Shown: piece after piece, positions 1-64,000 of the stretch
Layout: the number at the start of each line of letters is the position of its first letter
Numbering within the stretch: the stretch's first letter is position 1
From: Globisporangium splendens
Taxonomy: Eukaryota > Oomycota > Peronosporomycetes > Pythiales > Pythiaceae
Assembly (NCBI GenBank): GCA_006386115.1
Contig: VFIW01000026.1
Coordinates: 1-64,000 of the forward strand
DNA: 64,000 bases
Reading direction: 5' to 3'
Notes under the pieces: model-generated
What the model was told of the DNA's origin: nothing
Seen by the model: only the letters and a program-made list of their open reading frames with translations
The model's database searches: none
Program-made: the position numbers and the translations under genes

Positions 1-2
1 GA

Positions 3-536
3 TGTAACGGGGTTACACTGTAATATGGTTACACACTTGTGTTGTGCCACACAACCAAACCGAACCTTGCGGTACGTAGAGTACGCGCAACAAGTTTAAG
101 ACCGAACCATGAGGTTCGTCGTACTTGCTCGAACCTTCACGGTGGAGCCGGCAGCCAGTCTGAGTGACGGCGCCTCCGATTGGATATAATTGAACACGCA
201 TTTCATCCAATCACATAAGACAACTAACGTTAGTCTTTCGTAGCCACTCATTGCCCCATGGGGAGTAATTACACTTGAGATTGCTATTGTTCATAGTTAC
301 ATAAAGATAACTCAGGGTGTCCTGCAGAGGGCAACCTCCGACAAATAAATAGTTCCATTTTTACCGTTAACTAAGTCTTTGGTTATCGACGGTTACTCTA
401 TAGAGATCTATAGGTAACCAATCGTTGCACTGCAGGAAGCAGGCAACCGCTCTCGGAACAGAGTCCTTGAGAGAAGCGTTGAATACGCTTCCTCACACAC
501 GTACCGTGCTGCGTAACTCGGAAGTGTCCGGTTACA
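3..536 (+). repeat. G1 5' LTR
   Basis: This 534-bp LTR has TG...CA ends and matches 7996-8529 along its whole length with scattered substitutions. It should contain the promoter (U3) and R regions. I see no strong canonical TATA box, only an A/T-rich GGATATAATTG stretch near 185. Confidence 0.95.
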
Positions 537-538
537 AC

Positions 539-553
539 TGGTAGCACTAGTAG
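539..553 (+). other. G1 primer-binding site
   Basis: Two bases after the 5' LTR comes TGGTAGCACTAGTAG. A leading TGG is expected for pairing with a tRNA CCA end. The first eight bases would suit an initiator-Met-like tRNA (inference). The same TGGTAGCACT follows the 5' LTRs of G2, G3 and G4, so all four elements use one primer type. Confidence 0.75.
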
Positions 554-608
554 TCAATCTACGACCCGGCAGAGGTGACTGCCTGAATCGCTTCCTCAAG
601 GATTCATC

Positions 609-1769
609 ATGGCGTCAATTGACCCTGCGCAGTTCCCGCACCTCTCGGCTGAGCACCGGAGTGTGCTGACCCGAATGGCACAAGCTCTAGGCGACCAAGT
701 CGCTCTAGACGTGCTCTCGGCGTCGCCGGAACAGCAAATCTTTCGACTCGAGCAGTTCGAGAACTTCTCGAACGCTCAGCGCCTCGAAGGAGAGCGAAGT
801 GCGCAAGCACAAATGCAAGCCACCGCAAGCTTGACCGCAGAGATGCTGCGCTCAGCTGCTGAGTCGCGCGAAGCGCTCGAGCGAGTGGTATCTGTGGTTG
901 CTGGTGCAGCCACGTCTTTGTCGAGTGCGGCTTCTGCGCCTCAGACACCCGCGTCCCAAACTCCCCGCCCAAGAGCTGTCAAGATCGACGCTCCGAAATT
1001 CGATGGTGCGGATGGCGACAAGCTCATCCACTGGCTACTCGCCGTGGAGCGTTGCGCCAAGGCTCAGCTCATCGACAGCAACGAGCAGATGGTGTCTTAC
1101 GCCATCTCGAACCTGCGCGGTCGAGCGTCGGAATGGGCATTCTCGACGCTGCTCGCCGATGAGTGTGCATTCGACACGTGGGATATTTTCCGTGCGAGAA
1201 TCACCGCCATGTATCAGCCTCCGAACAACGAAGTGCTGTTGCAAGGTCGTTTCTTCTCCTTGAAACAAGGGAAGCTCTCACTGGAACGATACATCCAGGA
1301 GATGAGAAGCCTGTGCGCGGCGATCACGACCAGCCCTTTGCCTGAGTCTGTGAAAGTGCCTGCGTTTCTCAACGGCCTCAACAGTGGACCAGCGCGTCAG
1401 GAGTTGTACCGACGCTTGCCGGCCACGATGGAAGATGCGATCCGCATTGCGCTCGTTGAGCAGCAATCGTTCAGAGTCAGCCGACCTGATTGGAACGCTG
1501 GCCGCCACAACGGTGCGCATCACAGCCACCGAGCAGTCACAAATGAGCGGCGCTTCCATGGTCCGACACCAATGGATCTCAGCAGCGCCGAAGTGACCTG
1601 CTTTAACTGTGGCAAGCGAGGACACTATCAGTCGAAGTGTCCCGCTCCAAGGCAGCCCGCTCCTCGCACTGGAAATCAGGCGAGGGACTACCAAACGCCG
1701 CGCGGCAACCACGCTCACCGAGGTGGCAGATCCGCTGTGGCAAGAAAGGGAAACGGAATGTCTCAGTAG
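609..1769 (+). CDS. gag: G1 Gag polyprotein
   Basis: This 386-residue Gag forms the virus-like particle and binds the genomic RNA. The ATG at 609 is the first long open start after the primer-binding site. Residues 1-120 are helical and Ala/Ser-rich, followed by a Pro-rich linker (TPASQTPRPR). A conserved gypsy Gag core (FDGADGDKLIHWLLAVE to LNSGPARQELYRRLP) spans about residues 125-270. A CCHC zinc knuckle (CFNCGKRGHYQSKC) lies near residue 331. The stop codon TAG at 1767-1769 sits inside the stem of the frameshift signal. The pol frame overlaps the gag end, so Pol is made as a Gag-Pol fusion. Gag of G2 differs at only about seven residues. Confidence 0.93.
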   Translation: MASIDPAQFPHLSAEHRSVLTRMAQALGDQVALDVLSASPEQQIFRLEQFENFSNAQRLEGERSAQAQMQATASLTAEMLRSAAESREALERVVSVVAGAATSLSSAASAPQTPASQTPRPRAVKIDAPKFDGADGDKLIHWLLAVERCAKAQLIDSNEQMVSYAISNLRGRASEWAFSTLLADECAFDTWDIFRARITAMYQPPNNEVLLQGRFFSLKQGKLSLERYIQEMRSLCAAITTSPLPESVKVPAFLNGLNSGPARQELYRRLPATMEDAIRIALVEQQSFRVSRPDWNAGRHNGAHHSHRAVTNERRFHGPTPMDLSSAEVTCFNCGKRGHYQSKCPAPRQPAPRTGNQARDYQTPRGNHAHRGGRSAVARKGNGMSQ

Positions 1770-1792
1770 AAGCGGGACGCTCTACTGAGACA
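1748..1792 (+). promoter_or_regulatory. G1 -1 programmed ribosomal frameshift signal
   Basis: The slippery heptamer G GGA AAC (1748-1754) lies in the gag reading frame (codons AAG GGA AAC). After a 4-base spacer comes a perfect 12-bp stem, 1759-1770 with 1781-1792, closed by a 10-base loop. The gag stop lies in the stem. A -1 slip at 1754 enters the pol frame directly. This is the textbook X XXY YYZ arrangement, and it is identical in G2 at 39505-39549. Confidence 0.85.
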
Positions 1793-4700
1793 GACTCTAT
1801 AGCTTCGGCGTCGCCGACTACTAGAGTCGTGCAGATGGGAAGCTTAGTCCCAGGAGCTCTTGGCAACAAGGCTCCGAGTGAGATGTTGGTATATAGCGCC
1901 GATGTGAAGGGCTATGAGAAGAAAATGACGGTTCTTGTTGACTGCGGTGCGTCACAGAACTTCGTCTCGAAGGGAGCTCTGGAACAGAGTCTGCAAGCGT
2001 ATGAGCGACTTGTCCACAGTGGCAAGCGCGAGAAGATGATCGTACGTCTGGCCGATGGGTCGACAGTACACACTGAAGGGGTTCAAGTCGAACTCTCTTT
2101 CAGTTTTTGCGACTTTGTCTGCAAAGAAACGTTCGTGGTACTAGCGATGGGGTCGAGGTACGACCTCATCCTAGGGATGCCTTGGCTGGCGAAACATCAG
2201 CCTTGGATCGATTGGCGAGCACGCACAATCGGAAGCTCCACCCCTTCCTCTGATGAAGAGCGAAGGTTGCGGGAAAATTTCCACGCAATGGATGCGAGCT
2301 TTGAACACGCTGTGGCAGGGAGCCCAGCAGGAAGACATGCGGCGGCAGCGAGCCCCGCTCAAAACACTCACGCTGTGGCAGGGAGCCCAGCTAGAAGATG
2401 CGCTGAGGCAGGGAGCCCAGCAAAGAGATCAACTGCGGCAGGTAGCCCAGTTTGTGCGGAAGCGCCAGAAAGTCCAGACGTGGACACTGGTGCGCAAGTG
2501 TGCGGCTCCAGAGCACCCGAGCCAGCCCCCGCAAGTGACAGCGACAGTACAGGTGTACACGCGTCAGCCAGCTCGTACCACCCTGACGGTGCAGTACTGG
2601 AGCTCAGAACCGCGAGGTCGCGTGTTCGCATCAACCGACGAGGGCGACGCAAGTTGTCAGCTTGCGAGAGAGACAGTGCATTGGCATCTGTTGCTGAGGA
2701 AACGGCCGCCTCGCATATGATTGCCCCATCTCTCAATGCAGCTGCAACTTCGCTGCGCGCCTTCGACAGGACCTCGGATCCGTCGATAGATCGCGCTCAC
2801 GTTGACGTGGCGCTCAGACGCGCGAAGCGCAGTCCGGAAGCAAACGCATCAGACGAAGTGTTCTTCGCTGAATTTGCGGCGCTCCATGAGCTGCCGAGTA
2901 CCGCTGAGGCGATTGTATCCCTCGAAGAAATGAGCTATGAGCTCTTTCTTACGGATCTAGAGCGTGATCAGATCCGCGAGATCGTCGTTCCGACTGCGTT
3001 CACGCGTAGCGAACTATGCACCTCGTCCACTGCGGATGAGAGTGTTTTGGAGCCAGACAAACAGAAACGGTTTGCTGCTCAGGATTGGGACGCCGTGAAA
3101 GGCAGTCCATACTTTGACTTATTGTGGGAGTTCAAAGATGTGTTTCCCGACAAAGTGCCAAGTGCCCTGCCCGTTGATCGTGGCGTACGGCACGAGATTG
3201 ACCTCGAGCCCGGGAGCAAATATTGCGTGACCAGACAATGGCCGCTGCCCCGCGAGCAGGTTGAGGCAATCGACGAGTTCTTCGCGAAACGAGCCCTCGC
3301 CGGTCATGTGAGAGAAAGCAAGTCTCCACATAGCTCACCCACGTTTTGTGTGCGGAAAGCGACTGGTGGCTGGCGCATTGTTCACGCTTTCAACAAGCTG
3401 AACGCCGCCACCATTCCGGCACAAACGCCGATCCCAAGGAAGGATGTCTTGATCGACTCCATGGGCGGCTCGACAGTGTTCTCCGCACTGGATCTGATGG
3501 ATGGGTTCTATCAGATCCTCATGCGAGAGAGTGACGTTCCCTTGACGGCAGTAAGCACACCCAGCGGGATGCTGTGGGAGTGGCTCGTTATGCCACAAGG
3601 TTTGAAGAATGCACCAGCGACGTTCAATCGTCTGGTAACGCATCTTCTGCGTCCTCATCGTGCGTATGCACCGAGCTATTTCGATGACATCTTCGTGCAC
3701 AGTCGTGCCGAAGGAGGTCTCAGTGCCGTTGACGTGCACAAGAGACATTTGCGCTCAGTGTTGCAGTGCTTACGAGACAACAGTCTGTATTGCAACCTGA
3801 AGAAATGCATCTTTGGCGCCTCAGAGATACCGATCCTGGGCTGCTATGTTGGCAAAGCTGGAGTCCGCGCGGACCCAGAGAAGATCAAGGCGATCGCCGA
3901 CTGGCCGATCCCAAAGAATGTCAAGGACTTGCGCAAGTGGCTTGGCTTGGCAAATTACTTGCACAAGTACAGCCACAACTATGCGGCAAGAGTCCGTCCA
4001 CTCACGCATCTCTTGAAAAAGGATGTTGAGTGGGACTGGACGAATGATGTCATGAATGCATTCATTGACGTGAAGGAGTCGCTAGTTCGCGCTCCTGTCC
4101 TGGCGTTGCCGGACCACACGAAAGCCTTCAGTGTCGTGTGCGATGCCAGCGATTTTGCAATCGGCTGTGCGCTGATGCAGAAGGATGATGACGGCCATGA
4201 GCGCGTCGTATCATACCAAAGCAGACTGCTTAAGGCAGCTGAAAAGAATTATCCTGTGCACGACAAGGAGCTGCTTGCGATCAAGTACGCTCTCTTGAAG
4301 TTCAGGGTCCACCTTTTGGGTGCGACACCGTTCGTTGTGTACACGGATCACGCGTCCTTGCGGACCGCGATTAATTCCCCCCATTTATCGCAGCGAATGG
4401 CGCGATGGCTTGCTTTCTTCTCCGAGTTCAACTTTCGGGTCGAATACAAACCGGGAAAGGAAAATGTTCTGGCGGACGCGCTCTCGCGCCGTCCAGATTA
4501 CGAGTCGAGCGTTGACGACAGCTCTGACGCCCTGTGTTTGGAGCGCACTCCTGATCTCATGCATCTGAGCATCAGTCGAGTGCAAACAAAGCTCAAGGAC
4601 AACATTCAGTCGCTTTATGCAAAGGACGATGAATGTCGCTTGTTGATTGCTCACTTTGACGGCTCGTCCAAAGAGTCATTGCCTGCCAAACTCGAGTCAA

Positions 4701-7030
4701 AGCTTGCTCGGTTTAGTTACCACGACGGGTTGTTGTGGCATCGACTGTCCAACTTTGATTACCCGCGTGTGTATGTACCGCATGACCAGGATCTGAAACT
4801 TTCGATCCTGCATGAGTTTCACGATGCACCAGCGAGTGGGCATCTCGGGCGTGAAAAGACCTTCTTGCAAGTGTCTAATGTGTTTTGGTGGCCACACCAA
4901 TACAAATGGGTGGCCAATTATGTACGCTCATGCGAGCAGTGCCAGCGCGTGAAGCCTGCGGGCAAGAACAAAGCGCCGCTGCATCCGCTGCCGATTCCGC
5001 AAGACTGCTGGAAGTCGGTCAGCATGGATTTCGTCTTCGGTTTCCCGGAAGACAAGACGCGCAACACAGGCGTCGTCGTGTTCGTCGATCGACTGAGCAA
5101 AATGGTGCACGTTGCACCCGTGCGCAAGCATGTCACTGCGCAAGAGACGGCGTGCCTATTTTTAGAGCACGTGTTCCGCTATCACGGCTTGCCCGAGTCT
5201 ATTGTATCAGACCGGGACCCGCGTTTTACCGCTGCCTTTTGGCGCGAACTCTTTCGCCTGCTCGGCACAGATCTGGCGTTGTCCACTGCCGATCACCCCG
5301 AGACAGACGGGCAAACCGAGCGCGTGAACCGTGTCGTCGAGGATATTCTTCGCAGCATCGCTGTCGATCATCCCCGCGACTGGAGCCGCTGGCTGCCGTA
5401 CGCCGAGTTTGCTATAAATAGCAGCGAGCACGCCTCTACGGCCGTGACTCCGTTCTATTTTAACTCGCTGCGGCACCCGCGCGTACCCGCCACTCTGTTC
5501 GAGGGCGTCGAACGTTCTGCGGTGGGAGGGCAACTCGCTGCGCTCGATGCGAGCGCGCGATCTCCGTCACCGGACGTGGCGTCGACCGCTCACGTGGACG
5601 CGCGCGATGCGCCGCCTGTGCGATCGCGTTCCGAATCTGTCACGGTCTTACCGGACAGCACGCAGAGTATTGACATCTCGGGCACGGTACTGAGTTACGG
5701 TACTCGTGTCCCTAAAGATGGATCACCCACGGTACTGAGTTACGGCACTCGTGTCCCTAAAGATGGATCACCCACGGTACCGAGTTACGGTACTCGTGCT
5801 AAAAATAGCCAGTCTCAGACGGAATCAGGCGACTGCTCGTGTGAGCATCAGCCACGAATGGAAGGACGCGCGGTGTCACACACCGGCGCAGAAATAGATC
5901 TCTCTGCAGCACGCGCTGTGAGAGCAACGAAAAAGCAAGACAAAGCCGTCGCGGCAGCGCGGCAATTTGTCGATGAGCGTGCAGCATTGTTGCGTCGCGT
6001 ACGCGACCAACTAGCTGCTGCGCAAGACAAGCAAAAGCTCTACGCCGATAAATCGGGTAGAAAGAACAAACAAACGTTTTGTGTGGGTGATAAAGTGCTT
6101 TTAAGCATTAAAAACCTACCAAACGATGCAGTCACAACGCTCCCCAGCGGGAGTAAGTTGTTGCCACGATTCATCGGGCCATACACTGTTGTGGAGAAGA
6201 TTGGAGACTTGAATTACAAGCTCGATCTCCCAACGAGAATGGCAACGCACCCCGTGTTCTACGTGGGTTTGCTGAAGCGCTACCATGACGCTACTGTGGA
6301 TTCTTATCCCAGTCCGGGAGAACGTCGGTCTCATCAGGGGGCTCAGACGCCGCCCATCGAGACACGAGCGCGTTGTGCCTCTCCCAAAGCGTCTTCACTC
6401 GCGGAGCGTACCTCGCGTGGAAGTGCTTCCCGCGGACATGGTACTCCTCCAGCATCTGACGAGCTTCCTTCAGCTCCGTCTCAAGCGCTGTCACCCTCTG
6501 CTTCAACAGCGAGGTTTCGTCCAGATATTGCTGGCGAAGGGTACGGACGGCTTGCTGTAGCGCCCCCAAAGACGATGCGTTCGCGTGAACCATCTGAACC
6601 ACCGCATCTGGTGCAACCACCGATGCTGAAGCGAAGTAGGGCGCCACCTGTCCCGCTGATTGACAAGCAGGGACAGCGCCACTACCATGTTGAGCGCCTG
6701 CTGCGTGTGCAGCGGCGTAAGGGGAACACCCACTACCTTGTGAAGTGGCGTGGGTACGATGTGTCGCAGAGCTCGTGGGAGCCTGCTGAGCGCCTCCTCG
6801 AGGACGTTCCCGATTTGGTCGCCGCTTTTGAGCGTGCGTTGGTGGCGAGTGGGACTCGTCCATCTGCCGCTTGTAACGACGTGACTCGAACGAGCACGGT
6901 CAACAGTCTTGATCGCTTCGCGGTACTTTTGTACGCGCTGCACAGCGAATTGCATGCGCTGGCTACGTTGTGCCCCAGGATCGGTGGCCAATATACGCGC
7001 AGTGCCAAAGCGTTTCACACCGGTTCTTGA
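1754..7030 (+). CDS. pol: G1 Pol polyprotein (PR-RT-RH-IN-chromodomain)
   Basis: Pol is read in the frame entered by the -1 slip. Domains in order: aspartic protease with VDCGAS near 1936; a Ser/Pro/Ala-rich linker with short repeats (2310-2460); reverse transcriptase with ALDLMDGFYQ (about 3485), PQGLKNAPATF and the catalytic SYFDDIF (about 3675); RNase H (VVCDASDFAIG about 4135, TDHASLR about 4340); integrase zinc finger (HEFHDAPASGHLGREK to CEQCQR, 4811-4945) and the catalytic D-D-E set (SMDFVF, SDRDPRF, GQTERVNR; 5020-5320); GPY/F module (RFIGPYTV, about 6170); a disordered linker; and a C-terminal chromodomain (LVKWRGYD, 6684-6830) that probably targets integration to marked histones. 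G2 Pol stops shortly after the chromodomain. G1 reads on for about 60 codons because its downstream module is different. The linker and chromodomain overlap the antisense gene. Confidence 0.93.
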   Translation, partial: RNVSVEAGRSTETDSIASASPTTRVVQMGSLVPGALGNKAPSEMLVYSADVKGYEKKMTVLVDCGASQNFVSKGALEQSLQAYERLVHSGKREKMIVRLADGSTVHTEGVQVELSFSFCDFVCKETFVVLAMGSRYDLILGMPWLAKHQPWIDWRARTIGSSTPSSDEERRLRENFHAMDASFEHAVAGSPAGRHAAAASPAQNTHAVAGSPARRCAEAGSPAKRSTAAGSPVCAEAPESPDVDTGAQVCGSRAPEPAPASDSDSTGVHASASSYHPDGAVLELRTARSRVRINRRGRRKLSACERDSALASVAEETAASHMIAPSLNAAATSLRAFDRTSDPSIDRAHVDVALRRAKRSPEANASDEVFFAEFAALHELPSTAEAIVSLEEMSYELFLTDLERDQIREIVVPTAFTRSELCTSSTADESVLEPDKQKRFAAQDWDAVKGSPYFDLLWEFKDVFPDKVPSALPVDRGVRHEIDLEPGSKYCVTRQWPLPREQVEAIDEFFAKRALAGHVRESKSPHSSPTFCVRKATGGWRIVHAFNKLNAATIPAQTPIPRKDVLIDSMGGSTVFSALDLMDGFYQILMRESDVPLTAVSTPSGMLWEWLVMPQGLKNAPATFNRLVTHLLRPHRAYAPSYFDDIFVHSRAEGGLSAVDVHKRHLRSVLQCLRDNSLYCNLKKCIFGASEIPILGCYVGKAGVRADPEKIKAIADWPIPKNVKDLRKWLGLANYLHKYSHNYAARVRPLTHLLKKDVEWDWTNDVMNAFIDVKESLVRAPVLALPDHTKAFSVVCDASDFAIGCALMQKDDDGHERVVSYQSRLLKAAEKNYPVHDKELLAIKYALLKFRVHLLGATPFVVYTDHASLRTAINSPHLSQRMARWLAFFSEFNFRVEYKPGKENVLADALSRRPDYESSVDDSSDALCLERTPDLMHLSISRVQTKLKDNIQSLYAKDDECRLLIAHFDGSSKESLPAKLESKLARFSYHDGLLWHRLSNFDYPRVYVPHDQDLKLSILHEFHDAPASGHLGREKTFLQVSNVFWWPHQYKWVANYVRSCEQCQRVKPAGKNKAPLHPLPIPQDCWKSVSMDFVFGFPEDKTRNTGVVVFVDRLSKMVHVAPVRKHVTAQETACLFLEHVFRYHGLPESIVSDRDPRFTAAFWRELFRLLGTDLALSTADHPETDGQTERVNRVVEDILRSIAVDHPRDWSRWLPYAEFAINSSEHASTAVTPFYFNSLRHPRVPATLFEGVERSAVGGQLAALDASARSPSPDVASTAHVDARDAPPVRSRSESVTVLPDSTQSIDISGTVLSYGTRVPKDGSPTVLSYGTRVPKDGSPTVPSYGTRAKNSQSQTESGDCSCEHQPRMEGRAVSHTGAEIDLSAARAVRATKKQDKAVAAARQFVDERAALLRRVRDQLAAAQDKQKLYADKSGRKNKQTFCVGDKVLLSIKNLPNDAVTTLPSGSKLLPRFIGPYTVVEKIGDLNYKLDLPTRMATHPVFYVGLLKRYHDATVDSYPSPGERRSHQGAQTPPIETRARCASPKASSLAERTSRGSASRGHGTPPASDELPSAPSQALSPSASTARFRPDIAGEGYGRLAVAPPKTMRSREPSEPPHLVQPPMLKRSRAPPVPLIDKQGQRHYHVERLLRVQRRKGNTHYLVKWRGYDVSQSSWEPAERLLEDVPDLVAAFERALVASGTRPSAACNDVTRTSTVNSLDRFAVLLYALHSELHALATLCPRIGGQYTRSAKAFHTGS

Positions 7031-7825
7031 TGCCAAGAACGCGGTTTCATATTGATCCTCGGTCTCACCTTCGTAAAGGATAACCGGGATCGGGTGCACG
7101 CGCAGTGCCCCATCACGTCCTCGCAGATCGGCTTCGCGCCATCGTGCGAACTCGGAGTCATACCTCTCGAGTGGAACCCGCGCCTGTGCAAGTAAATTTG
7201 CCGGGGTTTTTGCTGTCGGCCATTCACTTGGCGACGGCATAATGGGAAGCGAATAATGGACGGAACCTTTTCGCGGTGGTTCCAGTCCGGTCTCATTATT
7301 GGTAATGATGACCTCCTCCTTCCCTCTTTCTTTGACAGTCTTTGCGACGTCATTTTCTTCATCCGTCCGATAAATCGAGACGTCTGCCGAGGGATTCCGT
7401 TCCAACTCGTGCAGTTCGGGGCTACCGCTCCCGTAATGCAACTCCTCGTACTCGACCCACTCGCCGATGGAGCCGAGCTTCACTGTGATGTCTTCCCCTT
7501 CCTCCCCTTCTTCGGGCGAGTACTCTTGGTAGTCGACTGCCGTGTCTTCTTCGGCGTCGCTTGTCCTGCTCATCGGCATGATGGCAGGGAGGTCGCCAAA
7601 TTGTAGCTCACTGACACAGTCAGGAGCAGCCTTCGGTTGAGTCGACTCGACGTCGCTCATGCTCACGTCTACTGTGGCAGTCGTGGTCGCAGCGGCAGCG
7701 CGTTGTTTTGCGCTCGCCGTCTCGCGCTTTTCAGCGTCGAGCTTTTGCAATCTTTGAACGAGTCCTTCTGCAGGGCCGCTCGCGCATCGGGCGATCTTCT
7801 CGCGCACCGATTTGTTTGTCGCCAT
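6291..7825 (-). pseudogene. G1 antisense ORF (aORF), one frameshift
   Basis: A long reading frame runs antisense to the pol 3' end and the pol-LTR interval. The proposed start is ATG at 7825 (MATNKSVREKIAR), because G2 starts the same way (MATNKAVREKLAR). Visible blocks are an acidic Glu/Asp-rich stretch, VSIYRTDEEND, a conserved core (VHPIPVILYEGETEDQY, QRSQRMQFAV) and, in another frame after a shift near 6865, a heptad-rich coiled coil (LRQQYLDETSLLKQRVTALE) ending at 6291. The C-terminal third overlaps the Pol linker and chromodomain on the other strand. I recognise no family. Products of antisense ORFs in some plant retrotransposons are a precedent, but no homology is claimed. Expression is unknown. 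Confidence 0.6.
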
Positions 7826-7982
7826 CACGTGTGCGTCCACACTTGTGATTTTACGACGATTCTCGGAGAGCTTTGCACGCGTGTTCGCTGTGCCTCTCAC
7901 GATAAATTCTGACCACGACTTCGTGAGTCGTAGCGTGACCACCACACTTTCTCACACCGACCCTTCGAGTGTTTCGCACTTT

Positions 7983-7995
7983 AAGTGGGGGGTGG
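7983..7995 (+). other. G1 polypurine tract
   Basis: AAGTGGGGGGTGG directly abuts the 3' LTR. This is the expected place for the plus-strand primer of reverse transcription. The same tract precedes the G2 3' LTR (45734-45746). Confidence 0.75.
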
Positions 7996-8529
7996 TGTAA
8001 CGGGGTTACACTGTAACATGGTTACGCACTTGTGTTGTGCCACACAACCAAACCGAACCTTGCGGTACGTAGAGTACGCGCAACAAGTTTAAGACCGAAC
8101 CATGAGGTTCGTCGTACTTGCTCGAACCTTCACGGTGGAGCCGGCAGCCAGTCTGAGTGACGGCGCCTCCGATTGGATATAATTGAACATGCATTTCATC
8201 CAATCACATAAGACAACTAGCGTTAGTCTTTCATAGCCACTCATTGCCCCATGGGGAGTAATTACACTTGAGATTGCTATTGTTCATAGTTACATAAAGA
8301 TAATCCAGGTTGTCCTACAGAGGGCAACCTCCAACAAATAAACAGTTCCATTTTTACCGTTAACTGAGTCTTTGGTTATCGACGGTTACTCTATAGAGAC
8401 CTACAGGTAACCGATTGTTGCACTGCAGGAAGCAGGCAACCGCTCTCGGAACAGAGTCCTTGAGAGAAGCGTTGAATACGCTTCCTCACACACGTACCGT
8501 GCTGCGTAACTCGGAAGTGTCCGGTTACA
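7996..8529 (+). repeat. G1 3' LTR
   Basis: This 534-bp copy of the LTR is followed by TCAGA, the likely target-site duplication. It is at least as similar to the G2 LTRs as to its own 5' partner. Confidence 0.95.
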
Positions 8530-9211
8530 TCAGAAGTACCCAAGCCCACTCCACTTCCTCCACCTCTCTCTCACACCCACTCTGCCTGCAGTATGGGTGT
8601 AGGGAGAACGAAGAAGAAGCGCAAGAAGACGCGCGTTTGGAGTCTGCATCGACATCGCCTTCCAGTTCGCCTCGCAACTGTCCGTCGATCGGCTCCGTCG
8701 GTAGAGCCGATGCACTTCGCTGAGCGAAGCGACCCGCATTGCGCGTGAGCAACTGCAAGACGACCGAGAGAGGTCGCGCTTGTGCGAACGGGGAGTGCTC
8801 CGATCGCCAGCACGATCTCGAAGAATCAACCCAGGAGCGAAGAATGAACCCACAAGACAAGAATCAACCCACAAGCGAAGAATCAACCCACAAGTCAAGA
8901 AATCAACCCACAAGACAAGAATCAACCCACAAGACATGGTTCAACCCACAAGGGAAGAATCAACCCAGAATACATCCTCGAGTGTCTCACACCGACACTC
9001 ACACCTCAAAACAGCAAGGTTTAAAGACCTGACGCACAAGCAACCTTCACCAAGCCGACACAAACGACTGCATAGCACAACCAAAATCTCACCCCAACAG
9101 AATTAAAGAGAAGCATTAGTGCTAGCATCATAGAATACGCAAGGGCGTAGCGAGCAAGTAGAAGTCAGTTTGCCGTAGTATTTATTCACACTAATATACG
9201 GACACCTTTCA
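8530..9211. other. Sequence between G1 and the tRNA array; end looks like a LINE 3' tail
   Basis: There is no intact gene here. Positions 8590-8830 read as a Lys/Arg/Glu-rich fragment on the + strand, broken by TGA near 8723 and of unknown origin. An 18-19 bp minisatellite follows. The last bases (taatatacggacacctttca) closely resemble the sequence ending at 22595, and both abut the same tRNA-Thr segment. I therefore read 9.12-9.21 kb as the 3' end of a LINE copy whose body is outside or was lost. That assignment is inferred, because the 3' tails share only about 25 well-matched bases. Confidence 0.4.
8822..8970 (+). repeat. Minisatellite, 18-19 bp unit x about 8
   Basis: Tandem copies of a unit near AATCAACCCACAAGACAAG, with substitutions such as gacaag/gcgaag/gtcaaga. 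No function is evident. If translated it would give repeats of the INPQ/ESTHK type, which I do not treat as a protein. Confidence 0.8.
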
Positions 9212-9227
9212 ACTGAGCCACACAGGC
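9212..9227 (-). other. Partial tRNA-Thr (5' part only) at LINE 3' junction
   Basis: ACTGAGCCACACAGGC is the complement of the first 16 bases of the tRNA-Thr gene (acceptor and D-arm start). The rest of the tRNA is missing and is replaced by LINE-like sequence ending at 9211. The normal array flank (gcaactcagctagcg) follows. This is what the 3' side of a LINE insertion into a tRNA-Thr gene would leave. Confidence 0.7.
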
Positions 9228-9626
9228 GCAACTCAGCTAGCGCCAATCACACTTTTCAACCACTACCCTCGCACACACATCACACACAACCACCTGCATT
9301 CCACACCAACAACACACAACACACACTCCACACACACAAACACAAGTGTCCTCCCGCCCGCCCGCACAACACACACACACACACACACACACACGAGATC
9401 ACACATGAGTTTTCCATACTCGGTCATACTCGCCACAACACGCATCGATGCATCCATCGCCTTGCCTGTCCGCCAGCTCATTCGTTTGTTCGTTCGTCCG
9501 TCCGTTCGTTCGCTCCGAGTCGATCGGCTGGGTCAAACTGTCGAATAGACTACTCGATGCCAAGTGTGCGAGAGTGCAGTCCAGGCGTTTGGCGTTTGGC
9601 GTTTGGCGTTTGGCGAAGAAAAGATT

Positions 9627-9698
9627 TGCCTCCGCCCGGGATTGAACCGGGGACCTTCTGTTTACAAGACAGATGCTCTACCACTGAGCCACACAGGC
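9627..9698 (-). tRNA. tRNA-Thr(UGU), array copy 1
   Basis: A 72-nt cloverleaf including the discriminator A. Acceptor GCCTGTG pairs with CGGAGGC apart from one G-G mismatch shared by all copies. D arm is GCTC/GAGC, anticodon stem TCTGT/ACAGA with loop CTTGTAA (anticodon TGT), and T arm CCCGG/CCGGG with loop TTCAATC. Internal A and B boxes fit RNA polymerase III. A TTTT terminator lies about 5 bases past the 3' end (AATCTTTTC). No intron. Confidence 0.9.
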
Positions 9699-10090
9699 GC
9701 AACTCAGCTAGCGCCAATCACACTTTTCAACCACTACCCTCGCACACACATCACACACAACCACCTGCATTCCACACCAACACACAACACACACTCCACA
9801 CACACAAACACAAGTGTCCTCCCGCCCGCCCGCACAACACACACACACACACACACACGAGATCACACATGAGTTTTCCATACTCGGTCATACTCGCCAC
9901 AACACGCATCGATGCATCCATCGCCTTGCCTGTCCGCCAGCTCATTCGTTTGTTCGTTCGTCCGTCCGTTCGTTCGCTCCGAGTCGATCGGCTGGGTCAA
10001 ACTGTCGAATAGACTACTCGATGCCAAGTGTGCGAGAGTGCAGTCCAGGCGTTTGGCGTTTGGCGTTTGGCGTTTGGCGAAGAAAAGATT

Positions 10091-10162
10091 TGCCTCCGCC
10101 CGGGATTGAACCGGGGACCTTCTGTTTACAAGACAGATGCTCTACCACTGAGCCACACAGGC
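10091..10162 (-). tRNA. tRNA-Thr(UGU), array copy 2
   Basis: Identical in sequence to copy 1, 464 bp further on, with the same 3' TTTT terminator. Confidence 0.9.
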
Positions 10163-10557
10163 GCAACTCAGCTAGCGCCAATCACACTTTTCAACCACTA
10201 CCCTCGCACACACATCACACACAACCACCTGCATTCCACACCAACAACACACAACACACACTCCACACACACAAACACAAGTGTCCTCCCGCCCGCCCGC
10301 ACAACACACACACACACACACACACGAGATCACACATGAGTTTTCCATACTCGGTCATACTCGCCACAACACGCATCGATGCATCCATCGCCTTGCCTGT
10401 CCGCCAGCTCATTCGTTTGTTCGTTCGTCCGTCCGTTCGTTCGCTCCGAGTCGATCGGCTGGGTCAAACTGTCGAATAGACTACTCGATGCCAAGTGTGC
10501 GAGAGTGCAGTCCAGGCGTTTGGCGTTTGGCGTTTGGCGTTTGGCGAAGAAAAGATT

Positions 10558-10629
10558 TGCCTCCGCCCGGGATTGAACCGGGGACCTTCTGTTTACAAGA
10601 CAGATGCTCTACCACTGAGCCACACAGGC
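10558..10629 (-). tRNA. tRNA-Thr(UGU), array copy 3
   Basis: Identical tRNA, 467 bp from copy 2. It is the last intact copy before the degenerate unit. Confidence 0.9.
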
Positions 10630-11025
10630 GCAACTCAGCTAGCGCCAATCACACTTTTCAACCACTACCCTCGCACACACATCACACACAACCACCTGCA
10701 TTCCACACCAACACACAACACACACTCCACACACACAAACACAAGTGTCCTCCCGCCCGCCCGCACAACACACACACACACACACACACGAGATCACACA
10801 TGAGTTTTCCATACTCGGTCATACTCGCCACAACACGCATCGATGCATCCATCGCCTTGCCTGTCCGCCAGCTCATTCGTTTGTTCGTTCGTCCGTCCGT
10901 TCGTTCGCTCCGATCGATCGGCGGCCTGGGTCAAACGGTCGAATAAACTACTCGATGCCAGTGTGCTGAGTGCAAGTCAAGGCGTTTTGCGGTTGGCGTT
11001 TTGGGCGTTGGCGAAGAAAATATTA

Positions 11026-11090
11026 TGCTCCGCCCGATTGCCGGGGACCTTCTGTTTACAATACAGATCTCTAACCACTTGGCCCAAGGC
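11026..11090 (-). pseudogene. Degenerate tRNA-Thr in the aberrant array unit
   Basis: The anticodon region is nearly intact (TTCTGTTTACAATACAGAT on +), but the T arm has lost bases (gattgccgg for gattgaaccgg) and the acceptor/D side is scrambled (cacttggcccaaggcg). It will not fold as a tRNA. The whole unit (about 10910-11400) carries dense single-base indels between near-identical neighbours. Confidence 0.8.
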
Positions 11091-11511
11091 GCCACTGAAC
11101 TCAGCTCCTAGCTCCAATCACACGTTTCCCCCACTACCGCTCGCACACACAATCACACACAACCACCTGCATCCCACCCGACAACACACAACACACACTC
11201 CCACACACACACACACTTGTCCGCGGGGAACCGCCCACCCGCCCGCACAAACACACACCACACAGCACACACCACACACGATCACACAATCTAGTTTCCA
11301 TACTCGGTCATACTCCGCCACAACACTCATCGAGGCCATCCTCCCTTGCGCTCGCCATCTCATTCGTTTGTTTCGTTCGTCCCGTCCCGTTCGTTCGCTC
11401 CGAGTCGATCGGCTGGGTCAAACTGTCGAATAGACTACTCGATGCCAAGTGTGCGAGAGTGCAGTCCAGGCGTTTGGCGTTTGGCGTTTGGCGTTTGGCG
11501 AAGAAAAGATT

Positions 11512-11583
11512 TGCCTCCGCCCGGGATTGAACCGGGGACCTTCTGTTTACAAGACAGATGCTCTACCACTGAGCCACACAGGC
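11512..11583 (-). tRNA. tRNA-Thr(UGU), array copy 4
   Basis: First intact copy after the degenerate unit, with the same sequence and terminator as the others. Confidence 0.9.
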
Positions 11584-11992
11584 GCAACTCAGCTAGCGCC
11601 AATCACACTTTTCAACCACTACCCTCGCACACACATCACACACAACCACCTGCATTCCACACCAACAACACACAACACACACTCCACACACACAAACACA
11701 AGTGTCCTCCCGCCCGCCCGCACAACACACACACACACACACACACGAGATCACACATGAGTTTTCCATACTCGGTCATACTCGCCACAACACGCATCGA
11801 TGCATCCATCGCCTTGCCTGTCCGCCAGCTCATTCGTTTGTTCGTTCGTCCGTCCGTTAGTTCGCTCCGAGTCGATCGGCTGGGTCAAACTGTCGAATAG
11901 ACTACTCGATGCCAAGTGTGCGAGAGTGCAGTCCAGGCGTTTGGCGTTTGGCGTTTGGCGTTTGGCGTTTGGCGTTTGGCGAAGAAAAGATT

Positions 11993-12064
11993 TGCCTCCG
12001 CCCGGGATTGAACCGGGGACCTTCTGTTTACAAGACAGATGCTCTACCACTGAGCCACACAGGC
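11993..12064 (-). tRNA. tRNA-Thr(UGU), array copy 5
   Basis: Same tRNA. Its 3'-flanking heptamer tract has six GCGTTTG copies instead of four, giving the 481-bp spacing. Confidence 0.9.
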
Positions 12065-12202
12065 GCAACTCAGCTAGCGCCAATCACACTTTTCAACCAC
12101 TACCCTCGCACACACATCACACACAACCACCTGCATTCCACACCAACACACAACACACACTCCACACACACAAACACAAGTGTCCTCCCGCCCGCCCGCA
12201 CA

Positions 12203-12233
<31 letters not shown>

Positions 12234-12462
12234 ATCACACATGAGTTTTCCATACTCGGTCATACTCGCCACAACACGCATCGATGCATCCATCGCCTTG
12301 CCTGTCCGCCAGCTCATTCGTTTGTTCGTTCGTCCGTCCGTTCGTTCGCTCCGAGTCGATCGGCTGGGTCAAACTGTCGAATAGACTACTCGATGCCAAG
12401 TGTGCGAGAGTGCAGTCCAGGCGTTTGGCGTTTGGCGTTTGGCGTTTGGCGAAGAAAAGATT

Positions 12463-12534
12463 TGCCTCCGCCCGGGATTGAACCGGGGACCTTCTGTTTA
12501 CAAGACAGATGCTCTACCACTGAGCCACACAGGC
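12463..12534 (-). tRNA. tRNA-Thr(UGU), array copy 6
   Basis: Same tRNA, 470 bp from copy 5. The spacer between copies 6 and 7 has the longest CA run in the array (about 12675-12704). Confidence 0.9.
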
Positions 12535-12674
12535 GCAACTCAGCTAGCGCCAATCACACTTTTCAACCACTACCCTCGCACACACATCACACACAACCAC
12601 CTGCATTCCACACCAACAACACACAACACACACTCCACACACACAAACACAAGTGTCCTCCCGCCCGCCCGCAC

Positions 12675-12708
<34 letters not shown>

Positions 12709-12937
12709 ATCACACATGAGTTTTCCATACTCGGTCATACTCGCCACAACACGCATCGATGCATCCATCGCCTTGCCTGTCCGCCAGCTCATTCGTTTGT
12801 TCGTTCGTCCGTCCGTTCGTTCGCTCCGAGTCGATCGGCTGGGTCAAACTGTCGAATAGACTACTCGATGCCAAGTGTGCGAGAGTGCAGTCCAGGCGTT
12901 TGGCGTTTGGCGTTTGGCGTTTGGCGAAGAAAAGATT

Positions 12938-13009
12938 TGCCTCCGCCCGGGATTGAACCGGGGACCTTCTGTTTACAAGACAGATGCTCTACCACTGAGC
13001 CACACAGGC
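12938..13009 (-). tRNA. tRNA-Thr(UGU), array copy 7
   Basis: Same tRNA, 475 bp from copy 6. Confidence 0.9.
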
Positions 13010-13401
13010 GCAACTCAGCTAGCGCCAATCACACTTTTCAACCACTACCCTCGCACACACATCACACACAACCACCTGCATTCCACACCAACACACAACA
13101 CACACTCCACACACACAAACACAAGTGTCCTCCCGCCCGCCCGCACAACACACACACACACACACACACGAGATCACACATGAGTTTTCCATACTCGGTC
13201 ATACTCGCCACAACACGCATCGATGCATCCATCGCCTTGCCTGTCCGCCAGCTCATTCGTTTGTTCGTTCGTCCGTCCGTTCGTTCGCTCCGAGTCGATC
13301 GGCTGGGTCAAACTGTCGAATAGACTACTCGATGCCAAGTGTGCGAGAGTGCAGTCCAGGCGTTTGGCGTTTGGCGTTTGGCGTTTGGCGAAGAAAAGAT
13401 T

Positions 13402-13473
13402 TGCCTCCGCCCGGGATTGAACCGGGGACCTTCTGTTTACAAGACAGATGCTCTACCACTGAGCCACACAGGC
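13402..13473 (-). tRNA. tRNA-Thr(UGU), array copy 8
   Basis: Same tRNA, 464 bp from copy 7. Confidence 0.9.
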
Positions 13474-13868
13474 GCAACTCAGCTAGCGCCAATCACACTT
13501 TTCAACCACTACCCTCGCACACACATCACACACAACCACCTGCATTCCACACCAACAACACACAACACACACTCCACACACACAAACACAAGTGTCCTCC
13601 CGCCCGCCCGCACAACACACACACACACACACACACGAGATCACACATGAGTTTTCCATACTCGGTCATACTCGCCACAACACGCATCGATGCATCCATC
13701 GCCTTGCCTGTCCGCCAGCTCATTCGTTTGTTCGTTCGTCCGTCCGTTCGTTCGCTCCGAGTCGATCGGCTGGGTCAAACTGTCGAATAGACTACTCGAT
13801 GCCAAGTGTGCGAGAGTGCAGTCCAGGCGTTTGGCGTTTGGCGTTTGGCGTTTGGCGAAGAAAAGATT

Positions 13869-13940
13869 TGCCTCCGCCCGGGATTGAACCGGGGACCTTC
13901 TGTTTACAAGACAGATGCTCTACCACTGAGCCACACAGGC
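13869..13940 (-). tRNA. tRNA-Thr(UGU), array copy 9, LINE abutting its 5' end
   Basis: The mature tRNA sequence is complete, but its first base (13940) directly touches the LINE L-A. The normal upstream flank (gcaactcag...) is gone, so the 5' leader now comes from LINE sequence. Internal promoter boxes are intact, so it may still be transcribed. Confidence 0.9.
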
Positions 13941-13950
13941 ACTTCTCAAT

Positions 13951-16690
13951 TTGCCGGCAAACCCACAAGTCGACTTCCAGAAGAACCCCTCTCCCACCCC
14001 GCCCGCTGCACCTGCCGCCGTCTCGACCTTCCTCATGGAACCTCCGACTGCTGCCGCCTCTCCTCCCGCCGTCCCCTCGTCTCCGCCTGTCGTGCCTCCA
14101 CGTGTCGCACCTGGCCAAGAGTCGGGGTCCACACCCAGTATCCAGCCTGGTTCCACGGTCGGCCCATCCCCCTCGGAAAATTTGGAGCGATCCGAATCTC
14201 CGGTGGGTGGCTCTCCGGTCGCCACGCCACGCGTTCTCCTGTCCCCTCCCTCCGCTGCGCCTCCGTCGCCACCGACTTCCGCGTCCCCTTCTCTCTCGGC
14301 CTCTGCGTCGACGGGATCGAGTGACGATGGACTCGATGTGCATATGAGCGCACCGCCTGATGTTCCTGACTCGCCGTCCAATGCGCATGCGCTCGATGAT
14401 GGGTCGATCCCCCCACCCGCTGTGCCCGATTCGCCATCCGATGACGAGTCGATGGAGCCCCCGCAAGCGCCTGACGCCGCCTCGCTTCCTCGCGTAGACC
14501 CGCGTCCGACGATGGCGGACGTGCTCTCGCAGCAAGAATTCCTCCGCCGCGACCAAGCCGAAGCTGAAGCTGTGCGCCGTCGCGTGGAGACCCCGAAGCC
14601 TCTCGCCTGCGACATCGAAGCGATTGAGCGCCAGTACGCCGCTGGCGGTGACTGGTCGTTCATCGCGTCTCGCATGGAGCAAGCGCGTCCGTACGCGCTC
14701 CCACGAGCCAAGTTTGACATGGTGATTGACACCGGACGGACGTTCGCAAAGACTCCGCTCCACAAGATCATGGTGTCGCTGTCCGGCAAGAGCCACGGAA
14801 ACAAGGTTCTCGAGGAGCTGTATCAGCTCTACGAGATCGGCCAAGTCTCCAAGCTCCCCGGCGGCAATCTCCGCGTCAAGGTCAAATCGAAGGACGCGTG
14901 TATGCGCCTCGAGCGAACGCGCGTGAACATCCTCGGCGGCGTCTTCGTGTTCAAGGAGTTCGACATCCTTGGCCCGAAGTACTTCGTCGACATCTCCAAC
15001 GTCGACTCGGACACGGATGTAATCCTGCACCGCTTGTTCCTTCTTGGGTGCCAGCCGGTGTACGATACCTTCCGCGAAGTGAACCTCGCGACCGGCATCA
15101 CGTCCGCGACTTGGCGCGTGTACTTCATGTCGAAGTCATGTCCGAGTGCGCTGATGATCAACGGCTCCGTCTGCGACCAGCTATTGTTCGACAACAAGCT
15201 GCACCCGACGCATGGCAAGAATGCGCCGTACCAGTCCGAGCGTCTCCCGTTCGGCTACCGCTCGCACCACGGTCTCGATCTCGGCACTCCCAACAGCATC
15301 TTCCCTCCCGCTGCACCGGCGTCTGAGCCGCAGCAACAACAACAGTCATCGTCGAAGACGTACGCGCAAGCTGCGAGTCCGAACTCGAAGCCGTACCAAT
15401 CCTCGCTGCAGAAGTCACTCGAGGATGCGAAGAAACGGGATGGCCAGCTCCAGAAAGGAGCTCAGCATGGTCAGCCACCAGCTGCCAACCAGCTCGCCAA
15501 GCAACCGAGCAAGCCCGACAGCACGCTCTCGATTTCGGTCTATAGTGGATCGAACGGCAAGTTGACTCCACCTGGAAGTCCGAAACCCCCGACGACGAAG
15601 CCTCTCCTGCTGACAAACGGACCGAACGACGGGTTCCTGGATGTGTCCAACAAGAAGAAGCGCTCGCGCAACGGAATCGACTTCTCCAACCTCATGGTAA
15701 AGCAGCAGCCTCAGCCTCTCAACGGCGTCGCCACCTCCAACTACTTCCAAGCGCTTCAGTCGATGGAGGTCACGTTCGAGTCGAAGAACGTGACGGCTGA
15801 CAAGAAGTACGGAGTGCGCTACCAAGTGGTCCCCGTCGATGTGAAGCGTTCGGACGTGGTGAAGTCCTCGACCGAGTCTGCTTTCTTCGTCGAGAAGCAC
15901 CACACGAAGATCAGGAAAGCGTCGAAGGCGTCTCCAATCTTGGAGGTGTCCGAGTCGATGCTGAACGACGAGAACACGGCGTTGCTCAACACCCTCCCGG
16001 ACCGTCTTGCGCTCGCAGACACTCAGGTCGAGGGTGCGAGCAAACTCATCGACAACGCCACGAACCCCGACCACGTCATCAAGAAGGCAGTGGACTCGCC
16101 GCTGGCTTTCAACAGCGCTCTGTCGCTGAAGATGGTAGGAAGCGGACACGGAGTCGCAGAGCTCGCGCAGTTGCATGTGATCAACCGCGTGTTGAGTGCG
16201 ACCCAGCCGAGCGAAGACGTGACGTTCAGTGCGAAGTGGAAGAAGCTGATGAAGACGACGGTCCCGTCGAAGCGAGGCGACATGTTCAAGACGTGTGCCA
16301 ATGGTGGAGATCGTCCAACGAGATCAGGAACTGTCGCGAGCGACGAAGGCACTCGGGTTCTTCGAACTCATGCTGATGTCGATCGCGCCGACGATCTTCA
16401 GCAACGACCACTGGATCCACTACATCACTGGTCAGCCGGTCGAGTGGATCCCCGCACACCACACGAGACTCCTCCACCCCAACACTCTCCTCATGCTCTT
16501 GCGGTCGGACCTTGGTGCGCACTGCTTGAGTCAATGGAACGAAGTGCAGTGGCAGGGGTACTTGCTCGATGATCTGGAAGAGCTTCGCAAGCTCGATGGG
16601 TACTACCCGGTCGACGAGTCGGTGTTGCAGCTCCGAGTTGTCGAGGGAGAGGTGGTACTGGTAGCGGGAGGCTTGGCCACTCGTTGCTAA
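13951..16690 (+). pseudogene. L-A ORF1 (LINE RNA-binding protein), one frameshift
   Basis: About 910 residues. Residues 1-190 are Pro/Ser-rich and disordered. A conserved block follows (FDMVIDTGRTFAKTPLHK to YRSHHGLDLG, about 250-450), consistent with an ORF1 nucleic-acid-binding region though I cannot assign a fold. A Gln/Ser/Lys-rich linker with PPGSPKPP and KKKRSRNG leads to a second conserved C-terminal block. The start is uncertain: the frame is open from the LINE boundary with TTG, and the first ATG is at 14034. L-B reads AATTGGTGG where this copy reads AATGGTGG near 16303, so one base was lost. The C-terminus (ATRC, stop at 16688) is shared with L-B. Confidence 0.8.
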
Positions 16691-16730
16691 ACCAACCTCG
16701 ACTCAGCCCTCGTGGAGCAACGTTAGTGTC

Positions 16731-19700
16731 GTGTCCGTCAACACTAACGGCATCAAGAAGAAAGGTCACCTACTTATCGACAGCGTGCTATCGAAACACT
16801 CGGTGGCATGCGTCCAAGAAACCAAGTTGAGCGACAGAACGCATCTGTCCAAGTTCAAGTTCCACCTCGACTCAAGCTTCAAGCACCGAGTCTTTGTGAA
16901 CGACCCGAACTCCCAGCTGCATCGACCGACGTGAGGAAGGAGCAATGGAGTGCTCACGGTGCTCCGCTCCGACTTCCCTGGCTTCGACTCGGCTGTCGAG
17001 CTTCCCAGTCTGTCGGTCGCAGGACAGTACATCGTCGTGAAGGTGATGGTCGAGTGTGCTCCCATCTACATCCACAACGTGTATGCGCCTGTCGACAGGC
17101 AGGAAAAGCAACAATTCTTCTCGAGTCTGGACACCGAAGGGTTCGACGATCAAGCGACGCATTTTGTGTTGGGAGATCTGAACACTCCTCTGGACCCCAG
17201 ACTCGACTCGTCGTCCCCGGACTTGCGCTACGACCCCAGTCGGTCCAGCTGCTTGGAGTGGTTGGCGAAACTGGGTGTTGTCGACGCGTGGCGGATCCAC
17301 TACGACACCAAGCGAGTCTTCACCGGTCCCCTTCCTCGGAAGAACCGACTCGACTACATCTTGCTGTCGGAGGACTTCTACGGGCGCTTCTACGACGACT
17401 CCAAGTACTTCCTGCCGAAGCATGCCGGCGACCACCTCGCTCACAGTGTGAGCTTCCGGTCTGGCTCGCAGCTCCACGGTCGGGGATACTGGAAGTTCCC
17501 CCGATACCTGCTGGAGTATCCAGTGGTGGTGTCTGCGATCGAGAAAGAAGCTGAACTGATTCGAGATGAGCTGCGCACCTCGACGAACCCAGGCAAGATC
17601 TGGGAGAAGTGGAAGGAGAGCATCAAGTCCCAGCTGCAAGACGTGCAGAAGAAGCTTCGGGAACAAGACTCGCAGGCTGTCGAAGAAGCTCGAACCCAAC
17701 TCGATCAAGCTGCTGCTCGGTATCGCGTCGCTTCCAGTGACTCGAACCGAGAGCATTTCGACGAAGCCATGCGCAACTACAAGGAGACGGTCACGCAGAC
17801 AAGTCAGTACAACCAGGACAGTGCGTTCGACTTCCAAGCCACCAACTCTGAAAAGTCGACCAAGCACTTCTTCCGTCCGCTGGACACGAGCTTGAGAAGG
17901 GTCTCGATCGAGGAGGTGGTGACACAGAGTGGCAGTGTCTCATCGAATCCTCAAGAGATATCGCTTCGCTTCCTGGAACACTGGGGGTCCGAGATGGGAG
18001 ATCCCGACAGTCCAGCAGGAAGAGCTCCTCCACCCGACGAAACCATGCAACGCAACCTTCTCGACTCCATCGTCCGGTTCACGTCGGAAACGGATCGAGA
18101 CATCCTGAATGCGCCAGTCACATCTCACGATCTGGCGGATGCGATTCGACACATGAAGGCGACGTCGGCTCCTGGCATGGACGGCTTGACTGCTGGTTTC
18201 TACCAGGTCGCTCCGGACGTCTTCGGTGAGTGTCTCAGTCTTGTCTTCAACGACCAACTTCGACGAGGGGTTCTGCTCCCTTCTCAGCGCAAGTCTGCCG
18301 TCGTGCTTCTCCACAAGAAAGGCTCGAGAGCACAACCAGGCAACTACCGACCGATCGCACTCATCCCGGTCGACGTCAAGGTTCTCTCGAAGGCTCTCAC
18401 CTATCGACTGCAAAGTGTCGTACCGGACCTGGTCCACACGGATCAGAAAGGGTTCGTCAAAGGTCGATCGATCCACCACCATGTGCGGTTCCTCGCGGAT
18501 CTGCAGGACTTGGTGACGAGTCGAGACGAAGAAGCGTATGCTCTGTTCTTGGACTTCGAGAAGGCGTTCGACCGAGTGAACTGGGACTACATGTTCCGTG
18601 TGCTCGAGCGAATGGGGTGTGGTTCGGACTTTGTGCAGTGGGTGAGACTGCTGTACACCGAGCCGCAAGCGCACCTCGTCATCAACCAGAACATCCAGCC
18701 TGCGCTGTTCCGACACGAGGAGTGAAGCAAGGCGACCCGCTCTCTGCGCTTCTCTTCCTTCTCACGATCGAGCCACTGGGAAACCTGCTGCGGTCCCACG
18801 AAGAGTTCGGAGTGTGCCTCACCGAGGATCACACATCCACCAGTGTCTTCTTCGCGGACGACACGACTCTCCTGGGAGGCTCCATTGCGAGTGTGCAAGC
18901 GCAGCTTGAGCTCGTGGAGGAGTACTGCAACGGGTCTGGCGCGAAATTGAACCTTGGCAAGTCGAACCTGATGGCGCTGAATCGGAACGAGATCTGTCCC
19001 CAGCTCCCTGGTGTGCATGTGCTTGGTCGAGCCGAGTCGGTCAAGTTCCTCGGGATCCCCTTCAGTCAGTCGCCAGTCAACGACGACATCGTCAACTTCC
19101 TCGAGCAACGCTTCTACGACGGTTTCAAGATGTGGTACAGACGAGCAAGGACTCTTCGCGGTCGTCTTCTTGTGGCGCAAACGATGGTCTTGTCTCGCTT
19201 GTGGCACTACACCCAGCACGTGTCGATCCCGTCGTCGGTCGTGAAGAGGTGGCAGTCGATGCTGAATCGGTTCGTCTTGAGTCGGAAGCACGATCGAGAC
19301 GCAAGCCACATCCAGCTCATTCCGAAGGAGTTCTTGTATCTCCCGAGGAGTGAGGGTGGTCTGCAGATCCCGAGCATCGAAGCGCACCTCAAGCGGCAAC
19401 GTCTTCAGCTTGTGCTGCAGTTTATGCGAGCTGCGACTGCAGATGGTGTGCGGAACTGGACGGCAGCGAGCACGGAGCTGCTCAAGCTCGTTCTTCCTCG
19501 CACTGGTGGCTGCAACGCGCTTGACTTTCTCGTGATCTCTCCGCTCCGACATGGAGACATGATCAAGTGGAGACTGACTTCAGCTTGGTGGCGAGCGACG
19601 TGGAAGTCGTGGTACAAGATTCGCTGGGAGATCACGTGGCACGACCTTCCTTCGGACGAGCGCGCTTGGTACGGTCTTCGGCAGCCGATCTGGTTCCACT

Positions 19701-20815
19701 CGGACGCGGAGCTCCACTTCGAGCAAGCCGCGCGGACTCACACCAGCTCAGCACATCGTCGGTGCATTGGGATGGTGGTTGAACCACAGCGAAGCTTTCG
19801 GTTGCATGTGTCGAGACTCTTCGGTGTGCGGTCGCTCGCCGACTTCATGCGCGAAGGTTGTGCTTGGCCGTCCCAGCAAGACTTCGTCCAGCGCCATCTC
19901 GACTTCACGCTCGTGTCTACGACACCTGGACAACAGGTGAAGTGGCTGCGAGTGCTGTACAACGAGGCAACGCAGATCGTCGAGCGTCTGGGTGCGCGAG
20001 AGCTTGTGTGGCAGACTACGCGTGTTGCGAGACGACTGCTGCCGCACCTAGGCTGCAAGAGCGGGATGAAAGTGTGCTTGATCCCTACGATTCCGCGGTC
20101 GGCGCTTCTTCGCGTGGTATGGACACCAGCACTGCCGACAAAGTCCCATCCGATGACGATACACTCCCAGCGAGTGGGCAACGAGCAGATCAAGGCGTTC
20201 GTGAAGCATGGCAAGCGTCTGCGGAGGATCTTGCTCCCCGTCTTCGAAGACTTGCAATTCCGCCTCGCGTTTCGTCTTCTGCCGGTGCGCTCGCGGTTCT
20301 GGTTTCTTGAAGCGTCGACTCCTGGCATCCTACGCTGTGTTCGTGCTGGGTGTGAGGCGATCGAGACCGAGCAGCACTTGCTCTTTGAGTGTGTGCTTGC
20401 CTCACAATTGTGGGAGCACATACGGAGACTGATGGCGCCGCTTCTTCGATCCGAGTTGACGTGGACGATGGTGGCGACAGCGAGGAAACCAGCGGTGCGC
20501 GACGAGTAGAAGGAGTGTGAGGAGATTGTCGTGGATGTGTGGCACACGCACCGCGCTGTGACGCTCCACTTCATCTGGTCCGATCGCAATCGGTGCTTGT
20601 TCGATGGACGACAACCCACCCCGGCGACTCCAGCACTCGTGGTCACCTTCACAACAGCAAGTGCGCATTTCCGGCACAATCTGCGGCGGCGATATGACAA
20701 GGACGAATCGAAGTCGCTTGAGAAGATCCTCTCAAAGATGACGGTGTATCGTCCTTTCGGAAACTTTGCGTCGGCTCATTCCTCCGCTCTACACATTCGC
20801 CATTGCCAGCTCTAG
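16731..20815 (+). pseudogene. L-A ORF2 (APE endonuclease + reverse transcriptase), three lesions
   Basis: Domains by comparison with L-B: AP-type endonuclease (VNTNGIKKK, CVQETKLSD, HNVYAPVDR, LGDLNTPLDPR, RLDYILLSE), then reverse transcriptase (NYRPIALIPVD, FVKGRSIHHHV, FLDFEKAFDRV, GVKQGDPLSAL, catalytic FFADDTTLLG near 18850) and a C-terminal Cys/His motif (GCEAIETEQHLLFEC, about 20350). No RNase H domain is evident. Lesions: TGA at 16932-16934 where L-B has Arg, a one-base deletion near 18707 just before GVKQGDP, and TAG at 20507-20509 where L-B has Trp. There is no ATG at the endonuclease start. The frame is open back into the ORF1 end, so expression may use reinitiation or frameshifting. 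Confidence 0.88.
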
Positions 20816-20910
20816 AGGCCCAGTTGAACGGAACTGCAGATACGAGCACGAAGACGTCCAAAACAACAAGAAGTAATCTTGTATATTTTGTTGTTACCTG
20901 GGTACGATAC

Positions 20911-22197
20911 CTACAGAACTTTGGGGAGCAGACGAAGCCGGCGAACGAAGCTAACCTTGGTGATCCACTTCTGGTCCAGGATACCAGTGGTGACTCCATC
21001 CTCCCGGACAACCAATTCGTCATCCTTGTACTCCAGCGCCACACAGTGGCCTCTTCCACTTTGCTTGAACGCGTGCACCAGGAAGATCCCCTCTGACAGA
21101 CTGCGGGAAACCGCCAGATCAGCTATCGCCCAAGGACCAGTACCCTGTCCGGAGAACCAGTTCTTCTTGCCGAAGGTCTTCATGTCGACGGTCCAGCCCA
21201 CCTTCGGTACCTCCTCGTAGAGGTAGCGAGTCAAGTCCTTCAGCTTCAACCCCCTTGCCCGGGTGGAAACGTCAACACCGATATTATCCGCTTCCAGCTT
21301 CATCAGGAACGACGATCACAGCTTCTGAAGTCGTCCCGCTTCTTCCTTCAGACCGATCATCTCGAATGCCATCTCGAAAGCGTGAACAGCACAATCATCG
21401 TGGTCGTTTGCTCCCATCAATCGCATCGATGGCACGTCGCGGGTAATGAACTGGGCGTAAGTGATCTCTTTCGATGGGTACTTCTCCAAGTAGCGGTCGT
21501 ATGTCTGCACCAAGATCGGACAACCCTTCAGCTCACTCAACTTCTTCCACACGAGGCTGCCGTCACCCCACACAAGCCGGTATTCTCGATCCTCCCCAAC
21601 TCTGCGGCGGTTGATTATGCGCGTCACCTCACTGTCCTCCTCTTCGCTCTCCTCTCCTTCGCTCGACTCCGACTCCGAGTCGGACTGCGTTCACTGCTTC
21701 TTTGATGGGTGTGTGCTCGCCTCTTCCGAACTCAACTGAGCAATCCGCTTACTTCGACGGAGTGCGCTGGGCTCCGACTCGGATGGCTCTGCGCCCTCTT
21801 CGTCATCTACTTCGTCATCGGCTTCGGCGTGTGCGGCAGATACTTCTTCTTCTTCGGCAGCGGCGGGAGCAGGTGTTTCTTCGGCTTCGACTTCGGCGTG
21901 CGCGACAGATTCTTCTTCTTCTTCGTCTTCGGCGGGAGCATTTGTTTTGTCGCCTTCGTCATTCTCACCTTCCTCGCTGGATGATCCACTTGAAGACTCC
22001 TCATCGGACACTGATGACGCTGAAGAGCTGCTCTCTGATTCTCCTGAGTCGGAGATCTCACGTTGGGAATCCCCTTCAACCGAGCCTATGCCCTCCGACA
22101 CCTCCGCCTTACGGCGCGGCTCAGCCGATTGCATTATGGACACGATTGTCGGTTCTTCCCCCCTTGAGTTCTCTTCCTCAGAAGCACCAGCGACCAT
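20911..22197 (-). pseudogene. Acidic chromodomain- and cysteine-peptidase-like TE protein, two in-frame TGAs
   Basis: One continuous frame of 429 codons from ATG 22197 to the stop at 20911, interrupted only by TGA at 21691-21693 and 21316-21318. Residues 1-190 are very acidic and Ser/Glu-rich with a basic patch (LRRSKRIAQ). Next comes a chromodomain-like segment (EYRLVWGDGSLVWKKLSELKG, from about codon 199). Then a peptidase-like region has a Cys in DHDDCAVHAFEMA (about 21400) and a His in GRGHCVALEYKDD (about 21050), the spacing and context of C48/papain-like enzymes in transposons. The family assignment is from motifs only. The gene is antisense in the 3' region of L-A; an initiator-like site and a tRNA-Gly lie upstream. 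A 5' fragment of a relative follows L-B. Confidence 0.55.
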
Positions 22198-22230
22198 CAC
22201 TCTCCAGTCGGCACCTGCTCTCGACGACGC

Positions 22231-22246
22231 AAATTGACGAATGAGC
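22231..22246 (-). promoter_or_regulatory. Oomycete-like initiator site of the antisense unit
   Basis: On the - strand this reads GCTCATTCGTCAATTT, close to the oomycete core-promoter initiator consensus recalled as GCTCATTYYNCAWTTT. It lies 34 bases upstream of the ATG at 22197. The homologous unit after L-B has GCCCATTCGCCAATTT at 28708-28723, also about 30 bases before its ATG. Confidence 0.6.
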
Positions 22247-22322
22247 CCAAGCCTGCAAGAAACAGATAAATTACGGATTCACAACGGTTAAATTACAGAA
22301 GTTTTTCTGTGATTTCCAAGTT

Positions 22323-22395
22323 TGGCCACGGCGGGGATCGAACCCGCGACCTCCAGGTTGGGAACCCGGTACTATACCATTTGAGCTGCATGACC
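22323..22395 (-). tRNA. tRNA-Gly(CCC), possible SINE head
   Basis: A 73-nt cloverleaf. Acceptor GGTCATG/CGTGGCC is fully paired with G-U pairs, anticodon stem CCGGG/CCTGG has loop TTCCCAA (anticodon CCC), and T arm is GCGGG/CCCGC with loop TTCGATC. The D stem has one mismatch. It could be a real gene or the tRNA head of a tRNA-derived retroposon, because the sequence 3' of it (TTGGAAATCACAGAAAAACT) recurs after a tRNA-like end at about 28780-28823. There is no TTTT immediately 3'. Confidence 0.7.
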
Positions 22396-22438
22396 ATCCA
22401 CAATCAGCGATCTTTTGCTCAAACCTGGTCGTTCCAAG

Positions 22439-22460
22439 AAAAAAAAAAAAAAAAAAAAAT
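22439..22460 (+). repeat. Poly(A) run
   Basis: About 22 consecutive A residues on the + strand (T on -), 44 bp upstream of the tRNA-Gly. It could mark an old retroposition tail; no matching element body was identified. Confidence 0.6.
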
Positions 22461-22595
22461 TCGACGGTCCACAGGTATACACCCGTGGTATCCAGGATTA
22501 TACATATTTAGTGTATAGTGTGGTATTTAAATAGTCTTCAGCTAGGTAGATTGAGTAGTCACTCTGTCTAATTCTAGTAATATAGACAGCTTTCA

Positions 22596-22611
22596 ACTGA
22601 GCCACACAGGC
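22596..22611 (-). other. tRNA-Thr segment at L-A/L-B junction (16-bp target duplication)
   Basis: ACTGAGCCACACAGGC again, identical to 13925-13940 and 9212-9227. It is preceded by tatagacagctttca (LINE-like 3' end) and followed by one A and then L-B. It serves as the 3' duplication of L-A and the 5' duplication of L-B. Confidence 0.75.
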
Positions 22612-22613
22612 AG

Positions 22614-24242
22614 GTGTACCACACCTTTCGCGAAGTGAACCTCGCGACGGGGATGACATCGGCGACCTGGCGAGTGTACTTCTTGTCCAGCTCGTGTCCA
22701 AGCGCGTTGGTCGTGAACGGGTCTGTGTGCGACCAGGTGTTGTTTGACAACAAGCTGCACCCGGCGCATGGAAAGAATGCTCCGTTCCAGTCGGAGCGAC
22801 AGCCGTATGGGTATCGCTCGCACCATGGAATCGACCTCGGGACTCCAGACAGTGTGTTCCCTCCTTCGAAGCCAGCTCCAGAGCAACCCCAGCAGCAACG
22901 ACAGCAACCGCCGAAAACCTACGCTCAAGCTGCGAGTGCGATGCCGAAGCAAACCTCGCTGCAGAAGGCAGTCGAGGAAGGAAAGAGACGGGAAGCCCAG
23001 CTCCAGGAGAGAGCTCAGCATGGCAAGTCGTCAGCTGAAACAGCGCTGGCCAAGCCGCGAAGCAACTCCGATGTGCTCTCGATTGCCACGTTCGACGACT
23101 CGCAAGGCAAGGTGACTCCACCAGGAAGTCCCAAACCGCCAATGAAGTCCCCGACGCTGCTCTTGACGAATGGAAACGACGGTTTCTCCACCGTGACAAA
23201 CAAGAAGAAGCGCTCGAGAAACGGAGTCGACTTCTCCAACATGCTGGTGAAACAGCAACCACAGCCTCTAGATGGTGTTGCCACCACCAACTACTTCCAG
23301 GTGCTGCAGTCGATGGAAGTATCCTTCGAAGTGAAGAATGTGGCTGCAGACAAGAAGTATGGTCCTCGGTACCAAGTGATCCCTGTCGATGTGAAGCGTC
23401 CCGAGGCGCTCAAGACGTCGACTGAGTCGGCTTTCTTTGTGGAAAAGCACCACACGAAGATCAGGAAAGCGTCGAAGGCGTCTCCGATCTTGGAGGTGTC
23501 CGAGTCGATGCTGAACGATGAGAACACGGCGTTGCTCAACACCCTCCCGGACCGTCTTGCGCTCGCAGACACTCAGGTCGAGGGTGCGAGCAAACTCATC
23601 GACAACGCCACGAACCCCGACCACGTCATCAAGAAGGCAGTGGACTCGCCGCTGGCTTTCAACAGCGCTCTGTCGCTCAAGATGGCAGGAAGTGGACACG
23701 GAGTCGCAGAGCTCGCGCAGTTGCATGTGATCAACCGCGTGTTGAGTGCGACCCAGCCGAGCGAAGACACGACGTTCAGTGCGAAGTGGAAGAAGCTGAT
23801 GAAGACGACGGTCCCGTCGAAGCGAGGCGACATGTTCAAGACGTGTGCCAATTGGTGGACGTCGTCCAACGAGATGAAGGAACTATCGCGAGCGACGAAG
23901 GCACTCGGGTTCTTCGAACTCATGCTGATGTCGATCGCGCCGACGATCTTCAGCAACGACCACTGGATCCACTACATCACTGGTCAGCCGGTCGAGTGGA
24001 TCCCCGCACACCACACGAGACTCCTCCACCCCAACACTCTCCTCATGCTCTTGCGGTCGGACCTTGGTGCGCACTGCTTGAGTCAATGGAACGAAGTGCA
24101 GTGGCAGGGGTACTTGTTCGACGACCTGGAAGAGCTTCGCAAGCTCGATGGGTACTACCCGGTCGACGAGTCGGTGTTGCAGCTCCGAGTTGTCGAGGGA
24201 GAGGTGGTACTGGTAGCGGGAGGCTTGGCCACTCGTTGCTAA
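22614..24242 (+). CDS. L-B ORF1, 5' truncated but open
   Basis: 541 residues are open to the stop at 24240. They correspond to the L-A ORF1 from VYDTFREVNLATG onward. The Gln-rich linker and KKKRSRNGVDFSN block are present. The C-terminal block reads KTCANWWTSSNEMKELS, showing the frame that L-A has lost. The N-terminal Pro/Ser region and the first conserved block are absent. Initiation is doubtful, as the first codon lies at the truncation point. Confidence 0.8.
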   Translation: MYHTFREVNLATGMTSATWRVYFLSSSCPSALVVNGSVCDQVLFDNKLHPAHGKNAPFQSERQPYGYRSHHGIDLGTPDSVFPPSKPAPEQPQQQRQQPPKTYAQAASAMPKQTSLQKAVEEGKRREAQLQERAQHGKSSAETALAKPRSNSDVLSIATFDDSQGKVTPPGSPKPPMKSPTLLLTNGNDGFSTVTNKKKRSRNGVDFSNMLVKQQPQPLDGVATTNYFQVLQSMEVSFEVKNVAADKKYGPRYQVIPVDVKRPEALKTSTESAFFVEKHHTKIRKASKASPILEVSESMLNDENTALLNTLPDRLALADTQVEGASKLIDNATNPDHVIKKAVDSPLAFNSALSLKMAGSGHGVAELAQLHVINRVLSATQPSEDTTFSAKWKKLMKTTVPSKRGDMFKTCANWWTSSNEMKELSRATKALGFFELMLMSIAPTIFSNDHWIHYITGQPVEWIPAHHTRLLHPNTLLMLLRSDLGAHCLSQWNEVQWQGYLFDDLEELRKLDGYYPVDESVLQLRVVEGEVVLVAGGLATRC

Positions 24243-24282
24243 ACCAACCTCGACTTATCCCTCGTGGAACAACATCAGCGTC

Positions 24283-27200
24283 TTGACCGTGAACACTAAT
24301 GGCATCAAAGACAACGGTCACTTATTTATCGACAACATGGTATCGAAGCATTCGATATCGTGTGTCCAGGAAACCAAGTTCAGCGACAAGCAACACCTCT
24401 CGACCTTCAAGTTCCACCTCGACTCAAGCTTCAAACACCAAGTCTTCGTGAACGATCCGAACTCCCAGTTGGATCGACCCACACGCGGGCGTAGTGGCGG
24501 TGTTCTCACTGTTCTTCGCTCTGACGTGCCGGGTTTCGAAATGGCTGCGGAACAACCAAGCCTCGCCGTCCCAGGTCGGTACCTCGTAGTGAAGCTGATG
24601 GTGAGCGACGCTCCCGTCTACATTCACAACGTGTACGCGCCAGTGGACCGACAGGAAAAGCAACAATTCTTCTCGAGTCTGGAGACCGAAGGCTTTGAAG
24701 ATCAAGCGACACACCTTGTGTTGGGAGATCTGAATACGCCTTTGGATCCCAGACTCGACTCGTCGTCTCCAGATCTGCGCTACGAACCGGCGCGATCGAG
24801 CTGCCTTGCGTGGCTTGCTCGTCTTGGCGTTGTGGATGCGTGGCGTGTCCACCATGACACGAAGCGAGTCTTCACTGGTCCCTTGCCTCGCAAGAACCGG
24901 TTGGACTATATTCTTCTCTCGGAGCCGTTCTATGAACGCTTCTACGACGACTCCAAGTACTTCGTTCCCCAGAACGCTGGTGACCACCTTGCTCACTGTG
25001 TGAGTTTCAAGACTGGCTCCCAGCTGCATGGACGCGGGTACTGGAAGTTTCCCCGTTACCTGCTGGAGTACCCAGTGGTTGTTTCCGCGGTCGAGAAGGA
25101 AGCGGAAGCAGTCCGAGATCAGCTCCGTGGCTCTATCAATCCTGGCCAAATCTGGGAGAGGTGGAAGACGAGAATCAAGACCCAGCTGCAAGACGTCCAG
25201 AAGAAGCTCCGCATGCAAGACACAGCCGCGGTCGAAGAGGCTCGTGCTTCGCTCGACCAGGCTGCTGCACGCTACCGTGAGTCTTCCACCGAGAACAATC
25301 GCAGCCAGTTCGACGACGCGATGAAGATTTACAAGGAGACAGTCACCAGAACCAGCCAGTACAACCAAGACAATGCGTTCGACTTCCAGGCTGCCAACTC
25401 CGAGAAATCGACCAAGCACTTCTTCCGTCCGTTGGATGCGAGCCTGAGGAAGGTATCGATTGAAGAGGTGGTGACACCGACTGGAAGTGTCTCGTCGAAC
25501 CCTCAAGAGATATCTCTCCGTTTCCTCGAGCACTGGGGATCCGAGATGGGAGATCCCGACAGTCCAGCAGGAACAGCTCCTCCACCAGACGAAGCCAAAC
25601 AGCAAACGCTCATTGACTCGATCATCCGTGTGCTGTCGGAGCTGGATCGAGAGATCTTGAATGCTCCCGTGACGGCTTCCGACCTTGCGGACTCGATCAA
25701 GCACATGAAGGCGAGCTCGGCACCTGGTATGGACGGCTTGACAGCTGGCTTTTACCAGGTCGCTCCCGACGTGTTCGGTGAATGTCTCAGCATTGTCTTC
25801 AACGACCAGCTTCGTCGTGGCATCCTCCTGCCGTCACAACGCAAGTCAGCGGTCGTGCTCCTCTACAAGAAGGGATCAAGAGCCGAGCCTGGCAACTACC
25901 GACCGATCACGCTGATGCCAGTCGACGTGAAAGCTCTGTCCAAGACTCTCACGTTCCGACTCCAGTCCGTTGTGTGTAGTCTCATCCACACGGACCAGAA
26001 GGCATTCGTGAAAGGCAGGTCGATCCACCATCACGTTCGCTTCCTCGCTGATCTCCAGGACTTGATCACGAACCTCGACGACGAAGCGTACGCGATGTTC
26101 CTGGACTTCGAGAAGGCTTTCGATCGTGTGAACTGGGACTACATGTTCCGAGTGCTTGAGAAGATGGGATGCGGCTCTGCGTTTATCCAGTGGGTGAGGC
26201 TTCTGTACACGCGACCGCAAGCACACCTTCTCATCAACCAGAACATCCAACCCGCGCTTCATCCGGCGCGAGGTGTCAAACAGGGTGATCCTCTGTCGGC
26301 ATTGCTCTTCCTTCTGGCAATTGAGCCTCTTGGGAACTTGCTGCGGTCGCACAAGGAATACGGAGTGTGCCTCGACGTAGACCACACTGCCACCAGCATG
26401 TTCTTTGCGGACGACACCACGCTTCTAGGCGGTTCAATCCCGAGTGTCCAAGCACAACTGGAGCTCGTGGATGTCTACTGCAAGGGATCCGGTGCGAAAC
26501 TCAACCTCAGCAAGTCGATGCTGATGGCGCTGAATCGCAACCAAGACTGCCCTCGCCTGCCTGACGTCCAAGTGCTGGGTCGTGCAGAGTCGGTGAAGTT
26601 CCTTGGTATCCCGTTCAGCCAGTCTCCAGCCAATGACGCCATCGTGTCTTTCCTCGATGACCGCTTCTACGACGGCTTCAAGGCGTGGTACAGGCGAGCT
26701 CGAACACTGCGAGGGCGACTTCTGGTGGCTCAGACAATGGTCCTGTCTCGACTGTGGCACTACACGCAGCATGTAGTGGTCCCTAGGCAAGTCGTGAAGA
26801 GGTGGCAGTCGATGTTGAACAAGTTTGTCCTGAGTCGGAAGCACGACCGAGAGGACACACACATCCAGCTGATCCCGAAGGAGTTTCTCTACTTGCGGCG
26901 AAGTGACGGTGGTCTGGGCATACCGAGCATCGAAGCTCATCTGAAGCGGCAACGACTCCAGCTGCTGCTTCAGTTTGTGCGTGCAGCCACGACTCCCGAG
27001 GAGAGAAACTGGACGACAGCGAGCTGTGAGATGCTCAAGTCTGTTCTACCACCCGTCGGAAGGTGCAGAGCGCTCGACTTTCTCACAGTATCGCCGCTGC
27101 GGCATGGCTCGATGATCAAGTGGCAGAAAACTTCAGGGTGGTGGCGAGCAACCTGGACGATGTGGTACACAATCAGCTGGGAGATCACGTGGCGCAACCT

Positions 27201-28359
27201 TTCGCCGGACGAAGGCGTGAGGGAGTGCCTCGCTCAGCCAATTTGGTTCCATGCAGATGCGCATCTCCACTACGAACAGACCCCTCGGACTGCAACTGTC
27301 AACGCTCATCGAAGGTGCCTTGGTATGTGTCCCGAGCCGCAGCGAAGCTTCCGGCTCCACATCTCGAGAGTCATCGGTTTGCGATCGCTGGCGGACTTTA
27401 TGCGTGGTGGAACGACATGGCCAAGCTGCAACGACTTTGTGGCGGCTCACCTTGATCGCACGCTGGCTCACATCTCTGTCGGCATCCAGTCGCAATGGCT
27501 TCGGTCGTTGTACAAGGAAGCAACACAGATTGTGGACCGACTGGGAACACTACCACCGCAAGTTGACTCAAGTCTTCGTCTTCTTCCGCACCTTGGTTGC
27601 ACCAGTGGCACGAAGGTGTGTGTGTTTCCGGCCATTCCGAGAAGCGCGCTTCTTTGTCTGGTGTGGACACCAACGCCACCGTCGAAAAGCCACCCAATGA
27701 CGCTTCACAGTCAGAGCGTTGACGAAGACGAAGTGAAACGGTTCGTGAAGTACGGCAAGCACCTCCGCTAGCTCCTGCTTCAGATCTTTGAAGACCTGCA
27801 GTTTCGCGTGGCGTTCCGACTGCTTCCTGTGCGCTCTCGGTTCTTCTTTCTGCGAGACACCGACCCTGGCATCACGTACTGCATCCAGAATGGCTGCAAC
27901 GCAGTTGAGACCGAGCAGCACTTGTTCTTCGAGTGCGCGCTTGCCTCGCGAGTGTGGGAGCACCTGTTGCTTCTGATGCGGCCATTCTTTCGAAGCCAGC
28001 CAACGTGGACGATGATTGCCTTGGCGCGGAAGCCGTCGATTCACGAAGACTGGACGGAATGCGAAGACGTCATCTGTGACATTTGGCACACTCTCCGCGC
28101 GGTGGCCATCCACTTCCTCTGGTCGGACCGCAATCGGTGCCACTTCGATGGACGTCAGCCAACACCGACCACTCCGGCACTCTTGGTTATCTTCACGACA
28201 ACATGTGCTCATTTGCGGCACAGCATCCGTAGGCGCTGCGATGCCAACGAGAGAAACACCCTTCACAGAGTACTCTCCAAGATGCAAGAGAACTCGACGT
28301 TTGAGAGGTTTGCGACGGAACGAGCCTCAATGCTTTACATTCGGCAGCGCGAGCTGTAG
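24283..28359 (+). pseudogene. L-B ORF2 (APE endonuclease + reverse transcriptase), one nonsense codon
   Basis: 1,358 codons in one frame, interrupted only by TAG at 27769-27771 (KYGKHLR then stop; L-A has Arg there). Endonuclease: VNTNGIKDNG, CVQETKFSD, HNVYAPVDR, VLGDLNTPLDPR, NRLDYILLSE, GDHLAHCVSF. Reverse transcriptase: NYRPITLMPVD, FVKGRSIHHHV, FLDFEKAFDRV, GVKQGDPLSAL, FFADDTTLLGGS (about 26400). The C-terminus has a zf-RVT-like GCNAVETEQHLFFEC (about 27900). Layout matches L1/Tx1-type LINEs (two ORFs, APE endonuclease, no RNase H). The frame begins with TTG and lacks a nearby ATG, as in L-A. Confidence 0.9.
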
Positions 28360-28402
28360 CACGGTGCAAATATTTGGAAGTCGGGATGCATCTTTTCAAA
28401 AG

Positions 28403-28477
28403 TCGCACAGAGCGGGGATTGAACTCGCGACCAGTAGACTGGCAACTCAGCACTCCACCGCCTGAGCAATCTGACAA
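28403..28477 (-). pseudogene. Degenerate tRNA-like sequence
   Basis: The - strand has a good T arm (GCGAG TTCAATC CCCGC) and D-arm block (GCTCAGGCGGTGGAG). The anticodon stem is poor and only four acceptor pairs remain (CAGA/TCTG). The possible anticodon GCC is a guess. It is a tRNA-derived relic or retroposon head, 3' of L-B. Confidence 0.45.
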
Positions 28478-28668
28478 GATGCTCCGCGAGATAGCGTCGA
28501 TGAGGGTTACAGGGCGGCTCCGATGTGTAGCGTCCTTCGAGACCGAGGCTTCTGTCCACCGTGGATATGGCCCCCGCCACCAACGTCGTTAGACGAGGCG
28601 CTATGAGTACATCCTGCCACCGGTGGACATTCCCCCAAGTACCAGATATCTGCTCCACAGCATGAGCG

Positions 28669-28823
28669 CTGACCATCACTCTCGAAGACGACTGCTCTCG
28701 ACGACGCAAATTGGCGAATGGGCTCGATCCTACAGTGAACAAATACAACACGGGTCAGTAAAGATGATTTTTTTGTGAAGCGCAGTTTTTCTGTGAATTT
28801 CGACTTTTGTTGCGGCGGGTATC
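28669..28823 (-). mobile_element. 5' fragment of the antisense tRNA-linked unit, cut by G3
   Basis: Homologous to 22191-22340: the MV start context (ATG at 28676), the initiator-like site (28708-28723), the CACAGAAAAACT block and a tRNA-like 3' end (GCGGGTATC) are all recognisable. G3 starts at 28824 inside the tRNA-like end. Downstream of the ATG the frame soon diverges from the 20911-22197 protein. Confidence 0.6.
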
Positions 28824-29359
28824 TGTAAGAGGGTGCTGTTCACAACAGTCCCTCAAACACGGCACACACGCTTGTGCCAGAGGAAGCGATCTCCCGACTT
28901 GGAGGGAGGAAGAAGACTTGAGTACTTGGAGGAAAATTTGCAACTGAATTGAAAAGGTTATGGTTCCTGTCGCTACTTGCTAATGAACCCCAAGGGATCC
29001 TACAACTTTCACAACTAAAACCTAACATACACAATAAAACCTATAAATCTGATATATAAAACCTTGGGTACACTGAGGTTGAACCTACGGGATCTTCTAG
29101 AAGCTTGAACTTCAAGTCTTATTTAAAATCCCTGCAAAGTGATTGGCTTGCGCCACTCACTTCAGGCGGCAGAGACACGTCGGTCTCGTCGCCAGCCCAG
29201 TTTCCCAAGCAGGAACCATCACTCAGTACTTGATTAGTACATGGATGTCATCACTCTGTACTGATTAGTACATGAGAACAACATTCTGCACTGATCAGCA
29301 CAGAGAACACTCGTGAGGTCATCGAATGACGTCACACGTGCATGTGGGGACTGTATTAC
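28824..29359 (-). repeat. G3 3' LTR
   Basis: Begins TGTAAGAGGG on +, equal to a TTACA end on -. The other terminus is GTAATACAG rather than the expected TG start. It contains the repeats cactctgtactgattagtacatg. Confidence 0.88.
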
Positions 29360-30271
29360 CGTCGCGATGATCCGAACCAACACATCGCAGCCCAGAGAGA
29401 CTCATGGCGAACATTTGTTCGTCTTGAGAATGAGAACAAGATGGAGCGTCTTCTTCGTCGTGACAATGCTCGTGCCGAAAGAAGAACTCCCGCTGACGAC
29501 AGAGCGAATCCTAGCTCTGGTCGTCGTAGTGTCGCCCCTGGCGACGCTACAAGCAGTTCTCATAGCTGCGAACCACGTCGGGAACATCAGACTCCAATGT
29601 CTGACGAGGCTCCCACGTGTCCGAGCTCGGTGGATACCCACGCCACCGAACTCTGTAGAAGCGTTGATGGTTCAACTGCTTCTTTCCTCGACGATGAGTC
29701 GGTCGATCTTCATGATCAACAATCGACTCAACCATCCAGCGATGCTCTCCCTGAGAGTCTAACAACGGGGGTGGGGCTGAACGAGAAAACGATTGAGCGA
29801 CTCTGGAAGTGGAAGAGTGCTCATCGTGGGCAAATCGAGGCTTTGCAGCAGCGTTGTTCGACGCTTGAGGAACGCTGCGAGAGTCTCGAGAACCTTGTCG
29901 CCGATCATGAGTCGAAGATCGACGATCTGACAGAAGGTTCTGCCCAGTGTTCGGCTTTGGAGTCCCGTTTCGAGGAACGGTTCCAACAGGTTCAGGACGA
30001 ACTTGTTCGACTCCGGAAGAACGAGAAGTCTCGTGAGTTGGCTCACGATCGCCTGTTGCGCTCTGTGGAAGAGGCAGGTTCGGCTCTCGAGGTACTTCGT
30101 GGCGAGTACCATTCTCGTCTTCAAGCGTTGGAGGCAGTGAAGGACCAATCCTTCGACGTCCTGCAACTCTTGTACGCCGAGAAGAATCTCCAGAGCGATG
30201 AGCTGTTTGCTCTTCGCAATCAAGTGGAGAAGCTTCACGATCAGCTCGATCGTTTGCGGAAGATCTCGTAG
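29342..30271 (+). CDS. G3 antisense ORF: coiled-coil protein
   Basis: 309 residues, opposite to the Pol linker and chromodomain of G3. The ATG at 29342 lies in the last bases of the LTR; an alternative start is MERLLRRDN at 29441. Residues 1-140 are Arg/Ser-rich and disordered. From about 150 to the end the protein is a long heptad-rich coiled coil (RGQIEALQQRCSTLEERCESL). The stop TAG (30269-30271) falls just past the conserved HPTFYVGRLKPYL of the integrase on the other strand, the same place where the G1/G2 antisense ORFs end. Function unknown. It stays open although the sense genes are broken in several places. Confidence 0.55.
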   Translation: MWGLYYRRDDPNQHIAAQRDSWRTFVRLENENKMERLLRRDNARAERRTPADDRANPSSGRRSVAPGDATSSSHSCEPRREHQTPMSDEAPTCPSSVDTHATELCRSVDGSTASFLDDESVDLHDQQSTQPSSDALPESLTTGVGLNEKTIERLWKWKSAHRGQIEALQQRCSTLEERCESLENLVADHESKIDDLTEGSAQCSALESRFEERFQQVQDELVRLRKNEKSRELAHDRLLRSVEEAGSALEVLRGEYHSRLQALEAVKDQSFDVLQLLYAEKNLQSDELFALRNQVEKLHDQLDRLRKIS

Positions 30272-30614
30272 GATCCGCAGATCCACTTGGAAGGTAAGGC
30301 TTCAGTCTACCCACATAAAATGTCGGGTGTAGACGCATGCGTGTAGGTATGTCTAGCGTGTAGGCATCACCATTGCATTTCGCTACCTTGAACGGTCCGA
30401 TGAACCTTGGCAGAAGCTTTGAGCTTCCCAAGTTGGACACTGCATGTTCAGGCAGGTTCGCCGTGCTAAGTAATACAAGATCATTGATCTTATAAACTTG
30501 CTTGTTTTTCCTTCCGCTCTTGTCTGCTTGTTCCTTTTGCAGATCCTGAGCCTTCGCGATTGCGTCTCGAACAAACCTCACAACGGCTTGTCTCCTCACA
30601 ACAAAGTCATCGAC
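29547..30614 (-). pseudogene. pol: G3 Pol C-terminus: GPY/F module, linker, chromodomain
   Basis: Continues the integrase frame after TAA at 30615-30617. It has ADKSGRKNKQVYKINDLVLL, RFIGPFKVAKCNGDAYTLDI and HPTFYVGRLKPYL, then about 170 disordered residues rich in Arg, Ser and Pro (antisense to the coiled-coil ORF), and a chromodomain (FYRVRWRGYPPSSDTWEP) ending YENCL at 29550. Confidence 0.85.
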
Positions 30615-31793
30615 TTACTGCCCTTCACGACTTGTTAGGTCGTCGAGGGGTTTCATCGAGTCAAAATTGGCTTTCAACTCGGAAGCAGCATTCAGGTCGT
30701 AAGACGACTTCGGCTTGTTACCATGAGCCGGAGTCCCTCCCCCAATTAAGGTAGAGACCTCACCCATTATGGAAGCAGGCACTCGAGGGTGAATGCCATA
30801 GTTCACATAAAATGGAGAGTGACCTGTCGAGACATGTGTGGAGTTGTTCAACGCAAACTCGGCAAGAGGGAGAAACTCACTCCACTCTTTGAAAGACGTT
30901 GCGTAGCTGCGCAACACGTCTTCGAGGACGCGATTCACTCGCTCTGTTTGACCGTCCGTTTCAGGGTGTGCCGCTGTTGACATGGACAACTTGGTGTCCA
31001 GAAGTCCGAACAGTGCACGCCAGAACTTGGACGTGAAACGGGTGTCACGGTCAGACACGATCTCGACTGGTAGTCCGTGCAGACGGAATACGACGTCTAC
31101 AAAGACCTTGGCAGTCTTCTCAGCAGAGATCTTGTCCGAAACAGGCGCAAGATGGACCATCTTGCTGAATCGGTCCACAAACACAAGGATGCCATTGCGT
31201 CCATGTGTGTCTCTTGGAAGTCCGAATATGAAATCCATACTCACAGACTTCCAACTGTCCGATGGGACAGCCAATGAACGAAGTGGTGCCTGCGTGGAAC
31301 CAGAGGGTTTCACTCGTTGGCAGATCTCGCAAGTCCTCACATACTTGCGCACCCACTTGTACATGTGTGGCCAGTAGTAATCCCGGGAAAGACTGAGAAA
31401 CGTTTTCTCACGTCCGAGATGGCCACCCGAAGGACTGTCATGGTACTCATACAAGAGTCGATGACGCAGACCTTCGTCGTTGGGAACAACAACCCTTGCT
31501 GTATCCCCTTGTTCGACCGCATAGTACAACAACCTATTGTGTACTCGGAAGCGGTGAACTCGCGATCTTGTGCGCGACGGAAGACCTTGCAGTGCTTTGT
31601 CCGAAGGGTCCTTGAAATACTTCAACAAGTCCTGACATGTTTCGTCAGACTTGTACCCTTCGACGATCTCTTCTCGCACTGTAGTCGCAGCTCGCACCGC
31701 GATCGCTTGAACATCTTCACAGAGTCGACACGCTCCGTCCGTGTCCTTCACTCTTGGTCTTCGGATCGTAATCCGGACGTCTTGACAGCGCAT
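30615..31793 (-). pseudogene. pol: G3 integrase
   Basis: Zinc-binding region (YEYHDSPSGGHLGREK to CEICQRVKP), catalytic residues in SMDFIFGLP, SDRDTRF and TDGQTERVNR, then ALNNSTHVSTGHSPF. It is separated from the RNase H frame by a one-base deletion near 31815 (PGK then TTS; G1 reads on as PGKENVLADALS) and ends in TAA at 30615-30617. Confidence 0.88.
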
Positions 31794-31796
31794 CGG

Positions 31797-33416
31797 CTAA
31801 GATGTTGTCTTGCCTGGCTTGTAGTGTACAACAAAGTTGTACTCTGCAAAGAAGGAGAACCATCTCGCCATTCTTTGCGGCAAATGAGGAGTCTTCACTG
31901 CCGTACGCAGAGATGCGTGGTCAGTGTAGATAGCAAAGCGCTCCTCGCCAAGCAGATATACACGGAACTTGACCAAAGAATACTTCATCGCCAGAAGTTC
32001 CTTGTCATGAACTGGGTAGTTCCGTTCTGCGGGTGGGAGTTGCCGTGACTGATACGATACAACTCGCTCATGACCCTCATCATCGTGTTGCATCAATGCG
32101 CAACCGATAGCATAGTCGCTCGCATCACAGACGACGTGGAACGGCTTGTCGTGGTTTGGCAGAGCCAACACAGGAGCTTCTCGAAGACTCCTCTTGACTT
32201 CTTCGAACGCCGTCTGATGGTCTTTCGACCACTTCCACTCAACGTCTTTCTTCAAGAGCTGTGTGAGGGGTTGCACCAACGCTGCATAATTGCGCGTGTA
32301 CTTGTGCAAGTAGTTGGCTAGACCCAACCATTGTCGCAGCTGTTTGACGTTCTGAGGCACTGGCCAATCGTCAATAGCTTTGACCTTCTCCGGATCGACT
32401 CGAACACCGCTCTTGCCCACAAAACAACCGAGAACAGGGATCTCGGGGGCGAAGAACATGCACTTCTTCAAGTTTGCGTAGAGTTTGTTCTCATGCATGA
32501 CCTGGAAAACTTGACGAAGATGATCGAGATGAACATCGACATCAGACTTCCCATTCGTGGCCTTACTATGAACGAAAATGTCGTCCAAGTAACTTGGTGC
32601 AAATGTTCGCAGAGGACGAAGAACGTTCGTGACCATTCGATTGAAGGTCGCAGGAGCATTCTTCAGTCCCTGTGGCATCACTAACCATTCCCACAGCATA
32701 CCACTCGGGGTACTCACTGCGGTTAGTGGGACATCGTCTTCGCACATTCGAATCTGATAGAACCCATCTTTCAGATCGATAGCACTAAAGACGGTGCTGC
32801 CAACCATTCCATCAAGGATCATGTCCTTGCGTGGAACCGGAGTCTGGGCCGGAATTGTCGCGTCGTTCAGCTTGTTGAAAGCGTGAACAATGCGCCAACC
32901 TCCAGTTGCCTTCTTCACACAGAAAGTGGGGCTGCAATGCGGAGACTTGCTTTCCCGCACATGACCAGCCTTAGCACGTTGTGCAAAGAACTCGTCGATC
33001 GCCTCGACTTGTTCCTTTGGCAACGGCCACTGTCTTGTGATGCAGTATTTCGTGCCAGGAAGTACATCAATCTCATGACGAATGCCTCTGTCGAATGGCA
33101 ATTCGTCCGGCACCTTGTCAGGGAAAATGTCTTCAAATTCCCTGGCAAGCGCATACACGGGGTTCTTCTTGAGGGAGTCCCACGACTGCTCCTCGAACCT
33201 TTCCTTCCGTGTCTTTTCGTCCAACACATCTGCATCCACACTTGATGCTGTGTTGACGAAGCCTTCGTCGACCATTTCGACGATCGCACACACCTGCGCA
33301 ATATCGCCTCTCGCTAGGCTGTGCTCCAGTGTCTTCTTGCTCATCGATAGCAAGGAAATCAACTCTTCGACAGAACTTGGAGGATTTTCAATCTTCACGT
33401 GACGGATTACATCCAC
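31797..33416 (-). pseudogene. pol: G3 reverse transcriptase / RNase H
   Basis: 539 codons open. RT motifs are FSAIDLKDGFYQIRM, PQGLKNAPATF and the catalytic SYLDDIFVHS. RNase H motifs are VVCDASDYAIGCAL and TDHASLRTAV. Strong similarity to G1 over the whole length. It overlaps the protease frame by 10 bases in a different phase, so a frameshift separates the two. Confidence 0.9.
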
Positions 33417-34216
33417 GTCACCTCTTCATTGTAGACCGCGACATTCGCAAACTCGCTTGGAATGTCTTGTGCTTCGACACTCCCTTCGTCATCACCACTT
33501 GTACCTTGATCAGGGGTACTCAAAACTCTTGACGAAACACTCTTTTTGCTGGTCTTCTTCTTCTTGTCTTGGGAAGGGTGTTTGTTCCTCTTCCATTCAC
33601 TCTTGTCATCGCCATCACGGACCTTCTCGTCGTCGATGGCAAAGGAGACAGTCTTTTTCTGGCGCCTGACTGCTCCACCTCCGTTCATCTTCTTTAAAAT
33701 GGGTACCACTTGTGAACATGGGGGGCCATCGCACACCGCAATATCACAAGGGCCATCTGGGATCTCTTCCACAGATGTATACACCCATACCACTTCATCC
33801 GTTGTTGTGCAGCACAAGTCAATATCGCGTGACTTGCCAACGGAGATCTTCATATTCATCCAGTCAATGCTAGGTTGATAACGCTTCAACCACGGCATTC
33901 CCAGGATGAGATCAAACTTGTCATCGAGGTCGAGTAAAATGAACTCGCCTTCACCTCGGAAATCTTCACACTTGATTGCCAAGCGCACCACGCGCTTCGG
34001 CATCTTCACAGTTGACCCATTTGCCAACCGGACAATCATCGTCTTCTCTTCATTCGCATCAGGCACGAAGACACCATGCCTGACGATCACTTCATTTCGA
34101 ACAAAGTTGTTCGACGCACCAGTGTCAACCAAAGCTCGTAGAGGCGTTGCAATACCGTCTACATGAACTTTATGAACGATCAAACTTGACGTTTGACTGA
34201 CACTCTTCTCACTCAT
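33407..34216 (-). pseudogene. pol: G3 aspartic protease region
   Basis: 269 codons. The retropepsin active site is ALVDTGASNNFVRN, with LILGMPWLKRYQPSIDW after it, matching G1 and G2. It is in frame with gag, downstream of the gag TAA. A Lys/Asp-rich linker precedes the frame break at 33407. Confidence 0.85.
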
Positions 34217-34234
34217 AGTGGAAACTGCATGTGC

Positions 34235-35439
34235 TTAATGCACATGGGGGTCAGAGTCCTGTGTCTCCACAACGTCCACAGTCCTCTTTTCCGGGCCAGT
34301 GGGAGGCCCCTCCCTACTGTCCATTCCCGTTTTTTGGCCCAGGTGACCGCTCGAACCGACGACCGTAAGAACGATCGTGGTTGTTCGAACGAGCACCTTG
34401 TGTCTTTGCCGACCCGGCAAAGACACCTTGCAGTTCCGAGCAATGTGACCCGGCTTCCCGCAACGGAAACACTTCCCATCGTTGCGAGGACGCTCGTTTC
34501 CAGGTGTGGAAATGTACGAGATGTCCATAGGCTCGGGACCATCATGCATGGCATTTGATTGCCGCATTGGTCTCGACGCAAACCCATGGAACTTCGCTTG
34601 CTTGATGCTGAACTCTTCTTGCATCGCGCGTTCAATGGCTTCGTCCAGCGTCTTGGGGTACTCGCGGAACAGTTGGTTCCGAATCGGACCATCGTTCAGA
34701 CCCGTCATGAACGTCACGACTTGCGTCGGAACGTCAATCGGCTCGTCAACGATGCTCGACACCAAGTAGCGAGCACGTTGTGCATACGAGTGAAGGTCGA
34801 AACGGCCTTGACGAAGCTTGAGGAACTCGGCGCGCGCACGGAACTCACTCTGTGGAGGTTCAAACGCCTTCTTGAGTTCGGTCTTGAAATGATCGTAGCT
34901 GGGGAAGCAGTTCAGATCGACTAAACGCTTACCATACGCCCAGCTCTTCGCACGACCCGCAAGGTTGGACATCGCGAACAACACTTGCTGCGAAGGGTCT
35001 CGCAGTTGTCTTGCGGTGATGGCTGCATCCAACTCGACGAACCATCGCGAGAGGGGTTCGTTCTCTCCGCCGCGATACGGAGAGACGTCAAGCTTCAATG
35101 GCACCGTCCTAAATGAGGAAACAGGGGTTGCGACCTGCTTCCGGGAGGACATGATCTCGTGGTGCATGAAGCTGACCACCGCGCTCTTCTGGTCTCCGGA
35201 GACGCCGATCGAAGCAGACTGACCACAGCAGCCTCTCCGATGACATCTCGCATGCGCTCAAGCGCCATCCACTCATGAGAAGACAAGTGAGGGAAACCCT
35301 CAATAGTCAACTCGACAGTTTCCGGTACTGCTGGACCGAGTGGGGTTCCTGTAGCATCCATGTTCCAAACAAGGATGCTCGCAGGGTCTTGGACAGGAAT
35401 GCTCGACGTGCTTAAAGCCGCGTCGTCAAATCTCTTCAC
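34235..35439 (-). pseudogene. gag: G3 Gag, frameshifted
   Basis: The N-terminus (FPHLSSHEWMALERMRDVIG) resembles G1 Gag (FPHLSAEHRSVLTRMAQALG) and lies in another frame from 35439. The main frame from 35179 carries the Gag core (ENEPLSRWFVELDAAI, LNDGPIRNQLFREYP) and a CCHC knuckle (CFRCGKPGHIARNC). One indel near 35200 separates them. The frame ends in TAA at 34235, 16 codons before the protease methionine. Confidence 0.82.
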
Positions 35440-35463
35440 TTCACTGGGTCGTTGGAAGGACCG

Positions 35464-35478
35464 CTCGAAGTGCTACCA
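35464..35478 (-). other. G3 primer-binding site
   Basis: On the - strand TGGTAGCACTTCGAG begins two bases after the 5' LTR and shares TGGTAGCACT with G1, G2 and G4. Confidence 0.7.
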
Positions 35479-35480
35479 GG

Positions 35481-36018
35481 TGTAAGAGGGCGCTGTTCAC
35501 AACAGTCCCTCAAACACGGCACACACGCTTGTGCCAGAGGAAGCGATCTCCCGACTTGGAGGGAGGAAGGAGACTTGAGGGCTTGGAGGAAAATTTGCAA
35601 CTGAATTAAAAATGGTTATGGTTCCTGTCGCTACTTGCTAATGAACCCCAAGGGCTCCTACAGCTTTTATAACTAAAACCTAAACATACACAATAAAACC
35701 TATGAATCTGATATATAAAACCTTGGGTACACTGAGGTTGAACCTACGGGATCTTCTAGAAGCTTGAACTTCAAGTCTTGTATAAAATCCCTGCAAAGTG
35801 ATTGGCTCGCGCCACTCACTTCAGGTGGCAGAGACACGTCGGTCTCGTCGCCAGTCCAGTTTCCCAAGTAGGAACCATCACTCAGTACTTGATTAGTACA
35901 TGGATGTTATCACTCTGTACTGATTAGTACATGAGAACAACATTCTGCACTGATCAGCACAGAGAACACTCGTGACGTCATCGAATGGCGTCACACGTGC
36001 ATGTGGGGACTGTATTAC
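35481..36018 (-). repeat. G3 5' LTR
   Basis: Partner of 28824-29359, with the same TGTAAGAGGG end and matching GTAATACAG terminus. Confidence 0.88.
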
Positions 36019-36130
36019 TGTAATCCCTTTGTTATTTGTGTCTCCACAATGCACGCTGAAGGTGGTGTGTGCCACACTAGATCTGGGAACAGATTCACCT
36101 TCATGTAATGGCTGGTTATGGCCCATTACA
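36019..36130. repeat. 112-bp segment bounded by TGTAAT...ATTACA
   Basis: Lies between the G3 5' LTR and the broken pol of G4. Its ends are 6-bp inverted repeats of LTR type. It may be extra U3 sequence of G3 not shared with its 3' LTR, a small solo LTR, or a MITE. The flanks (ATTAC, CGTCT) are not a target duplication. No coding content. Confidence 0.4.
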
Positions 36131-37757
36131 CGTCTGGTTTCATGCACAACTCAAACTCGACACTTCGTCGAGGAGGCAACCCATCCGGTAGCGCTTCCGG
36201 AAAAACATCTTGGTACTTTTTGATCAGTTTCTGCACATCTGGTGGGGTCTTGGTAATCTCTGCTGCAACGTCACACATCTTGACGCGATACACTTCTTCG
36301 TAGTCTTGTTCCTTGAGCTTTTGCTTGAACTCGGCGCTGGATACTTGGGTAGCCGGAATGGTGTCTTCTTCTGGTTTGAAAAATACTTCATGCGTGCGAT
36401 AGTCGATTTGTGGATCATACCAATGGTAGAATGGCTTGCCTAGGATAAGGTCCTGAGCATCTCCCATTTTCCATTCCACCACTGGGATTTTGAACTTGCG
36501 ACCACAAATTTCAACAACTTCTTCTTTTCGTGTAGTTTGAGTAGCCGTGCTTGTTCCATCAAATCTCTTGACCTTGATTCGCATTTCCTCGGTGAGCGTA
36601 TTTATTGTCCCTGACATGATGATGTTGTCGGTGGCACCGCTGTCAAACATCACTACGATATCTTTGCCGTTACATTTCGCTGGCATTCGAACCAATTCGT
36701 TTTCTCCATGCTCCTTTACTACTTGTTCAATGGCTTCTTCTTCACTTGTTTCTGGCGTTGGATCTTCTTGACATCTCGGTTGAACATAGAAATTGTTGGC
36801 TTCATAGGCATGCTCCTCTTTATTCTCGTCGTATTCGAAGTAGCTCACATTGGTTCTTCTCGGTGGTCGATGGTTTGGACGTTGTTGATTTTCTCGGCGA
36901 GCGTCGTTGTTCTGATTCTTGAAGCATTCATGGATTAAGTGGCCGGGTTTCTTGCAGCAGGAACAACGTTTATGTGGACGATTTGGCGCTTGATGACTTC
37001 GACGAATTTGAGCAGTGTCGATCTCCATTGGTTCGGGTCCATCGTGGCGTGGGAACGACCGGATTGGACGCTCATGACTTGGAAATGGCTGAGAGTGTGG
37101 ACGGAATCTTGGTGGCGGTGATGGCCTTGGACTGAAGCGCTGTCGATTGCCGCTTTGCTGCCGGAACGATCCACCAAAATAGGTACGATCGTACTACAAA
37201 GCAACGGAAAAGCACTCGGAAATATCATCGCAGTGGCGGTACTCCACTTCCCGACCCAGCTGCGGCAGAAAACCACGCGTGAAGTACGTGATTTTATCCA
37301 GTTCGCTGACCTCGCGGATCTGTATCAGCAGCACACGATACTTGCCGATGTAGTCTTCTAGGGAATGGCAGCGACTTTGGCGTAGATTGTACAACTTATC
37401 TCGCAACCGGCGCTGGTTGTCCCGCGGCACAAACTCCTTCGCGAGATGATGCATGAGTTCTTGAACGTCGCTGACCTTGTCGCGGTTTAGCATGTACCAT
37501 GCTGCAGCATTCCCACGAAAGTTGGCGGTCATCATCGCGGCAATGCGCGGGCCATTCGATTCATCTTCCCAGTTGATGTTTTTGGCTGCAAGGGATCGCA
37601 TCACATGGTCGAAGTAGAGGTCGACAGATTCGCCAATTGCTCCTGAAAAGTGAAGCAAGGAGATGCCTTCCACTCTTGTTTCCTTGTGGGCCAATACTTC
37701 CATTAGGCGCTGCTGCCTCTCGGAGATATCTGCAAATTGTTTGAGCAGCTCTCGGGA
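36126..37757 (-). pseudogene. gag-pol: G4 Gag-protease and start of RT, truncated
   Basis: One frame from the G2 insertion point (37757) to 36126, broken by TAG at 37194-37196. Gag core: LHFSGAIGESVDLYFDHVM, NFRGNAAAWYML, LRDKLYNLRQ. Then a CCHC knuckle (CSCCKKPGHLIHEC) and a retropepsin site (VVMFDSGATDNIIM). The RT leader (YQDVFPEALPDGLPP) stops at KPDV where the sequence is broken. Gag and Pol share one frame here, unlike G1. The missing first codons lie beyond G2 at 46281-46291. Confidence 0.88.
37753..37757. other. G2 target-site duplication, left copy
   Basis: CGGGA, repeated exactly at 46281-46285 on the other side of G2. A 5-bp duplication is normal for gypsy integrases. Confidence 0.92.
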
Positions 37758-38293
37758 TGTAACGGGGTTACACTGTAACATGGTTACGCACTTGTGTTGT
37801 GCCACACAACCAAACCGAACCTTGCGGTACGTAGAGTACGCGCAACAAGTTTAAGACCGAACCATGAGGTTCGTCGTACTTGCTCGAACCTTCACGGTGG
37901 AGCCGGCAGCCAGTCTGAGTGACGGCGCCTCCGATTGGATATAATTGAACATGCATTTCATCCAATCACATAAGACAACTAGCGTTAGTCTTTCATGGCC
38001 ACTCATTGTCCCATGGGGAGTAATTACACTTGAGGTTGCTATTGTTCATAGTTACATAAAGATAATCCAGGTTGTCCTACAGAGGGCAACCTCCAACAAA
38101 TAAACAGTTCCATTTTTTACCGTTAACTAAAGCCTTTGGTTATCGACGGTTACTCTATAGAGACCTATAGGTAACCGATTGTTGCACTGCAGGAAGCAGG
38201 CAACAGCTCTCGGAACAGAGTCCATGAGAGAAGCGTTGCATACGCTTCCTCACACACGTACCGTGCTGCGTAACTCGGAAGTGTCCGGTTACA
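37758..38293 (+). repeat. G2 5' LTR
   Basis: 536 bp, TGTAACGG...GGTTACA. PBS TGGTAGCACTAGTAG follows at 38296. Confidence 0.95.
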
Positions 38294-38365
38294 ACTGGTA
38301 GCACTAGTAGTCAATCTACGACCCGGCAGAGGTGACTGCCTGAATCGCTTCCTCAAGGATTCATC

Positions 38366-39526
38366 ATGGCGTCAGTTGACCCTGCGCAGTTCCCGCACCT
38401 CTCGGCTGAACACCGGAGTGTGCTGACCCGAATGGCACAAGCTCTAGGCGACCAAGTCGCGCTAGACGTGCTCTCGGCGTCGCCGGAACAGCAAATCTTT
38501 CGACTCGAGCAGTTCGAGAACTTCTCGAACGCTCAGCGCCTCGAAGGAGAGCGAAATGCGCAAGCACAAATGCAAGCCACCGCAAGCTTGACCGCAGAGA
38601 TGCTGCGCTCAGCTGCTGAGTCGCGCGAAGCGCTCGAGCGAGTGGTATCTGTGGTTGCTGGTGCAGCCACGTCTTTGTCGAGTGCGGCTTCTGCGCCTCA
38701 GACACCCGCGTCCCAAACTCCCCGCCCGAGAGCTGTCAAGATCGACGCTCCGAAATTCGATGGTGCGGATGGCGACAAGCTCATCCACTGGCTACTCGCC
38801 GTGGAGCGTTGCGCCAAGGCTCAGCTCATCGACAGCAACGAGCAGATGGTGTCTTACGCCATCTCGAACCTGCGCGGTCGAGCGTCGGAATGGGCATTCT
38901 CGACGTTGCTCGCCGATGAGTGTGCATTCGACACGTGGGATATTTTCCGTGCGAAAATCACCGCCACGTATCAGCCTCCGAACAACGAAGTGCTGTTGCA
39001 AGGTCGTTTCTTCTCCTTGAGACAAGGGAAGCTCTCACTGGAACGATACATCCAGGAGATGAGAAGCCTGTGCGCGGCGATCACGACCAGCCCTTTGCCT
39101 GAGTCTGTGAAAGTGCCTGCGTTTCTCAACGGCCTCAACAGTGGACCAGCGCGTCAGGAGTTGTACCGACGCTTGCCGGCCACGATGGAAGATGCGATCC
39201 GCATTGCGCTCGTTGAGCAGCAATCGTTCAGAGTCAGCCGACCTGATTGGAACGCTGGCCGCCACAACGGTGCGCATCACAGCCACCGAGCAGTCACAAA
39301 TGAGCGGCGCTTCCATGGTCCGACACCAATGGATCTCAGCAGCGCCGAAGTGACCTGCTTTAACTGTGGCAAGCGAGGACACTATCAGTCGAAGTGTCCC
39401 GCTCCAAGGCAGTCTACTCCTCGCACTGGAAATCAGGCGAGGGACTACCAAACGCCGCGCGGCAACCACGCTCACCGAGGTGGCAGATCCGCTGCGGCAA
39501 GAAAGGGAAACGGAATGTCTCAGTAG
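38366..39526 (+). CDS. gag: G2 Gag polyprotein
   Basis: 386 residues, about seven substitutions from G1 Gag, with the same CCHC knuckle (CFNCGKRGHYQSKC). The start lies 73 bases after the LTR, as in G1. The TAG stop lies inside the frameshift stem-loop. Confidence 0.93.
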   Translation: MASVDPAQFPHLSAEHRSVLTRMAQALGDQVALDVLSASPEQQIFRLEQFENFSNAQRLEGERNAQAQMQATASLTAEMLRSAAESREALERVVSVVAGAATSLSSAASAPQTPASQTPRPRAVKIDAPKFDGADGDKLIHWLLAVERCAKAQLIDSNEQMVSYAISNLRGRASEWAFSTLLADECAFDTWDIFRAKITATYQPPNNEVLLQGRFFSLRQGKLSLERYIQEMRSLCAAITTSPLPESVKVPAFLNGLNSGPARQELYRRLPATMEDAIRIALVEQQSFRVSRPDWNAGRHNGAHHSHRAVTNERRFHGPTPMDLSSAEVTCFNCGKRGHYQSKCPAPRQSTPRTGNQARDYQTPRGNHAHRGGRSAAARKGNGMSQ

Positions 39527-39549
39527 AAGCGGGACGCTCTACTGAGACA
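39505..39549 (+). promoter_or_regulatory. G2 -1 programmed ribosomal frameshift signal
   Basis: GGGAAAC at 39505-39511, then the 12-bp stem 39516-39527/39538-39549, base for base as in G1. Confidence 0.85.
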
Positions 39550-42500
39550 GACTCTATAGCTTCGGCGTCGCCGACTACTAGAGTCGTGCAGATGGGAAGC
39601 TTAGTCCCAGGAGTTCTTGACAACAAGGCTCCGAGTGAGATGTTGGTATATAGCGCCGATGTGAAGGGCTATGAGAAGAAAATGACGGTTCTTGTTGACT
39701 GCGGTGCGTCACAGAACTTCGTCTCGAAGGCAGCTCTGGAACAGAGTCTGCAAGCATATGAGCGACTTGTCCACAGTGGCAAGCGCGAGAAGATGATCGT
39801 ACGTCTGGCCGATGGGTCGATAGTACACACTGAAGGGGTTCAAGTCGAACTCTCTTTCAGTTTTTGCGACTTTGTCTGCAAAGAAACGTTCGTGGTACTA
39901 GCGATGGGGTCGAAGTACGACCTCATCCTAGGGATGCCTTGGCTGGCGAAACATCAGCCTTGGATCGATTGGCGAGCACGCACAATCGGAAGCTCCACCC
40001 CTTCCTCTGATGAAGAGCGAAGGTTGCGGGAAAATTTTCACGCAATGGATGCGAGCTTTGAACACGCTGTGGCAGGGAGCCCAGCAGGAAGACATGCGGC
40101 GGCAGCGAGCCCCGCTTCAAACACTCACGCTGTGGCAGGGAGCCCAGCTAGAAGATGCGCTGAGGCAGGTAGCCCAGTTTGTGCGGAAGCGCCAGAAAGT
40201 CCAGACGTGGACACTGGTGCGCAAGTGTGCGGCTCCAGAGCACCCGAGCCAGCCCCCGCAAGTGACAGCGACAGTACAGGTGTACACGCGTCAACCAGCT
40301 CGTACCACCCTGACGGTGCAGTACTGGAGCTCAGAACCGCGAGGTCGCGCGTTCGCATCAACCGACGAGGGCGACGCAAGTTGTCAGCTCGCGAGAGAGA
40401 CAGTGCATTGGCATCTGCTGCTGAGAAAACGGTCGCCTCGCATATGATTGCCCCATCTCTCAATGCAGCTGCAACTTCGCTGCGCGCCTTCGGCAGGATC
40501 TCGGATCCGTCGATAGATCGCGCTCACGTTGACGTGGCGCTCAGACGCGCGACACGCAGTCCGGAAGCAAACGCATCAGACGAAGTGTTCTTCGCTGAAT
40601 TTGCGGCGCTCCATGAGCTGCCGAGTACCGCTGAGGCGATTGTATCCCTCGAAGAAATGAGCTATGAGCTCTTTCTTACGGATCTAGAGCGTGATCAGAT
40701 CCGCGAGATCGTCGTTCCGACTGCGTTCACGCGTAGCGAACTATGCACCTCGTCCACTGCGGATGAGAGTGTTTTGGAGCCAGACAAACAGAAACGGTTT
40801 GCTGCTCAGGATTGGGACACCGTGAAAGGCAGTCCATACTTTGACTTATTGTGGGAGTTCAAAGATGTCTTCCCCGACAAAGTGCCAAGTGCCCTGCCCG
40901 TTGATCGTGGCATACGGCACGAGATTGACCTCGAGCCCGGGAGCAAATATTGCGTGACCAGACAATGGCCGCTGCCCCGCGAGCAGGTTGAGGCAATCGA
41001 CGAGTTCTTCGCGAAACGAGCCCTCGCCGGTCATGTGAGAGAAAGCAAGTCTCCACATAGCTCACCCACGTTTTGTGTGCGGAAAGCGACTGGTGGCTGG
41101 CGCATTGTTCACGCTTTCAACAAGCTGAACGCCGCCACCATTCCGGCACAAACGCCGATCCCAAGAAAGGATGTCTTGATCGACTCCATGGGCGGCTCGA
41201 CAGTGTTCTCCGCACTGGATCTGATGGATGGGTTCTATCAGATCCTCATGCGAGAGAGTGACGTTCCCTTGACGGCAGTAAGCACACCCAGCGGGATGCT
41301 GTGGGAGTGGCTCGTTATGCCGCAAGGTTTGAAGAATGCACCAGCGACGTTCAATCGTCTGGTAACGCATCTTCTGCGTCCTCATCGTGCGTATGCACCG
41401 AGCTATTTCGATGACATCTTCGTGCACAGTCGTGCCGAAGAAGGTCTCAGTGCCGTTGACGTGCACAAGAGACATTTGCGCTCAGTGTTGCAGTGCTTAC
41501 GAGACAACAGTCTGTATTGCAACCTGAAGAAATGCATCTTTGGCGCCTCAGAGATACCGATCCTGGGCTGCTATGTTGGCAAAGCTGGCGTCCGCGCGGA
41601 CCCAGAGAAGATCAAGGCGATCGCCGACTGGCCGATCCCAAAGAATGTCAAGGACTTGCGCAAGTGGCTTGGCTTGGCAAATTACTTGCACAAGTACAGC
41701 CACAACTATGCGGCAAGAGTCCGTCCGCTCACGCATCTCTTGAAAAAGGATGTCGAGTGGGACTGGACGAATGATGTCATGAATGCATTCATTGACGTGA
41801 AGGAGTCGCTCGTTCGCGCTCCTGTCCTGGCGTTGCCGGACCACACGAAAGCCTTCAGTGTCGTGTGCGATGCCAGCGATTTTGCAATCGGCTGTGCGCT
41901 GATGCAGAAGGATGATGACGGCCATGAGCGCGTCGTATCATACCAAAGCAGACTGCTTAAGGCAGCTGAAAAGAATTATCCTGTGCACGACAAGGAGCTG
42001 CTTGCGATCAAGTACGCCCTCTTGAAGTTCAGGGTCCACCTTTTGGGTGCGACACCGTTCGTTGTGTACACGGATCACGCGTCCTTGCGGACCGCGATTA
42101 ATTCCCCCCATTTATCGCAGCGAATGGCGCGATGGCTTGCATTCTTCTCCGAGTTCAACTTTCGGGTCGAATACAAGCCGGGAAAGGAAAATGTTCTGGC
42201 GGACGCGCTCTCGCGCCGTCCAGATTACGAGTCGAGCGCTGACAGCAGCTCTGACGCCCTGTGTTTGGAGCGCACTCCTGATCTCATGCATCTGAGCATC
42301 AGTCGAGTGCAAACAAAGCTCAAGGACAATATTCAGTCGCTTTATGCAAAGGACGATGAATGTCGCTTGTTGATTGCTCACTTTGACGGCTCGTCCAAAG
42401 AGTCATTGCCTGCCAAACTCGAGTCAAAGCTTGCTCGGTTTAGTTACCACGACGGGTTGTTGTGGCATCGACTGTCCAACTTTGATTACCCGCGTGTGTA

Positions 42501-44592
42501 TGTACCGCATGACCAGGATCTGAAACTTTCGATCCTGCATGAGTTTCATGATGCACCAGCGAGTGGGCATCTCGGGCGTGAAAAGACCTTCTTGCAAGTG
42601 TCTAATGTGTTTTGGTGGCCACACCAATACAAATGGGTGGCCAATTATGTACGCTCATGCGAGCAGTGCCAGCGCGTGAAGCCTGCGGGCAAGAACAAAG
42701 CGCCGCTGCATCCGCTGCCGATTCCGCAAGACTGCTGGAAGTCGGTCAGCATGGATTTCGTCTTCGGTTTCCCGGAAGACAAGACGCGCAACACAGGCGT
42801 CGTCGTGTTCGTCGACCGACTGAGCAAAATGGTGCACGTTGCACCCGTGCGCAAGCATGTCACTGCGCAAGAGACGGCGTGCCTATTTTTAGAGCACGTG
42901 TTCCGCTATCACGGCTTGCCCGAGTCTATTGTATCAGACCGGGACCCGCGTTTTACCGCTGCCTTTTGGCGCGAACTCTTTCGCCTGCTCGGCACAGATC
43001 TGGCATTGTCCTCTGCCGATCACCCCGAGACAGACGGGCAAACCGAGCGCGTGAACCGTGTCGTCGAGGATATTCTTCGCAGCATCGCTGTCGATCATCC
43101 CCGCGACTGGAGCCGCTGGCTGCCGTACGCCGAGTTTGCTATAAATAGCAGCGAGCACGCCTCTACGGCCGTGACTCCGTTCTATTTTAACTCGCTGCGG
43201 CACCCGCGCGTACCCGCCACTCTGTTCGAGGGCGTCGAACGTTCTGCGGTGGGAGGGCAACTCACTGCGCTCGATACGAGCACGCGATCTCCGTCACCGG
43301 ACGTGGCGTCGACCGCTCACGTGGACGCGCGCGATGCGCCGCCTGTGCGATCGCGTTCCGAATCTGTCACGGTCTTACCGGACAGCACGCAGAGTATTGA
43401 CATATCGGGCACGGTACTGAGTTACGGTACACGTGTCCCTAAAGATGGATCACCCACGGTACTGAGCTACGGTACTCGTGTCCCTATAGATGGCTCTCAC
43501 ACGGTACCGAGTTACGGTACTCGTGCTAAAAATAGCCAGTCTCAGACGGAATCAGGCGACTGCTCGTGTGAGCGTCAGCCACGAATGGAAGGACGCGCGG
43601 TGTCACACACCGGCGCAGAAATAGATCTCTCTGCAGCACGCGCTGCGAGAGCAACGACAAAGCAAGACAAAGCCGTCGCGGCAGCGCGGCAATTTGTCGA
43701 TGAGCGCGCAGCATTGTTGCGTCGCGTACGCGACCAACTAGCTGCTGCGCAAGACAAGCAAAAGCTCTACGCCGATAAATCGGGTAGAAAGAACAAACAA
43801 ACGTTTTGTGTGGGTGATAAAGTGCTTTTGAGCATTAAAAACCTACCAAACGATGCAGTCACAACGCTCCCCAGCGGGAGTAAGTTGTTGCCACGATTCA
43901 TCGGGCCATACACTGTTGTGGAAAAGATTGGAGACTTGAATTACAAGCTCGATCTCCCAACGAGAATGGCAACGCACCCCGTGTTCTACGTGGGTTTGCT
44001 TAAGCGCTACCATGACGCTACTGTGGATTTTTATCCCAGTCCGGGAGCACGTCGGTCTCATCAGGGGGCTCAGACGCCGCCCATCGAGACACGAGCGCGT
44101 TGTGCCTCTCCCAAAGCGCCTTCACTCGCGGAGCGTACCTCGCGTGGAAGTGCTTCCCGCGGACGTGGTACTCCTCCAGCATCTGACGAGCTTCCTTCAG
44201 CTCCGTCTCAAGCGCTGCCACCCTCTGCTTCAACAGCGAGGTCTCGTCCAGATATTGCTGGCGAAGGGTACGGACGTCTTGCTGTAGCGCCCCCAAAGAC
44301 GATGCGTTCGCGTGAACCATCTGAACCACCGCATCTGGTGCAACCACCGATGCTGAAGCGAAGTAGGGCGCCACCTATCCCGCTGATTGACAAGCAGGGA
44401 CAGCGCCACTACCATGTTGAGCGCCTGCTGCGTGTGCAGCGGCGTAAGGGGAACACCCACTACCTTGTGAAGTGGCGTGGGTACGATGTGTCGCAGAGCT
44501 CGTGGGAGCCTGCTGAGCGTCTTCGCGAAGACGTCCCGGATCTTGTTGACGCCTTTGAGGCGCAACTGAGGGACTGTCATTCGCGCGAGTAA
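39511..44592 (+). CDS. pol: G2 Pol polyprotein (PR-RT-RH-IN-chromodomain)
   Basis: Open to the stop at 44590-44592. Protease VDCGAS, RT SYFDDIFVHS, RNase H VVCDASDFAIG, integrase HHCC (GHLGREK/CEQCQR) and the D-D-E motifs are all as in G1. The chromodomain LVKWRGYDVSQSSWEP is followed by VDAFEAQLRDCHSRE and stop, probably the original C-terminus. The protease-RT linker lacks one 10-residue AGSPAKRSTA-type repeat present in G1. Three YGTRVPKDGSP-type repeats lie between integrase and GPY/F (43415-43540). Confidence 0.93.
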   Translation, partial: RNVSVEAGRSTETDSIASASPTTRVVQMGSLVPGVLDNKAPSEMLVYSADVKGYEKKMTVLVDCGASQNFVSKAALEQSLQAYERLVHSGKREKMIVRLADGSIVHTEGVQVELSFSFCDFVCKETFVVLAMGSKYDLILGMPWLAKHQPWIDWRARTIGSSTPSSDEERRLRENFHAMDASFEHAVAGSPAGRHAAAASPASNTHAVAGSPARRCAEAGSPVCAEAPESPDVDTGAQVCGSRAPEPAPASDSDSTGVHASTSSYHPDGAVLELRTARSRVRINRRGRRKLSARERDSALASAAEKTVASHMIAPSLNAAATSLRAFGRISDPSIDRAHVDVALRRATRSPEANASDEVFFAEFAALHELPSTAEAIVSLEEMSYELFLTDLERDQIREIVVPTAFTRSELCTSSTADESVLEPDKQKRFAAQDWDTVKGSPYFDLLWEFKDVFPDKVPSALPVDRGIRHEIDLEPGSKYCVTRQWPLPREQVEAIDEFFAKRALAGHVRESKSPHSSPTFCVRKATGGWRIVHAFNKLNAATIPAQTPIPRKDVLIDSMGGSTVFSALDLMDGFYQILMRESDVPLTAVSTPSGMLWEWLVMPQGLKNAPATFNRLVTHLLRPHRAYAPSYFDDIFVHSRAEEGLSAVDVHKRHLRSVLQCLRDNSLYCNLKKCIFGASEIPILGCYVGKAGVRADPEKIKAIADWPIPKNVKDLRKWLGLANYLHKYSHNYAARVRPLTHLLKKDVEWDWTNDVMNAFIDVKESLVRAPVLALPDHTKAFSVVCDASDFAIGCALMQKDDDGHERVVSYQSRLLKAAEKNYPVHDKELLAIKYALLKFRVHLLGATPFVVYTDHASLRTAINSPHLSQRMARWLAFFSEFNFRVEYKPGKENVLADALSRRPDYESSADSSSDALCLERTPDLMHLSISRVQTKLKDNIQSLYAKDDECRLLIAHFDGSSKESLPAKLESKLARFSYHDGLLWHRLSNFDYPRVYVPHDQDLKLSILHEFHDAPASGHLGREKTFLQVSNVFWWPHQYKWVANYVRSCEQCQRVKPAGKNKAPLHPLPIPQDCWKSVSMDFVFGFPEDKTRNTGVVVFVDRLSKMVHVAPVRKHVTAQETACLFLEHVFRYHGLPESIVSDRDPRFTAAFWRELFRLLGTDLALSSADHPETDGQTERVNRVVEDILRSIAVDHPRDWSRWLPYAEFAINSSEHASTAVTPFYFNSLRHPRVPATLFEGVERSAVGGQLTALDTSTRSPSPDVASTAHVDARDAPPVRSRSESVTVLPDSTQSIDISGTVLSYGTRVPKDGSPTVLSYGTRVPIDGSHTVPSYGTRAKNSQSQTESGDCSCERQPRMEGRAVSHTGAEIDLSAARAARATTKQDKAVAAARQFVDERAALLRRVRDQLAAAQDKQKLYADKSGRKNKQTFCVGDKVLLSIKNLPNDAVTTLPSGSKLLPRFIGPYTVVEKIGDLNYKLDLPTRMATHPVFYVGLLKRYHDATVDFYPSPGARRSHQGAQTPPIETRARCASPKAPSLAERTSRGSASRGRGTPPASDELPSAPSQALPPSASTARSRPDIAGEGYGRLAVAPPKTMRSREPSEPPHLVQPPMLKRSRAPPIPLIDKQGQRHYHVERLLRVQRRKGNTHYLVKWRGYDVSQSSWEPAERLREDVPDLVDAFEAQLRDCHSRE

Positions 44593-45562
44593 TTTGTCGC
44601 CTGTTACCAGCGCGACCACCCGCTCGCAGAGGCGTGCCACCGCCCTGCTTGGAGCGAAACAGACGAACACGGTCAACTGCAAATTGCATGCGTTGACTGC
44701 GTTGCGCTGTCGGATCGGTAGACACTGTGCGAGTGCTACCTCCCTTAATTTTATTGATGCACGACATGAAGTCGGCATCGTACTCTTCTTCCGTCTCTCC
44801 AACAAAGAGGACGACTGGGATCGGGTGAATACGCAATTCCCCATTTTCATCCCGCAATCGCTTTTCGCGCCAATTTTTAAATTGAGCGTCATAGTCCCAC
44901 GCACAAAGTCTGGCTCTCGCGAGCAGATTCGATGCGGTCTTGCCAGCCGGCCATAGTTCTGGCGGCGGCATTTCGGGCAGTGAGTACTTGAGCTCATCGT
45001 GAACGATGGCTCGCACCCCTGCCTCTTCGTTTGTAATGAGGACTTCGTGCTTCCTCTTACGATTGTTGACAGCCTCAACGGCGTCATTTTCCTCCTTCGT
45101 CCGATACATCGAGACGTCAGCAGATGGATCTCGCTCGAGCTCGTGGAGATAAGCGGCGTGTCGCTCGCTTTGCAACTCCTCGTACTTGACCCACTCGTCG
45201 ATGGAGCCGAGCTTCATGGTGAGCGCTCCCTCGTCTTCAAGCGAGCTCCCGTCATTGTCAACGACGAGGAATTCCTCAGTCACTTCCTCCTCTTCCAAAG
45301 CACGCGCGAACAACGGCTTCACGGAAGGGAGGTCTCCGAATCGCAACTCACTGCTTATAGCAGGAGCGCTATCAGATGTGAGAGCAGACCTGCCGTCGCT
45401 CTCCGCAGGCACGTCGACCGCATCCGCGGTGACCGTCGTTCGTCTTGCGCTCGACGCGACCTCTCTGTCTTCCTCGCGCTTGCGCAGAGTTTCGACGAGA
45501 GTGCCGACGGCTTCCCCTTTTTGTCGCGCGAGCTTCTCGCGGACAGCTTTGTTGGTGGCCAT
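44018..45562 (-). pseudogene. G2 antisense ORF (aORF), one nonsense codon
   Basis: 514 codons in one frame from ATG 45562 (MATNKAVREKLARQ) to the stop at 44018, broken only by TAG at 44375-44377 (codon 396), where G1 has CAG. Conserved blocks with G1: LRFGDLPS, LGSIDEWVKYEEL, ADVSMYRTKEEND, YSLPEMPPPELWP, LRIHPIPVVLFVGETEEEY, AQRSQRMQFAVDRV, and the C-terminal coiled coil (LRQQYLDETSLLKQRVAALE). Much of the N-terminal 350 residues differs from G1, in contrast to about 98-99% identity of gag-pol. No known family recognised. Confidence 0.6.
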
Positions 45563-45733
45563 GATACTCACGTGCGCGAGCACAGTGACTATACGTGCCA
45601 ACACTCGGTGAAATTAACGCACGCGTCGCCGCTGTGCTCTTTCCCGAGGAATACACGAATGTTCCCCTTTCTCGGCGCACACGCGCGAGATCCACACGTT
45701 TCTCACACCGACCCTTCGAGTGTTTCGCACTTT

Positions 45734-45746
45734 AAGTGGGGGGTGG
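45734..45746 (+). other. G2 polypurine tract
   Basis: AAGTGGGGGGTGG immediately before the 3' LTR, identical to G1. Confidence 0.75.
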
Positions 45747-46280
45747 TGTAACGGGGTTACACTGTAACATGGTTACGCACTTGTGTTGTGCCACACAACC
45801 AAACCGAACCTTGCGGTACGTAGAGTACGCGCAACAAGTTTAAGACCGAACCATGAGGTTCGTCGTACTTGCTCGAACCTTCACGGTGGAGCCGGCAGCC
45901 AGTCTGAGTGACGGCGCCTCCAATTGGACATAATTGAACATGCATTTCGTCCAATCACATAAGACAACTAGCGTTAGTCTTTCATAGCCACTCATTGCCC
46001 CATGGGGAGTAATTACACTTGAGATTGCTATTGTTCATAGTTACATAAAGATAATCCAGGTTGTCCTACAGAGGGCAACCTCCAATAAATAAACAGTTCC
46101 ATTTTTACCGTTAACTAAAGCTTTGGTTATCGACGGTTACTCTATAGAGACCTATAGGTAACCGATCGTTGCACTGCAGGAAGCAGGCAACAGCTCTCGG
46201 AACAGAGTCCATGAGAGAAGCGTTGCATACGCTTCCTCACACACGTACCGTGCTGCGTAACTCGGGAGTGTCCGGTTACA
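45747..46280 (+). repeat. G2 3' LTR
   Basis: 534 bp, followed by CGGGA (46281-46285), the right copy of the target-site duplication. Confidence 0.95.
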
Positions 46281-46291
46281 CGGGACGTCAT
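46281..46291 (-). pseudogene. gag: Start codon and first codons of G4 gag, cut off by G2
   Basis: On the - strand ATGACGTCCCG reads Met-Thr-Ser-Arg and continues in phase with AGAGCTGCTC at 37752 once G2 and one CGGGA copy are removed. This fixes the gag start of G4 and the exact insertion point. Confidence 0.85.
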
Positions 46292-46470
46292 GATGATATA
46301 CCTATTTGTCGATATTGATTTCTGGTTGTGTTTCTTTCCTATTCTTTTCTTTTTCTTTGCTTACGTATTGATCAATTTTTTTGCAATATTTTCAATTATT
46401 CACACTACTTTGATTTAAATTTTTCTGCTGTGGACTTGAATTTAATGCTTGAATCGTGAGTTACTATTGG

Positions 46471-46848
46471 TCACTCGCACTTTGATGGCCTCTGTTGATG
46501 CAACTCGAAACGGAGAGATCGCTTCTGTTCGGTTCGGCTCTTCTTGGTATTACGCTCCTCTTGATCGCTCTTGACTTCTTTGATTTTGCGGTCCGCGAAT
46601 GTCGTAATTAGAGTTTCGACTTGATTGAGACGACTGAGCAGACGATCTGTGAGTTCTTGAAGCGCGCTTCTTTCGACGTGGCTGTCACAGTTGGGGATCT
46701 CGTTGCGCATATACTTGATGAGACTGAATTGACGCTCCAATGCTTGGGAGAACTTAGTGCGCAGACGATCAAGGTTTTCCGCGTTGTTGGAGAGCGGCGC
46801 AAAAGAGGATCCGACGAGTTCCGATTCTCGAGTCTTTCGCTTTCGCAT
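46471..46848 (-). CDS. Small basic/helical ORF in the G4 leader
   Basis: 125 codons (MRKRKTRESELVGSS...), ATG 46848 to stop 46471, between the G4 primer-binding site and gag. It looks helical with a basic C-terminus (TKKSRTEQKRSLRFEL). It may be an accessory ORF of G4, a captured gene fragment or chance. I recognise no family. Confidence 0.35.
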   Translation of the reverse strand: MRKRKTRESELVGSSFAPLSNNAENLDRLRTKFSQALERQFSLIKYMRNEIPNCDSHVERSALQELTDRLLSRLNQVETLITTFADRKIKEVKSDQEERNTKKSRTEQKRSLRFELHQQRPSKCE

Positions 46849-47103
46849 CTACTCGGACGCACACGTCCAACACCAGCAAGCACACAAACCACACAATAAG
46901 CTTGACTAAGGAACAGTGATTGTCGTTAATCTCTAGGGCAGCGCAAGCACAATGGCATTAAAGCTAACCTTTCGAGCGAGTGTCCCTTGTGATGTCAGCA
47001 GACAGTGGTTATTGGCGAGCGTCGGCCGGAACAGGCAGTCACCGAGACGGAAAGGATAACACCGAGTTGGAGTGAAGCGAGGCGAGTCTCGACTTGACCA
47101 ACA

Positions 47104-47113
47104 AGTGCTACCA
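47104..47113 (-). other. G4 primer-binding site
   Basis: AGTGCTACCA on + (TGGTAGCACT on -), two bases from the LTR edge, as in G1-G3. Confidence 0.65.
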
Positions 47114-47115
47114 CT

Positions 47116-47462
47116 TGTAAGGAGGCTTGTGTAGTTGATGGCAAATTGAGAAGTGAGATTGAGAAAACTGTTTAAGAAAAACTCAACTACTTCGTTGCTA
47201 GTCCTTAGCCCCCTTGGGGCTCTTGCTACTCTGTTTCTTTCTCTTGCGTGCTACTTGATATTTTTACTGGATTTTCTCATATCTGATTTTTCTTCCTTTT
47301 TTGTGGACAGGATCGCTTCTGAGATAACAGATGGGATCTCGTCATATCTTTACCTATGCATAAACATACAACCATTCCTAAAGGTGTCGTAATCATCTAT
47401 CAGCATTCCGATATACCGAAATATTGGTACATTGTACCATCATGGTACCGTCGACCCTTACA
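47116..47462 (-). repeat. G4 5' LTR
   Basis: 347 bp from TGTAAGGAGG to GACCCTTACA, with terminal inverted repeats TGTAAGG/CCTTACA, next to a primer-binding site. No second copy is in the window, so this rests on ends and context. Confidence 0.65.
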
Positions 47463-47934
47463 CATCTTGCGTCCCACCGACGTTGATGACGCGCCAGTCT
47501 TTCTTCTCTGTTAGGAACGCATCCAGCACACGCTGCCTTTTGCTGCCAGGTGATAGCATGTTTTCTCCGCGAGGCGTATTGAAGAAGAATGATAGGTCAG
47601 TGTGGCGGCAACTGGTTTAGCGGTAGCAATCAAATTTGAGAACTAGAAGTTTTCGTAAATTAATCATATTTAATATAATAAACCTCTCTTCTGTCATGCT
47701 TCCTGATTTGTCCAAACGCACCTGTGCTTTCGGTTCTATCACTGTTGTACCTGCTTTAAATACAACCTTCTGCTCTCTTCAACAGACAGTGACAGATACA
47801 AAACACGTATTATAAACAAGGTAATCTACTATAAAAGGGTACTTTATGGGAACCCTCCGTACCTCATAGTTGGAGTGATGTGCACAGTATGTTCACCTCC
47901 TCCCCCTTATTGACTGAAGGCATTTCCTGACGAG
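47463..47934 (+). promoter_or_regulatory. Intergenic/promoter region of the MICU-like gene
   Basis: No gene seen. TATAAAAGG at 47830-47838 is a possible TATA box about 100 bp before the ATG, and a pyrimidine-rich stretch (cctcctcccccttattgact) lies just upstream of the start. Confidence 0.35.
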
Positions 47935-50310
47935 ATGGCGCACCGCATCCTCTGCTCGCTGCGCTCGTCGTCCTTGGCGCCCGCGCTCGCCGCGCTCCCA
48001 CTCGCTGTGTGTGGCGCGAATGCGCGCGCGGAAGGTGGCACCACCCCCAGTGGCCCGTCGTTCACGGAGAAGACCGTGGGCAACTACGAGAACCGCCTGC
48101 GCAAGTTCAGCGCGCCCGAGCGCGTCTTCGAGTACTTTTCGTCGGTCGAGATCGACAAGCAGTTCTACATGACGCGCGAGGACCTCGCGCGCGCTATCAC
48201 GCCGTACACATACCGCAGCGGCGCACCGCTCGCGTCCAAGAACATCAAGTTCAACCCCAAGGCGAACGCCGGCAAGCCTCCAAAAGTGCGTCTTTGTTCT
48301 CTGTTTGTCGTGTGGCTTGCTGTAGTGCGGAACGAACGCGTTCTAGTGAATGGGACTGTTAATTTTGCCGCTGCTCATGTGTTTTGTAGGAAACCGTGGA
48401 CGCGTACACGAACCTGGTCAAGGAGCTGTTCCTTGAGACGGTGGAGGTGACGGCTGCGGACGTCAACGCGCTCTTGGCGTTCCGCGAGGAGAACCAGATC
48501 GACTTTGAGGTTTGTTTGAGATGCGTGAAGTTACTGCCGATATGAAATAAGCTTTCGTGCGCTGACGCCTTGATATTATGTTGCGCGATTATGTAGACGC
48601 ACGTGAAAGTGCTTCGCAATCTGCAGATCACGAACGCCGAGTTTGACCAGTTTGTCGTGGTACGCTGACACCGCAATTTCGAGTTTGTAGTTGGAGTGAA
48701 CCCTTGTGGGCTGATCCCATTATGAATCTTCTGGTGATGCTGTAGATCCACGGCGGCCCGGTGCGTACCAAGTCGTTTTTCGACTTGGTGGATGCGGATG
48801 GCGATGGTCTGATCTCGTACGCCGAGTACATGTTCTTCAATACGCTGCTCGCCAGTACGTTTGCTGCGATAGCCCCCAAACCCGGTTTGCTGTGAAGTCA
48901 TTGGCATCAAAACTAACACTGTCACTGTTCTTTTGTCAATGACTATGCGCAATGTGCAGTCCCTGAGCGTCAATTCGAGCTGGCGTTCAAGATGTTTGAC
49001 TCGGATGGCAATGGCCGCTTGGATCATCGGGAATTCAAGCAGGTTGGTGGCTTTGTTTAGAAGTTTCTTGTGATTCCCTCAACGCGTAGCAGTTTCTGTC
49101 CAATTATCTAATCTTCATTTACACCATTTTCTCTAAACAGATCATTGATCTGATGCGTTTGCGAACGCCTGCGGGGCGTCAAGACCGATCCCTCACAGAA
49201 GAAGACGCGCCGATTTTCAAGCACCTTTTCGGCGAACTCGCAACGTACTTTTTCGTTGGTGAAATTTCACTTCGTTATGCTTTTTAACGCTTTGTCGTTT
49301 GCTGCTTTGCAGGGAGACGCTTTCGTACGAAGACTTTTGTGCGTTCCGACGTGACCTCAAGCAAGAAATCATGCGCATTCAAATATCCTTTTCACACAAC
49401 TGTCGATGCCAGTTGCTAGAGATGCCATCCTGTCTATTTGTTGGTTTCGAAACGACATGATCCGTTGGTTTGGTTGTTTACTTTGAGCAGTATGACCTCG
49501 ATGGCAACAAAGACCTGTCGCCGCGCGAATTCGGCATGTTCTTGGTCTCGCACGTGAACCAGAAAGAGATTGGTAAATGGGTCGAGCGCGTCGAGGTGCT
49601 CCGTGACATGAAGGTACATGCTTACATGCGCAACAGAATAGCGTTTGCTTCGGTCACTAAGCTCCTACAAACTGTTAATGCGCACAGGGCCAAATTTCGG
49701 AGCAAGAGTTCATGAACTTCACGGAGTTGCTCGAGCATCTGGACGAGTTGAAGGTCGCGATTGATTTGATCATGCAAGAGCATGGACTGAACAAAGGTGC
49801 GTACTGTGCAGGGTGTGAATTTCTCCATTGTGGATGGTGGAGTCATTGAACCTGGGCAACCTCAAACTCTTGCGGTTGTAGAGCAATTCCAGCGCGCGAC
49901 GAAGGCTGCGCTTCGCGGTCGTCAAAGTGAAGAACTCGTGACTCCGCTCCAAATCGATGTGCTCTTTGCACTCTTTGATCTTGATGGTTCGTTGCGACAA
50001 CGCTTTGTGGAATGCCTGTGCTGGAAAGGGATACTGACACTTCATTTTTGGTTTTGTGGCAATCTGTGTAACTAGGCGATGGCCACTTGTCTCCAAAGGA
50101 GTTCATTGAAGTGATGCAAAAGCGCAAGGATGGAGGCTTCAACGAGGTACGTTACAACTTCCAAATACAACGTTCTGGGATTCCTAATTGCATGACAGAC
50201 TCTCTTACCATTTTTATGTGCTCACTCTGTCGTTTCTTTATTAGCCTCGCGACACTGGAGCCTTCCAGCTCATCAACCGTGTCAAAGCATGTATGGAAAC
50301 CAGTGCCTAA
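47935..50310 (+). CDS. MICU-type mitochondrial calcium uptake protein (EF-hand)
   Basis: Gates the mitochondrial calcium uniporter in the intermembrane space. The predicted 460 residues come from 12 exons: 47935-48285, 48390-48509, 48597-48659, 48746-48854, 48960-49042, 49141-49244, 49313-49382, 49482-49613, 49688-49796, 49882-49986, 50076-50146, 50245-50310. The N-terminus (MAHRILCSLRSSSLAPALAA) is a likely mitochondrial presequence. The family block YENRLRKFSAPERVFEYF...FYMTREDLARAITPY is clear. EF-hand loops: DADGDGLISYAE, DSDGNGRLDHRE, DLDGNKDLSPRE, DLDGDGHLSPKE. All introns are GT-AG except the seventh (49383-49481), which is AT-AC. It converges with the BLTP2-like gene 157 bp downstream. 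Which MICU paralogue it is cannot be told. Confidence 0.88.
49383..49481 (+). other. U12-type (AT-AC) intron in the MICU-like gene
   Basis: 99 bp, ATATCCTTTT at the 5' end (the U12 donor consensus) and GTTTAC at the 3' end. Splicing joins ...MRIQ to FEQYDLDG in frame. No GT-AG choice restores the EF-hand. The branch-point match is weak. Confidence 0.75.
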
Positions 50311-50467
50311 GTGCACAGGACTGGATTGAGAATGCAATCAACTACATTGCAAAGCTGTCTAACTCGATATGTGAAAAAATCAAGGTGAACAACTTTCCGC
50401 TGAGTTTGTTGTGTGAATCGTTGTATTTCTTTGTGCTTTATCTTGATTCTGCCAATTGCTTTGGGTA

Positions 50468-53400
50468 TCAAGTTGTTGCGCCAGAGTAAGGACCAAAGAG
50501 CACCTGCGTGTTCATCGTCGAGCTGTCTTCGTCTTTCTTGTTCTTGTCTTTTTTCTCGGTAGTGGACGATGGCGATGTCGGCGTCCATTTCAGAAATTTG
50601 TTCTTGAAATGCGATAACCCCGAGGACGCGCTCTCTTTTGTGACGTACCACTTTAGATGGCTCTCAAACTTTTGAAGCAGCAGCACCATTGGCTAGCGCT
50701 TGTGAGTACGTCATAGTCAGACTGCACTCTTGGAGAATGAACTGGAGATGTCGTGGAGTGTGCGTACCAGAGAACACTTGCTGATATGTCGACACCAATC
50801 GGGGCAATGTGTGCTGCCAGTGAATCGAAGCTTAAGTGAGCAACTGTGCGACTTCGGAGATCGTCAAGTCCCATTTCCAAGTGAATCTGCTTGGTCGCAA
50901 CAAGAATGCTGCTTCGGCTGTTGTCTTCACGGATATTGAACTGGGCGTCATAAACATCTGCGGTGTATTTCTTGAATGCGACGGGTTTAGAAACACTCAT
51001 GTCTTCGCTCTCACCAGTCCCGCTGGGACGATTTGCTTCATTTCCAACGTCACATCCTGAAGATCCTTCTTCATCTGGCACGTTAAGTGGCTTGGCTCCC
51101 AACTTGCCTTGCTGCAAAAGATCCAGTAGAGTATCGCGCGTGCTTCCTCTCCGCACGTTGCTAGGAACATCAAAGAGCGGCCACTCGTTGCTACTTCGTG
51201 AAGAGGAAGTGCTTTGAGGACGCCTCCAGGTATCAATTTTCGCAGACGTTTGGTGGGAGGCCGAATCAGATCCGGTATTGCTCATCGTAGATCGCGAGCG
51301 TACTTCCTGCTGCTGCTTTGCTTCCAGTAGCCGTTGTATACTATCCATCGTCAGCGATGCCATGTAGAAGACGGTATCTCGCGTTTCAATAGTCCACAGT
51401 AGTTTCATTGAATCAACTTGGATCGGGCTTGATCCATCGTCCAACAGCAGGTTATCCATCGGCGAAGGTCTCCTTTTTAACCTCGTTAACTTGGCGCGAA
51501 CAGCTTGAGCCCAAGATTTTGGCTTTGTGGGACTTGATGATGATGTATATGCATGTGACGCCGTCGTCGCTGACAGAGGAGTTACTATTGGGATTGCTAG
51601 AGGCATTGCTGCCAGCGAACCAGATCGCCTCAATTTTTTGGATCCGAAGAGACTGAACTCAAAATCAATCGGCTTGAAGTTGTCATGCATCACTTCGATG
51701 AAATACTCACCACATTCGCGAAATAGCGATTCGAACTCATCACCAACGGGATCGTGGTCGACTTCATTGGATGAATGGCTTATTCTGTAGCTTGTCCCAA
51801 TAGTTTCAAAGAAGAAATTTGATGCCTTCATAATGTCGAATGGAAGCAGCTCGCTCTCCACACTGGTTGTTTCGCTGATATCAGCACCACAAAGAGGGTT
51901 GCGAAGCATGTACGCACGGAACACATCGAGATACGTCGTAGCTTCGTAGACGGTCCACGCGCTTGACGTATCGATACTCTGAGTTTCAAGCGATCTTATC
52001 GACTGTGCGTTCCTTGTTATTCCATGAGAAAGGAAATCTTGGGTTATCACGAGCAAGCCGACTTCTTTCGTCGTAACGTCCCACCAAGCAACTTGAATAA
52101 AATCAATCAAGATATCCCACCGATAGCCAACGCATTTCAGCGTTGACTCCTTTGAAGCTTGATCGTTGGGAGATGCCGACTGACCATCTTCTCCGTCCTC
52201 GGTCAGATAGTACACGAGTAGAGGGTACACATAGTCCCAGTTGAGAGCGACCAGCACTTCCTCTTCAACAGGAACCTGAGTCACCGATCCAGAGCCAATC
52301 TTGGTTTTTATTGCGAGTTCGATCGACACTGCGAAGTTCTGACAAGTGGGCGGTGGTTGAGCTCCATTTCCGCATTCGTTTTTCTTGGAACTCATCTTGT
52401 CTCACTGGATAAAAGCATCGAGTTTTACTTGAGGCAAACAGATGCACTGTAACGGTAGGTCGCTTTCAAATCCTAGGGAGATTCTCGCACAACCATCGCT
52501 CGATTCCTCCAACAAGACTCGTAAAGATGAAAAGTGGAAGGCGAACTTCTGAAACTGGCGGAGGTTCAATGTGGCATCACGTATCGTGACATGTATGACT
52601 CGCTCACCGACATCTCGGTACGACGAGTCGACAATCGAACCTGATGATAGGCTGTCACCATACGGACACAGCAAATCGCATTCCTCAATGCCGACATCAA
52701 TATTGCCGACATATCGATGCCTCCAATTCGATATCGCAGGTCCCACCACAGCAGTCTCGTCTTGTTTCATTTCTCCTTGAGTGCCAAATGTATCTCGAAT
52801 AATTGGCAAAATCCTCGCCAGTTTCTCTGACAGTTTCTTCTCTACTGTGACTTTGCAGCACTTAGCCAAAGCACTACAGTCAAAAATCAATGTTCTGCAA
52901 GCGTCCGAATTCTTTTCACTTGGTGCTGGCCGTCGCACGATGTCTGTCATCGCAAACCGGGTTTCCACTCCGCGAAACTCTGCAATTGGAATCGTGAGCC
53001 GAAGTATCGCAAGCGACCCCATGCTAATGCAGCCTTCAATGCCCAGAGTCTGGCAAATCGTCTCAGTAAATGCCAACTCGACACTTGGATCTTCTCGCTG
53101 CATCACCTCCACCAAAGAAGTGACAGATTCGGCGATTCCGATATGTTTGGATAGCACTGTCTCCATTTCCAGCGATTTCGACACCACGTGGTATATGTCG
53201 CTTATGCTTTCATCAGCATCGCCTGGGGTCGAAGATTTTTCGTGAATCTCGATTGCTAGCTGAGCACAGTCTATCGATACACCTTGCCGAGAAATTTTTC
53301 GTTCGGCAGACTCATTGTCATCAACTTGTTTCTTGGGATTGAATAGTTCATCGAAGTGAAGCAGTAGCAGCAAAAGTCGAAACCTGGACGCGCAAAAACT

Positions 53401-55970
53401 GCCATATGTGTGGCTTTGACGGTAGTTTGTACTGGAGTCTTCGCAAGCAAAAGCTGGTGGCCAAAGAGAACCTTCTGAGCAAAGCTAGCACCAGAAAGTT
53501 CTATCGCAGGTAAAGAATCACCCCACAGCAGGCTAAACTGAGCACAGTCAAATGAGCTATGGATCGCCAGCTTCATCTTTTGATGGATGGCAGAAACATC
53601 TTTGATTCGAACTGCGACCAGCTGGGCAACATCGTAAACGTCATACAGCATAATCTCGATATTCTTGAGCACCTCCGAAGCGTGCTGCGGTTGGCTCTGT
53701 GCGTTTTCACCCGTTAATACACTTGAACTTGGCATACTTCTTGGAGGTGTCAGAATCAAGTTCACTTTATCTATAATCGCCGATATCGCTGACCATTCCA
53801 CCAGCAAATCTGTATGCATTCGATGGCTCCAATGGATTTGCAATTCAGCGATCACGACTGACATTTCAGTGTCCATGGAAACTTCTCTTCGCTTGTCTTG
53901 TCTTTTGACCAACACATCCTTCATGTACGCAATAGGGAACTGGCTGATGGCGTCGACACTTCCGTCTTTCAGGTCGTTAACAGCTACCGATCGAAACTTG
54001 GCTTCGACGCCTGTAATCTTGGTATATTGTGGATGCTGAACAATACTTTTCGTCAGAGCAAGCTCGGCACCGACAAAGAAAATGCAATGCGCTTGCTTTT
54101 CCTTCGCACAAGGTGCAGCCACATTCGCACGGATCTCCTCGACTTGAAACTCATGCTGCTTCGATTCGGGACTATCTGACGGCGCTATTTTGGTGGTCAT
54201 AACAGTGCTCAGACCAACCACAACCAATTCTTCGGCAAGGGTGCTCTTTGTTTGGTCGACTACTTTGACCGTCCAAGATCGAGTCTTCACAGTGACCTCC
54301 CATTCCAGTTGGCTTGACTTCTTCAGTGAAAGTTGACTGTGCTCGAGATCAGAACGCACCTATGCTATCTGTGCTGCAGCCTGATGATTAAGTCCCTTCA
54401 GTCGGTCCCCAGCAGCGACCAATGAGTGAAAAATCGCTCCAATCCGTGGGCTCAAAAGAATCTCTATGTCCCCCATAGTGCATGCAATCGTTCCCTGTCC
54501 TTGGTGTGTTTGAGTCGCGTTGATTTCAAGTGCTGACATAGAAAGTATATCTTGCTTGAATTCGCGTCCAGCTTTCACACGGATACGATTTAGAATGGCG
54601 TGCACGCACACTCCGCTGGGCTCACGGACATCGATCATTTCATGGACAAACTCAAGCTCGAGATTTTCTTGCAACTCGCTGGGTAAAATTGCGACTTTTG
54701 TTGTACTCAAGTGGCCGATTTCTGCAGCAAATTGGACAGGAACGATGATTTGGTCTTGCAATTCGTGGACCACAATAACTGAAAAATGCAGATCACTGAT
54801 GTCTTTGGCCACGATTCGATTGCTCGATCCAACTGCTGCTGCTTCTGCGTCTTGTGGTTTTGCTGCCAGAGCTGACGCTTCTGATCTCTGAAAAAGCCCT
54901 TTTTGAATCAGCTCTAGCTTCTTCAGCATCAAAAACTCCAGAAACGGTGTACATAGCTGGATCGACACCAAATCTTCTTTGTTTCCGACAAGCTTGAATC
55001 CAACTATCTTTTGGTTCATCAGTTGAAGCTCTGCTATTAAGCACAGGTTGGGGCAATTGAAGCGAATCTCGTCCCTGATCACGTCCTCCATATCTTGCGA
55101 GTCTTTTTTCGCCTCGCGGTAGGTACGTAGATACATCGGAGAGGCTTGCACTTCCACGTACAGCAAGTTTTGCGCGACCAGAACATCGGTGATCCCAACG
55201 AACAATGCGCGGCATCGGAATTCTGTGGCGACCTCAAAGCAGCGCAGCTTGAGTCGAATGCTGCCGACCTGGAAATCGACAAACTGAAGAAATCCGACGG
55301 GGTTTGTCGCTGCTGGATCTGTTGAAGAGAAATCAAAAAGAAGAGAAATCCAGTCGGCCCTAGATATAGTCAACGAACAAGGATTCTAATGGACGTTGCA
55401 TATAGACGTACTTGCATTCGCTGGCTCCGGATTCGCCGCGTGCGAACGTGGTTTCTGGCGAACAAGCTCATGGAGTAAGGTCTCATCCAAACGATACAGC
55501 TCGCCCACAACGTCTCCGATCTCCAGCGCAAACATCTTGGTCTGTCCGAACGAGTGGAAAAACTCCTTGATGTAGCAGTGGAGTGTGATCTTCGTGAACA
55601 GCAGTGTCCAGTCTCCACTGCCGCTCTTCATCTCGACATGGACAAACTGGATCAGCCGCAGCAGCACCAGCTTTACCTGCACGCTGACATCGATTTCCTT
55701 GTGTTTGCGTTGCTGCTTTGCGAGATGGAACGCGATCGCCTTGGACAACAGCAGTCCCATGAGTCGGTAGCGGTTCACGAAGCCCGCGATCAGTACAATC
55801 AACAAAAGCACCCACTTGCGGTGCCACCCTGGCGCGAACAACAGCACAGAGTCCGACATAACGGTGCTGTACATGGAGTAGAAGGGCGGGCTCAATGTGC
55901 AGTAGCGACGCGCTCCATTCCAAGGCAACAGGAGCGGGAGCCACAGCTTCAATGCGCGCAACGGCAACAA
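50468..55970 (-). CDS. BLTP2/Hobbit/SABRE-like bridge lipid-transfer protein
   Basis: Large membrane-contact-site protein that channels lipids through a long groove (family knowledge). The likely start is ATG 55860 (MSDSVLLFAPGWHRK) with a hydrophobic anchor (WVLLLIVLIAGFV); ATG 55970 is an alternative. Exonic frames cover 55386-55970, 54360-55373, 53271-54359, 52402-53373, 50653-52395 and 50468-50689. Family signs: MKLLWTIETRDTVFYMAS, VYDAQFNIREDNSRSSILVATKQ and AHIAPIGVDISASVLWY. Short introns are plausible at 53325-53383, about 54324-54422, and near 50660-50710. TGA at 52402-52404 is not removed by an obvious intron. The protein ends about where other members continue for hundreds of residues, so it may be C-terminally truncated or mis-spliced in my model. 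Confidence 0.6.
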
Positions 55971-56028
55971 TGGAAATGCAGGGTTTCCCTTTTCGTGTTT
56001 TTGGAAGCAGAAAACCAGTTCTGACCAA

Positions 56029-56342
56029 TCATATGGAAAGAGGATAGATTTTGACCAATCGTATGGCTTTACTTTGTGTGAAACATGCCAAATGGGTGCC
56101 GCGAACCGTCGTCAAGTAAAGACGACAACCCACCGATCCGTCCACACAGTATTCTATATTAGGTAGGTTTCTATTTTTTCTGTAAATGGCTGATTCTGTC
56201 GATTTAAGGTAAAATCGGACTTAAGTCGACAAAAATCTGGCAACTTTACTGAAAAGACGCGAAAGATTCCAGACCTGTTTGGTTCAGTTGTCATGGCAGC
56301 TATCCATTTTACAATCTTCACCCTCACGCACAAGCGGAGGCG
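56029..56342. promoter_or_regulatory. Divergent promoter region, BLTP2-like / GH47
   Basis: About 310 bp between the two starts. TCCATTTTACAATCTT (56303-56318) matches the oomycete initiator pattern 25 bp before the GH47 ATG. A short direct repeat (gaccaatc.tatgg) occurs at 56021 and 56054. Confidence 0.5.
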
Positions 56343-58448
<2,106 letters not shown>

Positions 58449-58686
58449 TGTCCATCCTAATAGCTGACTTTCTGTCCTCATGACGTAGCGTAGGCTTATG
58501 GGTTCAGTTCGCACGCCTGCAATCATGCTCACAATCCACAACACCAAGTGTCTCAGTATGCTATTTGATAGTTTTTGTCTTTGATTCTTTGTTCGTCGGT
58601 CGTGAGGAGGTCGCTTGTTCATACGGTATTTGGAAGAAATGACTTGGTTTCAGTATACTTCCCCCTGCTGCATGGCTTTTTTTCAG

Positions 58687-59628
58687 GTCGAGAACGAAGA
58701 GAACATTGGAAGAAAGAGAGCGAGAGAGAAAGCGGCGGAAGCGCGCTCTATTCCTCCATTACGCGCGCGATACACAGACCCATACGCATTTGACGCACTC
58801 ATGGGAGCCGCGCTCTGTTCCTGCGGTGGACGCGCCGACGACGACCACGCGCTGCTCTTCGGCGTGGCGCTCGACAAGGCCAAGCACCTGCAGCAGCAGC
58901 ACCGCCACGCGCTGCTGGGCTTCGCCAAGTCGCCACACAAGTACGCCGGCAAATCGCCGCTCGACCAGCATGGCTCGCTCTACCACAGCCGCGGTGAGAC
59001 TTACGAGCTCTCGGACGACGTGTACGTTGCGGCACAGGACGACGACGACCTGCACCATCCGCACCACCGCACGGTGCTGCTCGTGAACCGCCACAGCAGT
59101 GCGCTCGCGATCGCCGAGGCGTTCCGTATGAAATTGCAGGAGTCGCCCATCAGCGCACACGAGAAGATGCAGTTTTTATTGGCGCCGAGAGCGGCGACGT
59201 CGCCGCACGATCATGATGCGAATGCTCAGGACGAGAAAGAGACACAGGACTCGTACGCCAAGCACCACCCCAGCGATGAGGGCTCCTACGACGACGATGA
59301 CGATGAGAGTGTGAGCGAAGAGGACTGGAAGCAGCGCGCGAACCCGCTGATCAGCATCATCGTGCCGCCGGGCCCGTGCGGTCTCGTGCTCCAGGTCGAG
59401 AACGAGCCGGGCTTGCCGCCCATCGTCGACGGCTTCGTGCGCCGATACGACGGCAAGAAAGGCGTGATCGAGAACAGCGGCATGGTGCAGAAAGGCAGCG
59501 TGCTCTGCGCGATCAACGACATTGACGTCTCGCGAATGCCGCTGAAGGAGGTCGTGCGCACGCTCAACCTGTCGTCCCACCTCGAGCGCAAGTTCGTTTT
59601 TCGCGACAGCGTGGCGACCGTCACATGA
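58687..59628 (+). CDS. Hypothetical protein with C-terminal PDZ-like domain
   Basis: An open frame of 314 codons begins after a good 3' splice site (TTTTTTTCAG at 58677-58686), so a 5' exon is probably missing; the frame itself is open from 58615. His/Asp-rich segments (DDDDLHHPHHR, DDDDDESVSEEDW) precede a C-terminal region from about 59350 that reads as a PDZ fold: NPLISIIVPPGPCGLVLQVEN...GMVQKGSVLCAINDIDVSRMPLKEVVRTL. No signal peptide or membrane segment is seen. It follows the GH47 gene in the same direction and converges with the AFG3-like gene. Confidence 0.6.
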   Translation, partial: VENEENIGRKRAREKAAEARSIPPLRARYTDPYAFDALMGAALCSCGGRADDDHALLFGVALDKAKHLQQQHRHALLGFAKSPHKYAGKSPLDQHGSLYHSRGETYELSDDVYVAAQDDDDLHHPHHRTVLLVNRHSSALAIAEAFRMKLQESPISAHEKMQFLLAPRAATSPHDHDANAQDEKETQDSYAKHHPSDEGSYDDDDDESVSEEDWKQRANPLISIIVPPGPCGLVLQVENEPGLPPIVDGFVRRYDGKKGVIENSGMVQKGSVLCAINDIDVSRMPLKEVVRTLNLSSHLERKFVFRDSVATVT

Positions 59629-59997
59629 TTTATATATGAGTAGCAAGTAGTACTTAAGTAGGTAGGAACGTAGCTCGTGGAGCGCAGTGAATTCCAACAA
59701 ACGACTCAACGCGTTCGCTTTATGTATCCTGATATCGGCAGCATGCAGATGTGGATTCGCTTTTCCATGCGCCATCTGGTGAAAACCAGACTGCAAAACA
59801 CATGGACATAAAGTGTCCATGTGTTTGCTTCGTAATGAGAGGCGCCAAGTGAGCTGACCCCTTGTGTGTCTCACATGACCTCACACCAAAATGAAGCAAT
59901 CCACGATGGTGGCGAAAGTTTAAAGCAAAAAAAAAGAGAGACGATTTTCTATATACCAAAAAACAAATGAGAAACAGAGATCCTCCGTTTTCCTCAC
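59629..59997. other. Convergent intergenic region
   Basis: Shared 3' flanks of the PDZ-like (+) and AFG3-like (-) genes. A 15-bp inverted repeat (aaaacacatggacat...tgtccatgtgttt, 59795-59826) could form a hairpin. Nothing else seen. Confidence 0.5.
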
Positions 59998-62927
59998 TTA
60001 GTTGTCCTTCTTGTCGTCCTCAGTCTTGCTGTTCGTGGCCTCGCCCTCCGCTTGTTTATCTTGTTTGTCTTCCTCTTGAGCGGCTTCACTGTTGCTCTTT
60101 GCCAGTTTGTCGGCCTCGTACTTGTCGGCCTCCTTCCACGACTCCTCTACGAACTCCGTGTACGTCTTGTTGCCGCCAAATGGACGCGGACCGAGCACAC
60201 GCACGATGTCCGAGTGGTTGATCGTCTCGTTCTTGAGCAGCTCCTCGGCGAGCTCGTGGAGCACGCCCTGTTTCTCCTTCAGCAGCTGCTTCGTGCGCTC
60301 GTACGCCTCGCTCACGATCTTGGCCGCTTCCTCGTCCATGATCTGAGCCGTCTTCTCACTGTACGGCTTGTCCTGCGGGTACGCGCCTTCTTCCTTCGGG
60401 AACGCCAACTGGCCCACACGGTCGTTCATGCCGTACAGCTGCACCATCGAGTACGCGATCTGAGTCACGCGACGGAGATCGTCCGATGCGCCCGTCGTAA
60501 TGCGTCCGTCGAAATTGATGTACTCCGACGCACGACCGCCGAGCGCCATGCACATGATGTCGATCATCGCCTCCTTGCTGTGCAGCGCCACTTCCTTTGG
60601 CAAGTACTGCGCATACCCGAGCGATCCCTTGCCACGCGGCACGATCGTGACCTTGAGCAGCGGATCCGCGTGCTCCAGGAACCAGCCGGCAACGGCGTGA
60701 CCGGCTTCGTGGTAAGCAACCGTCTTCTTCTCCTCGGGACTCATGATGCGGTTCGTTTCAAGGCCACCGATCACACGGTCCGTGGCTTGCTCGAAATCCT
60801 TAAACGTGATGCTCGTGCCGCTACGACGCGCCGCGACGATCGCAGCTTCGTTACAGATGTTCGCAATCTCGGCGCCAGCAAATCCGGGCGTCAAGGCCGC
60901 CAGACGACGCGCGAAGTCGTCCACGTTGCCGTCCAACTGCAGCCCCTTCAAGTGCACCTTGAAGATCTCGCGACGGCCCTTGATGTCCGGTTTGTCGACG
61001 GTGATCTGACGATCGAAACGACCTGGACGCAGAATTGCCTTATCGAGAATATCGGCGCGGTTCGTACCGGCGAGCACGACGACACCTTCACTGGACGCGA
61101 AGCCATCCATCTCGACGAGCAACTGGTTCAACGTGTTCTCACGCTCGTCGTTGCCGCCACCGAATTGGCCCTTGCTACGCGCACGCGCGACGGCATCGAT
61201 TTCATCGATGAAGATGATGCACGGCGCGTTCGCACGCGCTTCACGGAACAAGTCACGCACACGCGATGGACCGACACCGACGAACATCTCAATGAAATCC
61301 GAACCTGAGATGCTGTAGAACGGGACGCTGGCTTCACCAGCCGTGGCCTTGGCAAGCAGTGTCTTACCCGTACCTGGTGGACCAACAAGCAACGCACCCT
61401 TCGGGATCTTGGCGCCGAGGTCCGTGAATCGCTTCTGGTTTCTCAAAAAGTCGACAAACTCCATGATCTCCTTCTTGGCTTCGTCGACACCAGCGACGTC
61501 CTTGAACGTGATCTTGATGTCCTCCTTCGTGATCTTCTTCGCTGGACTCTTACCGACCTTGAAGATGTTGCCGAGACCACCACCACCGCCACCAGCAGCA
61601 CCACCCATTCCACGCATCGACATGAGCAAAAAGCCCACGAGCACGAGCGTCGGCAAAAACTTGAGCAACTCCGAGGCAAAGTTCAGCTCGTTTGTGTATT
61701 GCACGGGGATGTAATCATGCGGACGGATGCCCATCTGGTGCTGCGCGTGCTCCAACTGGCGCTCAAAGTTCTCGACGCTGCCGAGGTTGAAGTAGTACGT
61801 TGGCTGGCTCGCAGCCGCAGGCTTCGATCGGCCAGGCACGCTCGGCGCGCCAGGATACGACGAACTTGGCGCGTCCGAGTGGCCCGACAGGTCCTTTCCG
61901 AACTCGTAGTGCGCCGCCTTGGGGTCGTTCCAGTCGCCCGAGTCCTGGCCCGACGAAGCAGCACCGGCTGACGCGACCGACGGGTCGTGCAAATACACCT
62001 TAGCGTACTTTTTGTTGACGATCACTACTTTCTCCACGCGGCCCGATTCGAGAAGGTTGTTACGGAACTCCTGGTACGTGATTTCCTGCATTGGCTTGTC
62101 GATGCTCGCGAGGTCCGAGAGAAACAGCGCGGCCACGGCAAGCGGAATCAAGTACGCCATGCCTTCCTTTCCGTTCCCACTGTTGTTTCCACCGCTGCCA
62201 CCGGATGAGCCCGATCCACCCGAGGATCCCTTGCTGCCGTTTTCCGCGCTCTTGGAGCTCAATTTCTTGACGTCGCCAGCCGCGTTCTCGGCCGACTTTG
62301 ACGCTCCCTTAGGTGGCGTTGGCTTGCCTCCGCCTGACGCAGCGCCATTCTTCGGGTAAAAGCGTCCAAATCCTACACATCAAAACAAGAAAAAATGCGT
62401 ATGAGTGCGATGGCGCATGTCGGAAGGTGTAGATGCCAGAGAGCCGTACCCTTCGGGATGTTTTCCGACAACCACGTCACCAAACTCGTTGCTTTCTCCG
62501 TCTTCTCCGCATTGCGAGCTACGCATTCACCAAGGTACAAATTAAAAAAAAGATATCCAAGCAGAAAAGTGCATTTTGTCACATTAATGCACTTACAGAT
62601 CGAGTGCGGACGCACGGTTTGCATCGCGGACTTCATGATCGCTGGGTTCTGCGGCATGCGCATCAGTCCGTTCGCGCCAAAGCGGTTCAACGTCACGCCC
62701 AATTGCTGTCATAACGTACGATCATTAACGCGCACAATGTAGTTTCTTTAGAGTCTCCATCTAAAAACGTGGGGCTCCCAGCGCTCCGCTCTATCTATGC
62801 GCATAAACAGAGGATATTTAAAGAGGCAGCGCACCTGCTGCAGGACGTGCATGTGGCGCGGGTTGCACTGCTTGCGCAGCGTGAGCAGCGCGTCGCGGCG
62901 CAGACGCCTCGTGGACGTGAGCATCAT
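59998..62927 (-). CDS. Mitochondrial m-AAA protease (AFG3/FtsH type)
   Basis: ATP-driven zinc metalloprotease of the mitochondrial inner membrane, facing the matrix; degrades misfolded proteins and processes others. Four exons: 62835-62927, 62597-62705, 62450-62518, 59998-62372 (881 residues). ATG 62927 gives a basic presequence ([20 protein letters not shown]). Then a Gly/Ser-rich stretch, membrane segment 1 ([18 protein letters not shown]), the intermembrane domain, membrane segment 2 ([18 protein letters not shown]), Walker A (VGPPGTGKT), Walker B ([10 protein letters not shown]), second region of homology ([21 protein letters not shown]) and HEAGH zinc site ([13 protein letters not shown]), ending in a charged Lys/Asp/Glu tail. 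All key residues are present. Divergent from RPS2. Confidence 0.95.
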
Positions 62928-63403
62928 CTTGACCAACGGAGTGTCGTGTCTGTCGTTCCCCCTCGTTCTTTGGCTTTCGCTCACTTGGACCAGCCACAGT
63001 CGGCCAGGTTCGAAAAACGGTTCGTAACGGCAAGATCCCGATGTTGATTGCTCGCGATACGAACATGCTGGCATGGATTACGTAGGCGGAATGATGGTTT
63101 TCTGAACAAATCGAGAATGTTGGTGGAAAAGGAGCTCTATTCGGATCCAGAGCGCTCTATACGAGGCATGCTTGCTTTGGATCCCTTCGTGCGACAGTGC
63201 TGCTACAGAAGGAGCTGTATTCGGAGCTATTGAGCTGAAACGACCTTCGCGCCACCTTGTGTGTTTGATTGGTGGAGAACGTAGTGGTGGTTGGGAAGAG
63301 ACCTCTGTGGTGGTGATGATACTGACTGGCGGCGACGTCCATGAAGCCCCGCATTATTCGTTCAATTCGCCCTGTGTAAAGAAATCGAACTAACTCAACA
63401 ATA
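62928..63403. promoter_or_regulatory. Divergent promoter region, AFG3-like / RPS2
   Basis: No gene seen. GCATTATTCGTTCAATTC (63351-63368) resembles the oomycete initiator, 36 bp before the RPS2 ATG. AAGGAGCT and GGAGCTAT are repeated around 63130-63230. Confidence 0.45.
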
Positions 63404-64000
63404 ATGGCTGACGCTGCTCCAACGCAACGTGGTGGTTTCGGACGTGGTCGTGGTGGCCGTGGTGGCCGCGGTGGCCGTGGCGGCCGTGGTCGCGGTCGTG
63501 GCGGCGACGACAACAAGGAGTGGGTGCCAGTCACCAAGCTCGGTCGTCTGGTAAAGGAAGGCAAGATCTCGTCGCTCGAGGAGATCTACCTCTTCTCGCT
63601 CCCAATCAAAGAGTGCGAGATCGTGAACCACTTCTTGGAGGCGCAGCTCAAGGATGAAGTCATGAAGATCATGCCAGTGCAAAAGCAGACCACGGCCGGT
63701 CAGCGCACGCGTTTCAAGGCGTTCGTTGCCGTCGGTGACCACAACGGCCACATCGGTCTCGGCGTGAAGTGCGCCAAGGAAGTCGCGACGTCGATCCGTG
63801 GTGCCATCATCCTCGCCAAGATCGCGCTGGTGCCAGTGCGTCGTGGTTACTGGGGTTTGATGATCGGTGCTCCTCACACCGTGCCAAACAAGGTGACGGG
63901 CAAGTGTGGTTCGGTCCGTGTGCGTTTGATCCCAGCTCCTCGTGGTACCGGTTTGTGTGCCGCCCCTGCTCCAAAGAAGCTTTTGGGTATGGCTGGTATC
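63404..64000 (+). CDS. RPS2: 40S ribosomal protein uS5 (RPS2), 3' end outside window
   Basis: Small-subunit protein at the mRNA entry region, needed for decoding accuracy. ATG at 63404. Residues 8-34 are RGG repeats ([13 protein letters not shown]...), a usual arginine-methylation tail in eukaryotic RPS2. The double-stranded-RNA-binding S5 domain follows ([37 protein letters not shown]), then the C-terminal domain ([20 protein letters not shown]). 199 codons are visible with no intron. The family is about 270-290 residues, so roughly the last quarter is missing. Confidence 0.97.

Follow-up and report, generated by a model that had tools for sequence, protein, structure and literature searches.

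A probable protein-coding antisense gene overlaps the end of pol in chromoviruses of the oomycete Globisporangium splendens

HBZ of HTLV-1 is encoded antisense near the 3' LTR, and its product has an acidic N terminus, a basic middle part, and a C-terminal coil. Among LTR retrotransposons, the antisense gene brtn of Boty is reportedly to be credited to Zhao et al. 2011. Boty (BcGypsy1) of Botrytis cinerea is portrayed, in the passages dealing with it, as a gag-pol element with a chromodomain and this extra antisense gene (PMC4227169, PMC8365987). In plants, gene23 of Grande, for which an own promoter has been reported, and aORF-3R of RIRE2 are described as antisense open reading frames (ORFs) between pol and the 3' LTR that are kept in most copies (PMC7264820), and the TRP28 antisense ORFs of Retand (PF04195) are placed in the same interval and called nearly universal in their lineage (PMC11963269). 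Accessory genes encoded antisense in LTR elements are already known, and reviews describe those between pol and the 3' LTR as having unknown functions (PMC11963269, PMC7264820). The oomycete Ty3/Gypsy elements named Chronos are described as carrying a chromodomain after the integrase and a second, plant-like RNase H (PMC5348765); the word "antisense" does not occur in the main text of that paper. Neither a reciprocal overlap of an antisense gene with pol nor any antisense gene of an oomycete LTR element was found in the literature searched.

Here, we analyzed a window of 64,000 nucleotides (nt) of Globisporangium splendens (contig VFIW01000026.1, assembly GCA_006386115.1). Its first LTR element, G1, lies on the plus strand between a 5' LTR at 3 to 536 and a 3' LTR at 7996 to 8529 (ends read by eye) and encodes Gag at 579 to 1769 (Retrotrans_gag and CCHC by Pfam) and, at 1607 to 7030, a Pol frame with protease, reverse transcriptase (RT), RNase H, integrase, and chromodomain. 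The Pfam order in Pol is RVT_1, RT_RNaseH, Integrase_H2C2, rve (31.5 bits, below the cut-off of 32.6), SH3_Tf2-1, and Chromo. By this domain order, rather than by an RT tree, G1 can be classed as a chromovirus-type Ty3/Gypsy element, in which RT, RNase H, and integrase are followed by a chromodomain. It resembles Chronos, as described, in being an oomycete Ty3/Gypsy element with a post-integrase chromodomain; unlike Chronos, its Pol (P0005) matches only two overlapping RT_RNaseH models at E values up to 1. A related element, G2, has its Pol frame at 39364 to 44592 on the plus strand, with the chromodomain at its end.

Opposite the end of G1 pol, at 6291 to 7825 on the minus strand, is the antisense frame that the earlier note had reported. 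The frame is real: it opens with MATNKSVREKIAR and contains the quoted sequence blocks and the C-terminal coil. The note's frame of about 510 codons in both window copies, however, did not hold, as both are broken. The G1 copy (1,535 nt) has a 1-nt deletion, with 440 codons before a stop and the final part in a shifted frame, and the G2 copy (44018 to 45562, minus strand) reads 395 codons up to an in-frame TAG; elsewhere, whole versions have 511 and 514 codons, respectively. The reading that covered both breaks took in 70 loci. In a set of 76 loci that includes both window copies, the frame is whole in 44, with 503 to 514 codons and identical terminal residues, two of these (L064 and L073) being whole only from an alternative in-frame start, and it is traceable by DNA match in every scored copy. 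Its sequence would place it with the aORF-3Rs of LTR retrotransposons, being antisense, at the pol/3' LTR end, and present in most copies. The described antisense location and retention of gene23 and RIRE2 aORF-3R, and the interval given for the TRP28 ORFs, are alike; Boty, by its description, likewise combines a chromodomain with an additional antisense gene. Boty, however, has a fungal rather than an oomycete host, gene23 and RIRE2 belong to plants and are not described as overlapping pol reciprocally in the relevant part of PMC7264820, and Retand elements are non-chromovirus plant elements. A motif search upstream of the antisense start found no core promoter. Splicing of a putative antisense transcript across the LTR was considered and set aside: in the NCBI gene models P0012 and P0022, parts of the LTR are attached to the frame, yet the two models disagree and merge neighboring genes.

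The encoded protein, here called MATNK, has an N-terminal part with a pI of 4.3 to 4.7 and a hinge with a pI of 11 to 12. Identity by region and an AlphaFold2 model of the protein of locus L002 delimit a central conserved domain (residues ~190 to 310; 6896 to 7258, minus strand) with the HPIPV and QRSQRMQFAV blocks, for which pLDDT was 79 to 91 in most 10-residue blocks and 68 to 70 in two. Residues 310 to 403 were modeled with low confidence, and a helix at residues 406 to 491 mostly exceeded 80. This predicted coil (6354 to 6611, minus strand), within which the FHARYAPRVK region falls, is opposite the sense linker of Pol.

The DNA of the two copies, described in the earlier note as diverged, differs strongly only in a 1.15-kb cassette at 6793 to 7948, which contains the 5' two thirds of the antisense gene, the region upstream of it, and the tail of pol. 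There, G1 and G2 are 46 to 72% identical per 100-nt window. The 900 nt preceding it are 97 to 100% identical, and all 100-nt windows outside it are at least 90% identical save one with a 30-nt gap. Elements with nearly equal backbones carry 5' cassettes that differ, the left border of which falls in the end of the chromodomain and the right one shortly before the 3' LTR.

The suggested coding constraint was borne out by dN/dS, codon-phase tests, and distant homologs. Outside the pol overlap (alignment columns 1 to 278, of which the final ~13 codons in fact overlap the G1 pol tail), dN/dS was 0.37 to 0.39 in five of six subfamily pairs, showing purifying selection on the antisense protein; the sixth pair, L010 and the recombinant L071, gave 0.69. 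All DNA compared is from one species, and dS is close to saturation where the divergence is deep. In three representatives, the first 335 codons of the antisense frame contain no stops and the five other frames have 3 to 21, and simulated unconstrained drift at 0.44 substitutions per site introduced 9.7 stops on average, with none of 500 runs stop-free. Constraint is weaker within subfamilies: among 69 loci (14 G1a, 25 G1b, and 30 G2, with L045 and later loci set aside), N/S ratios outside the overlap were 0.79 for G1a, 0.57 for G1b, and 0.62 for G2, and those of the coil were 0.92, 0.59, and 0.60, respectively. Five homologs at 36 to 47% identity were found, one of them without the start, and the antisense protein of the relic L077 is 40% identical, with a Pfam Chromo match (8.6e-13) on the opposite strand.

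Where the two genes share DNA, constraint is interdigitated. The earlier note had read the sense strand here as non-coding or a linker. An Arg/Ser/Pro-rich, stop-free linker does run from SH3_Tf2-1 (GPY/F) to the chromodomain (6287 to 6682, plus strand), but it is not all, since the chromodomain (about 6683 to 6835, plus strand; Pfam Chromo, 3.8e-14) is itself inside the overlap, opposite the low-confidence, predictedly disordered antisense residues ~310 to 403. Opposite the linker, constraint is on the antisense strand: between L077 and L002, the coil stretch is 40% identical in the antisense and 16% in the sense reading, and differences at antisense codon positions (36/32/58) show a third-position excess. 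At the chromodomain, constraint is on the sense strand, with 67% sense versus 44% antisense identity and differences of 12/23/12 by antisense codon position. The strand switch between coil and chromodomain is significant in the pooled data (Fisher p = 6.4e-6); in MATNK copies alone, of which 57 of the 76 loci had enough pol, the phase contrast is borderline (p = 0.067, or 0.021 when singletons are removed). The linker of Pol has only to stay open. In a fold of the Pol C terminus, only the chromodomain scored 70 to 86, and the model is weak evidence of linker disorder because scores were as low as about 28 to 41 in the integrase SH3 domain too.

The earlier note had described the arrangement in one family; long antisense genes at the same place and in the same relative frame are also present in at least three other chromovirus lineages of this genome. 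The third LTR element of the window (28.8 to 36 kb, minus strand) belongs to one of these, family X. Its antisense frame (29330 to 30271, plus strand; 313 codons) has a missing or broken N-terminal part and a C-terminal coil, and it overlaps, in the relative phase of G1, a Pol C terminus (29547 to 30614, minus strand) with SH3_Tf2-1, a long linker, and a chromodomain. Between this copy and L078, dN/dS in the coil stretch was 0.33 antisense versus 1.86 sense, and in the chromodomain stretch 0.26 sense versus 1.48 antisense; the sense linker is free of stops over 172 codons. Opposite the chromodomain, the antisense reading of both MATNK and X is under little constraint of its own; in MATNK, it is also predicted to be disordered. 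MATNK, X, Y, Y', and Z all have the same phase relative to pol, and in every one of the five families examined, the stop codon of the antisense frame falls on or close to the point where the integrase SH3/GPY-F domain ends. In a survey of all 95 rows of one list and 64 of the 85 rows of another, an antisense match to either of two queries was absent at 30 of 150 chromodomain loci.

No convincing similarity of the antisense proteins of these further lineages to MATNK was found; the coils of MATNK and X are generic, with a 3.5-residue periodicity. Profile searches gave no bZIP match in MATNK, X, Y', or Z, no DNA-binding family above its cut-off, and no match to PF04195 (MATNK at E values up to 1 for two proteins and 0.1 for seven members; X, Y', and Z at 0.05), and no match to a family or fold pointed to a function. 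The matches listed by protein searches were element-family proteins, gene models fused to the Gag of the element, its RT (P0041), and unnamed homologs, with no host paralog among them, although a distant host relative could escape searches that need shared words. Many copies of the antisense gene are already present in NCBI as unnamed hypothetical proteins.

Taken together, the antisense frame is very probably a genuine accessory gene that encodes a protein in a group of oomycete chromoviruses. Its last third shares DNA with pol by a division of labor, with its coil set against the Pol linker and a predicted disordered stretch against the chromodomain. That openness is a mere by-product of composition and constraint on pol is scarcely credible. 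The frame is partly opposite a conserved domain, and G1 has another antisense frame that likewise stays open across the chromodomain, so that openness there proves little; however, ~265 G1 codons are beyond pol, and the dN/dS values, the stop counts, and the L077 and family X comparisons already contradict this reading, unless the alignments are wrong, as do the coil kept on the antisense strand and the distant homologs. Selection on codons and the third-position excess in the coil stretch likewise make it very improbable that antisense RNA is what counts, by double-stranded RNA regulation of the element with the protein incidental, as has been proposed as a possibility for plant elements (PMC7264820). 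Capture of a host gene, which is on record for LTR elements (PMC7264820), is highly improbable here given the matches listed above and an overlap phase common to divergent families.

As to the product, an accessory or regulatory role is plausible, judged from anatomy only. Tentatively, and short of an even chance, it could act in the nucleus as a dimer joined through its coil, its acidic N terminus being followed by a small domain that is conserved and by a hinge that is basic and NLS-like. An antisense promoter close to the 3' LTR would drive its expression, and the protein would regulate transcription or integration of its own element. It would then act like gene23 of Grande or HBZ, without homology to either; the position near the 3' LTR and the acidic/basic/coil layout are those of HBZ, whereas the bZIP is missing from the matches and host and element are unrelated. 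A structural protein, or one that partners integrase or Gag in particle assembly or the pre-integration complex, is possible, though less likely than not: the long predicted coil, the stop at the integrase SH3 border, and the lack of an above-cut-off DNA-binding family suit it, whereas the charge layout on the opposite strand suits a regulator and the analog gene23 is reported to be nuclear (PMC7264820). Combining the lineages, we somewhat favor a reading in which a broad group of oomycete chromoviruses is marked by an antisense gene that is ancestral and under selection, the linker is the stop-free "shadow" of the antisense coil, and new proteins arise by swapping a freer 5' cassette onto a fixed, overlapping 3' end. 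Such swapping would explain why MATNK and X/Y/Z have place, phase, and coil in common without a recognizable common N terminus.

The overlap of the antisense gene with an essential enzyme gene, with constraint split by strand, is demonstrated here at the codon level and across deep divergence, in several lineages of one genome. For eukaryotic elements, it is a clear natural example of genes that overlap on opposite strands, and it suggests a way in which long disordered linkers can originate. Copies annotated as hypothetical proteins are liable to be mistaken for host genes, and more than 250 loci are offered for studying the function of antisense retroelement proteins.

Domain searches of the two chromovirus copies of the window, G1 and G2, revealed a Gag with a CCHC knuckle followed by a Pol ordered RT, RNase H, integrase, and SH3_Tf2-1 (GPY/F), with a chromodomain matched in the G1 Pol at frame residues 1693 to 1743. 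The G1 LTRs lie at about 3 to 536 and 7996 to 8529, and the 3' LTR of G2 at about 45747 to 46280. The long minus-strand frame that the earlier note had reported between the GPY/F region and the 3' LTR (the MATNK family; 6291 to 7825 in G1, 44018 to 45562 in G2) is there as described, but it is interrupted in both copies. Elsewhere, the window contains a direct-repeat array in which a unit of 464 to 490 nt occurs about ten times (9200 to 14050), two related LINE-like, RT-bearing elements 7.55 kb apart (14700 to 28000; RVT_1, one with Exo_endo_phos), and, on the minus strand, an FtsH-like M41 AAA protease frame that is likely a host gene (59998 to 62379).

Genome-wide, the 308 N-terminal residues of MATNK gave at least 128 matches and the 109 C-terminal residues at least 134, and at least 40 G1-like copies (among 135 candidates) and at least 40 G2-like copies (among 133) were scored. 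The frame measures 503 to 514 codons with identical C-terminal residues at 44 of 76 loci. In an alignment test, 23 of 46 G1-type and 19 of 30 G2-type loci were free of stops and frameshifts, and the same test found the adjacent 900 nt of pol intact in 28 of 57 loci; the antisense gene is therefore preserved about as well as pol. One locus, L071, is a recombinant within the antisense gene, G1-like at the N terminus and G2-like in the middle, with the frame still open. Among the matches listed, all NCBI-named ones are from Globisporangium splendens (FI667_g...). The NCBI models P0022, P0031, and P0042 fuse the antisense gene with Gag domains (P0042 per its listed domains), and P0012 fuses it with an N terminus resembling, by eye, that of antisense family X (below); these fusions are probably annotation artefacts.

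Selection was estimated over alignment columns 1 to 278, which lie beyond pol except that, in G1, the final ~13 codons overlap it. There, dN/dS was 0.37 for loci L002 and L046 (dS 0.14), 0.39 for L002 and L010 (dS 1.27), and 0.37 to 0.39 for three further pairs, the exception being L010 against the recombinant L071 (0.69). Over the first 335 codons, the antisense frame has no stops in L002, L046, or L010 and the other frames have 3 to 21, while simulated unconstrained drift produced means of 2.5 and 9.7 stops at 0.07 and 0.44 substitutions per site. Five homologues at 36 to 47% identity, among the matches listed, keep HPIPV, QRSQRMQFAV, the coil, and FHARYAPRVK with slight variation; four of them keep the N-terminal TNxxVR, and P0036 lacks the start. 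Within subfamilies G1a, G1b, and G2, observed/expected N/S ratios for the N-terminal part were 0.79, 0.57, and 0.62, those for the C-terminal coil 0.92, 0.59, and 0.60, and those for the stretch opposite the chromodomain 1.19, 1.29, and 3.17.

In the overlap, the first codon positions of the two strands face each other and the third antisense position pairs with the second sense position, so a change silent in one protein usually alters the other. In the relic L077 (G000:C175), the MATNK antisense protein survives at 40% identity, its frame interrupted by a single in-frame TAA, and Pfam matches a chromodomain on the opposite strand (8.6e-13); a ribonucleotide reductase small-chain frame (L077:3286-3915; Pfam 3.9e-34) lies about 1.1 kb away. 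Compared with L002, the coil stretch, opposite the pol linker, is 40% identical in the antisense and 16% in the sense reading, with differences concentrated at antisense position 3 (36/32/58; 83 codons), whereas the chromodomain stretch is 67% identical in the sense and 44% in the antisense reading, with differences concentrated at antisense position 2 (12/23/12; 54 codons; Fisher P = 0.0028 for the contrast). The sense linker is stop-free in both loci, and the two remaining sense-strand frames contain 1 and 8 stops. No constraint was seen in the hinge preceding the chromodomain stretch (pN/pS 0.96 to 1.32, L077 versus L002). Within MATNK copies alone, the phase contrast was marginal (P = 0.067; 0.021 without singletons).

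The MATNK protein combines an acidic N-terminal part (pI 4.3 to 4.7), a conserved domain at residues 190 to 310, and a basic hinge (pI 11.2 to 11.9). In an AlphaFold2 model from seven sequences (mean pLDDT 62.2), all but one of residues 310 to 403, mostly facing the chromodomain, scored below 50, and residues 406 to 491 form a single long predicted helix, mostly above 80. Coil hydrophobicity recurs every ~3.5 residues in MATNK (permutation P = 0.005) and X (P = 0.02); the periodicity of 3.35 in family Z fell short of significance (P = 0.08). The protein resembles HBZ of HTLV-1 in layout alone. Its position resembles that of the antisense ORFs of Grande and RIRE2 (PMC7264820) and Retand (PMC11963269) and of brtn, the Boty antisense gene (PMC4227169, PMC8365987). 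In searches of the open literature, no listed title or abstract opening described an oomycete antisense retroelement gene or such an overlap.

A genome-wide chromodomain search, from which four loci were read, led to other lineages. Long antisense frames face the chromodomain in L078 and L080 (family X) and in L079 (family Y, split by one stop), none with a tblastn match to MATNK; L081 is a broken G2-type copy. Two further loci with the chromodomain opposite were located via the antisense protein: L082 (family Z, 565 codons) and L083 (family Y', 614 codons, its own pol broken). Family X is also represented in the window itself, by the third LTR element (Gypsy type; on the minus strand at 28.8 to 36 kb), which has the antisense arrangement of G1 and G2, with its pol C terminus at 29547 to 30614 (minus strand; Chromo 1.2e-11) and its antisense frame at 29330 to 30271 (plus strand). 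The Y, Y', and Z proteins are mutually homologous (27 to 35%, E of 5e-26 or better); X has at most one motif in common with them, and MATNK showed no convincing similarity to any of the four.

Comparison of the window X copy with L078 gave an antisense dN/dS of 0.28 outside the overlap (67 codons, dS 2.06). In the coil stretch, dN/dS was 0.33 antisense and 1.86 sense, and in the chromodomain stretch 0.26 sense and 1.48 antisense, with differences by antisense position of 46/33/70 and 7/15/6, respectively; pooling X and MATNK gave a Fisher P of 6.4e-6. A third reading of the X coil stretch, sense-strand frame 1, also gave 0.34, yet it is no rival because it contains 16 stops. In MATNK and X, the antisense end falls outside the SH3_Tf2-1 match by 5 to 23 nt, and in Z it falls within the match by 13 nt; the Y and Y' ends are similar by eye. 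Among 150 loci retrieved using the Z chromodomain, 30, including further chromodomain groups, had no antisense match within 400 nt (X and Y queries only), and a match overlapped the chromodomain on the opposite strand in 117 and on the same strand in none. The overlap phase is identical in all five families (MATNK, X, Y, Y', and Z), and, judging from sequence, the putative antisense gene is not confined to one family.
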